Below are positions 1 through 35,689 of a stretch of DNA of 35,689 nt, one piece after another. Location: assembly GCA_028293805.1 (NCBI GenBank), contig JAQGOC010000208.1, positions 1-35,689 of the forward strand. The letters run 5' to 3'. Origin of the DNA: Gammaproteobacteria bacterium. GTDB taxonomy: Bacteria; Pseudomonadota; Gammaproteobacteria; Steroidobacterales; Steroidobacteraceae. Made by a program: the position numbers and the translations under genes. The notes under the pieces are model-generated. The model saw only the letters and a program-made list of their open reading frames with translations. It had not been told where the DNA came from and did no database searches. The first letter of the stretch is position 1. Each line of letters starts with the position of its first letter.

Positions 1-282
1 GGTAAAAACGAGACGCTCCGGCTTCACGATCTCGCGATAGACGCCTCCGACCCAATGATCAACACCTTCAGGCGAACGCAGGCACGCTCGATACTTGCCA
101 CCCACGCGGAAGTCCATCGTGTGATGGTGGGCGGTAAAACCGCGCGGACCCGGCCAGCGCGCCAGATGTTTCGGGTCACTCCAACACTCGAAGACGAGCG
201 TGCGTGGTGCATCGAACACGCGCGTAATCACCAGCTCGTGTGCGGCCGAACTCGAGGCAGCATCACCTTTTCTTGCGGACAT
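1..282 (-). CDS. SRPBCC/AHSA1 (Aha1-like) domain protein, partial
   Basis: Reading the minus strand from an ATG at 282 gives 94 open codons that run off the window edge, so only the N-terminal part is present. The product begins MSARKGD and then shows the typical start of the AHSA1 branch of the START/SRPBCC fold: ITRVFDAPRTLVFECWSDPKHLARWPGP, given here only as the landmarks VFDAP, W-x-DP and ARWPGP, followed by a DFRVGGKYR strand. These proteins have a hydrophobic ligand-binding cavity, and their ligands are mostly unknown. The start lies inside the end of the upstream arsR gene (20-base overlap), so the two are translated as a unit. ArsR plus SRPBCC is a common bacterial pair in which the regulator controls the pair itself. 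The family call is firm; the ligand cannot be told. Confidence 0.85.
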   Translation of the reverse strand, partial: MSARKGDAASSSAAHELVITRVFDAPRTLVFECWSDPKHLARWPGPRGFTAHHHTMDFRVGGKYRACLRSPEGVDHWVGGVYREIVKPERLVFT

Positions 283-616
283 GCTTCTTCTCCTGTCGCT
301 GCAGTTCAATCAGGTAGCCCCCGAGCCGATCGAAGCTCTGCTCCCAAAAATGCCGGTAGCGCTCCGCCCATTCCGAGATTTCCTTGAGCGGAGCTGCCTC
401 GAGCCTGCAGGGCCGGGACTGAGCTTTGCGGCTGCGGACAATCAGCCCTGCCTGCTCGAGCACCCTCAGGTGTCTGGAAACGGCGGGTTGGCTGATGTCG
501 AAGGGCTTCGCCAGCTCCATCACATTCGCTTCACCGGACGCCAGCTTCGCCAGGATGGCCCGCCGGGTAGGGTCTGCGAGTGCCGCAAAGGTTGCGCTGA
601 GTCGATCGGTGCGCAT
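263..616 (-). CDS. ArsR/SmtB-family winged-helix repressor
   Basis: A 117-residue winged-helix regulator. The opening LADPTRRAILAKL and the recognition region ISQPAVSRHLRVLEQAGL are the hallmark ArsR motifs, with the DNA-reading helix near residues 42-55. The Cys-containing metal site seen in true arsenic or cadmium sensors (ELCVCDL type) is absent; the equivalent stretch reads ANVMELAKPFD. This is therefore the non-metal branch usually found beside SRPBCC genes. The C-terminal ISEWAERYRHFWEQSFDRLGGYL helix is likely the dimer interface. It overlaps the downstream SRPBCC gene by 20 bases. No clear Shine-Dalgarno precedes the ATG. Autoregulation is likely because a perfect palindrome sits just upstream of the gene. 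Confidence is high for the family; the inducer is unknown. Confidence 0.9.
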   Translation of the reverse strand: MRTDRLSATFAALADPTRRAILAKLASGEANVMELAKPFDISQPAVSRHLRVLEQAGLIVRSRKAQSRPCRLEAAPLKEISEWAERYRHFWEQSFDRLGGYLIELQRQEKKHVRKKR

Positions 617-629
617 TGGATAATGTAAT

Positions 630-641
630 CGTTATATAACG
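630..641. promoter_or_regulatory. Palindromic candidate ArsR operator
   Basis: CGTTATATAACG is a perfect 12-base palindrome. It starts 8 bases past the -10 box of the promoter above, that is at about the transcription start, where bound repressor would block initiation. ArsR proteins commonly bind AT-rich palindromes in this position. Its use as the operator is inferred. Confidence 0.55.
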
Positions 642-648
642 GAGAGGT

Positions 649-677
649 TTTATAAGGCGCGAGCGCAGATCTGTCAA
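649..677 (-). promoter_or_regulatory. Sigma-70 promoter of the arsR-SRPBCC unit
   Basis: On the minus strand a perfect -35 box TTGACA (677-672) is followed after exactly 17 bases by TATAAA (654-649), a five-of-six match to the -10 box. It lies 33 bases upstream of the arsR start codon. It is the best consensus promoter I found in the window. Confidence 0.75.
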
Positions 678-745
678 GAGGCGCGCAGGCCGCGACATAC
701 CGGCATCATCTTTGGGGCGCCGGCCTGCGGGCTTGGTGGCGAACG

Positions 746-2278
746 TCAGGGGCTGCTGCTGGCCGCTGTGGAGGCGCCTGTTGCCACTTCGCTGCCATTC
801 GCCATCTGCTTCTGTATGTCGATGGAACCGTGCAACGTGTTGTTGGCGCGTTCTACCGCCGCATTGCCCATCGATTCGAACAACGCCGCGGTATCGGCAA
901 GCCGTGATGCGCGCGCGCGAACGTGCTGGACACGTGCGCTCTGACATTGCTGTCCTGCCGTCAGTTTCGCGTAGAACGGTGTGGCACCGAGCTTGTAGCG
1001 CGAGTCTGTGTCGCGCTGCGTGTCACAGGCTGCAGTCGCGGCACGGTCCGTCTGTACAAGCGTGTTCGCATCCTCATCCAGCGACACCAGAATATCGGCA
1101 ACGTTCTGAAACGCGGCCAGCACGGTCTGCTTGTACTGCGCGACAGCGGCGTCGTGGGCTGCCTCGTACTGATGCTTGCGAGCGATGAGAGCGCCGCCGT
1201 GGAACAGCGGCTGCGTCAACGAAGCGCCGGCGCTCCAAATCGCGCCAGCCGGAGACGTGAAGGTCGACCAGTCAAAGCCGCCCCGTCCGTAGGACGCGGA
1301 CAGCGTCAAAGATGGAAACATCGATGCAGTCGCCGCGCCGGCTTCGTCCGCGGTCGCTCGGACGGCAGCCTCTGCGGCGAGAATGTCAGGACGCTGGTGC
1401 AACAGGTCGGAAGGCACTGCGACCGGCACGGCTTCCGGAACATGCAAGGCGTCGAGGGACAACGGTGTGGGTGCCTGGTCCGGCGTCCGGCCCAGCAGGA
1501 CCGCTTGGGCATGACGCACGGCAAGCGCCTGCGCCCGTAGTGCCGGGAGCGTCGCAGCCGCATTGGCCGCATCCTGCTCGGCCGCCAGCATCTCGTCGTG
1601 AGATGCGCTGCCGAGCTTGTAACGCGCGGCGATCTGCTGGGCACGTTGCTCGCCGAGCGCGACGAGTTGTTCCGTCGCAGAGACCTGCTCCTGCAGCGAG
1701 GCGGCGTTGATCGTCCCCGTGACGATGTTGACTGCGAGGGCACGCCGGGTCGACTCGAGTTGGAACACCTGCTGCCGCACCTGGCTGGCCAGCGCGCGGT
1801 CGGCAAGAAATGCCGCGCCGAAGAAATCGAACGTGTACGACGTTTGAACCCGCGCCGCAAAAATGTTTTCCAGGAAAGTCTGCTGCGGCAGAATCGGAAT
1901 GCCGAGCGCCCGTTGACGCGTCGCACTGGTCTCGATGTCGACGCTCGGTAACATCGAGTTGCCGATCTGTGAGCGCAAAGCTTCGCGTGCGGACCTGAGT
2001 GCGCTCTGTGCGGCTGCCAGCGAAGGGCTGTGATTCAGCCCCTCTTCCACGAGTGCATTCAGCGCATCCGACTCATAGGCCTGCCACCACTCGGGCACTG
2101 GCCGTGCGCCGATTGCCACGTGCTGCGCGATGCCACCGGCGGTTGGCAGCTGTACAGGCTGCCCTTCAACCGAATAATGCGCAGGCGACGGCATCTGCGG
2201 TGGATTGCGGTCGGGGCCGAATGCGGTGCACGCGGACACGCCCAAAGTGAGCCCAGCCATTAGAGTGCGTGCTCTCAT
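746..2278 (-). CDS. RND efflux outer-membrane factor lipoprotein (NodT/OprM family)
   Basis: A 510-residue outer-membrane channel of a tripartite pump. The chosen start, MRARTLMAGL, gives a short lipoprotein signal with lipobox VSAC (Cys17). It is preceded by GGAGG and shares an ATGA overlap with the stop of the RND permease gene. The body shows the two OEP repeats: one with SPSLAAAQSALRSAREALRSQ and the helical stretch SYTFDFFGAAFLADRALASQVRQQV, and a second with RPDILAAEAAVRATADEAGAATASMFPSLTLSASYG and LTQPLFHGGAL. The RPDI-x-AAE and PLF-x-GG motifs are typical of NodT-type channels. It should form the trimeric outer-membrane exit duct for the pump encoded just upstream. The tail after about residue 480 is low-complexity Ser/Ala/Thr. 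Confidence 0.93.
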   Translation of the reverse strand: MRARTLMAGLTLGVSACTAFGPDRNPPQMPSPAHYSVEGQPVQLPTAGGIAQHVAIGARPVPEWWQAYESDALNALVEEGLNHSPSLAAAQSALRSAREALRSQIGNSMLPSVDIETSATRQRALGIPILPQQTFLENIFAARVQTSYTFDFFGAAFLADRALASQVRQQVFQLESTRRALAVNIVTGTINAASLQEQVSATEQLVALGEQRAQQIAARYKLGSASHDEMLAAEQDAANAAATLPALRAQALAVRHAQAVLLGRTPDQAPTPLSLDALHVPEAVPVAVPSDLLHQRPDILAAEAAVRATADEAGAATASMFPSLTLSASYGRGGFDWSTFTSPAGAIWSAGASLTQPLFHGGALIARKHQYEAAHDAAVAQYKQTVLAAFQNVADILVSLDEDANTLVQTDRAATAACDTQRDTDSRYKLGATPFYAKLTAGQQCQSARVQHVRARASRLADTAALFESMGNAAVERANNTLHGSIDIQKQMANGSEVATGASTAASSSP

Positions 2279-5200
2279 CGGGCTGCCTCCATTTGCGGGG
2301 ATGGCCCTTGCCATGCAGGCATCGCACGCTGCGGCCCTTCGTCCCGCCGGACGCGGAACCACAACGCATACAGTGCCGGTAGATAAACGAGCGTCAACAC
2401 CGTGGCCACCGTGATTCCGCCCATTAGCGCGGTCGCCATCGGACCGAAGAAGTTACTGCGCAGCAATGGAATCAGCGCCAGCACCGCCGCAGCCGCGGTC
2501 AGGGTAATAGGTCGGAAACGTCGGACCGTGGCACCGATGACGGCCTCGAAGCGACTGTGCCCTGCCAGAATGTCCTGCTCGATCTGGTCGACCAGGATCA
2601 CCGAGTTACGCATGATGATTCCGAACATCGCAATCGTCCCGAGCAACGCTACGAAGCCGAACGGCATATGGAACAGCAACAAGGCGCCGACCACTCCGAT
2701 CAGCCCGAGCGGCGCGGTGAGCACCACCAGCAGGACCCGGCTGAAACTCTGCAACTGAACCATCAACAGCACCAGCACGGCTACCAGGAGCACCGGCATT
2801 TGTACGTTGATCGAGGCCTGCGCCTTCGCGTTTTCTTCGACCGCGCCCCCGATGTCGATCCGGTACCCGACCGGCAACTGCTTGCGCAAGCTGGCAAGAG
2901 CCGCATCGACCCGGTTGGTCACGTCGATGCCCTGAGCGTTGTGTTGCACGTCCGCTTGTACGGTAATGGTCGGTTGTCGGTCGCGCTCCCAGACCACGCC
3001 GTATTCGAGGCCATAGATAAAGTGACCCAGCGCAGCCAGCGGTACCGCCGTGCCGCTAGGCGACGGGATCGCCAGACGCTCGATCTGCGACGGATCGACA
3101 CGGTCGCGTTCCGGCGCCCGCAGATCGACACCGATGAGCTTGTCGCGCTCGCGGAACTCCGTGACCGTATAGCCGGTCAGCGACATCTGCAGATAGTTCG
3201 CGATGTCCTGCGACGAGATATTGAGTTGACGCGCCCTGGTCTGATCCACTTCGAAGTGAACCGAGCGTTCGGCCGGCTCATCCCAGTCGTACTGCACGTT
3301 GGCCGTATCCGGGTTGACGCGCATCACCTTTGCAACCTGCTCGGACCATTGACGGACGGTGCCGATCTCGGGCCCGCTGACGCGAAACTGCACCGGGAAG
3401 CCGATCGGAGGACCGTTCTCGAGCCGGCTGATCCGGGTGCGAACCGACGCATAGTCGATGCGCAGCACGCCAGCCAGATCGTGAGCCAGCTTCTCGCGAT
3501 CCTTGACGCTCTTCGCCGTCACGACGAACTGAGCAAAGTTCGGTGCCGCCAGCTGCTGGTCGAGCGGCAGGTAAAAGCGCGGTGCCCCGGCGCCGACGAA
3601 GTCGATGAAGTGATCGATCTCGGGCCGTTTGGCGAGCGTAGCTTCGAAACGTTGCGCCTCACGCAGGGTCGCCGCAAGCGAGGCTCCTTCCGGCAAGCGG
3701 AAGTCGACCATCAACTCGGGTCGGTCCGAGCTCGGAAAGAACTGCTGGGGCACGAGTTTGAATGCCGCGAGTGCCACTACGAACACCGCCAGCGTGATAA
3801 CCAGCACCAGGCGGCGGCGGTCGACGCACCATGCGATCCAGCCACGCAGGCGGCGGTAGAATTTCGTGTCGTACACGTCGTGGTGCTCGGCGTGGGCCGG
3901 GTCGGAGCCCTGGCCCGCGTCGTCGGCATGGCCGAATGCGCGGCGGGTCGGGTGCTCGGAGAGAATCCGGTAGCCGAGCAACGGGATCACGATCACCGCC
4001 GCGAGCCAGGACAGCAACAGCGCGATTGCCGAGACTTCGAAGATGGAGCGCGTGTATTCGCCGGTTGCCGATTTCGCCAGCGCAATCGGCAGGAAGCCAG
4101 AGACCGTGACCAGCGTCCCGGTGAGCATCGGGAATGCAGTACTGGTGTAAGCGAATGCCGCCGCACGCAGCCGGTCGTAACCCTGTTCGAGTTTCACAGC
4201 CATGGTCTCGACCGCGATGATGGCGTCGTCGACCAGCAACCCGAGCGCCAGGATCAGCGTGCCGAGCGAGACCTTATGCAGCCCGATATTGAACAGGTAC
4301 ATGAAGAGGGCAGTCGCGGCCAGCACCAATGGGATCGAAATGACCACCACCATCCCGGTGCGAAAGCCGAGGCTCAGCAGACTGACCACCAGCACGATCC
4401 CGATCGCCTCGGCGACCGCCTCGACAAAATCATCGACCGAGCGCCCGACCGCCTGGGGCATGCTCGCCACTTGCACCAGTTTGAGTCCCGCGGGGAGCGC
4501 CGCACGCAGTGTCGCGGTTTCGGCGTCGAGCGCTTTGCCCAGCGCGATCACATCCCCCGACGGCGCCATCGTGATACCGATCCCGAGTACCGGCTTATTG
4601 CCGAAACGCATGTAGTCGGACGGCGGATCCGTATACCCACGCTCGATGGTCGCAATGTCGCCGAGCCGGAGCACACGGCCGTTGACTCGAATCAAGGTAT
4701 CGCCGAGCGTCCCGACATCCGGGAGCTGGCCGCTCGGCCGGACGTAGACGCGGTCGGCTGCGGTGGTGAAGACGCCAGAGCCGGCTACGGCGTTTTGCGC
4801 GTTGACTGCGTCGGCAATCTGCTGCGGAGTGAGGCCGAGCTTCGCGAGTTGCGCATTGGCGATCTCGACATAGACACGCTGCTCCTGATCGCCGATGAAG
4901 TCGACCTTGTTGACATGCGGCACGCGCAGCAACTCGGTGCGCAGGCGTTCCGCATAGTCGTGCAATTGCGCGAACGAGAAGCCGTCGCCTTCGAAAGCGT
5001 AGAGGTTCGTGTAGACATCACCGAATTCGTCATTGAAGTACGGCCCCTTAACACCGGCCGGTAGGGCGTTGGCCATGTCCCCCACTTTCTTCCGCACCTG
5101 GTACCACGTGTCCGGCACGCGGGATGGCGGCGCTGCATCCTTGATGGTGAAGAACAGTGTAGATTCTCCAGGGCGCGAATAGCTCCGCAGGAAGTCGACG

Positions 5201-5502
5201 TCAGCGGTCTCCTGCAGCTTACGGGCGATCCGGTCGGTCACTTCCTCCTGGACCTGCCTCGCGGTCGCACCGGCCCAGAGCGTACGGATCACCATCACCT
5301 TGAAGGTGAATGGAGGATCCTCGGACTGCGCCAGCTTGCCGTATGAGAGCACGCCAAACAGCGTCACGAGCACGAGAAGAAAGATCACCAAGGGCTGATG
5401 CCGCAGGCTCCAACTGGAAAGGTTGAAGCGATGATTGACCTCAGGCGGCGTGGGAGCCCGGCCCGGCGTGCCCCGCGGACTGCCTTGCTGCTCCTCGCTC
5501 AC
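2275..5502 (-). CDS. RND efflux pump inner-membrane permease
   Basis: A 1075-residue proton-driven exporter of the AcrB superfamily with the usual 12-helix, two-large-periplasmic-loop plan. The first helix is LVIFLLVLVTLFGVLSYGKL at 38-57. Helix 4 carries the proton-relay pair in GLLVDDAII (Asp425-Asp426, equivalent to AcrB Asp407-Asp408). In the helix-10 motif, FGIIMRNSVILVDQ, the relay lysine of AcrB (Lys940) is replaced by Arg. The N-terminal motif SEDPPFTFKVM is seen in the TriC/VexF-like branch rather than classical AcrB. The start is GTG, forming a GTGA overlap with the stop of the adaptor gene, so translation is probably coupled. Substrates cannot be predicted. Confidence 0.95.
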   Translation of the reverse strand: MSEEQQGSPRGTPGRAPTPPEVNHRFNLSSWSLRHQPLVIFLLVLVTLFGVLSYGKLAQSEDPPFTFKVMVIRTLWAGATARQVQEEVTDRIARKLQETADVDFLRSYSRPGESTLFFTIKDAAPPSRVPDTWYQVRKKVGDMANALPAGVKGPYFNDEFGDVYTNLYAFEGDGFSFAQLHDYAERLRTELLRVPHVNKVDFIGDQEQRVYVEIANAQLAKLGLTPQQIADAVNAQNAVAGSGVFTTAADRVYVRPSGQLPDVGTLGDTLIRVNGRVLRLGDIATIERGYTDPPSDYMRFGNKPVLGIGITMAPSGDVIALGKALDAETATLRAALPAGLKLVQVASMPQAVGRSVDDFVEAVAEAIGIVLVVSLLSLGFRTGMVVVISIPLVLAATALFMYLFNIGLHKVSLGTLILALGLLVDDAIIAVETMAVKLEQGYDRLRAAAFAYTSTAFPMLTGTLVTVSGFLPIALAKSATGEYTRSIFEVSAIALLLSWLAAVIVIPLLGYRILSEHPTRRAFGHADDAGQGSDPAHAEHHDVYDTKFYRRLRGWIAWCVDRRRLVLVITLAVFVVALAAFKLVPQQFFPSSDRPELMVDFRLPEGASLAATLREAQRFEATLAKRPEIDHFIDFVGAGAPRFYLPLDQQLAAPNFAQFVVTAKSVKDREKLAHDLAGVLRIDYASVRTRISRLENGPPIGFPVQFRVSGPEIGTVRQWSEQVAKVMRVNPDTANVQYDWDEPAERSVHFEVDQTRARQLNISSQDIANYLQMSLTGYTVTEFRERDKLIGVDLRAPERDRVDPSQIERLAIPSPSGTAVPLAALGHFIYGLEYGVVWERDRQPTITVQADVQHNAQGIDVTNRVDAALASLRKQLPVGYRIDIGGAVEENAKAQASINVQMPVLLVAVLVLLMVQLQSFSRVLLVVLTAPLGLIGVVGALLLFHMPFGFVALLGTIAMFGIIMRNSVILVDQIEQDILAGHSRFEAVIGATVRRFRPITLTAAAAVLALIPLLRSNFFGPMATALMGGITVATVLTLVYLPALYALWFRVRRDEGPQRAMPAWQGPSPQMEAAR

Positions 5503-6815
5503 TGCGCGCTACCAGGGTTGGCTGCGACCCGCGCACCTACCAGGCCGCCCGTACTCGCCGAGACTCCAGCTCTGGCCGGGCCTTCAGCGCTTGGCTGTCC
5601 AGGGTGCGAGACACTTGCGCTGCGCGCCGCGGCCGGGCCTTCGACGTTGCCATCGCCATCGAACAAGGGCTTCACCGGGTTCACACGTTGACCCGCGTAG
5701 ACGGTGTGCACGCCGGCCAGCACAACCGTGTCGCCATCCTTCAAGCCTTCGGTAACGATCGACGAGTGGCCGGTGTAACTACGCACCGCAACAGGTCGCA
5801 ATTCGAGGGCGGAGTTAGTTGCACCAATGACCCAGACCGCGGGGGCATTCCCCTCGTGGAAAATGGCGGTCGCAGGCACCGTGAACGTAGGCGTGGTGGC
5901 CGCGGTGGTGCCCGGGAGTGCCACGGGCCAGAGCGTCGCGTCTCCCGTCATGCCGAGACGAACCGCCTGACCGGGCTGAGTTAGCGTCAGTTTCACCCGA
6001 TAGGTCCGGCTTTGCGCATCGGCTACGGGCGAGACCTCACGCACCTGCGCATCGAAGCGGCGGTCCGGCAGGGCCGGGAACGTGACGCTCGCGATCTGTC
6101 CCACCGCGATCCGGCCAAGGTCGCTCGCGGCGGCGTCGAGAGTGACGTCGGTATCGCCCGACCAGGCAAGTCCGTAGACCGGCTGCCCGGCTGACACCAC
6201 CTGCCCGGTATCGGCGCTTTCGCTCGTGATCACACCGTCATGGTCGACGACCAGCGTGTTGTATTGGAGGGTATTGCGCGCGACGACCAGCGCGGCGGCC
6301 GACTGCTCGCGGCCGGCCTGCGCCGCGCTGAAGGCGTCCTGCGTCTGCTCGAGTTGGTTCGGAGCGATCAGATTTTGCGCCGACTGGGCCTTGTCGCGGT
6401 CGAGCTGCTGCTGCGCGAACAGCAGCCGGTGCTCGGCGGCATCGAGCGCGGCCTGGGCGCTCGCCGCCTGTTTCTGCGCGTCGATGGGGTCCAGCCGGGC
6501 AACCACTTGTCCCTTTCTGACGCTGTCGCCCAGTCGCACGCTGCGTTCGATCAGCTTGCCCGGCACTCGGAACGACATCGCGTTCGAGTACCTTGCGGCG
6601 ACTTCGATCGGATAGCGAATCCATTCGCCGCCACCGCTGCCGCCGCTACCAGCGTCGGGATGTACAGGCAGTGCCAGCACCACCGCAGGCGGTGCCGGAG
6701 GTGCTTCCGCTCGATGGCATGCGCTGACCGCAAACAGTGCTGTGGCGGCTAACGCCAACGAAGTCGCGGGTCTGGTGCGGCCGGCAGCGGCACGGTAGTT
6801 CACGGCAATATTCAC
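5499..6815 (-). CDS. RND efflux periplasmic adaptor (MFP), probable lipoprotein
   Basis: Membrane-fusion protein of about 438 residues linking the permease to the outer-membrane channel. After a lipobox-like AVSAC, it shows the beta-barrel and lipoyl halves (MSFRVPGKLIERSVRLGDSV and VVDHDGVITSESADTGQVV), separated by a long alpha-hairpin rich in Gln and Ala (AQKQAASAQAALDAAEHRLL onward). It ends with a membrane-proximal domain (TVPATAIF, VVLAGVHTVYAGQRVNPVKPL). I prefer the GTG at 6815 because GGAGGAG lies at the right distance before it. An ATG at 6830 would add five residues but has no ribosome site. It is the first gene of the three-gene efflux operon. Confidence 0.92.
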   Translation of the reverse strand: MNIAVNYRAAAGRTRPATSLALAATALFAVSACHRAEAPPAPPAVVLALPVHPDAGSGGSGGGEWIRYPIEVAARYSNAMSFRVPGKLIERSVRLGDSVRKGQVVARLDPIDAQKQAASAQAALDAAEHRLLFAQQQLDRDKAQSAQNLIAPNQLEQTQDAFSAAQAGREQSAAALVVARNTLQYNTLVVDHDGVITSESADTGQVVSAGQPVYGLAWSGDTDVTLDAAASDLGRIAVGQIASVTFPALPDRRFDAQVREVSPVADAQSRTYRVKLTLTQPGQAVRLGMTGDATLWPVALPGTTAATTPTFTVPATAIFHEGNAPAVWVIGATNSALELRPVAVRSYTGHSSIVTEGLKDGDTVVLAGVHTVYAGQRVNPVKPLFDGDGNVEGPAAARSASVSHPGQPSAEGPARAGVSASTGGLVGARVAANPGSAQ

Positions 6816-6927
6816 GGCGACTCCTCCCATCTATGCGGCTATCGGGTGCTGCGGACCCGAGGCGACTTCTATTGCGGCGCGGCAAAAACCGCCCCGCGGC
6901 TGCCTCTCATACATTCATCTTAGAACC

Positions 6928-6947
6928 CAGATACATCTGTGTATCTG
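6928..6947. promoter_or_regulatory. Inverted repeat, candidate TetR operator of the efflux operon
   Basis: CAGATACA-TCTG-TGTATCTG is a perfect inverted repeat with 8-base arms and a 4-base centre. It lies in the divergent gap between the adaptor gene (start 6815) and the tetR gene (start 6998). Its ATACA...TGTAT core resembles the ACATACA...TGTATGT operator known for AcrR. A second small palindrome, GTATAC, follows at 6947-6952. Placement and symmetry fit dual repression of pump and regulator. Confidence 0.65.
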
Positions 6948-6997
6948 TATACGATGATGAATTCAAATATTGCTCCGCATGTGCTAGCATGGGCGGC

Positions 6998-7639
6998 ATG
7001 ACCCGCAGACGCCTGACCCGAGAAGACAGCCGCGAGCAGACGACCCGCCGGCTGCTGGAAGCCGCGCAGAAGCTGATCGCCAAAAAAGGCCTGACGGCCG
7101 CCAGTGTCGAGGACATTGCCGCCGCCGCGGGCTACACACGCGGCGCGTTCTACTCGAATTTCAACAGCAAGGGCGACCTGTTTATCGAGCTCCTGCGCCG
7201 CGACCACCAAAGAAGCACGGCGGAGCTCGAGGCGTTGCGCAGCGACGCGCTGCCCCTCGAGCACATTCAAGAGCGCACGCGCGAGATCTATGCCCAGTTG
7301 TACCGCGACAACGAGTCTCTCCTGAATTGGACCGAAGCGCGCATGCTGGCGGCGCGGGATGCGAAGTTCCGCGCCAAGCTCAATGCACTGATAACCGAGA
7401 AGCGCGCCCAGATCGCCGGCTTCATCGCGTACTTTTACCAGCGCGCCGGGGTTGTGCCGCCCTCACCGCCGGAAGCGATGGCGGTGGGCTTCATGAGCCT
7501 GATCGAAGGCGTGAAGCTGTTCATGCTCTCGAGCCCGATGGATATGACTCCTGATGCCGTCGAAGGCGTGCTGGCATTGTTCGTCAACTCGATCATGGAG
7601 TTGGCGCGTCTGCAGGGCGCCGCACGCCCCAAGCCCTGA
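6998..7639 (+). CDS. TetR/AcrR-family repressor of the efflux operon
   Basis: A 213-residue one-component regulator. The N-terminal domain holds the TetR helix-turn-helix: RLLEAAQKLIAKKGL, then VEDIAAAAGYTRGAFYSNFNSKGDLF at about 38-63. The C-terminal ligand domain has AVGFMSLIEGVKLFML. The frame is open further upstream to 6737, but that extension overlaps the adaptor gene in antisense and looks non-coding. The ATG at 6998 (or 6989, three codons earlier) begins the recognisable protein. It is transcribed away from the MFP-RND-OMF operon across a gap with a perfect inverted repeat, the standard arrangement for a local pump repressor. The inducing ligand is unknown. Confidence 0.92.
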   Translation: MTRRRLTREDSREQTTRRLLEAAQKLIAKKGLTAASVEDIAAAAGYTRGAFYSNFNSKGDLFIELLRRDHQRSTAELEALRSDALPLEHIQERTREIYAQLYRDNESLLNWTEARMLAARDAKFRAKLNALITEKRAQIAGFIAYFYQRAGVVPPSPPEAMAVGFMSLIEGVKLFMLSSPMDMTPDAVEGVLALFVNSIMELARLQGAARPKP

Positions 7640-7942
7640 GCTCCTGCCAGTGTCAACCGGGCGGCACGACTGCGTAGCGCGGCCTTGCAGCACGCCTGCG
7701 CATCATTCCGGTTCATAGATCAAAATAAGAACGCCGGGATGCCCAGAATGTATTTGTGATCCAGGGCAGTCGGGTCTAGTTTGAGTGCTGCCGGGCACGT
7801 CCGGCGCGGCCAATGGAAGAGCAACCCATGATGCCGGTCCTCTCTGCCGTCCTTTCAGGAAGGGTCCTGGGGTCAGCGCTCCGGCGCCCAACCCAGTCAG
7901 CGCGTGAACCGGCCCGTGTTCCCCTGAGTTGAAGGAGATCTC
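7640..7942. other. Intergenic region between tetR and the sulfite oxidase genes
   Basis: No convincing gene in 303 bases. It holds a short GC-rich inverted repeat (GCCGG, 7790-7794, and CCGGC, 7801-7805, six bases apart) without a T-tract, and a good ribosome site (AAGGAG) at its end before the next start. I could not identify a consensus promoter. Confidence 0.6.
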
Positions 7943-9184
7943 ATGAAACGATCGATCTCGAACTTGCCCGGGTTGTCGCGGCGGAATTTCCTCGCGGGCG
8001 CGGGCGGACTCAGTGTGGGGGGGCTGCTCGGCGCTTTCAGTCCGCCGGCGCGGGCCGGCGCGCTCATCGAGCTTCCCTTCGCCAATGGCCGGCGTGAGCT
8101 GGTGACGGACTTTCCGCAGAAAAGCGCGATGATCCTGCAGCGGACGCGTCCGCCGTTGCTCGAGACTCCGTTTGAAGTATTCGATCAGGGCGTCTTCACG
8201 CCCAATGACCGCTTCTATGTCCGCTGGCACCTGGCCAACATTCCCACGGCCATCGACCCGGGCGATTTCCGGCTGAAAGTCCGGGGACACGTGCGCAAAC
8301 CGATCTCGTTGACGCTGCACGATCTGGTACATGACTTCCCGCCGTTCGAGCTCGCCGCGGTCAATCAGTGTTCCGGCAATTCGCGCGGATTCTTCAGCCC
8401 GCGCGTCACCGGCGGCCAATGGGCGCACGGTGCGATGGGCAACGCACTTTGGCGAGGGGTACGCCTGAAGGATGTGCTCGACCGTGCGGGTGTCGCGCCC
8501 GGGGCGGTTCAAGTGCGCTTCCAAGGCCTCGACACCGGGGTGCTGCCGCAGACCCCGACTTTCTTGAAGTCGCTCGACGTGGATCATGCCCGCGATGGTG
8601 AGGTCATGATCGCCTACGAGATGAACGGCGAGCCGTTGCCTGTGTTGAACGGATTCCCGCTGCGGCTCGTCGTGCCGGGTTGGTTCGCTACCTACTGGGT
8701 GAAGATGCTCGAGGACATCGAAGTCCTCGACAAGCCCGATGACAACTACTGGATGAGCAAGGCGTACCTGATTCCCGATACCCCTGGCGCCAGCGTCACG
8801 CCGGACCAAAAAGGTGTGAAGATGGTTCCGATCAATCGGATGCCGCCGCGCTCGTTTTTTACCAGTCACATGGACGGTGCTGCCGTCAAGCGCGGGCAAA
8901 CGCTGAACGTGCGTGGAATCGCCTTTGGCGGCGACACAGGCGTCGCAAAAGTGCTGGTATCGGAGCAGGGCGGGCAGTGGCATGAGGCGCGGCTCGGCGC
9001 GAATCATGGCAAGTACAGCTTTCGCCAGTGGGAATTTCCCCTGCGGCTTGCCACCACCGGTCAACAAAGGCTGAGAGTCAGGGTGGTCAACGCTGCGGGC
9101 GTGACGCAGCCCGACCATCCAAACTGGAATCCAAGCGGATTCATGCGCAACGTGATCGAGTCGCTTGCCGTGCAGGTGTCATGA
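7943..9184 (+). CDS. Tat-exported sulfite oxidase family molybdoenzyme (SorA/SoxC-like)
   Basis: A 413-residue periplasmic enzyme of the sulfite oxidase fold. It begins with a twin-arginine signal (LSRRNFLAGAGG, Arg13-Arg14). The molybdenum-ligand cysteine is in NQCSGNSRG (Cys142), with Arg147 five residues later, and the upstream pair RWH (Arg93, His95) keeps the spacing to the Cys seen in bacterial SorA (Arg55, His57, Cys104, Arg109). The C-terminal part (from about 280) is the Mo-co dimerisation domain. AAGGAG precedes the ATG. The next gene, 18 bases on, is a single-haem cytochrome c, which suggests sulfite:cytochrome c oxidoreductase (SorAB type). SoxC is the alternative, but no sox genes are nearby and the cytochrome is too small for SoxD. 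Confidence 0.85.
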   Translation: MKRSISNLPGLSRRNFLAGAGGLSVGGLLGAFSPPARAGALIELPFANGRRELVTDFPQKSAMILQRTRPPLLETPFEVFDQGVFTPNDRFYVRWHLANIPTAIDPGDFRLKVRGHVRKPISLTLHDLVHDFPPFELAAVNQCSGNSRGFFSPRVTGGQWAHGAMGNALWRGVRLKDVLDRAGVAPGAVQVRFQGLDTGVLPQTPTFLKSLDVDHARDGEVMIAYEMNGEPLPVLNGFPLRLVVPGWFATYWVKMLEDIEVLDKPDDNYWMSKAYLIPDTPGASVTPDQKGVKMVPINRMPPRSFFTSHMDGAAVKRGQTLNVRGIAFGGDTGVAKVLVSEQGGQWHEARLGANHGKYSFRQWEFPLRLATTGQQRLRVRVVNAAGVTQPDHPNWNPSGFMRNVIESLAVQVS

Positions 9185-9202
9185 GCATCTGAAGGAGTAT
9201 CC

Positions 9203-9610
9203 GTGGAATCCAAATTGCGAAAACCCGCTGTAATCCGGGCGACGCCGGCCGTGCTCGCCGGACTGCTGCTCGCCGCGGTCGCGCCGCAGCTGCGGGCGGA
9301 AAATACCGCGAGCTCGCAGGCTAAGCCTGCCAGGCAGCCTGAGGTCCGATGGACGAAGGTCAACGTGCAGCTGCCCACGAGTCTGGCCGTGTTTCCTGCC
9401 GGACGGGGCGCCGATATCGCCAATTCGCAATGCCTCATGTGCCACTCCGCGGACATGGTGTTGCACCAACCGACCCGCACTCAGGAACAATGGAAAGACA
9501 CCATCAACAAAATGCGCACCGCTTACGGCGCGCCGCTGCCCGCCGAGCAGGTCGATGCACTGGCCGCTTATCTGTCGGGATTGAACCCTCCGGCCAAGGC
9601 TGGCTCCTGA
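9203..9610 (+). CDS. Secreted monohaem c-type cytochrome (SorB-like)
   Basis: A 135-residue protein with a Sec signal (VLAGLLLAAVAPQLRA, cleavage near 32) and one haem-attachment motif CLMCH (Cys77, Cys80, His81). The stretch QWKDTINKMRTAYGAPLP contains a Met at about 103 that could be the second haem ligand, and EQVDALAAYLSGL is the usual C-terminal cytochrome helix. The start is GTG at 9203, with GAAGGAG just before it; the gap to the molybdoenzyme stop is 18 bases, so the two form an operon. It is the likely electron acceptor from the molybdenum centre, passing electrons on to a terminal oxidase. Confidence 0.85.
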   Translation: MESKLRKPAVIRATPAVLAGLLLAAVAPQLRAENTASSQAKPARQPEVRWTKVNVQLPTSLAVFPAGRGADIANSQCLMCHSADMVLHQPTRTQEQWKDTINKMRTAYGAPLPAEQVDALAAYLSGLNPPAKAGS

Positions 9611-9999
9611 GAATTCGGGCGAGGGTCTCGTGGCGGCCGCAGGCGCCACAGCATGGCGCGCGCGTCGAATCTGCGTTGCTTCGTGAAATGGGGCGCTCGG
9701 CGCTCCTGATGAGCTCACGCGCGAGCATTACGCCAGTCGCTGTTCAAAGCCTGTAACGAGGCCAGTCGCGCCCCTGCCAGTGCAGTGTGCAGCGGTGCGC
9801 TCGAGCATGAGCTGAACGGTTGCAATGGCACAAGACTGCCCCGCTTCAGCCCGCGCCAGCATCGCGATATGCTGCGTCGCGGGGTTGCTTGGGCGGGGCC
9901 GCTAAGCTGGGGGCAGTGGCTTCATGATCGAAGCTCGCTCGGTTAGACTGCAGTCACCTCTCGGGCGCCTGACAAGGACAAGAATCAAGATGGCGGGAA
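9611..9999. other. Intergenic region before the PAS hybrid kinase
   Basis: 389 bases with no gene I can support. Short frames here are not preceded by ribosome sites and show no recognisable motif. No strong terminator or consensus promoter was seen. The transcription start for the kinase presumably lies in the last 100 bases. Confidence 0.5.
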
Positions 10000-12825
10000 G
10001 TGGCTGCCGATAACGAGCGAATCGCGGTATCTCACGCACTCCCATTTCTCGCCGGCAACGGAGAAATGGCATGCCTGATGCGTGCGTATGACTGGGCATC
10101 CACCACGCTCGGTCCCATCTCCTGCTGGCCGCAAAGCCTGAAGACCATCACCGCATTCCTGATGGATTCGCCGCTCCCGATTGTCCTGCTGTGGGGACCA
10201 GACGGGGTGATGCTTTACAACGAGGCCTACTCGGTGTTCGCAGGCGGAACCGACAAGCTCGGCAAGGCAGTGTGCGACGGCTGGCCCGAGGTCGCGGACT
10301 TCAACGCCAACGTGATGCGGGTGGGCCTGTCCGGCCGCACCCTGGCGTACCGGGACCAGGAGTTCACACTTTACCGCAATGGCCGGGCCGAACAGGTCTG
10401 GATGAACCTCGACTACTCCCCCGTGCGCGACGACACCGGCCGGCCGGCCGGCGTCATCGCCATTGTCGTCGAAACCACGGAGCGCGTTTTGGCCGACCGC
10501 CGCGCCGCGGCCGAGCAGGAACGGCAACGGCAGATGCTGCAGCAGATGCCCGGCTTCGTCGGAATGCTTTCGGGTCCGGACTTGGTTTACGAGTATGTGA
10601 ACGACGCTTATGTCGCAATCTCCGAGCGGACCGAGTTCATCGGTCGCCGGTTTCGGGACGTCTTCGCCGACATCGCCGGCCAGGGATTTCATGAACTGTT
10701 CGAGGGCGTCTTCCGCAGCGGTGAGGGTGTCGTCACGCGCGGCATGGCGCTGCGACTGCACGGCCGCGAAGAGACCCAGTATGTTGACTTCGTCCTGGAG
10801 CCGATCCGCGACGCGACGGGTACTGTCATCGGAGTGTTCGTCGGCGGGTATGAGACCACCGAGGTCCATCGTGCCACCGAAGCCCTGCGTGCCGGCGAAG
10901 CGCGCCTGCGCGAACTGAACGCCAACCTGGAACGCGAGGTCATCGAGCGGACGCAGGCGCGGGGCTTGGCTTGGCAAGTCACGCCCGACCTGATGGGCGC
11001 GCTCAACTCAAAAGGGTATTTCGAAACATCAAACCCGGCCTGGGAGACTGTGCTGGGTTGGTCGGAAGAAGAGGTCGCCAGCCGGTCGATCTTCGAATTG
11101 CTCCACCCCGATGATGTTGAGACGACGCGGGCTGGCTTCAATCTGACCCAGATCGGCAAGCCCGCCATCCGCTTCCCCAATCGCTATCGATGCAAGGACG
11201 GAAACTACCGCTGGATCTCCTGGGTCGGGGTGCCGGAAGACGGCATGGTCTATTGCACCGGCCGCGACATTACTGAGGAAGTCGCCGCCGCGGCCGAGCG
11301 GGATCATCTTTGGACACTATCAGAGGACATGCTGGCACGCGGCGACTACAGCGGCGCCATCTCTGCCGTAAACCCGGCGTGGACGCAAGTGTTGGGCTGG
11401 TCCGAGCACAAGCTGCTGACCAATCCCTACGTTGACATCATAAATCCGGAGGACGTCGGCCACACGGTCACCGCGTTGCAGTCAATGCGCCAGACGGGCC
11501 AACCGACCCGGTTCGAAAACCGCGTTCTGGCGTCCAACAGCGAGTGGAAGCCGATCGGATGGACGGTGTCGCCCGAACCTGATGGGGTGAACTTCATCGC
11601 CATCGGGCGGGACCTGTCCGACTACAAGGCCCGCGAGCGGGAGCTCCTCGTTGCGCAGGAAGCCCTGCGCCAGTCTCAGAAAATGGAAGCGGTGGGCCAG
11701 CTCACCGGTGGCATTGCCCACGACTTCAACAACCTGCTGGCTGGAATCAGCGGCAGCGTGGAAGTCATCAGTGCGCTGCTGAAGCGAGGACGCCTGAATG
11801 ACGTCGAGCGGTACATCGTCGCCGCGCAGAACTCGACGCGGCGGGCCGCGGCCCTGACCCAGCGATTGCTTGCATTCTCCCGGCGACAGACCCTCGATCC
11901 AAAGCCCACGGACGTCAACCGGCTGATCAACGGCATGGAGGAGCTGATCCGTCGCACTGTTGGACCGGCGGTCGAGTTGGAAGTGGTCGGGGCAGGCGGG
12001 CTCTGGCCGACAAAAATAGATCCGTCGCAGCTGGAGAATGCGCTCCTGAACTTGTGCATCAACGCACGCGACGCGATGGCACCGGACGGCGGACGACTCA
12101 CCATTGAAACCGCAAACAAGTGGCTCGACAAGCGCGCAGCCCAGGAGCGGGATCTTCCGGCGGGACAGTACATCTCTTTATGCGTGACCGACACCGGCAC
12201 CGGGATGTCGCCGGTCGTCATCGAACGCGCCTTCGATCCTTTCTTCACCACCAAACCTCTCGGTGAAGGAACCGGACTCGGCTTGTCCATGGTCTATGGC
12301 TTCGCGCGTCAGTCCGGCGGCCAGGTGCGGATCTACTCGGAGCTCGGCCGCGGCACGACGATGTGCCTCTACCTGCCCCGCCATCCGGGCGCGATCGACG
12401 AACAGGGGGCAGACGAAACTCCGCATTTGGCGCAGCGCGGGGATGGCGAAACCGTGCTCGTGGTCGACGATGAGCCGACCATCCGCATGCTCATCCGCGA
12501 CGTCCTGCTCGAAAACGGCTATGTCCCGCTCGAGGCGGCGGACGGGCCCACGGCGCTCAGGCTCCTGCAATCCAACATGCGCATCGATCTGTTGATAACC
12601 GACGTCGGACTGCCCGGCGGCGTAAATGGTCGCCAGGTCGCCGACGCTGCGCGTGTTTCCCGACCCACCCTGAAGGTTCTTTTCATTACGGGGTATGCCG
12701 AAAACGCCGTGGTCGGCAACGGCCACCTGGAGCCAGGCATGGAATTGCTCACCAAGCCATTTGTCATGGCAACGCTCGGCAATCGAATTCGGGAACTGAT
12801 CGCCCGCCCGCCTTCTGCAAAATGA
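10000..12825 (+). CDS. Soluble multi-PAS hybrid histidine kinase with receiver domain
   Basis: A 941-residue sensor with no membrane segment. Four PAS-type sensor segments run at about 50-160, 180-290, 325-425 and 435-540. Next come the dimerisation helix with phospho-His574 in GGIAHDFNNLL and the ATPase domain with N-box NLCINARDA (about 684-692), DTGTGM (731-736) and the G2 box GEGTGLGLS (755-763). A C-terminal receiver has its acidic pair in VDDE (822-825) and phospho-Asp868 in LLITDVGLP. The start is GTG after GGGAAG. An ATG nine bases upstream is in another frame and hits a stop at once. PAS folds often bind haem, flavin or small ligands; none can be named here. It is monocistronic, and its partner regulator is not in the window. 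Confidence 0.92.
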   Translation: MAADNERIAVSHALPFLAGNGEMACLMRAYDWASTTLGPISCWPQSLKTITAFLMDSPLPIVLLWGPDGVMLYNEAYSVFAGGTDKLGKAVCDGWPEVADFNANVMRVGLSGRTLAYRDQEFTLYRNGRAEQVWMNLDYSPVRDDTGRPAGVIAIVVETTERVLADRRAAAEQERQRQMLQQMPGFVGMLSGPDLVYEYVNDAYVAISERTEFIGRRFRDVFADIAGQGFHELFEGVFRSGEGVVTRGMALRLHGREETQYVDFVLEPIRDATGTVIGVFVGGYETTEVHRATEALRAGEARLRELNANLEREVIERTQARGLAWQVTPDLMGALNSKGYFETSNPAWETVLGWSEEEVASRSIFELLHPDDVETTRAGFNLTQIGKPAIRFPNRYRCKDGNYRWISWVGVPEDGMVYCTGRDITEEVAAAAERDHLWTLSEDMLARGDYSGAISAVNPAWTQVLGWSEHKLLTNPYVDIINPEDVGHTVTALQSMRQTGQPTRFENRVLASNSEWKPIGWTVSPEPDGVNFIAIGRDLSDYKARERELLVAQEALRQSQKMEAVGQLTGGIAHDFNNLLAGISGSVEVISALLKRGRLNDVERYIVAAQNSTRRAAALTQRLLAFSRRQTLDPKPTDVNRLINGMEELIRRTVGPAVELEVVGAGGLWPTKIDPSQLENALLNLCINARDAMAPDGGRLTIETANKWLDKRAAQERDLPAGQYISLCVTDTGTGMSPVVIERAFDPFFTTKPLGEGTGLGLSMVYGFARQSGGQVRIYSELGRGTTMCLYLPRHPGAIDEQGADETPHLAQRGDGETVLVVDDEPTIRMLIRDVLLENGYVPLEAADGPTALRLLQSNMRIDLLITDVGLPGGVNGRQVADAARVSRPTLKVLFITGYAENAVVGNGHLEPGMELLTKPFVMATLGNRIRELIARPPSAK

Positions 12826-12901
12826 CTGTCGGGCTGCCAGAGCTCACGACCCGTAGCCTCCAGGTCCCCCCCTGCAGGTGACGGGACAATACACGTTCCG
12901 T

Positions 12902-13438
12902 TTACCTGGCTGCCGCGAACAAGGCGGGGTAACTCGGAATCTTCCTCATCAAGCCGTCCCGCAGGCGGGTTGAGGCGAGAAAGAAGTCCTCCTCGGTCTT
13001 GCCGCTGTCCGGAGGATTCTTGTAGGCGATGACAATCTCGCCAACATTTTCACCGGATACGTCCCGCAGCGGCAGCATCATCACGAACTTCTTCACAGTA
13101 TCGTTTGTGCGGTGCCAGCGAGGATCGACAATGGTGATGCCCTTCTTGCTGATGTCGACGTCGTCCGGATCGTCCACGTTTCCGATGCGATCCGGGAGCG
13201 ATCCGGCAAACATCGTGTAGGCGTCGGTTTGGCCCGGGGGAATGCCATGGAAGGTTACGCTGATCAATTCAGGGTGCGCGGCCATGATCTCGTCGGCGAG
13301 TTTCTGCGCATAGATTTTTGTAGCCGGCGGTGTCCAGTTCTTTGGATGTGCGGGCGCCGCCGCCGGTGCGACCGACGGCCCCATGAAGGCCCCGGTGGCC
13401 AGGACCGCAACACACGCGAATCTCACAAGTGTTCCCAT
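12902..13438 (-). CDS. Secreted protein of unknown function
   Basis: 178 residues from the ATG at 13438, chosen because AGGGGGAA precedes it and because it gives a clean Sec signal (MGTLVRFACVAVLATGAFMGPSVAPAAA, described by its hydrophobic core VAVLATGAFMG). The frame stays open 14 codons upstream without support. The mature part starts as an alpha helix (IYAQKLADEIMAAHPEL). It continues with mixed strand segments: VTFHGIPPGQTDAYTMFAG, then ITIVDPRWHRTNDTVKKFVMMLPLRD and ENVGEIVIAYKN. That alternation resembles a small periplasmic Cache/PAS-like sensor fold, but I do not recognise the family. It converges on the PAS hybrid kinase, 76 bases away. Confidence 0.7.
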   Translation of the reverse strand: MGTLVRFACVAVLATGAFMGPSVAPAAAPAHPKNWTPPATKIYAQKLADEIMAAHPELISVTFHGIPPGQTDAYTMFAGSLPDRIGNVDDPDDVDISKKGITIVDPRWHRTNDTVKKFVMMLPLRDVSGENVGEIVIAYKNPPDSGKTEEDFFLASTRLRDGLMRKIPSYPALFAAAR

Positions 13439-13545
13439 GGATTTCCCCCTCGTCAGATGGATCGAAGTCATGCGGCGCAAGCGCGCAATCCTAGATCACG
13501 AACCTTAAATACAACTGAATTCTGGATGAAATTCCGCTTACTCCC

Positions 13546-13560
13546 GGTGCGCCGCGCACC
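13546..13560. repeat. Inverted repeat upstream of the 2HCT transporter
   Basis: GGTGCG-CCG-CGCACC, perfect 6-base arms around 3 bases. It ends 25 bases before a -10-like TATACT at 13586-13591 and 68 bases before the transporter start. It could be an operator or a short hairpin; the -35 region is not recognisable. Confidence 0.35.
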
Positions 13561-13628
13561 ATCCTGTTTTCGCTGCGTGTTCCCGTATACTACTGGCTCA
13601 CTTCATCAATGCGACTGGCTATGCGTCA

Positions 13629-14987
13629 ATGAGAGCACACACCGAAGCGTCCGATCGCGATGGTCCGAACGCGGCTGTAAGCAAAGCATCGCGCGCGTGG
13701 CCGCAGGCCTGGTGGCGGATAATGGAAGTGCGCATCGGTATCGTGCCGCTGCCCGTACACCTGCTGTTGCTCGCGGTACTGGCCTATTTCGTGGCCAGCG
13801 GCAAGGTGCCAACCGAGATCAACATGATGATCGGGGTTCTGGCCGTGCTCGGCTTTACCTGCGCCGAGCTCGGCCAGCGCATTCCGGTCGTGAATCAGAT
13901 CGGGGGCGCGGCGATTTTCGCCACCTTCGTTCCTTCGTACCTGGTGTTCCATCACCTGATACCCGGCACGGTCGTCACCGCCGTCACCGAGTTCACGAAG
14001 GCGACGAATTTCCTGTATCTGTTCATCGCCGCAGTGATCGTCGGCAGCATCCTCAGCATGGACCGTACCGTCCTGATCAAGGGTTTTCTCAAGTTGTTCG
14101 TGCCGATGGCGGCCGCTTCCATCGCCGCCATGCTGGTCGGCACGGCGGTGGGCGCCGCGCTGGGACTCGGTGCGCGGCATACGCTGTTGATGATTGTGAT
14201 TCCGGTGATGGCGGGCGGAGTCGGCGAAGGCGCGATCCCCCTGTCCATCGGCTATGGACAGCTCTGGCACCAGCCCCAGGGCGAAGTGTTCGCGCAGGTG
14301 TTGCCTCCCGTCATGTTTGGCAGCCTGACAGCCATTCTGCTTGCCGGCATACTGAATTTCCTGGGCCGCCGCTTTCCCCACCTGTCCGGCGATGGCCGGC
14401 TGCAACCGGGCGGAAACGACGACCTCACGACGCAAGCGGAGGACGCGCCGATACAGGTCGATGTGACGCACATCGCCGGGGCCGGGCTGCTCGTGATTAC
14501 GTTGTATCTGCTGGGTCTGATCTGCTTCCAGACATTCCGGCTGCCTGCGCCGGTGGCGATGCTGCTGCTCGCGGTGCTGGTCAAACTCGCCCAAGCCGTG
14601 CCACCCCAGCTGCAACAGGGCGCCTATGTTGTCTACCAGTTCTTCCGCCGCGGCGTTACGTATCCGCTGCTGTTCGCGATCGGCGTGGCGCTGACGCCGT
14701 GGGAGAGACTCGTAGCCGCCTTTGCGCTACCGAATCTCCTGACCATCGTGGCTACCGTGGTCACGCTCGTAGGCACGGGTTTCTTCGTGGGCCGCTGGAT
14801 CAAGCTCTATCCGATCGACACGGCCATCGTAATCGCCTGTCGTGCCGGACAGGGCGGCACCGGCGATGTCGCGATCCTGACTGCCGCGAATCGCATGCAA
14901 CTGATGCCGTTTGCACAGATTGCGACTCGCATCGGCGGGGCGATCACGATCACGCTGACGCTGTTGTGGCTGGCGCATTCAGGCTGA
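13629..14987 (+). CDS. 2-hydroxycarboxylate transporter (2HCT/CitS family)
   Basis: A 452-residue inner-membrane secondary transporter for citrate- or malate-like 2-hydroxycarboxylates. It has about a dozen hydrophobic segments, starting with LLLLAVLAYFVASG (45-58). The two re-entrant-loop signatures of the family are clear: GGVGEGAIPLS (from Gly196) and GQGGTGDVAILTAANRM near 415-430. These are followed by the substrate-Arg motif QLMPFAQIATRIGGA. The N-terminal 30 residues are hydrophilic and may be trimmed if the ATG of the later IMEVRIG stretch is used. Members work as sodium symporters or precursor/product exchangers. No citrate lyase or decarboxylase genes are close by. The 3' end overlaps the convergent sensor kinase gene by 38 bases. 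Confidence 0.93.
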   Translation: MRAHTEASDRDGPNAAVSKASRAWPQAWWRIMEVRIGIVPLPVHLLLLAVLAYFVASGKVPTEINMMIGVLAVLGFTCAELGQRIPVVNQIGGAAIFATFVPSYLVFHHLIPGTVVTAVTEFTKATNFLYLFIAAVIVGSILSMDRTVLIKGFLKLFVPMAAASIAAMLVGTAVGAALGLGARHTLLMIVIPVMAGGVGEGAIPLSIGYGQLWHQPQGEVFAQVLPPVMFGSLTAILLAGILNFLGRRFPHLSGDGRLQPGGNDDLTTQAEDAPIQVDVTHIAGAGLLVITLYLLGLICFQTFRLPAPVAMLLLAVLVKLAQAVPPQLQQGAYVVYQFFRRGVTYPLLFAIGVALTPWERLVAAFALPNLLTIVATVVTLVGTGFFVGRWIKLYPIDTAIVIACRAGQGGTGDVAILTAANRMQLMPFAQIATRIGGAITITLTLLWLAHSG

Positions 14988-16365
14988 GCGGGGCGTGTGC
15001 CGCGGCCGGCTCGGCCGGAATTTCGAACACCACGCGCAGGCCGCGTCCATCGCTGCCCGCCTCTGCGAAGATCCGGCCATCATGCAGGCCGATGATGCCC
15101 CGGCAGATCGCCAGTCCCAGGCCGCTGCCCTCCTGACTCGCAGCGGCGCTTGATTTCAGGCGCATGAAGCGATCGAAAATGCGCTCGCGCTCCGCGAGGG
15201 GAACCCCGGTTCCCTCATCCTCGAGACTGACTCGCCACCGCGAGCCGTCCAGTGTGGAGCGCAAGCGGATTTGCCCGCCAGGAGGCGAGGCATTGACCGC
15301 ATTGCTCAGAAGGTTGAGTAACACGCGACGCAGCCAGCGAGGCTCATAGATCGCTTTCCCCTGGCCTGCGTGCGATGCAGAAAAACGCAGGCCGCGCGCT
15401 TCCGTCAGCACCTGCGCATCGATGCTGAAAGTGGCCAGGAGTGCTGTAGGGTCATGCGGCGCGAGCTCCAGCGTAATGCTGCGCGCCTCGATGCGCGACA
15501 GGAACAGCAACTCATCGATGGTGGCGTTGAGGCGGGTGACTTCCTCGAGAATGGTCAGCAGTTCCTCCTCGTTCTCGCAATCGAGAGCGCCGGAGGCGAG
15601 CAGTTTCTCGGCGTGCAGGCGGACGAGCGACAGAGGAGTCTTCAGCTCGTGAGAGGCATCGGCAGCGAAGCGCCGCACGTGCTTGAACGAATCCTCCAGC
15701 CGGTCGAACATGGCGTTGAGCAGCAACGCCAGCTCGGAGATCTCATCATGAACCTGCGGCACGGCGATGCGCTCGCTCAGATTATCGGAGCCGATGCGGC
15801 TCGCGGTTTCGCGGATGAGCCGCACGGGCCGCAGCGCGAGCCGACTCAACCCGAGACCGATGACGACGCTCATGACCAACATGATCGCCAGCAGACCGGC
15901 GCCGACCTCGGCATAACCCTCCATGACGTCCTGAACCTGAGTTTCCGAGGTGGCAATCATCACATCGTAGGGAGACAGGAGAAACTCACCGACGCGCAAC
16001 AGACCGATGCTGCCCCAATCGAGGTCGTACTTGCGTTCGCCCTTGACGTCCGGGATCGATTTTCCATGCAGATTGGTGGAATAGAAGATCGTGCCGGTGT
16101 CGCGTCCGTGGATGTCGATGTAGAACAGTACGGAGGCGTATTCGGTCGTCTCGCGAATGCGCTGGTCGATGACGGCAGGGCTCAAGAGCCGGTAATCCGG
16201 GCCCAGGCGCGCCTTGATCTGGTTGAACTCGGACTGGTTCAGCAGGTCCAGGCCGTGGATCAGGTAGGTTTCGAGCAGGTAGTAGCCGGCTATGAACAGT
16301 ATGGCAAGAGTCGTCGTGGCAGCGGCCGCATACCAGAGCGAAAGTCTGGCGCCGATGGATCTCAT
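14950..16365 (-). CDS. Membrane sensor histidine kinase (OmpR-type two-component system)
   Basis: A 471-residue kinase. Helix 1 is at about 9-31 and helix 2 at about 156-175, enclosing a 125-residue periplasmic sensor domain with no motif I know. A HAMP linker (RLALRPVRLIRETASRI) follows. The phospho-acceptor is His239 in FAADASHELKTPLS. The ATPase part shows NLLSNAVNASPPGG, DEGTGVP and GSGLGLAI. It is co-transcribed with the response regulator gene through an ATGA overlap. The C-terminal 20 residues are an Ala/Pro tail that overlaps, in antisense, the end of the 2HCT transporter gene. The arrangement suggests, but does not prove, that the pair controls the transporter. The stimulus is unknown. 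Confidence 0.92.
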   Translation of the reverse strand: MRSIGARLSLWYAAAATTTLAILFIAGYYLLETYLIHGLDLLNQSEFNQIKARLGPDYRLLSPAVIDQRIRETTEYASVLFYIDIHGRDTGTIFYSTNLHGKSIPDVKGERKYDLDWGSIGLLRVGEFLLSPYDVMIATSETQVQDVMEGYAEVGAGLLAIMLVMSVVIGLGLSRLALRPVRLIRETASRIGSDNLSERIAVPQVHDEISELALLLNAMFDRLEDSFKHVRRFAADASHELKTPLSLVRLHAEKLLASGALDCENEEELLTILEEVTRLNATIDELLFLSRIEARSITLELAPHDPTALLATFSIDAQVLTEARGLRFSASHAGQGKAIYEPRWLRRVLLNLLSNAVNASPPGGQIRLRSTLDGSRWRVSLEDEGTGVPLAERERIFDRFMRLKSSAAASQEGSGLGLAICRGIIGLHDGRIFAEAGSDGRGLRVVFEIPAEPAAAHAPLSLNAPATTASA

Positions 16366-17027
16366 CGCAGCTGATAGCCCACGCCGCGTATGGTCTTGAA
16401 CAGCGCCTTGCCGTCCGTGGGCTCGAACTTCGCCCGCAGCTTGCTCATGTACACATCGAGCAGGTTGGCATCCATCTCGTACGGGGATGACCAGACCTTC
16501 TCGCAGATCAGCATGCGCGTGAGTATGCGGCCCGCGTTGTGCATGAAGATCTCGAGAAGGGCGAACTCGCGGCTGGTCAAATTGACCGGCACGCCGTTGA
16601 ATTGCGCCGTCCGGCCTGCCAGATCGACACGAATGCCACGGTGTTCGAGCACCGTGTCCTTGACGCTCGACTGCCGCCGCAGCAGCGAGCGCAGGCGTGC
16701 CAACAGCTCGTCCAGGCTGAATGGTTTTGGCAGATAGTCATCGGCGCCGACATCGAGGCCCTTGATGCGGTCCTGTACGGTATCGCGTGCGCTGAGAATG
16801 ATGACGGGCTCGTTGAAACCGCTCTTGCGCCATTCGTGGAGCAGGTCCAGCCCGTCACCGTCGGGCAGACCAAGGTCGAGAACGATGGCATCGTAGCTGG
16901 CCTCGCAGAGCGCATCCCGTGCGTCGCTGCAGCTGCCAACACAGCCGACGGTATAACCGGCATCGGTCAAACCCCGCTTCAGGAGCAGGCCGAGACGCGC
17001 CAGGTCTTCCACCACCAGAATTTTCAT
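16362..17027 (-). CDS. OmpR/PhoB-family response regulator
   Basis: 221 residues. The receiver domain (1-115) begins MKILVVED, with acidic Glu7-Asp8, phospho-Asp51 in IVLDLGLPDGDG, the switch residue in IILSARD and Lys in LPKPFSLDELLARL. The C-terminal winged helix (about 125-221) has LTSREFALLEIFMHNAG, then the recognition helix NLLDVYMSKLRAKF and the final wing TIRGVGYQLR. It is a standard QseB/PmrA-like regulator. The gene comes first in the pair and its stop overlaps the kinase start (ATGA). Target promoters cannot be deduced; the 2HCT transporter upstream region is the nearest candidate. Confidence 0.95.
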   Translation of the reverse strand: MKILVVEDLARLGLLLKRGLTDAGYTVGCVGSCSDARDALCEASYDAIVLDLGLPDGDGLDLLHEWRKSGFNEPVIILSARDTVQDRIKGLDVGADDYLPKPFSLDELLARLRSLLRRQSSVKDTVLEHRGIRVDLAGRTAQFNGVPVNLTSREFALLEIFMHNAGRILTRMLICEKVWSSPYEMDANLLDVYMSKLRAKFEPTDGKALFKTIRGVGYQLR

Positions 17028-17198
17028 CGTACCTCAAGGTTCTCGCTCCCGCGTCGGGCCGCATCATCGCGCGATATCGGATTGGCGGCAATGAAGAGGC
17101 TGCCGGCCGCAATTCCTAAAGGGCGGCGAGTCTTTTCCAACTCGCGAATGGATGCGCCGCGCAATGAACCGTCCGGGCACGCGGCACGCGCAGGCTCA

Positions 17199-17774
17199 TC
17201 AACGGGCTCTCAAAGTGCGAAACGTAATCGAGTATCGAAGTGCGGGCACCGCCGGCACGCTGTGCTGCCAGTCCCAGCGAGCCGCGCCCTGGAGCCGGTA
17301 AATCGAACGCGGCTCGATCTCGATGGCGAGCGACTTCTCGCGAACCTTCGGCGGGTAGCGTCGGAAACGCATGCGGCACGCGTTCAGCAGGGATATTCCG
17401 GCGACGACCTCGAAGTCGGATACGTCGCGGTGCCACCCGAGTTGCGTGCCGGGCGCGTATTCGGCCACGAGGATGTGCGTGAAGCTCTCGGCGGCGCAGC
17501 CGCTCCAGGCAGCCACCTGAGCGCGCAGCGGAAGCAGGAATGGAGGGATGGGCTCACCCGAGTCCAGCCGGCGCGCCGAATAGTCGTACCGTCCGCCGTA
17601 GCTGACTATGCGCCTCTTGGCGAGGTACTGCCGGTACTGTGCCTGGGCCAACGGCAGGCGTTCGATCTCGTGAACGAGGACTGCCTCGTCCGCTGCAGAA
17701 ATGAAATCGGATTCGTAGGCGTAGCCGTTCGCGAATGCCTGACCGGCCGCCGAAAAAAGCGCACGTTGAGCCAT
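17199..17774 (-). CDS. AlkB-like 2-oxoglutarate/Fe(II) dioxygenase
   Basis: A 191-residue AlkB-type enzyme, predicted to remove alkyl groups from nucleic-acid bases by oxidation. The iron triad is His115-x-Asp117 in GWHRDVSD and His171 in DWQHSVP; the 2-oxoglutarate-binding Arg180-x5-Arg186 is in RYSITFR. The frame stays open far upstream, but the ATG at 17774 (MAQRALFSAAGQ) gives the usual family length and leaves a 92-base divergent gap to the F420 enzyme gene. The initial part lacks a strong ribosome site. The SYGGRYDYSARRLD stretch resembles the short AlkB forms that work on DNA. It is probably unrelated in function to the F420 genes next door. Confidence 0.87.
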   Translation of the reverse strand: MAQRALFSAAGQAFANGYAYESDFISAADEAVLVHEIERLPLAQAQYRQYLAKRRIVSYGGRYDYSARRLDSGEPIPPFLLPLRAQVAAWSGCAAESFTHILVAEYAPGTQLGWHRDVSDFEVVAGISLLNACRMRFRRYPPKVREKSLAIEIEPRSIYRLQGAARWDWQHSVPAVPALRYSITFRTLRAR

Positions 17775-17866
17775 TCGGTAGATATGAGGGCCGCGAGCCT
17801 CCTCACAATGCAGCGCCCGCGGCGGCACGAAACGTGCGAACGACGGTTCAACCAGGAGGAACCTCA

Positions 17867-19105
17867 ATGTCCAACGAATCCGCAGCTTTCCCCGGCGACA
17901 GCTTCGCCGGTCTGGGTCGGCGTGACATGTTGAAATCGGCGGGCGCGCTGTTGGCCGCCTCCGGCGCGGGACTGTCGGCCGTAAGCGAGGCAGCGGTGGG
18001 CAGTGGCGGCGGGGTAGCGGCGGGTGCCGGTGGCGCCGGCCCCGCAAGCGTTGCGGGCGCAGCATCCACGACACACCATTCCGCATCGCTGCGTCGGGGC
18101 ATGGTTGCCTTCATGTTGGCCCATGAGCAGTTTCCGGTTACGGAATTAGTCCGCCTGGGAGCCTCTGCGGAGCAGGCCGGCTTTGATCTTCTGGCCACGA
18201 GCGATCACTTCCAGCCTTGGCAGGCAAACGAGCGGCACGCCGGAGAGGCATGGATCACGCTTGGCGCGCTGGGACAGCAGACTCACCGCGCCTGGATGGG
18301 GCCGACCGTCACGTGCCCCACCTTGCGCTATCACCCGGCAGTGGTCGCCGAGGCGTTCGCGACCTTGAGCCAGCTTTATCCGGGTCGCATTTTTCTCGGC
18401 CTCGGCTCGGGTGAGGCGTTGAATGAGCAGGCCGCGACCGGACAATGGCCGGCCTGGCGCGAACGCTGGGATCGGCTCATCGAGGCCGTGACCATCATTC
18501 GGCAGCTCTGGACCGGGAATCCGTTACAACACAAAGGCACGCACTACACGGTGAGCGGCAGGCTGTACGACCCGCCGGCAAAGCCGATTCCGCTGCTGCT
18601 CGCCGCGAATGGTCCGAAGGCGATGAAGCTTGCCGGCCAGCACGGCGATGGCCTCATTACCGATCCGCAGACCTGGAAGGAATCCAAGAGCGAGTGGCAA
18701 AGCGGAGCGCGCGCCGCCGGGAAGAACCCCGACGAAATGCCCGTGCTCGTGGAAGCATTCGTGGTGGTCGGCGAGCAGGCTGACGCTCAGACAGCAGCCA
18801 AACTCTGGAACTTCATCCCCAAGGCCTTCAAGGGCTACCACAACATCCCGGACCCGGCGCAGATCGAGCGCCAGGCCCAGGCGGAGCTGCCATTACCGAA
18901 GGTCTACGGGGACTGGACCGTCAGTACGGATCCGGCCGCACACGTTCAAGCGATCAGGAAGCTGTTCGACAGTGGCGCCACCATCGTCAACATCCACTCT
19001 GGCCAGCCCGACCAACAGAAGGTGCTGGAGTTTTACGGCAAGGAGGTGCTGCCGCGAATCAGAGGCGCGTCCGCGCCCGCTCCAGGCGGCGCGAGCCCTC
19101 ATTGA
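17867..19105 (+). CDS. Tat-exported F420-dependent oxidoreductase (Fgd2-like)
   Basis: A 412-residue luciferase-like (LLM) enzyme whose close relatives are the TAT-translocated Fgd2 group (including mycobacterial hydroxymycolate dehydrogenase). The start after AGGAGGA yields a twin-arginine signal GLGRRDMLKSAGALLAASGAG (Arg18-Arg19), then a Gly/Ala-rich linker. The F420 site is intact: ATSDHFQPW, TCPTLRYHPAVVAEAFATL and GLGSGEALNE. The phosphate-binding residues of Fgd1 are missing: the SGK loop reads GDGLITDPQTW, and AKRW reads VYGDW. It should therefore not use glucose-6-phosphate. It probably oxidises or reduces a hydroxyl/carbonyl compound outside the cytoplasm, and the substrate is unknown. 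It is convergent with the Ddn-like gene. Confidence 0.88.
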   Translation: MSNESAAFPGDSFAGLGRRDMLKSAGALLAASGAGLSAVSEAAVGSGGGVAAGAGGAGPASVAGAASTTHHSASLRRGMVAFMLAHEQFPVTELVRLGASAEQAGFDLLATSDHFQPWQANERHAGEAWITLGALGQQTHRAWMGPTVTCPTLRYHPAVVAEAFATLSQLYPGRIFLGLGSGEALNEQAATGQWPAWRERWDRLIEAVTIIRQLWTGNPLQHKGTHYTVSGRLYDPPAKPIPLLLAANGPKAMKLAGQHGDGLITDPQTWKESKSEWQSGARAAGKNPDEMPVLVEAFVVVGEQADAQTAAKLWNFIPKAFKGYHNIPDPAQIERQAQAELPLPKVYGDWTVSTDPAAHVQAIRKLFDSGATIVNIHSGQPDQQKVLEFYGKEVLPRIRGASAPAPGGASPH

Positions 19106-19107
19106 GA

Positions 19108-19148
19108 CCGCAGGCGTTCCCGGGCCCGTTGCACTCTCGGGCCTGCGG
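19108..19148. repeat. Imperfect-loop inverted repeat between convergent F420 genes
   Basis: CCGCAGGC (19108-19115) and GCCTGCGG (19141-19148) are perfect complements 25 bases apart, directly after the Fgd2-like stop. There is no T-tract, so it is at best a weak terminator for that gene. Confidence 0.35.
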
Positions 19149-19205
19149 CCGAGCGCTCACCGACGTCGCGGGTCGATCCGCCGCCATGCGCGGGAACTTC
19201 TGACC

Positions 19206-19224
19206 AACGGGCCTCAGGCCCGTT
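19206..19224 (-). terminator. Hairpin centred on the stop codon of the Ddn-like gene
   Basis: AACGGGCC-TCA-GGCCCGTT: perfect 8-base arms around a 3-base loop, and that loop is exactly the stop codon (TGA on the minus strand). No run of T follows on either strand. It may mark the 3' end of the F420 operon, as a Rho-assisted or RNase-protecting stem. The symmetry is seen; the role is inferred. Confidence 0.45.
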
Positions 19225-19669
19225 GCAACACGACCACCGGAATCTGCCGATCGGTCTTCTTCTGGTAGTCCGCATAGGGCGCGTAGATCTCCACCATTTT
19301 TGGCCACAGTGTCGCCCGCTCGGCACCAGTCGCGGTATGCGCGCGCGCCGTGAACTTGTCGGCCTTGACCTGCACCTGCACTTCCGGGTTGGCCTCGAGG
19401 TTGAGGTACCAGGCGGGGTGCGCCGGTGCTCCGCCCTTGGAGGCGACCACGACATAGTCGGGGCCCGATTGGCCGAAGATCAGCGGCAGAGTCAGGACTC
19501 GTCCGGACTTGCGGCCGACAGTGCTGAGCAACAGGGTTGGCACCATTCCGGTGCCGCCGCCGAGGCTGGCGTCCCAGAGATACCCGTCTTCGCCGTTGGT
19601 GGCGAGATAACGCGACAAGTGATCTTTGATCCAACCCGGAAGCTCGCTGGAGCTACTCGATTCCGCCAT
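19214..19669 (-). CDS. Ddn-type deazaflavin (F420)-dependent nitroreductase/quinone reductase family protein
   Basis: 151 residues of the split-beta-barrel FDOR-A family that includes Mycobacterium Ddn. The diagnostic segment is present: TVGRKSGRVLTLPLIF, then YVVVASKGGAPAHPAWYLNLEANPEVQVQV, with a C-terminal WPKMVEIYAPYADYQKKT. Family members use reduced F420 to reduce quinones, nitro-compounds or enones. The ATG at 19669 follows GGAGG; a longer open frame reaches 19747 but would overlap cofD. It lies 67 bases downstream of cofD in the same direction, so it is probably the last gene of the F420 operon. The natural substrate cannot be predicted; menaquinone-like quinones are one guess from the family. 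Confidence 0.9.
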   Translation of the reverse strand: MAESSSSSELPGWIKDHLSRYLATNGEDGYLWDASLGGGTGMVPTLLLSTVGRKSGRVLTLPLIFGQSGPDYVVVASKGGAPAHPAWYLNLEANPEVQVQVKADKFTARAHTATGAERATLWPKMVEIYAPYADYQKKTDRQIPVVVLQRA

Positions 19670-19736
19670 GATGTCCTCCACTTCGTACGAACCCGGCCCT
19701 GACCGCAGAAGGCCTACAGTACGCCCGTGATCGTGA

Positions 19737-20678
19737 TTACGCGACAAGTGTATCGGCAGCTCTCAGCACCGTGCGAGCGAGCTCGCGGCGGTCCTCGACC
19801 GTGCTCATGAGTGTTGCGGCGCTGAAGAACGTGATGCCCGGCAGAGGCGCCGGAACCGGATCCGCCCGATCGATGACAAAGCCATCGATGAGGTCCGCAT
19901 AACGCTGGGCGACCGCTGCCCCGCTCACGTCGAGTCCCAGCTCCGCCATCATTTTGGCCGCCGGGCCCTTGATCGCCTTGCCGCCAATGATGGGCGTGAC
20001 GGCAACCACGGGTGCGTGGGATCGTCGCATGGCGGACCGGATGCCCGGTACGGCGAGAATCGGCTCGACACTCACGAAAGGGTTGGAGGGACAGATGATG
20101 ATGGCCCGCAGATCGCGGCGCTCGAGGGCCGCCAGCGCATCCGGCTGCGCGCGCGCCAGCTCGGCCCCGGCGAACATGAAGTCCCGCACGGCCGGCCGGC
20201 ATTGCTGATGAACAAAGTATTCCTGGAAGTCCAACCATCCCTCCGCAGTCAGCACGCGCGTGCCCACTGGGTCGTCACTCATCGGCAGCACTCGTGCAGT
20301 GATGGCAAGAGCCCTGCACAGGTGAGCCGTGACTTCGCTCAATGTCGCACCGCGGGCGAGCCGCCAGCTGCGCTCCACGTGCACGGCCAGGTCGCCGTCG
20401 CCGAGCTGAAACCAACTCTCCCCACCGAGGCCCCTGAGCGCCTCCATGAAAGTCCAGGTCTCCTTGCGCCGTCCCCAGCCTCTGACCGGATCGGATAATC
20501 CCGCCAAGGCGTACATCACGGAATCCAGATCGGGCGCGATGCTGAGGCCCAGATGCTGGAAGTCATCGCCGGTGTTGACGATTATCGAGAGCTCCTCCGG
20601 TGGCAGCGCGCTTGCCAGGCCGTGTGCGAGCTTGGCGCCGCCGACGCCCCCGCATAGGGCCACGACATGTCCGGTCAT
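19737..20678 (-). CDS. cofD: 2-phospho-L-lactate (or PEP/3-PG) transferase CofD/FbiA
   Basis: 313 residues. The enzyme attaches the phospholactyl-type group from an activated GDP (LPPG-type) intermediate to FO, giving F420-0. The family signatures are all visible: GGVGGAK at 10-16, VNTGDDF at 34-40, [13 protein letters not shown] at 48-60 and [10 protein letters not shown] at 131-140. [19 protein letters not shown] follows near 200, and [17 protein letters not shown] after that. The length matches archaeal CofD and mycobacterial FbiA. The start overlaps the cofE stop by ATGA. Which tail precursor is used (2-phospholactate, phosphoenolpyruvate or 3-phosphoglycerate) depends mostly on CofC and cannot be read from this sequence by eye. 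Confidence 0.95.
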
Positions 20679-21484
20679 CGGAAAAGATCCTGTTGTTGTG
20701 GGCGAATGAGAGCGGCGGCGGGCTGATGCGGTGCTCGCGACGCGAGTCCCCGGACCAGAATGACCGGGCGTGCCTCGCTCGCTTGTCCCATGACTAACGA
20801 GGCGGCGGACGCGATTTCATCGGCGCGACCGACGACGGTGACCCGCAGAGGACGCCCGAACAGATCCGCTTGACCACGCAGGTCGAGAGTTGCGGGCAAC
20901 CCCGCGCAACCGATCGCCACGCCAACGGTGCCCATGCGCCACGGACGACCGAAGCTGTCACTGATCACGATCGCCGGCTCGCAGCCGGTCAGGGCACGAA
21001 GCCGGTCACGCAAGCGGACGGCGCTCGCATCCGGGTCTTCGGGTAGCAGCAAAGCAAATTCACCGTCGGCGGGCGCGGCGACGTTGGATTGATCGATCCC
21101 TGCGTTGGCCATGATCAGCCCCAGCCGGTGCTCGACGATCAGGACATCCCGGGCTGCGCGGACTATGCGGCGCGATTCGCGCAGGATCAGCTCCACGAGT
21201 CGCGGATCCTTCTGCACGGTCTGGGCCAACTCGAGCGCTCTCCCACTGGGCGCGACCTGGGCGAGATCGATGCGCCGCCCTTCCGCCTTGGAGATCACCT
21301 TCTGCGCAAAAACCAACACATCGTCCGGCCGCAACTGCAAACCGCCGCGTGTCAACGCCGCCAGGGTGAAAGCGGCCAGATCGTCGCCGCTGCCCACCTG
21401 CGGAAAATCGGGTAATGCGACGAGGCGCAGCTCGGGTGCGCAACTCAGCGCCAAAGGCGTGGCAGGCTCAGGCAAACGCCGCAC
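20675..21484 (-). CDS. cofE: Coenzyme F420-0:L-glutamate ligase CofE
   Basis: 269 residues. It adds the gamma-linked glutamate tail to F420-0 using GTP. Motifs are VFAQKVISKAEGR (58-70), MANAGIDQSN (125-134) with the GTP/metal residues, and SDSFGRPWRMGTVGVAIG (175-192). This is a stand-alone ligase: the C-terminal FMN-binding nitroreductase-like domain of mycobacterial FbiB is absent. The best start is a GTG at 21484, which overlaps the fgd gene by 17 bases; it has no clear ribosome site, so translation is likely coupled. It sits between fgd and cofD and overlaps both. The number of glutamates added is unknown. Confidence 0.94.
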   Translation of the reverse strand: MRRLPEPATPLALSCAPELRLVALPDFPQVGSGDDLAAFTLAALTRGGLQLRPDDVLVFAQKVISKAEGRRIDLAQVAPSGRALELAQTVQKDPRLVELILRESRRIVRAARDVLIVEHRLGLIMANAGIDQSNVAAPADGEFALLLPEDPDASAVRLRDRLRALTGCEPAIVISDSFGRPWRMGTVGVAIGCAGLPATLDLRGQADLFGRPLRVTVVGRADEIASAASLVMGQASEARPVILVRGLASRAPHQPAAALIRPQQQDLFR

Positions 21485-22472
21485 GCAGTCTGGGCAGGAC
21501 CTCGTCGGCGTACAGATTCAGGAAGCGCGCCTGGTCGGGCCCCGGAGCGTGAAACACGAGATGCCGGAAGCCCATCTCGATGTACGGCCGAAGCTGCTCC
21601 ACGTGCTCATCCGGGTCGGTACCGACGAGCCAACGCTTGGCCGCGCGCTCCGCCGGAATCTGATCAGCGAGACGTTCCATCTCGAGCGGATCCTCGACCG
21701 AGCTTTTTTCCTCCGGCGAGAGCGCCAACGCCGCCCAATGCCGGGTGTCCTCCAGCGCGCGCTGCCGATCCTTGTCGAAGGACACCTTCATCTCGATCAT
21801 CATCCCGACGTCCTCCGGCTTGCGGCCGGCCGCCTGGACGCCTGCCGCCACGTTGGGCAGCAGGGTATCTCGATACAACTCGGGCGCCTTACCGCTGGTG
21901 CAGATGAACCCGTCCGCGAACTGACCGGCATATTTGGCCATTACCGGTCCCGCGCCCGCGACGTAGAGCGGCGGCATCACCTTGGGCCTGTCGTAGATAG
22001 TCGCTTTCTCGGTGCGATAGTACTGGCCTTGGAAGCTCACTCGCTGTTCGCTCCAGAGCTGCCGGATGAGCGCCAATGCCTCCTTGAGGCGCGCCGTACG
22101 TTCCTTCGGTTCGGGCCACGCCATGCCTAGCGGGGGCACTTCGTTGAGCGATTCTCCCGTGCCCACACCGAGAATCACACGCTCGGGAAACATCGCGCCC
22201 AGCGTAGCAAAGGCCTGTGCAACCACGGAGGGGTGATAGCGGAAAGTCGGGGTGAGCACGCTCGTGCCCATGATGATGCGCGCTGTGCGCGCGCCAAGCG
22301 CACCCAGCCAAGCGATCGAAAACGGTGCATGGCCGCCTGAGTGGCGCCACGGCTGAAAATGATCACTGATGAAAACGGAATCGAAGCCCCGCCGTTCGGC
22401 GAGAATCGCGAAGTCGAGCAGCTCGGTCGGCCCGAATTGCTCCGCGGAAGCCTTGTAACCTAATTGCAGCAA
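21468..22472 (-). CDS. fgd: F420-dependent glucose-6-phosphate dehydrogenase (Fgd1 type)
   Basis: 334 residues, colinear with mycobacterial Fgd1 and opening with the same LGYKASAEQF. It would oxidise glucose-6-phosphate to 6-phosphogluconolactone and reduce F420. Catalytic residues match: His38 and Trp42 in SDHFQPWRH (Fgd1 His40, Trp44) and Glu107 in GTGESLNE (Fgd1 Glu109). The three phosphate-binding residues are also present: Lys195 in ICTSGK, Lys256 in PEEKSS and Arg280 in AKRW (Fgd1 Lys198, Lys259, Arg283). SVLTPTFRYHPSVVAQAFATLG is the F420-site region. The start is TTG, with AGAGGA eight bases before it. It lies 28 bases after fbiC in the operon, supplying reduced F420 for the neighbouring enzymes. 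Confidence 0.93.
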   Translation of the reverse strand: MLQLGYKASAEQFGPTELLDFAILAERRGFDSVFISDHFQPWRHSGGHAPFSIAWLGALGARTARIIMGTSVLTPTFRYHPSVVAQAFATLGAMFPERVILGVGTGESLNEVPPLGMAWPEPKERTARLKEALALIRQLWSEQRVSFQGQYYRTEKATIYDRPKVMPPLYVAGAGPVMAKYAGQFADGFICTSGKAPELYRDTLLPNVAAGVQAAGRKPEDVGMMIEMKVSFDKDRQRALEDTRHWAALALSPEEKSSVEDPLEMERLADQIPAERAAKRWLVGTDPDEHVEQLRPYIEMGFRHLVFHAPGPDQARFLNLYADEVLPRLRAAFA

Positions 22473-22500
22473 CGCGCTTGTCCTCTTTGCGGCTCGCCAA

Positions 22501-24978
22501 TCAGTTGGCCGTTGCCAACGCGGACGCTGCGGGCGAGGGTTGCAAGCCGTTCACCCGCATTGCCGATACCTCGCCGAGGGTCCCGTAGAGCGTCGTGCGC
22601 TGACGTGTTGGTCGGCCGATCCCGCGCGCCAACGTTTGCAGTTGTGCGGCATCGAGCTCCTGCCCGTGTACACCGCCGGCCGCCCGGGTAATCGACTCAT
22701 TCATAAGTGTTCCGCCCAGATCGTTGGCCCCCGCGTCCAGGCACACCGCGGCACCCGACGCACCCATTTTCACCCAGGACGTCTGGATGTTGGTGATCAG
22801 TGGATGCAACACGAGCCTGGGTACGGCGTGCATGAGCACGGCTTCGCGAAAAGTAGGACCGGAGCGCGTCCGTCCCTTACGCCACAACGGTGCTTCCATA
22901 TGCACATAGCCCAGGGGCACGAATTCACTGATTCCCGCTGTCCGGGCCTGGAGCGAGCGCAGGCGGTGCAGATGCCGGGCCCAGTGAACAGGCTGCTCCA
23001 CGTGCCCGAACATTATGGTGGACGTCGTGCGCAGGCCTACTTCATGGGCCGTGCCGATCACTTCCAACCATTCGTCCGTACCTAGCTTATCCGGACAGAT
23101 GATGGCGCGGATCTCATCGTCCAGAATCTCGGCGGCAGTACCCGGTAAAGTCGAGAGGCCTGCGTCCCGCAGCTTTTCCAGATAAACGGCAAGCGGAAGG
23201 CCGAGAGTGCTCGCGCCATGTTTGACTTCCAATGGCGAGAAGGCGTGCACGTGCATCCACGGCACCGCCTCCTTGACGGCGCGGACAATATTCAAGTAGG
23301 TCTCGCCCGTGAAGCTCGGATGAATGCCGCCTTGCAGGCACACCTCGGTCGCGCCGGCGGCCGCCGCCTCGGCCGTGCGGCGCGCCACCTCGTCGAGGTC
23401 GAGGTTGTAGGCGGGGCCACGCAGATCCGCGGACCCGCGGCCCTTCGAAAACGCACAGAAGCCGCAGTGGTACAGACAGATATTCGTGTAGTTGATGTTC
23501 CGGTTTATGACGTAGGTAACCGTGTCGCCGCTCGATTCGCGACGCAGCTGGTCCGCCGCTGAAATCACGGCATCCAGGTCGCGGCCTTCAGCATTAAAGA
23601 GGCACACAATGTCCGCCTCGCCCAACGCGTGCCCCGCGCGCGCTGCGTTGATGATCGCGTCCATTCGCGAGGTGTGCCTGGGGCGCTTCAACGCCACGTG
23701 GCTGTAGCCAGGAGCGGTCGAACTGTCAGCCTTCACTGCCTGAGCGTTCGATGACCAGCGCGCCGCAATCGCGGGCAACTCGGAGCCTGAGCCGGCGTAC
23801 CAGCGGTCCGGCCGCGCGAAGCCACGACTGTCGCTCAATCGGCGCACACGCGGCGTGATGGCGGGATCTGTCCAAAACTCGGGCCGCGCTGCGTAAGCCG
23901 GCACCAGGGCCAGGCGCTCGATCAAATTCCTTCCGGCGGCGTTAGTGGAGCGCGCAAGATCCGAAAGATGTGGCCAGGGCGCCTCAGGGTTCACGTGGTC
24001 GGGTGTCACCGGCGATACGCCGCCCCAGTCGTTGATGCCGGCGCGCACCAGGCTGCTCAGCTCCCCGGACTGCAGGTTCGGCGGCGCCTGAATCGACATG
24101 TGCGGACCAAACACCAGCCGCGCCACCGCTATCGTCCACAGATGCTCTTCCAGGGCCGGCTCGGGCGCCGCGGCCATTTTGGTGCCGGGCTTGGCTCTGA
24201 AATTCTGGATGATGAGTTCCTGCAGATGGCCGTGCGCGTCCTGGATCTCGCGCAGGGCGAGCAGCGACTCGATGCGCTCGCGACGCGTTTCGCCAATGCC
24301 TATCAGCAGGCCCGTCGTCATCGGAACACCCAGCTCGCCCGCTGCCCGGAGCGTCGCTAGCCGCCGGGCCGGTAGCTTGTCGGGAGAACCGAAGTGCGGA
24401 CCCCCTCGCTCGCACAGGCGGTCCGAAGCGCTTTCGAGCATCAATCCCATCGACGCGCTTACCGGCCGGAGCCGCTGCAAATCCACAGTGTCCATGATGC
24501 CGGGGTTCAGATGGGGGAGCAGCCCAGTCTGCTCCAGTACGAGCTTGGCCATGCGCTCCAGGTACTGCAGCGTGCTCTCCGCCCCCGCGGCATCGAGAGC
24601 GGTACGCGCCGCTTTGTAGCGCTCTTCGGGTCTGTCACCGAGAGTGAACAGTGCTTCCTTACAGTCTGCCGCACTGCCCGCACGCGCTATCGCGAGCACC
24701 TCATCCGCCGTGAGGTAGGCCGCTCGGAGGTGTCGAGGCGCTTTCGCGAAAGTGCAGTAGTGGCAGACGTCCCGACACAGCTGCGTTAGCGGAACGAACA
24801 CTTTGCGGGAGTAGGTGACCGCTTCCGCGAAGCCGGCCAGGGTGAGTGACTCGGCGGCCGGCAGGAGCTCGGCAGCCGGCACCTGCGGCAGCGATGCCAG
24901 CGCCACGGCCGGATCGGGCCGGCGGCCCGCCGCGGCGGCGCTCAGCAGGGAGCTCAGGCCCGAAGTCGCGCGAGCCAT
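22501..24978 (-). CDS. fbiC: FO synthase, fused CofG-CofH (FbiC)
   Basis: About 825 residues from the ATG at 24978, which has AAGGA at the right distance and overlaps the cofC end by 25 bases. Two radical-SAM halves are fused as in mycobacterial FbiC (856 residues). The CofG half carries CRDVCHYC (Cys68, Cys72, Cys75), and the CofH half CLYHCGFC (Cys501, Cys505, Cys508), each a CX3CX2C iron-sulfur site. Other landmarks are TTGLLIGIGETRRERIESLLALR and NDWGGVSPVTPDHVNPEAPWP in the first half, and LQGGIHPSFTGETYLNI and NDLGGTLMNESITRAAG in the second. It makes the deazaflavin FO from tyrosine and the flavin precursor 5-amino-6-ribitylaminouracil. In many Archaea the two halves are separate genes. 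Confidence 0.96.
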   Translation of the reverse strand: MARATSGLSSLLSAAAAGRRPDPAVALASLPQVPAAELLPAAESLTLAGFAEAVTYSRKVFVPLTQLCRDVCHYCTFAKAPRHLRAAYLTADEVLAIARAGSAADCKEALFTLGDRPEERYKAARTALDAAGAESTLQYLERMAKLVLEQTGLLPHLNPGIMDTVDLQRLRPVSASMGLMLESASDRLCERGGPHFGSPDKLPARRLATLRAAGELGVPMTTGLLIGIGETRRERIESLLALREIQDAHGHLQELIIQNFRAKPGTKMAAAPEPALEEHLWTIAVARLVFGPHMSIQAPPNLQSGELSSLVRAGINDWGGVSPVTPDHVNPEAPWPHLSDLARSTNAAGRNLIERLALVPAYAARPEFWTDPAITPRVRRLSDSRGFARPDRWYAGSGSELPAIAARWSSNAQAVKADSSTAPGYSHVALKRPRHTSRMDAIINAARAGHALGEADIVCLFNAEGRDLDAVISAADQLRRESSGDTVTYVINRNINYTNICLYHCGFCAFSKGRGSADLRGPAYNLDLDEVARRTAEAAAAGATEVCLQGGIHPSFTGETYLNIVRAVKEAVPWMHVHAFSPLEVKHGASTLGLPLAVYLEKLRDAGLSTLPGTAAEILDDEIRAIICPDKLGTDEWLEVIGTAHEVGLRTTSTIMFGHVEQPVHWARHLHRLRSLQARTAGISEFVPLGYVHMEAPLWRKGRTRSGPTFREAVLMHAVPRLVLHPLITNIQTSWVKMGASGAAVCLDAGANDLGGTLMNESITRAAGGVHGQELDAAQLQTLARGIGRPTRQRTTLYGTLGEVSAMRVNGLQPSPAASALATAN

Positions 24979-25589
24979 TGTTGTCCTTGGAGCAGGTTGA
25001 GGTCTGCCGGCGAATCCAGATCGAATTCCAGCCCGGGGAGGCGGACCACTTGCGGACTCAAGCCCATGCGTTGTGCCTCCCGCAAATGCAATCGATGGCT
25101 GTCGGGACCGAACTGAAAACGAAAGGGAAGCGTCGTTGCGAGGCACAGCGCGTTGGTCCCTGCTCCGGCGGCATCAGGCGCAATCGCAAAGCCGCCGGTC
25201 CGGCCGGCCCGCACCAGATCGTCGATTTCCGCTGCGGTGACCTTCGGCAGATCTGCCGGCAATACCACCACTTCTGCGCAACCGAATTCGCGCAGCAACG
25301 TATGAGCCTGTAACAGCGCACTGTTGAGGGACTCGCCCGTGTCCGCCAGCACCGGGAACTCGGCGGGAACCAGGTCTCGCTCCGGGCTGATCACCATGAT
25401 TTGATGCACCGTCTGCGCACCACCCGCGGCAGCGAGCACGGCCGTAAGCATCGATCGTACGAGCTCGATGCGTGCCCCCGGCGGAAGCACTTCCGCAAGT
25501 CGTGTTTTGCAGTGCGCGCGTTCCTTGATCGCGATCAGGAGGCACGCGCCCCGCCGCCGATCGAGGCGGCGTCTCAGGTCGCTAAGCAC
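24954..25589 (-). CDS. cofC: CofC/FbiD, guanylyltransferase of F420 tail synthesis
   Basis: 211 residues of the CofC nucleotidyltransferase family. It activates the three-carbon tail precursor with GTP before CofD joins it to FO. Motifs are LIAIKERAHCKTRLA (18-32), VVVLPADLPKVT (108-118), APDAAGAGTNALCL (137-150), FQFGPDSHRLHLREA (158-172) and FDLDSPADL (189-197). The precursor is 2-phospholactate in methanogens, phosphoenolpyruvate in mycobacteria and 3-phosphoglycerate in Paraburkholderia rhizoxinica; I cannot tell which applies. The start is GTG. The stop lies inside the start of fbiC. It lies 72 bases after the upstream LLM gene. Confidence 0.92.
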   Translation of the reverse strand: MLSDLRRRLDRRRGACLLIAIKERAHCKTRLAEVLPPGARIELVRSMLTAVLAAAGGAQTVHQIMVISPERDLVPAEFPVLADTGESLNSALLQAHTLLREFGCAEVVVLPADLPKVTAAEIDDLVRAGRTGGFAIAPDAAGAGTNALCLATTLPFRFQFGPDSHRLHLREAQRMGLSPQVVRLPGLEFDLDSPADLNLLQGQQWLARLRA

Positions 25590-25661
25590 AGGCTCATCCG
25601 GGTTTCCTGGGGAGTGCCAGAACTAACGTCCACAATACTCATGCGGGCTCACTTCGGCCAG

Positions 25662-26543
25662 TCAAATGCCGCCGCCCCGACCCGGCGCCAGCAGACCGAG
25701 TAGACGCTCATCGGGCAGTCCGTTGGGACCGATAGCTTGCACACAGACGTGGTCCGCGCCCGCCTGCCAATGCTCGTCGATGCGCGCGCGGATCGCCTTC
25801 TCGTCACCCCAGACGAGCACCCCGTCGATCAATCGATCCGATCCGCCGCCTGCAAAGTCCGTCTCCGTGTAACCCAGGCGCCTCCAATTGTTGACGTAAT
25901 TGGGCAGGCCCAGATAGATGGACAGAAACTTTCGGCCGAGGGCACGCGCCTGGGCAGGGTCCGTTTCGAGTATGGCTCCCTGCTCGACGCACAGAAGCTT
26001 GTCCGCGGCCAGGATGGTACGTGCCTGCCGCGTGTGCTCCGGTGTGGTGTTGTAGGGATGAGCGCCGTCGGCCAGTTCCGCGGAGAGCTCGAGCATCTTG
26101 GGCCCAAGCGCGGCGAGGACGGTCTTCGGCGGGGACGCGGGCGGAACCGCCTTGTAGGGAGCACCTGCCATTGCGTGCAGATAGGCACGCATGGTGGTGA
26201 CGGGCTTTCCATACTCATGCTGACGCAGGTCTCGCACGAGAGGCACGTGCGAGACACCCAGGCCCAGCAGAAACCTGCCGCCGGACTGCTCGTTGAGTCC
26301 CTTCTGCGCGGCTGCCGCGCAGAACGCATCGCGCGCGTAGATGTTGGCGATCCCGCTGGCGACGATCAGACTGCTCGTGTTAGCTAAGAGCCAGGCGGCC
26401 GCGGAAAATACCTCGCGTCCCACCGCCTCCGGAGTCCACAGTGCGCCATAGCCCAAGGTTTCGATGCGCTTGGCGAAGGCGGACGCCTCCGCCGCGGAGA
26501 AGCCGTCGGTTGCGGCCCAGACGCCGAGCTTTGTAACTTCCAT
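25662..26543 (-). CDS. LLM-class F420-dependent oxidoreductase (TIGR03620-like)
   Basis: A 293-residue luciferase-like TIM barrel of the small F420 oxidoreductase type named after MSMEG_4141. Features are KLGVWAATDGFSAAEASAFAKRIETLGYGALWTPEAVGR at the N-terminus, ASGIANIYARDAF, GGRFLLGLGVSH at about 89-100, and AALGPKMLELSAELADGAHPYNTTPEHT near 150, a common cofactor-loop pattern. The C-terminal GDEKAIRARIDEHWQAGADHVCVQAI is the typical final barrel segment. GGAG lies before the ATG. It is the first gene of the F420 operon, 72 bases before cofC, and its substrate is unknown. F420 use is inferred from both family and neighbours. Confidence 0.88.
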   Translation of the reverse strand: MEVTKLGVWAATDGFSAAEASAFAKRIETLGYGALWTPEAVGREVFSAAAWLLANTSSLIVASGIANIYARDAFCAAAAQKGLNEQSGGRFLLGLGVSHVPLVRDLRQHEYGKPVTTMRAYLHAMAGAPYKAVPPASPPKTVLAALGPKMLELSAELADGAHPYNTTPEHTRQARTILAADKLLCVEQGAILETDPAQARALGRKFLSIYLGLPNYVNNWRRLGYTETDFAGGGSDRLIDGVLVWGDEKAIRARIDEHWQAGADHVCVQAIGPNGLPDERLLGLLAPGRGGGI

Positions 26544-26576
26544 CGGATACTCCGGATTCGTGTGCGCAGGCTTTTA

Positions 26577-26584
26577 TTATCGTA
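26577..26584 (-). promoter_or_regulatory. Possible -10 element of the F420 operon
   Basis: On the minus strand, TACGATAAT-like bases about 34-41 upstream of the LLM start form an AT-rich -10-like stretch (TACGAT or GATAAT). No good -35 box lies at 17 bases. A TTGTCA further upstream is not well spaced. Listed as the likeliest promoter position only. Confidence 0.25.
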
Positions 26585-26757
26585 GCACTCCGGTATGCAG
26601 CGATGCGCCAGGTGACGTGACAAGAACAGTCTGAAGCAGCTCGCCGTAGAGGAGCGCAACGCCACATTTGCGGGTATCGGTAAGCGCGTCGGAGTTCGTA
26701 TTGGCAGGAAAGTCCGAGCGCGGCCCGGCACGACTGTTTAGGCCCCGCGCGCTCGCG

Positions 26758-26784
26758 CTGAGGTCGACTCGAAGTCGACCTCAG
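26758..26784. repeat. Long perfect stem-loop, 12-base arms
   Basis: CTGAGGTCGACT-CGA-AGTCGACCTCAG: perfect 12-base arms around a 3-base loop. It lies between the F420 operon start and the end of the small secreted protein gene, with no T-tract on either side. It could be a transcript end or a protein-binding palindrome. Confidence 0.6.
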
Positions 26785-26818
26785 GCACGCTCAGGAGCGG
26801 GTTGGAGCGCGCCCATGA

Positions 26819-26853
26819 CGCTGGACCTGTCGACATCGACGACGGGTCCAGCG
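26819..26853. repeat. Second stem-loop with nested inner stem
   Basis: Outer arms CGCTGGACC (26819-26827) and GGTCCAGCG (26845-26853) are perfect. Inside lies a 4-base stem, GTCG (26829-26832) and CGAC (26837-26840). It sits 17 bases beyond the stop of the small secreted protein gene and 34 bases before the 12-base-arm hairpin. No T-run, so it is not a classic intrinsic terminator. Confidence 0.5.
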
Positions 26854-26870
26854 CTCTGCCCGTCAGCCGG

Positions 26871-27218
26871 TCACTTCTGGCTGTTGGTTTTGAGCTGCTG
26901 CTTGCAGCTTTTTCTGGCGTCGGCCATCGACATGCCGGTGTGGTCCGCCTGCTCTCGGGTCATGCAGTCTTTCATCGCCTGCTTATGGCCGGCCTTGCCG
27001 CTGGTTGTCTGCTGCTGGTGCGGTGTGGAAGCCGCTGTCGGTTCAGCGCCATTGGCGGGCGGAGCCTCCGGAGCCTGCGTCTGCGTACTCTGTCGCTGAT
27101 GTGGGCTCGAGGCCGCGGCGGGGGAAGTATCCGGCGGGGGCGGTGCCTGGGCGACTGCAACTGCTATGGATGCGATCGATGTCGCGACGGCTAACAGGGC
27201 TTTTCGACGGAGATTCAT
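26871..27218 (-). CDS. Small secreted Pro/Ala-rich protein of unknown function
   Basis: 115 residues with a Sec signal (RKALLAVATSIASIAVAVAQA, cleavage near residue 24). A Pro/Ser/Gln-rich disordered linker containing two SPHQ/TPHQ-type repeats follows. The C-terminal segment, about 30 residues, has two cysteines (MKDCMTREQADHT...ARKSCKQQL). The Cys spacing and charged helix faintly resemble the PsiF repeat, but too little is conserved to claim it. AAGGAGAGG precedes the ATG, which supports it as a real gene. It probably resides in the periplasm. No function can be given. Confidence 0.7.
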   Translation of the reverse strand: MNLRRKALLAVATSIASIAVAVAQAPPPPDTSPAAASSPHQRQSTQTQAPEAPPANGAEPTAASTPHQQQTTSGKAGHKQAMKDCMTREQADHTGMSMADARKSCKQQLKTNSQK

Positions 27219-27334
27219 GAGCCTCTCCTTGGAGGATGTTCAATCGTAGAAACAGTGAGGCTTCGCGCTGCATCTCACCAGCAGCGCCTCCCCCGCGGGC
27301 GCGTCGGATTGTTCCTACGGCCGGCGCGAAAGCT

Positions 27335-27601
27335 TCACCGGAGCTGGCTATCCTTGCTGCCGCGCCGGTTGTACCCGCTGAACTGCGCCTCTTCGCGATC
27401 ATGGGCCTGCTGGCAGGACAGGCACAGCCGAACACCGGGGACGGCATTCCTGCGCGCGTCCGGAATCGGGTTGCCGCATTCCGCACAGTGAGTCAGGCCG
27501 GGACCCTGAGGCAGACGGTTCTGCACACGGCTGATCCCATCCTTTACGGTTGCGTCGATCTGATCTTGTACCGCGCCGTCACCGGCCCAGCCTGTCGCCA
27601 T
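27335..27601 (-). CDS. ybiI: DksA/TraR-type C4 zinc-finger protein, YbiI-like
   Basis: 88 residues, the same length as Escherichia coli YbiI and with the same layout. An N-terminal GWAGDGAVQDQIDATVKDGI helix is followed by the zinc finger CAECGNPIPDARRNAVPGVRLCLSCQ (two CX2C pairs) and the C-terminal signature SGYNRRGSKDSQLR. It is a short relative of DksA without the long coiled coil that enters the RNA polymerase channel, and its function is not established. The upstream region lies divergently next to the acylase gene, 138 bases away. Confidence 0.92.
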   Translation of the reverse strand: MATGWAGDGAVQDQIDATVKDGISRVQNRLPQGPGLTHCAECGNPIPDARRNAVPGVRLCLSCQQAHDREEAQFSGYNRRGSKDSQLR

Positions 27602-27739
27602 GGTTCTCTCTTGGGGCCACTCATGATTACTTTAAAGAGGGCTCATGCGCCCGGCAACTCAAAGTGGTGCTCTGGCGAAATGTTCGATAAATTGCAGGCT
27701 TACGAATGCATTGCGGTGACCGCCTTGGATCTTGCCTAA

Positions 27740-29956
27740 ATGTCTCGCAGGCGCTCCGCGAGACACCCGCGCCGGCTGCTTTTTGCGCTGTCGCTCTTCG
27801 CCTCCTCTTTGGTTTCAGTCGTTCCCGTCCGTGCGCAAACGGGAACGGAGCGTATGGGATGCCAGGCGCAGGCCGCGCGGGTGACGATCACGCGCGACGA
27901 TTGGGGCATCGCGCATGTCCATGGCAAAGCCGACGCGGATGCTGTGTTCGGCATGATCTATGCCCAGGCCGAAGACGACTTCAACCGGGTCGAAAGCAAC
28001 TATCTGGTCAGTCTCGGGCGCCTCGCCGAAGCGGAAGGAGACAGTGCGCTCTGGAAGGATTTGCGGCAGCGGCTGTTCATCGATCCGCAGACGCTGCAAG
28101 ACGACTATGCCGGCAGCCCTGCCTGGCTCAAGACGCTGATGCAGGCTTGGGCGAATGGCCTGAATTGCTATCTCGCAATCCACCCGAGCGTCCACCCCCG
28201 CGTGCTTACGCGGTTCGAGCCCTGGATGGCGTTGAGCTTCACGGAGGGCAGCATCGGCGGCGACATCGAAGAGGTGCCGCTCACGCAGTTACAGGCTTTT
28301 TACGACAAGCGGCCGATCGCGATGACACGCGACGAGAAGGGCCTGCTGTTCCGGGAGCCCCCCGGATCGAACGGTTTTGCCATCGCGCCTGCGCACACGA
28401 AGGATGGCCACGCGCTGTTGCTCATCAACCCGCATACCAGTTTCTTTTTTCGCTCCGAGCTGCAAGTCACGAGCGAGGCAGGCTTGAACGCCTATGGTGC
28501 CGCGACCTGGGGGCAGTTCTTCATCTACCAGGGCTTCAACGCGAAGGCGGGTTGGATGCACACTTCGAGTGGTGTGGACAACGTCGACGAGTTCGCTGAA
28601 ACGATCCTCACCACGCCTAATGGAGCCCGCTCCTATCGGTATGGCAACGAGGTACGCCCTCTTATCACCAAGACCGTGACGCTGTCCTACCGCACGGCCG
28701 CTGGTAAAATGACCGCGCGCAACTTTACAACCTATGCCACGCATCACGGGCCGATCGTGCGGGAGGCCGACGGCAAGTGGATTGCTGTTGCGCTGATGAA
28801 CCGCCCCGTGGCGGCGCTTGAACAATCTTACCTGCGCACCAAGGCGACCGACTATGCCGCTTTCCTGGCAGTCGCGCAGCTTCGGGCCAACTCATCCAAC
28901 AACACCCTATTCGCCGATTCCAAGGGCGAGATCGCCTATCTCCACCCGCAGTTCGTGCCGCTGCGCGCCGACCGCTTCGATTATCGAAAGCCGGTGGACG
29001 GCAGCGATCCGGCGACCGACTGGAAGGGATTGCACGCGCTGGCGAGCCTGCCGCAGGTGGTGAGCCCCGCGAACGGTTGGGTCATGAACACCAATGACTG
29101 GCCCTGGACCGCCGCGGGCGCCGACAGTCCCAAGGCGGCCGATTTTCCACGCTATATGGACGCGGCAGGCGAGAATCCGCGCGGACAACATGCAGTGCTC
29201 GTGCTCACCGCACGGCGTGACTTCACGCCGCAGACCCTGATTGCGGCGGCGTACGATCCCTATCTCACTGCCTTCGCGCGGCTGGTGCCGCTCCTGGTGG
29301 ATTCCTATGATCGCCTGGCGCAAAACGATCCAACGAAAGCAAGGCTTGCCGGACCGATCGAACTGTTGCGCGCCTGGGATGATCGCTGGGGCCTGGACTC
29401 GGTCCCCACTTCGCTGGCCGTGTTTTGGGGCGAGGCGCTGTGGGCACTGGCGTCGCAGCCGGCAAAAGATGCCGGGATTTCCGTGTGGGACTTTATGGCC
29501 GGGCGGACCACTGATGTGCAGAAGTTGCTGGCGCTCGTCGAGGCGGCCGCCAGGCTCACCAGGGACTTTGGGAGCTGGAGAGTGCCGTGGAGCGAGATCA
29601 ATCGCTTCCAACGCAATGACGGTGCCATCGTCCAGACATTCGACGACTCGAAGCCCAGCATCCCGGTACCCTTCACCTCCGCCCAATGGGGCTCGCTCGC
29701 GGCGTTCGGAGCGAAACGCTATTCCGGAACCAAACGCTACTACGGCACGCTGGGCAATAGCTTCGTGGCGGCAGTCGAGTTCGGTCCGACAGTCCGGGCC
29801 TGGGCGGTGAGTGCGGGCGGGGAAAGTGGGGATCCCGCATCGAGACATTTCCTCGACCAGGCCCAACGCTACGCGGGCGGCAATCTCCGCCAGATCTATT
29901 TCTATCCCGCCGAGCTCGAAGGGCATATCGAGACAACCTATCGACCGGGGGAGTAG
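27740..29956 (+). CDS. Penicillin acylase family Ntn hydrolase, secreted
   Basis: 738 residues with a Sec signal (LLFALSLFASSLVSVVPVRA, cleavage near 32). The precursor splits itself to make alpha and beta chains. The likely new N-terminal nucleophile is Ser210 in EPPGSNGFAIAP, following a Gly as in this family. The beta chain has INPHTSFFF, VDNVDEFAETI, ATHHGPIVRE and the NTLFADSKGEIAYLH strand. Relatives cleave amide side chains of penicillins, aculeacin or acyl-homoserine lactones. The GSN pattern does not fix the substrate, so quorum-signal degradation is possible but unproven. The start codon lacks a strong ribosome site. It is monocistronic and convergent with the MFS gene. Confidence 0.88.
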   Translation: MSRRRSARHPRRLLFALSLFASSLVSVVPVRAQTGTERMGCQAQAARVTITRDDWGIAHVHGKADADAVFGMIYAQAEDDFNRVESNYLVSLGRLAEAEGDSALWKDLRQRLFIDPQTLQDDYAGSPAWLKTLMQAWANGLNCYLAIHPSVHPRVLTRFEPWMALSFTEGSIGGDIEEVPLTQLQAFYDKRPIAMTRDEKGLLFREPPGSNGFAIAPAHTKDGHALLLINPHTSFFFRSELQVTSEAGLNAYGAATWGQFFIYQGFNAKAGWMHTSSGVDNVDEFAETILTTPNGARSYRYGNEVRPLITKTVTLSYRTAAGKMTARNFTTYATHHGPIVREADGKWIAVALMNRPVAALEQSYLRTKATDYAAFLAVAQLRANSSNNTLFADSKGEIAYLHPQFVPLRADRFDYRKPVDGSDPATDWKGLHALASLPQVVSPANGWVMNTNDWPWTAAGADSPKAADFPRYMDAAGENPRGQHAVLVLTARRDFTPQTLIAAAYDPYLTAFARLVPLLVDSYDRLAQNDPTKARLAGPIELLRAWDDRWGLDSVPTSLAVFWGEALWALASQPAKDAGISVWDFMAGRTTDVQKLLALVEAAARLTRDFGSWRVPWSEINRFQRNDGAIVQTFDDSKPSIPVPFTSAQWGSLAAFGAKRYSGTKRYYGTLGNSFVAAVEFGPTVRAWAVSAGGESGDPASRHFLDQAQRYAGGNLRQIYFYPAELEGHIETTYRPGE

Positions 29957-30154
29957 TGAGCGGGACAGCAAGGAATATAGACGCGCACCGTACTAGCTAA
30001 AGCGCCGGTGCCAGGCGCGCAAGACACTTGCGCAGGACCTCAGTCGCGAGTCATCCGTCGAGCTTGCATAGCAGCGCTCGCTGGTCCGCCGATCCCGGCA
30101 AACTACGAGCCTCTTGCCGCCGTGCGCACGCCGGCTTGCGGCCTAGGGGAGACG

Positions 30155-31759
30155 TCAACCGTCCGGCCGCACGGCAACGAGATGTGTCGTTCTGGGGGCG
30201 CCATCCACTAAAAATCGGCGGACGATCTGCTCCTGCACACGGTCGGCATTGGTCACGCGTTCATGGGCACGCAGGTGCTCGAGCCAGGAGTCCGTGAGGA
30301 ACGTTTCGACGAAGCGGCCATCCTGGGCGGGATCTTCGAACAGGGCCCAGTCGTAGGCGCCGTCACGGCGACGCTCGTGCGCATATCGTCCTAAGGCCCG
30401 TAGGAACGGCGTGCGATTGTTGGGATCGATACGATATTCCACGGTCACCAACACGGGACCGCGATCCTGCTCCACTTCATGAGTGGTGATGGGAGCCGCC
30501 CAATGCAGGGACGGGGAGAAATCCACGCCCGCGCCGGTCTGCAGTTTCCAGCGCCACGTCAGCGGGATCGCGATCAACGCGCCGGCGGCCGCGATGAACA
30601 GCGTGGGCGACACTCCAGCCAGCGTGGCAACCTCGCCCCAGAGAATGCTGCCGAGACTCATGGAGCCGAAGAGCACTGTCACGAAAACCGCAAGCCCACG
30701 TCCCCGCACCCATTCGGGTAGCGCGACCTGTGCGGAGACATTGAGGCTCGACAGAGACGCAAGCCAAGCTACACCGGCAATGAAGCTGGCCGTAACGGCG
30801 ATCGCCGGCTGGTGCGAAGCGCCGAACAATAGCATCGCGAGCGCGGTGCCGATGGAGCCCGCGGCCAGAAGCCGGTCCGCGCCCAGTCTGCCTTTGATCC
30901 ACGGAAGCGTGAACGCTCCGCTCACCGCGCCGGCACCGATCGCGCCCAGCAGGATTCCATAGAGTGCCGGTCCGCTATCGGCCTGGCTGCGCGCAACAAG
31001 CGGCAGCAGTGCCCAATAAGCGCTGGCGAACAAGAAGAACCCGGCAGCGCGTAGCAGCGTCGCGGTCAGATGTGGGTTGTAGCGTGCATGGCGCAGACCG
31101 GCACGCATCGCATTTCCGAAGCGTTCCGGCGGCAGACGCATTCGCCCCTTCGGCGGCGGATGCCATGCCAGGAGCGCTGCTATCACGCCGGCATTGCTGA
31201 AGGCGTCGATCCAAAAAGGCGCGGCGATTCCCCAGGCGCCAACGATGATGCCGCCGAGCGCGGGGCCGACCGCGCGGCTGACATTGATGCCGGCGCTGTT
31301 CAGGGCGATTGCCGGCGGCAGGTCGGATTTCGGAACCAACTCATTCACTATGGCCTGCCACGCGGGCGCGGTCACGGCAGAGCCGGCACTCACGATGAAT
31401 GTCATGACGAGTAGACTCGCGGGCGTGATCAGATGTCGTGTCACCAGTACGGCGAACACGACAGCGGCTACCATGATGGACAATTCGCCTAGGACGAGAA
31501 ATTTCCGCCGGTCGACAATATCGCTCAGAGCTCCCGCGGGAATCGCCAACAGAAACAGGGGCAGGCTGGTGGCAACCTGCACCATCGATACGACGAACGG
31601 GCTGGAGTCGAGGCTCGTCATCAGCCAGCCGGAAGCCGCCGCGGACATCCACCCGCCGATGTTCGACACAACCGTACCGATCCAGATGACCGTAAATGTC
31701 CTGTGACGGAACGGGCTCCACCCGGATACGGGCGAGCGATAGACGGCGGAGTGGGCCAT
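30155..31759 (-). CDS. MFS_3 (EntS-like) exporter with C-terminal ABM-like domain
   Basis: 534 residues from the ATG at 31759; the frame is open to 31825 with other ATGs but no ribosome site is clear for any. A 12-helix MFS core of the enterobactin-exporter-like type begins SPFRHRTFTVIWIGTVVSNIGGWM, with the DIVDRRKFLVLGEL loop after helix 2-3 and WIKGRLGADRLL midway. After about residue 410 comes a soluble segment (LVTVEYRIDPNNRTPFLRALGRYAHERRRDGAYDWALFEDPA... ), a dimeric alpha-beta barrel like the antibiotic-biosynthesis-monooxygenase (ABM) fold. MFS_3 proteins often carry this tail. The natural cargo is unknown. It converges on the acylase gene. Confidence 0.88.
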   Translation of the reverse strand: MAHSAVYRSPVSGWSPFRHRTFTVIWIGTVVSNIGGWMSAAASGWLMTSLDSSPFVVSMVQVATSLPLFLLAIPAGALSDIVDRRKFLVLGELSIMVAAVVFAVLVTRHLITPASLLVMTFIVSAGSAVTAPAWQAIVNELVPKSDLPPAIALNSAGINVSRAVGPALGGIIVGAWGIAAPFWIDAFSNAGVIAALLAWHPPPKGRMRLPPERFGNAMRAGLRHARYNPHLTATLLRAAGFFLFASAYWALLPLVARSQADSGPALYGILLGAIGAGAVSGAFTLPWIKGRLGADRLLAAGSIGTALAMLLFGASHQPAIAVTASFIAGVAWLASLSSLNVSAQVALPEWVRGRGLAVFVTVLFGSMSLGSILWGEVATLAGVSPTLFIAAAGALIAIPLTWRWKLQTGAGVDFSPSLHWAAPITTHEVEQDRGPVLVTVEYRIDPNNRTPFLRALGRYAHERRRDGAYDWALFEDPAQDGRFVETFLTDSWLEHLRAHERVTNADRVQEQIVRRFLVDGAPRTTHLVAVRPDG

Positions 31760-32113
31760 CAGAAGCGGCGCACCAGGGATGTTCCTGAAAGCTTGACTGG
31801 AAAGCCGGCGCATTGCCATACACATTGCGCGCAGGGCTCACGGCAGCGCAGCAGCAATGCAGCGCGCCATACTGCGCCGGATCTGGCGCACTTTGTCCCG
31901 CATCGCCCTTCAGGAGCGCCGCAGCAAAGTAACCCCCAAGCCCGGCTGCTCCTTTGTCGGCGGAAAACAACGCTCCCGCCGCAATTGCGGGCACGGTGAA
32001 GGGTTGCGCGCGTGCCCCACAGAAGTCTATTGTCGCGCTGCAGCTGAGACATTGGATTGTCGCCGACGTACGTCCATGCCGTGAAGGCCGCGGAAGCATA
32101 CGGAGGCCGCCAG
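31760..32113. other. Divergent region between MFS exporter and hybrid kinase genes
   Basis: 354 bases that must hold promoters for both genes, though I find no consensus one. Part of it may code if the exporter starts at 31825. GGAGG at 32102-32106 is the ribosome site for the kinase. Confidence 0.5.
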
Positions 32114-33463
32114 ATGAGTACTCATGATCAAGACGGGAAGCAGCCTCGAGCCGCTGCCCTCCAGAACGGCGAGCGCACCCCGCCTGCGCTTCAAGAGGCC
32201 GAGCGCGACCTCATCGCGACGAAGCATGTCCTCGAGAAGAGGACACTGGAGCTGACCCTTGCGCTGGCCGCGAAACAACAGCTCGAAGCCGAGCTTCGCC
32301 AACAGCGCGAGTGGTATCAGATCGAGCTCGAAAGCCGGGAGAGTGCGGAAGCGGCGCTGCGCGATGCGGACCGCCGCAAGGACGAGTTCCTGGCGACGCT
32401 CGCACACGAGCTGCGCAATCCGCTCGCCCCGATCCGGCAGGCCGCCCTGATCTCGAAGGCACCCGGGGCGACGGAGGCGCAGAAGCGCTGGAGCCATGAT
32501 GTGATCGACCGTCAGGTTCAGCACATGTCGTTGCTGCTCGATGACCTGCTCGACATTTCGAGGGTCACGCGTGGGACGCTGGCGCTGCGCATGCAGCCTA
32601 CGGAGCTCGCCTCCGTGATCGATGCGGCTGTCGAAACTGCGCGGCCCACGATCGATGGCAAACGCCACGTACTTTCGGTCGAAATACCGCAGGAGCCCGT
32701 GCGGTTCACGGCCGATCCGCTGCGCGTGGCTCAGGTGCTTTCGAATCTGCTCACGAACGCGGCGAAGTACACGGATCCCGAAGGCCAGATCCGGCTCACC
32801 GCGGCGTGCGAGGCGGACGATGTCATCATTCGCGTGGCGGATACCGGCATCGGTATAAGTGCCGCGACGCTGCCGAGAGTCTTCAACATGTTCTCGCAGG
32901 TACACTCCACTACGGACCGGTCGGAGGGTGGTTTGGGAATCGGTCTTGCCCTCGCGCAGGGCTTGATCGAGCTCCACGGCGGCAAGATAGAGGCCGGCAG
33001 CGCCGGGTTGGGTTGCGGAAGCGAGTTTACCGTTCGTCTGCCGCGCACGGCGCTGGTGGAAGCGCCGCAAGGCGTATCCAACAGCGCGGAGCGCGCGCCT
33101 GCGATCTTGAGCCGCCGGATTCTGATCGCGGACGACAATCGCGACTCTGCCGAGACCCTTGCCGCACTCCTGCGTCTGGACGGCCACGAGGTGACTACGG
33201 TGCATGACGGGCCTGTGGCGCTCTCGGCATTTGGAGAGTTCAAGCCGGAAGTGGCGCTTCTCGATATCGGCATGCCGGGGCTGACCGGCTACGACGTGGC
33301 GCGCAAGATGCGTCAGTCCGCTTCCGGAGCGGCGCTGACGCTCATCGCCATTACCGGCTGGGGACAAGATGTTGACAAGCAGCGCGCGCACGCCGCGGGC
33401 TTCGACCATCATCTGACCAAGCCGGTCGATCCGCACCGCCTCGCCGACCTCCTGCGCTTCTGA
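32114..33463 (+). CDS. Soluble hybrid histidine kinase with receiver domain
   Basis: 449 residues. The ATG at 32114 follows GGAGG at the right distance; an upstream TTG would add 19 residues. There is no membrane helix. A charged coiled coil lies at about 25-90, then HisKA with His98 in FLATLAHELRNPLAPI. The ATPase domain has the N-box LLTNAAKYTD, DTGIGI (about 243-248) and GGLGIGLALAQ. A receiver with acidic pair ADDN and phospho-Asp384 in VALLDIGMPG ends the protein. Compared with the PAS kinase above it has no recognisable sensor domain, so the coiled coil may receive a signal from a partner. It is divergent from the MFS exporter gene. Confidence 0.92.
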   Translation: MSTHDQDGKQPRAAALQNGERTPPALQEAERDLIATKHVLEKRTLELTLALAAKQQLEAELRQQREWYQIELESRESAEAALRDADRRKDEFLATLAHELRNPLAPIRQAALISKAPGATEAQKRWSHDVIDRQVQHMSLLLDDLLDISRVTRGTLALRMQPTELASVIDAAVETARPTIDGKRHVLSVEIPQEPVRFTADPLRVAQVLSNLLTNAAKYTDPEGQIRLTAACEADDVIIRVADTGIGISAATLPRVFNMFSQVHSTTDRSEGGLGIGLALAQGLIELHGGKIEAGSAGLGCGSEFTVRLPRTALVEAPQGVSNSAERAPAILSRRILIADDNRDSAETLAALLRLDGHEVTTVHDGPVALSAFGEFKPEVALLDIGMPGLTGYDVARKMRQSASGAALTLIAITGWGQDVDKQRAHAAGFDHHLTKPVDPHRLADLLRF

Positions 33464-33507
33464 GCGGCGCTTCGCGCAGCGGCGCCTCCACCCCGCTTCC
33501 AACGCTC

Positions 33508-34257
33508 TTATGGTGCCTGTAGCGGTTGCGAGTCGGTGTAACCGGTTCGTGAATCGAGCTCGAGATGCATTGCGATGAGACGCTGCTCGAGCGTGACACG
33601 CAACGCCTCCGCCTGAGCGGCGTCGAGGTGCGGCGGTATGTCCATCGGTTTGCCGATGAGGATGCGGATCTCGGCGCGCGGCTTGGGAATGACGGTGCGG
33701 TCCCACGACCGAGTATTTACCCAGCAGGTCGACGTCGATGCCGCAACCGGTAGCAACACCCCGTTCGTCTTTCGGGCAAGCGTGAGAATGCCGAGCTGCG
33801 CCACTCCGCGCGGACCACGCGACCCGTCTACCGCGAGGCAGGAGTTGAGGTGGCGATCCTCCCGCTGTGCCTTGATCATTTCCGCGAGCGCGCGTGCGCC
33901 ACCGCTTCCCGAGGAGCCGCGGGCAACGCGATAGCCGAGGCCTTCCTCGACGCTCGTCATCAGGTCGCCGTCCTTGCTCTTCGAGCACATCAGCATCCAG
34001 CGGCCGCGTTCCGGTTGGCTGAAGTAGTGCAGAAGTTGGAAGGTGCGGGCGTGGAGGAAGGCGCCGACCACGGGCCGATCGCCCATTAGAAGATCGGTGA
34101 GCCCGGCTTCGTTCTCCGTCACATAGCGCCATGAGCCGCCAAGCAGGCTGTAGGCGCAGCGCGCCAGCGGGGGAGCGAACCAGCGTACGGCGAATTCGCG
34201 TACGGGCCGCCGTTTCCGGGGAGCCGTGGCTGTCGCAGTCGCGCTGGTCGACGTCAT
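33508..34257 (-). CDS. DUF374-type lysophospholipid acyltransferase family protein
   Basis: 249 residues. The pattern SCLAVDGSRGPRGVAQLGILTLARKTNGVLLPVAA matches the DUF374 branch of glycerolipid acyltransferases (usual form DGPRGPR), with FLHARTFQLLHYF in place of the common His-containing first motif and MLMCSKSKDGDLMTSVEEGLGYRVARGSS as the second. The N-terminal 20 residues are basic and Ala/Thr-rich. The ATG at 34257 overlaps the HMG-CoA reductase stop (ATGA), so the two are translated together. The biochemical role is not known for the family. It may acylate a lipid, possibly a product related to its mevalonate-pathway neighbour, which is inference. Confidence 0.8.
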   Translation of the reverse strand: MTSTSATATATAPRKRRPVREFAVRWFAPPLARCAYSLLGGSWRYVTENEAGLTDLLMGDRPVVGAFLHARTFQLLHYFSQPERGRWMLMCSKSKDGDLMTSVEEGLGYRVARGSSGSGGARALAEMIKAQREDRHLNSCLAVDGSRGPRGVAQLGILTLARKTNGVLLPVAASTSTCWVNTRSWDRTVIPKPRAEIRILIGKPMDIPPHLDAAQAEALRVTLEQRLIAMHLELDSRTGYTDSQPLQAP

Positions 34258-35546
34258 GCGCCATTTCCTCTGTTCGAAGAAGTGATGCCTTTGCGTCCGC
34301 CAGCCGCATGCGCGCTGGCGAACTGGCCGCCGGACATCGCTCCGATAATGGCGAGCTCGCCGGCCAAGGCAACAACCGCGCAGATCTCCGCGAATTTTCG
34401 GGCATGGCCCGCACCGGCGCAGCCGAGCATCGAGAGGCATTCGAGCGCGGTAGGTAGGTAGGTGCCGCCACCCACCGTGCCGACGATCAGATTGGGGAGC
34501 GTGATCGACGCGTAGACCTCGCCCGCCTGTGTGCGCTCGACTCGCGTGAGCGCCGTAGTCGCTTCCGCTACACAAGCCACATCCTGGCCACAGGCGATGA
34601 ACAAGGCTGCGAGCGCGTTGGCGACATTGCCCTGCAGGCCCACGGCTCCAGTTTGCGCGGCACCGTTAATGCCATGGCGCCACGTATGTTCCATTTTTTC
34701 GGCGTCGGTTCGCCAGTAGCGCTCGACTTGCCTCGATGGGAGCAGCACTTCCGCGCTGACGTTGCGGCCACGGGCCCCACGAAACGCCATCGGGGTGGCG
34801 CGCTTGTCGCCCGAGAGCATGGACTCGACCAGCCACGAGCGAGGCTTCTTCGGCATATCCACGAGAAGCCGGTCGCAGATGGCCTGCGTGGACAACGTGA
34901 CCATGTTCTGCCCCGCTGCATCCCCCGTGGAGAATTCGAATAGCGTGTAGACAGTGTTTCCGACGACCGACGCGTGGCAGGTTCGCAGGCGGCAGTAGCG
35001 AGACGTTCCCGCGGTGGTCTCCTGGAGAATCGACAGCCGTGACGGCAGCCAGCGGGCGAACTCCCCGGCCTCTGCGAGACTGGCAAATTCGAAGCACGGT
35101 GCGCGGCCTACCTGCTCATCGGTACACAGTGCCGCAGCGCCTCCGCAGCGGTTCATGGCGTTGAAAGCGTGCTGAAAGGATGCGACGAGCGTGCCTTCAC
35201 TGGTCGCGAACGGAACGAAGAAATCCCCTTGCGCCGCACTGCCGTGGACGCGAACGGGACCCGCAACACCCAGAGGCACTTTCGCGAAACCGACGAAACC
35301 TTCGATGCTGCCGGCGAGCAGGGCCGGCTCGATTTCCGTTCCCGCGCCGCTGATCTGATCGATGCAGTAGCCCGCTTCCCGCAGGCGACGCCGCCGCTCG
35401 TCCAGCGCTTCGCGCGAGGCATCCGTGGTAGCCGGCAAACGGAGGCGGGGTGGCGCCTCCTGCTTGGAGCTTGCGCACGGTGCACCGTTCGGCGGCTGGA
35501 TGCTACCGCTGCCGCAATCGTCAATTTCCAATGTCGTACTTTTCAT
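34254..35546 (-). CDS. Hydroxymethylglutaryl-CoA reductase, divergent
   Basis: 430 residues from the ATG at 35546 (a TTG two codons upstream is possible). It reduces HMG-CoA to mevalonate. Catalytic residues equivalent to human Glu559, Lys691, Asp767 and His866 are present: Glu117 in PFATSEGTLVAS, Lys248 in LSGDKRATP, Asp322 in IACGQDVACV and His413 in QFASAHAAGGR. FAKVPLGVAGP (88-97) and LIVGTVGGGTYLP are the family landmarks. The sequence departs from the usual TTEG, DKKP and SHM forms, so it is a distinct branch. The N-terminal 40 residues are disordered. HMG-CoA reductase is unexpected in this kind of bacterium. An acyltransferase follows directly. Confidence 0.88.
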   Translation of the reverse strand: MKSTTLEIDDCGSGSIQPPNGAPCASSKQEAPPRLRLPATTDASREALDERRRRLREAGYCIDQISGAGTEIEPALLAGSIEGFVGFAKVPLGVAGPVRVHGSAAQGDFFVPFATSEGTLVASFQHAFNAMNRCGGAAALCTDEQVGRAPCFEFASLAEAGEFARWLPSRLSILQETTAGTSRYCRLRTCHASVVGNTVYTLFEFSTGDAAGQNMVTLSTQAICDRLLVDMPKKPRSWLVESMLSGDKRATPMAFRGARGRNVSAEVLLPSRQVERYWRTDAEKMEHTWRHGINGAAQTGAVGLQGNVANALAALFIACGQDVACVAEATTALTRVERTQAGEVYASITLPNLIVGTVGGGTYLPTALECLSMLGCAGAGHARKFAEICAVVALAGELAIIGAMSGGQFASAHAAGGRKGITSSNRGNGA

Positions 35547-35565
35547 TCGCAATTCGGAGCGAATG
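35544..35565. promoter_or_regulatory. Inverted repeat at the HMG-CoA reductase start
   Basis: CATTCGC (35544-35550) and GCGAATG (35559-35565), perfect 7-base arms 8 bases apart. The first arm contains the start codon on the minus strand. It may be an operator or a start-site hairpin; there is no evidence of which. Confidence 0.4.
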
Positions 35566-35689
35566 AAGCCTCTTCAATGCATCTTATCGCGGGATCGCGC
35601 CATTGTGGCGGCAATTGGGCTTCGCCCTGAGCAGGCAATGAGCTGCGTCACGGATTTTTGCAAAAGCAGGCCCCTCGCGAGGACTTGCG

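What the first reader, a model, noticed from the sequence alone, without database searches (positions are those of the whole stretch)
17867..26543. Complete coenzyme F420 island: synthesis, reduction and use genes together in a proteobacterium
Within 8.7 kb lie cofC, fused cofG-cofH, cofE and cofD (all core steps), an Fgd1-type glucose-6-phosphate dehydrogenase to make reduced F420, and three candidate F420 users: Tat-exported Fgd2-like, Ddn-like and TIGR03620-like. The seven minus-strand genes have gaps of at most 72 bases and three overlaps, so they look like one operon. Enzyme motifs are seen directly. F420 is mainly an actinobacterial and archaeal cofactor with scattered proteobacterial cases; a gathered make-reduce-use set is the unusual point.
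Basis: partly seen in the sequence, partly recalled or inferred. Interest (0 to 1): 0.88.

Follow-up and report, generated by a model that had tools for sequence, protein, structure and literature searches.

The report
F420 cofactor operon in a proteobacterium
A proteobacterium known here from a metagenome carries one compact gene set to build the rare redox cofactor F420, charge it with glucose-6-phosphate and use it; sets of this kind are common in its phylum, but charging from sugar phosphate in place of NADPH, and a probably exported F420 enzyme, are uncommon.

Summary
Eight genes at 17867-26543 match as stated: cofC, fused cofGH, fgd, cofE, cofD, a Ddn-like reductase and a TIGR03620 enzyme on the minus strand, and a convergent Fgd2-like gene with a twin-arginine motif. 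A second species, G078, has the same eight genes in the same order, 84-92% identical, so a chimera is unlikely. The stated surprise is weaker than claimed: of 60 fetched cof loci with cofE, 52 have an F420-reductase gene within 400 bp of it, and a 2021 review describes such clusters. What stands out is which reductase: Fno (NADPH) in 46, Fgd (glucose-6-phosphate) in 6, both in none. In this genus 11 of 58 genomes have cofE: seven with Fgd, four with Fno, none with both. Outside it, Fno is over cut-off in 0 of 12 Fgd genomes. 'All core steps' needs care: CofC is not of the 3-phosphoglycerate type and no FbiB-type dehydro-F420 reductase reached its cut-off (0 of 58), so that reduction is unassigned. 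Activities are inferred, not measured.

The parts
25662..26543 (-). TIGR03620-family F420-dependent LLM oxidoreductase (candidate F420H2 user), first gene of the probable operon
   Evidence: TIGR03620 318.5 bits over cut-off 219.8; 91% identical gene, cut by the contig end, in G078 and 74% in L002 at the same place
24954..25589 (-). cofC / fbiD, phospho-carboxylate guanylyltransferase
   Evidence: TIGR03552 154.1 bits over 105; best solved relative 6bwg/6bwh (named Mtb FbiD in PMC8764529); Gly at the diagnostic position, so not 3-PG type
22501..24978 (-). cofGH / fbiC, bifunctional FO synthase (two radical-SAM halves)
   Evidence: NF006687 1140.6 bits over 1018; both CX3CX2C motifs in the translation; ATG at 24978 with AAGGA upstream, overlaps cofC by 25 bases
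21468..22472 (-). [quoted passage not shown]
   Evidence: TIGR03554 473.9 bits over 420; K198, K259, R283 of Mtb FGD1 conserved
20675..21484 (-). cofE, F420-0:glutamate ligase, without the FbiB C-terminal nitroreductase domain
   Evidence: TIGR01916 264 bits over 180.65; 269 aa, no second domain in Pfam
19737..20678 (-). cofD / fbiA, 2-phospho-L-lactate (or PEP) transferase
   Evidence: TIGR01819 299.7 bits over 257.45
19214..19669 (-). Ddn-like protein of the F420H2-dependent quinone reductase family, last gene of the probable operon
   Evidence: PF04075 144.7 bits over 22; best solved relative 3r5l, deazaflavin-dependent nitroreductase, 112 bits; ATG 19669 with GGAGG upstream
17867..19105 (+). 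Fgd2-like TIGR03557-family F420-dependent dehydrogenase, convergent with the operon
   Evidence: TIGR03557 242.1 bits over 210.4; TIGR04465 326.6 under 470; best solved relative 9fp4 'F420-dependent hydroxymycolic acid dehydrogenase', 279 bits
17867..17992 (+). predicted twin-arginine signal peptide of the Fgd2-like protein (GRRDMLK, hydrophobic stretch, SEA)
   Evidence: translation; twin-arginine motif also in the orthologues of G078 and G005; judged by eye, no signal-peptide program run
17854..17859 (+). AGGAGG, likely ribosome-binding site, 7 bases before the Fgd2-like ATG
   Evidence: sequence

Best explanation
A functional F420 operon of a proteobacterium with an exchangeable reductase gene. 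CofGH makes FO from tyrosine and a riboflavin-pathway precursor; CofC and CofD attach a PEP- or 2-phospholactate-derived linker; CofE adds glutamates. Fgd then charges F420 to F420H2 with glucose-6-phosphate, standing in the place beside cofE that most of the proteobacterial clusters examined give to the NADPH enzyme Fno. The Ddn-like and TIGR03620 enzymes in the same operon spend F420H2 in the cytoplasm, probably on quinones or on enones and other xenobiotic-like substrates. The convergent Fgd2-like enzyme lacks the phosphate-binding residues, so it is more likely an alcohol dehydrogenase, loaded with F420 in the cytoplasm and exported by Tat. Shown here: gene families, order, residues, conservation in a second species, co-occurrence with F420 genes, and the Fgd/Fno alternation. 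Inferred: all activities, co-transcription, export and substrates.
For: Curated-model hits over cut-off for 7 of 8 genes, the eighth over a broader family's cut-off. Same eight genes, order and strands in G078, another species of the genus, 98% complete (its TIGR03620 gene is cut by the contig end). Core order cofC-cofGH-fgd-cofE-cofD also in G206 of another genus on a 144 kb contig, in L002 and in L003. The glucose-6-phosphate residues K198/K259/R283 are kept in the window's Fgd and in 19 of 19 Fgd proteins aligned (window, loci and genus) and in Rhodococcus Fgd; they are changed in all three Fgd2-like proteins (residues named in PMC3478262, passages). PF04075 proteins in 7 of 11 cofE genomes and 0 of 47 others of the genus (Fisher 1.1e-6, not corrected for relatedness). 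Fgd at E <= 1e-100 in 7 and Fno over cut-off in 4 of the 11, disjoint, and 0 of 47 elsewhere. Outside the genus Fno is over cut-off in 0 of 12 Fgd genomes; the same search found it in 17 of 17 genomes chosen for having fno. Of 60 loci with cofE, fno lies within 400 bp in 46, fgd in 6, both in the stretch in 0. Twin-arginine motif in all three orthologues found.
Against: No FbiB-type dehydro-F420 reductase over cut-off in any of 58 genomes; own best 28.7 bits against 249.55. That search had no positive control over cut-off and a free-standing reductase could score lower. If CofC uses PEP, mature F420 may not be made. Two proteobacteria gave only traces of F420 (PMC8498797, passage). Within the genus fgd is beside cofE only in the window and G078; in the other five Fgd genomes it lies elsewhere. 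G005, an Fno genome, also has an Fgd-family relative (40% identical), though without the three phosphate residues. No sigma-70-like promoter was found in 17000-27900, which tells little at 64% GC. L002 shows no Fgd2-like gene on its contig. No expression or biochemical data.
Confidence: 0.85

Rival explanations
1. The cluster makes dehydro-F420 or another variant as its end product, not classical F420, because the step that reduces the enol linker is missing.
For: CofE lacks the FbiB C-terminal domain; no TIGR03553 over cut-off in 58 genomes; CofC scores higher to Mtb FbiD, solved with PEP, than to the 3-PG enzyme or the archaeal one.
Against: The review names 2-phospholactate as another route and says that free-standing reductases exist (passages); a diverged or unrelated reductase would be missed, and 47 of 58 genomes have nitroreductase-like matches under the cut-off. 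PMC8764529 says dehydro-F420 is less stable (passage).
Confidence: 0.3
2. The cluster makes 3PG-F420, as in Mycetohabitans.
For: 3PG-F420 is the form found in the betaproteobacterium Mycetohabitans and its making needs no reduction step (PMC8764529, passages).
Against: The diagnostic Ser162 position is Gly in the window CofC; of 75 CofC rows aligned 62 have Gly, 12 Asp, 1 Asn and none Ser or Thr.
Confidence: 0.05
3. Assembly or binning artefact: an actinobacterial or foreign contig in a proteobacterial bin.
For: The genome is a metagenome bin with 4.92% contamination. In G078 the island and the matching left flank are on different contigs, and the right flank was not compared.
Against: Same island in G078; left flank 85% DNA identity to G078 over 6.9 kb; tetranucleotide correlation of left, island and right parts with nine other contigs of the bin 0.956, 0.914, 0.919 against 0.875-0.967 among those contigs (a weak test since some other species score alike); nearest relatives in the trees are mostly Pseudomonadota.
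Confidence: 0.03
4. The Fgd2-like protein is a second glucose-6-phosphate or sugar-phosphate dehydrogenase and not an exported alcohol dehydrogenase.
For: It is in the F420_G6P family TIGR03557 and 36-41% identical to Fgd-type relatives.
Against: The three phosphate-binding residues are changed, it scores 279 bits to the hydroxymycolic acid dehydrogenase and 213-224 to FGD1 structures, and it carries a Tat-type motif found in all three orthologues.
Confidence: 0.1

Closest known systems
Proteobacterial cof/fbi clusters with fno, frequent among the 80 loci and of the kind described in review PMC8498797 (text passages and Fig. 10 legend)
   Same: Fused cofGH, cofC, cofD, single-domain cofE, and an F420-reductase gene beside cofE
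   Different: Here the reductase is Fgd, not Fno; the order is cofC-cofGH-fgd-cofE-cofD, where 37 of 60 loci have fno-cofE-cofD-cofC-cofGH; user genes are included
Alphaproteobacterial clusters with fgd before cofE: L018 Filomicrobium, L033 Pseudolabrys, L041 Rhodospirillaceae (fgd-cofE-cofD-cofC-cofGH) and L075 Enterovirga (fgd-cofE-cofD-cofGH-cofC)
   Same: fgd directly before cofE, same Fgd family at 68-76% identity
   Different: Different gene order; no hit was assigned to the Ddn-like, TIGR03620 or Fgd2-like protein in the fetched stretch, though weaker LLM-type hits lie near in three of the four
Mycobacterium tuberculosis Fgd1, Ddn and the Tat-exported Fgd2/fHMAD Rv0132c
   Same: Same three enzyme kinds; Fgd keeps the G6P residues; the Fgd2-like protein lacks them and has a Tat motif, as Rv0132c does (PMC3478262, passages)
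   Different: In Mtb the genes are not one operon with the fbi genes (recalled); no lipobox cysteine in the signal region here; a Gram-negative has no mycolic acids (recalled), so the substrate must differ; score under the fHMAD cut-off

Membership tests
[quoted passage not shown]
   473.9 bits, cut-off 420
[quoted passage not shown]
   K, K, R in the window and in 19 of 19 Fgd proteins aligned (residues from PMC3478262). The position of FGD Gly177 is Ala in the window, neither the FGD Gly nor the FSD Ser (PMC6279831, passages)
[quoted passage not shown]
   Needs purified enzyme
F420-dependent hydroxymycolic acid dehydrogenase (Fgd2/fHMAD, TIGR04465) | Score over the curated cut-off | tested here: not met
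   326.6 bits, cut-off 470; not filed as a member
F420-dependent hydroxymycolic acid dehydrogenase (Fgd2/fHMAD, TIGR04465) | Loss of the three G6P phosphate-binding residues | tested here: met
   K198 place T or a gap, K259 place Y, R283 place D
F420-dependent hydroxymycolic acid dehydrogenase (Fgd2/fHMAD, TIGR04465) | Twin-arginine signal | tested here: inconclusive
   GRRDMLK motif and hydrophobic stretch by eye; RR motif also in G078 and G005; no prediction program available
Deazaflavin-dependent nitroreductase/quinone reductase (PF04075, Ddn) | Score over the Pfam gathering score, Ddn as nearest solved structure | tested here: met
   144.7 bits over 22; 3r5l 112 bits; three tyrosines of a YxxYxxY stretch kept in that alignment (their role in Ddn recalled)
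3-PG-activating CofC | Serine at the S162 position | tested here: not met
   Gly in the window; 0 of 75 rows Ser or Thr (position from PMC8764529)
FbiB (CofE fused to dehydro-F420 reductase) | C-terminal nitroreductase domain TIGR03553 | tested here: not met
   CofE 269 aa with the ligase domain only; 0 of 58 genus genomes over cut-off, with no positive control in that search
Complete F420 biosynthesis pathway | CofC, CofD, CofE, CofG, CofH all present | tested here: met
Complete F420 biosynthesis pathway | Reductase for the dehydro intermediate, or a 2-phospholactate source | tested here: inconclusive
   No FbiB-type reductase over cut-off; source of 2-phospholactate not tested

The most novel reading that the evidence does not exclude
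In these proteobacteria each lineage commits its F420 pool to one electron source, NADPH through Fno or glucose-6-phosphate through Fgd, by exchanging the reductase gene and never keeping both. In the Fgd branch the F420H2 pool is thus insulated from NADPH, and part of the cofactor is carried by Tat on an F420-loaded dehydrogenase into the periplasm of a Gram-negative cell.
Probability: 0.3. Interest if true: 0.62.

Novelty: new variant of a known kind. Interest (0 to 1): 0.45.

Why it matters
It turns a descriptive find into testable rules. F420 clusters in Pseudomonadota mostly come with their own reductase, of one of two kinds that exclude each other in the genomes sampled. That asks why Fgd and Fno should not coexist (for instance, the pair would link the G6P and NADPH pools through F420) and says which genomes to use. 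It also offers a genus of 58 sampled genomes in which F420 genes are patchy, a dehydro-F420 reductase step to look for, and a compact donor cassette for F420 biocatalysis.

Tried and rejected
Chimera or actinobacterial origin: judged unlikely. 3PG-F420: disfavoured by the diagnostic residue. Second G6P dehydrogenase for the plus-strand gene: disfavoured. A mosaic origin of the cluster (CofGH and CofE of different history) looked possible, but the test that the five window-like CofE rows form one clade was not rejected (p 0.26), so no claim is made. A single origin of the Fgd slot is not excluded either: on the CofE tree 3 changes of the Fgd/Fno label at the fewest, at least 2 forced by starred branches for the Fgd group, but AU p 0.066 for one clade; on a quick CofGH tree at least 3 forced. 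Promoter and terminator scan gave nothing above the shuffles (0 against 1.3, 2 against 6.3). The penicillin acylase gene beside the island (also next to cofGH in G002) was considered as a part and left out; in the stretches compared it was seen with cof genes in those two places only. A regulator for the operon was not looked for beyond the Pfam scans. Structure prediction was not run, as families and residues were already clear.

A slip corrected: two of four Fno query sequences (from L191 and L192) were read in a wrong frame; they were dropped, and the counts stayed the same (47 loci with fno and cofE, 46 of them within 400 bp). In a first count I had put the genus members with fgd away from cofE at three; on recount it is five of seven. 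The converse test, fgd in Fno genomes outside the genus, was not done at genome level for lack of searches; only the fetched stretches were looked at.
Full report
WHAT IS THERE. The window is contig C25 (35,689 bp, the whole contig) of a metagenome-assembled genome, G000, 5.77 Mb in 392 contigs, 89.05% complete, 4.92% contaminated. Between 17867 and 26543 lie eight genes. On the minus strand, in order of transcription: a TIGR03620-family LLM oxidoreductase (26543-25662), cofC (25589-24954), fused cofGH (24978-22501), fgd (22472-21468), cofE (21484-20675), cofD (20678-19737) and a Ddn-like PF04075 protein (19669-19214). On the plus strand, convergent: an Fgd2-like LLM dehydrogenase (17867-19105). 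The seven minus-strand proteins exceed the curated cut-offs of their NCBIfam models (PF04075). The plus-strand protein exceeds the cut-off of the wider family TIGR03557 but not that of TIGR04465. Junctions are gap 72, overlap 25, gap 28, overlap 17, overlap 4, gap 67, with likely starts read from ribosome-site-like sequence, so one transcript is likely but not shown.

IS IT REAL AND NATIVE. A second species of the same genus, G078 (98% complete), has the same eight genes in the same order and strands on an 8,883 bp contig, at 84-92% protein identity in the tblastn pieces; its TIGR03620 gene is cut by the contig end. The window's left flank (782-7646) is 85% identical to another G078 contig; the right flank was not compared. 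Left, island and right parts of the window correlate at 0.956, 0.914 and 0.919 in tetranucleotide usage with nine other contigs of the bin, which among themselves give 0.875-0.967 (a tenth contig of 4 kb was fetched and not used). Some stretches of other species scored as high (0.92-0.94), so this test alone is weak. Three genomes of the genus are identical to GenBank records titled 'Proteobacteria bacterium' over the stretches compared, so the phylum is Pseudomonadota; the best named match to CofGH is a Gammaproteobacteria bin, L002, 78%. An actinobacterial contaminant is unlikely.

HOW COMMON IS A MAKE-REDUCE SET. Of the 80, 60 have a cofE in the stretch held (60 loci, not 60 genomes: two come from one Aromatoleum). 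Of these 60, 46 have fno within 400 bp of cofE, 6 have fgd there, 1 has fno further off, 7 have neither in the stretch (two of the seven begin at the edge of cofE, two are of this genus with fgd elsewhere in the genome), and none has both. The commonest order, 37 of 60, is fno-cofE-cofD-cofC-cofGH. So the gathering of synthesis and reduction is usual in this phylum, and review PMC8498797 already describes clusters with Fgd, Fno, FDOR and LLHT genes in the context of the cof genes (passages and Fig. 10 legend). CofGH relatives also sit on 44 plasmid records, largely Sinorhizobium, Sphingobium and Rhodococcus.

WHAT IS UNCOMMON. First, the reductase. In the window's genus, 58 genomes counting its own were searched. 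CofE is in 11 at E <= 1e-20, Fgd in 7 at E <= 1e-100 and Fno over its cut-off in 4. The seven and the four add up to the eleven without overlap; the 47 others have neither. If four were drawn at random from eleven, the chance of missing all seven is 1 in 330, without correction for relatedness. Outside the genus, 12 Fgd-bearing genomes were searched for Fno: 0 reached the cut-off of 149.8 bits (best 80.5, G175), while 17 of 17 genomes chosen because their locus has fno did; those 17 only show that the search works. [quoted passage not shown] in the four alphaproteobacterial Fgd genomes searched here Fno was not over cut-off. Against a strict rule: G005, an Fno genome, has an Fgd-family relative at 40% identity, though with D, T and S in place of the three phosphate-binding residues. 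The reverse test (fgd in Fno genomes) was made at genome level in the genus only. Absence in draft genomes is never complete proof. Nor is the place beside cofE constant: of the seven Fgd genomes of the genus only the window and G078 have fgd there, and of the four Fno genomes three have fno there.

Second, the order and the history. The order cofC-cofGH-fgd-cofE-cofD is shared by the window, G078, L002, L003 and G206 of another genus in the family. Four others of the genus (G001, G002, G064, G073) carry cofE-cofD-cofC-cofGH; in the rest the genes are split over places or contigs. In a tree of 74 CofE sequences the 11 genus rows do not form one clade (AU p 4e-93): the window's CofE, with G078, G003 and G020, groups with Fgd-linked clusters including Enterovirga (98/96 support), the other seven lie in a distant group. 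The genus therefore holds at least two F420 clusters of different origin, best read as horizontal transfer. How many times fgd and fno were exchanged is open: 3 changes at the fewest on the CofE tree, a single Fgd clade not rejected at p 0.066, at least 3 forced on a quick CofGH tree.

Third, the users. PF04075 proteins occur in 7 of the 11 cofE genomes and in 0 of the 47 others, which ties the family to F420 in this genus. The Fgd2-like protein is rare: in an even draw of 369 genomes of the class only the window's own reached E 1e-100 (G078, which would have, was evidently not drawn), and among 64 F420-related genomes searched at 1e-60 only G005 of this genus has a close copy (67% identity); the other matches there are 36-41% identical and include Fgd1 genes. 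The three copies known here carry a twin-arginine motif before a hydrophobic stretch.

MECHANISM. CofGH makes FO; CofC and CofD attach the linker; CofE adds glutamate (pathway as in PMC8498797, passages). The CofC has Gly, not Ser, at the position diagnostic for 3-phosphoglycerate (PMC8764529, passages), as have 62 of 75 CofC rows, the rest Asp (12) or Asn (1), so 3PG-F420 is unlikely. If PEP is used, a dehydro-F420 reductase is needed; CofE has no such domain and no FbiB-type reductase was over cut-off in 58 genomes, best 65.8 bits against 249.55 and 28.7 in the window's genome; no genome in that search gave a positive control, and a free-standing reductase could score lower. Either 2-phospholactate is the substrate, or an unrecognised reductase acts, or the dehydro form is the product. 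Fgd keeps K198, K259 and R283, which bind the phosphate of glucose-6-phosphate, as do 19 of 19 Fgd proteins aligned (residues from PMC3478262, passages). It should feed F420H2 to the Ddn-like and TIGR03620 enzymes. The Fgd2-like enzyme has lost all three and is nearest to the hydroxymycolic acid dehydrogenase structure 9fp4. As Rv0132c is exported by Tat with F420 bound (PMC3478262, abstract and passages) and that clade oxidises alcohols (PMC6279831, passages), the most likely role is a periplasmic alcohol dehydrogenase with F420 as bound cofactor. Its substrate is unlikely to be a mycolic acid here. All of this is inference from sequence.

NOVELTY. A new variant of a known kind. Seven literature searches, seen as listings, showed no paper stating the Fgd/Fno exclusion beside cofE, but the primary survey of proteobacterial F420 genes (Ney et al. 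2017) was not held, and only passages of the review were read, so priority is not claimed.

Noticed in passing
window 27740-29956 (+): A penicillin-amidase family (PF01804) gene stands beside the island; a 66% identical gene stands directly after cofGH in G002 (L004/L109), whose cof cluster is of the other type.
   Followed up: partly
window 34254-35552 (-): HMG-CoA reductase (PF00368) whose best NCBIfam match is the NADPH class TIGR00533, 273 bits under the cut-off of 441.8, with hardly any match to the degradative NAD type; uncommon for a proteobacterium (recalled).
   Followed up: no
window 17199-18086 (-): 2OG-Fe(II) oxygenase (PF13532), divergent from and overlapping the start region of the Fgd2-like gene; its true start is probably inside.
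   Followed up: no
window 7943-9184 (+): Molybdopterin oxidoreductase with dimerisation domain (PF00174, PF03404) and a weak TAT_signal match under cut-off, perhaps a second Tat substrate in the window.
   Followed up: no
L112 and L113 (G003), L116 and L148 (G020): In two genus members cofGH lies next to or near fgd on one contig and cofC-cofE-cofD on another; G003 has two cofGH copies.
   Followed up: partly
L217 7067-9369 (G005 contig C114): Divergent pair of F420 LLM dehydrogenases: a Tat-type Fgd2-like orthologue (67%) and a second Fgd-family protein (40% to the window's Fgd) without the phosphate residues, in a genome that has Fno and no Fgd at E <= 1e-100.
   Followed up: partly
L003: A bin labelled Planctomycetota carries the same cofC-cofGH-fgd-cofE-cofD order; transfer or a mislabelled bin.
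   Followed up: no
L066: A bin labelled Klebsiella pneumoniae carries an F420 cluster with fno; the bin label is doubtful.
   Followed up: no
L017 and L020 (Aromatoleum anaerobium contig NZ_WTVG02000039.1): One contig carries two cof clusters about 100 kb apart, both with fno.
   Followed up: no
Fgd of L033 (Pseudolabrys): At the FGD Gly177 / FSD Ser position 17 of 19 proteobacterial-type Fgd other than L033 and the window count have Ala as the window does; L033 has Ser, Rhodococcus Gly (Ala in 18 of 19 counting the window).
   Followed up: no
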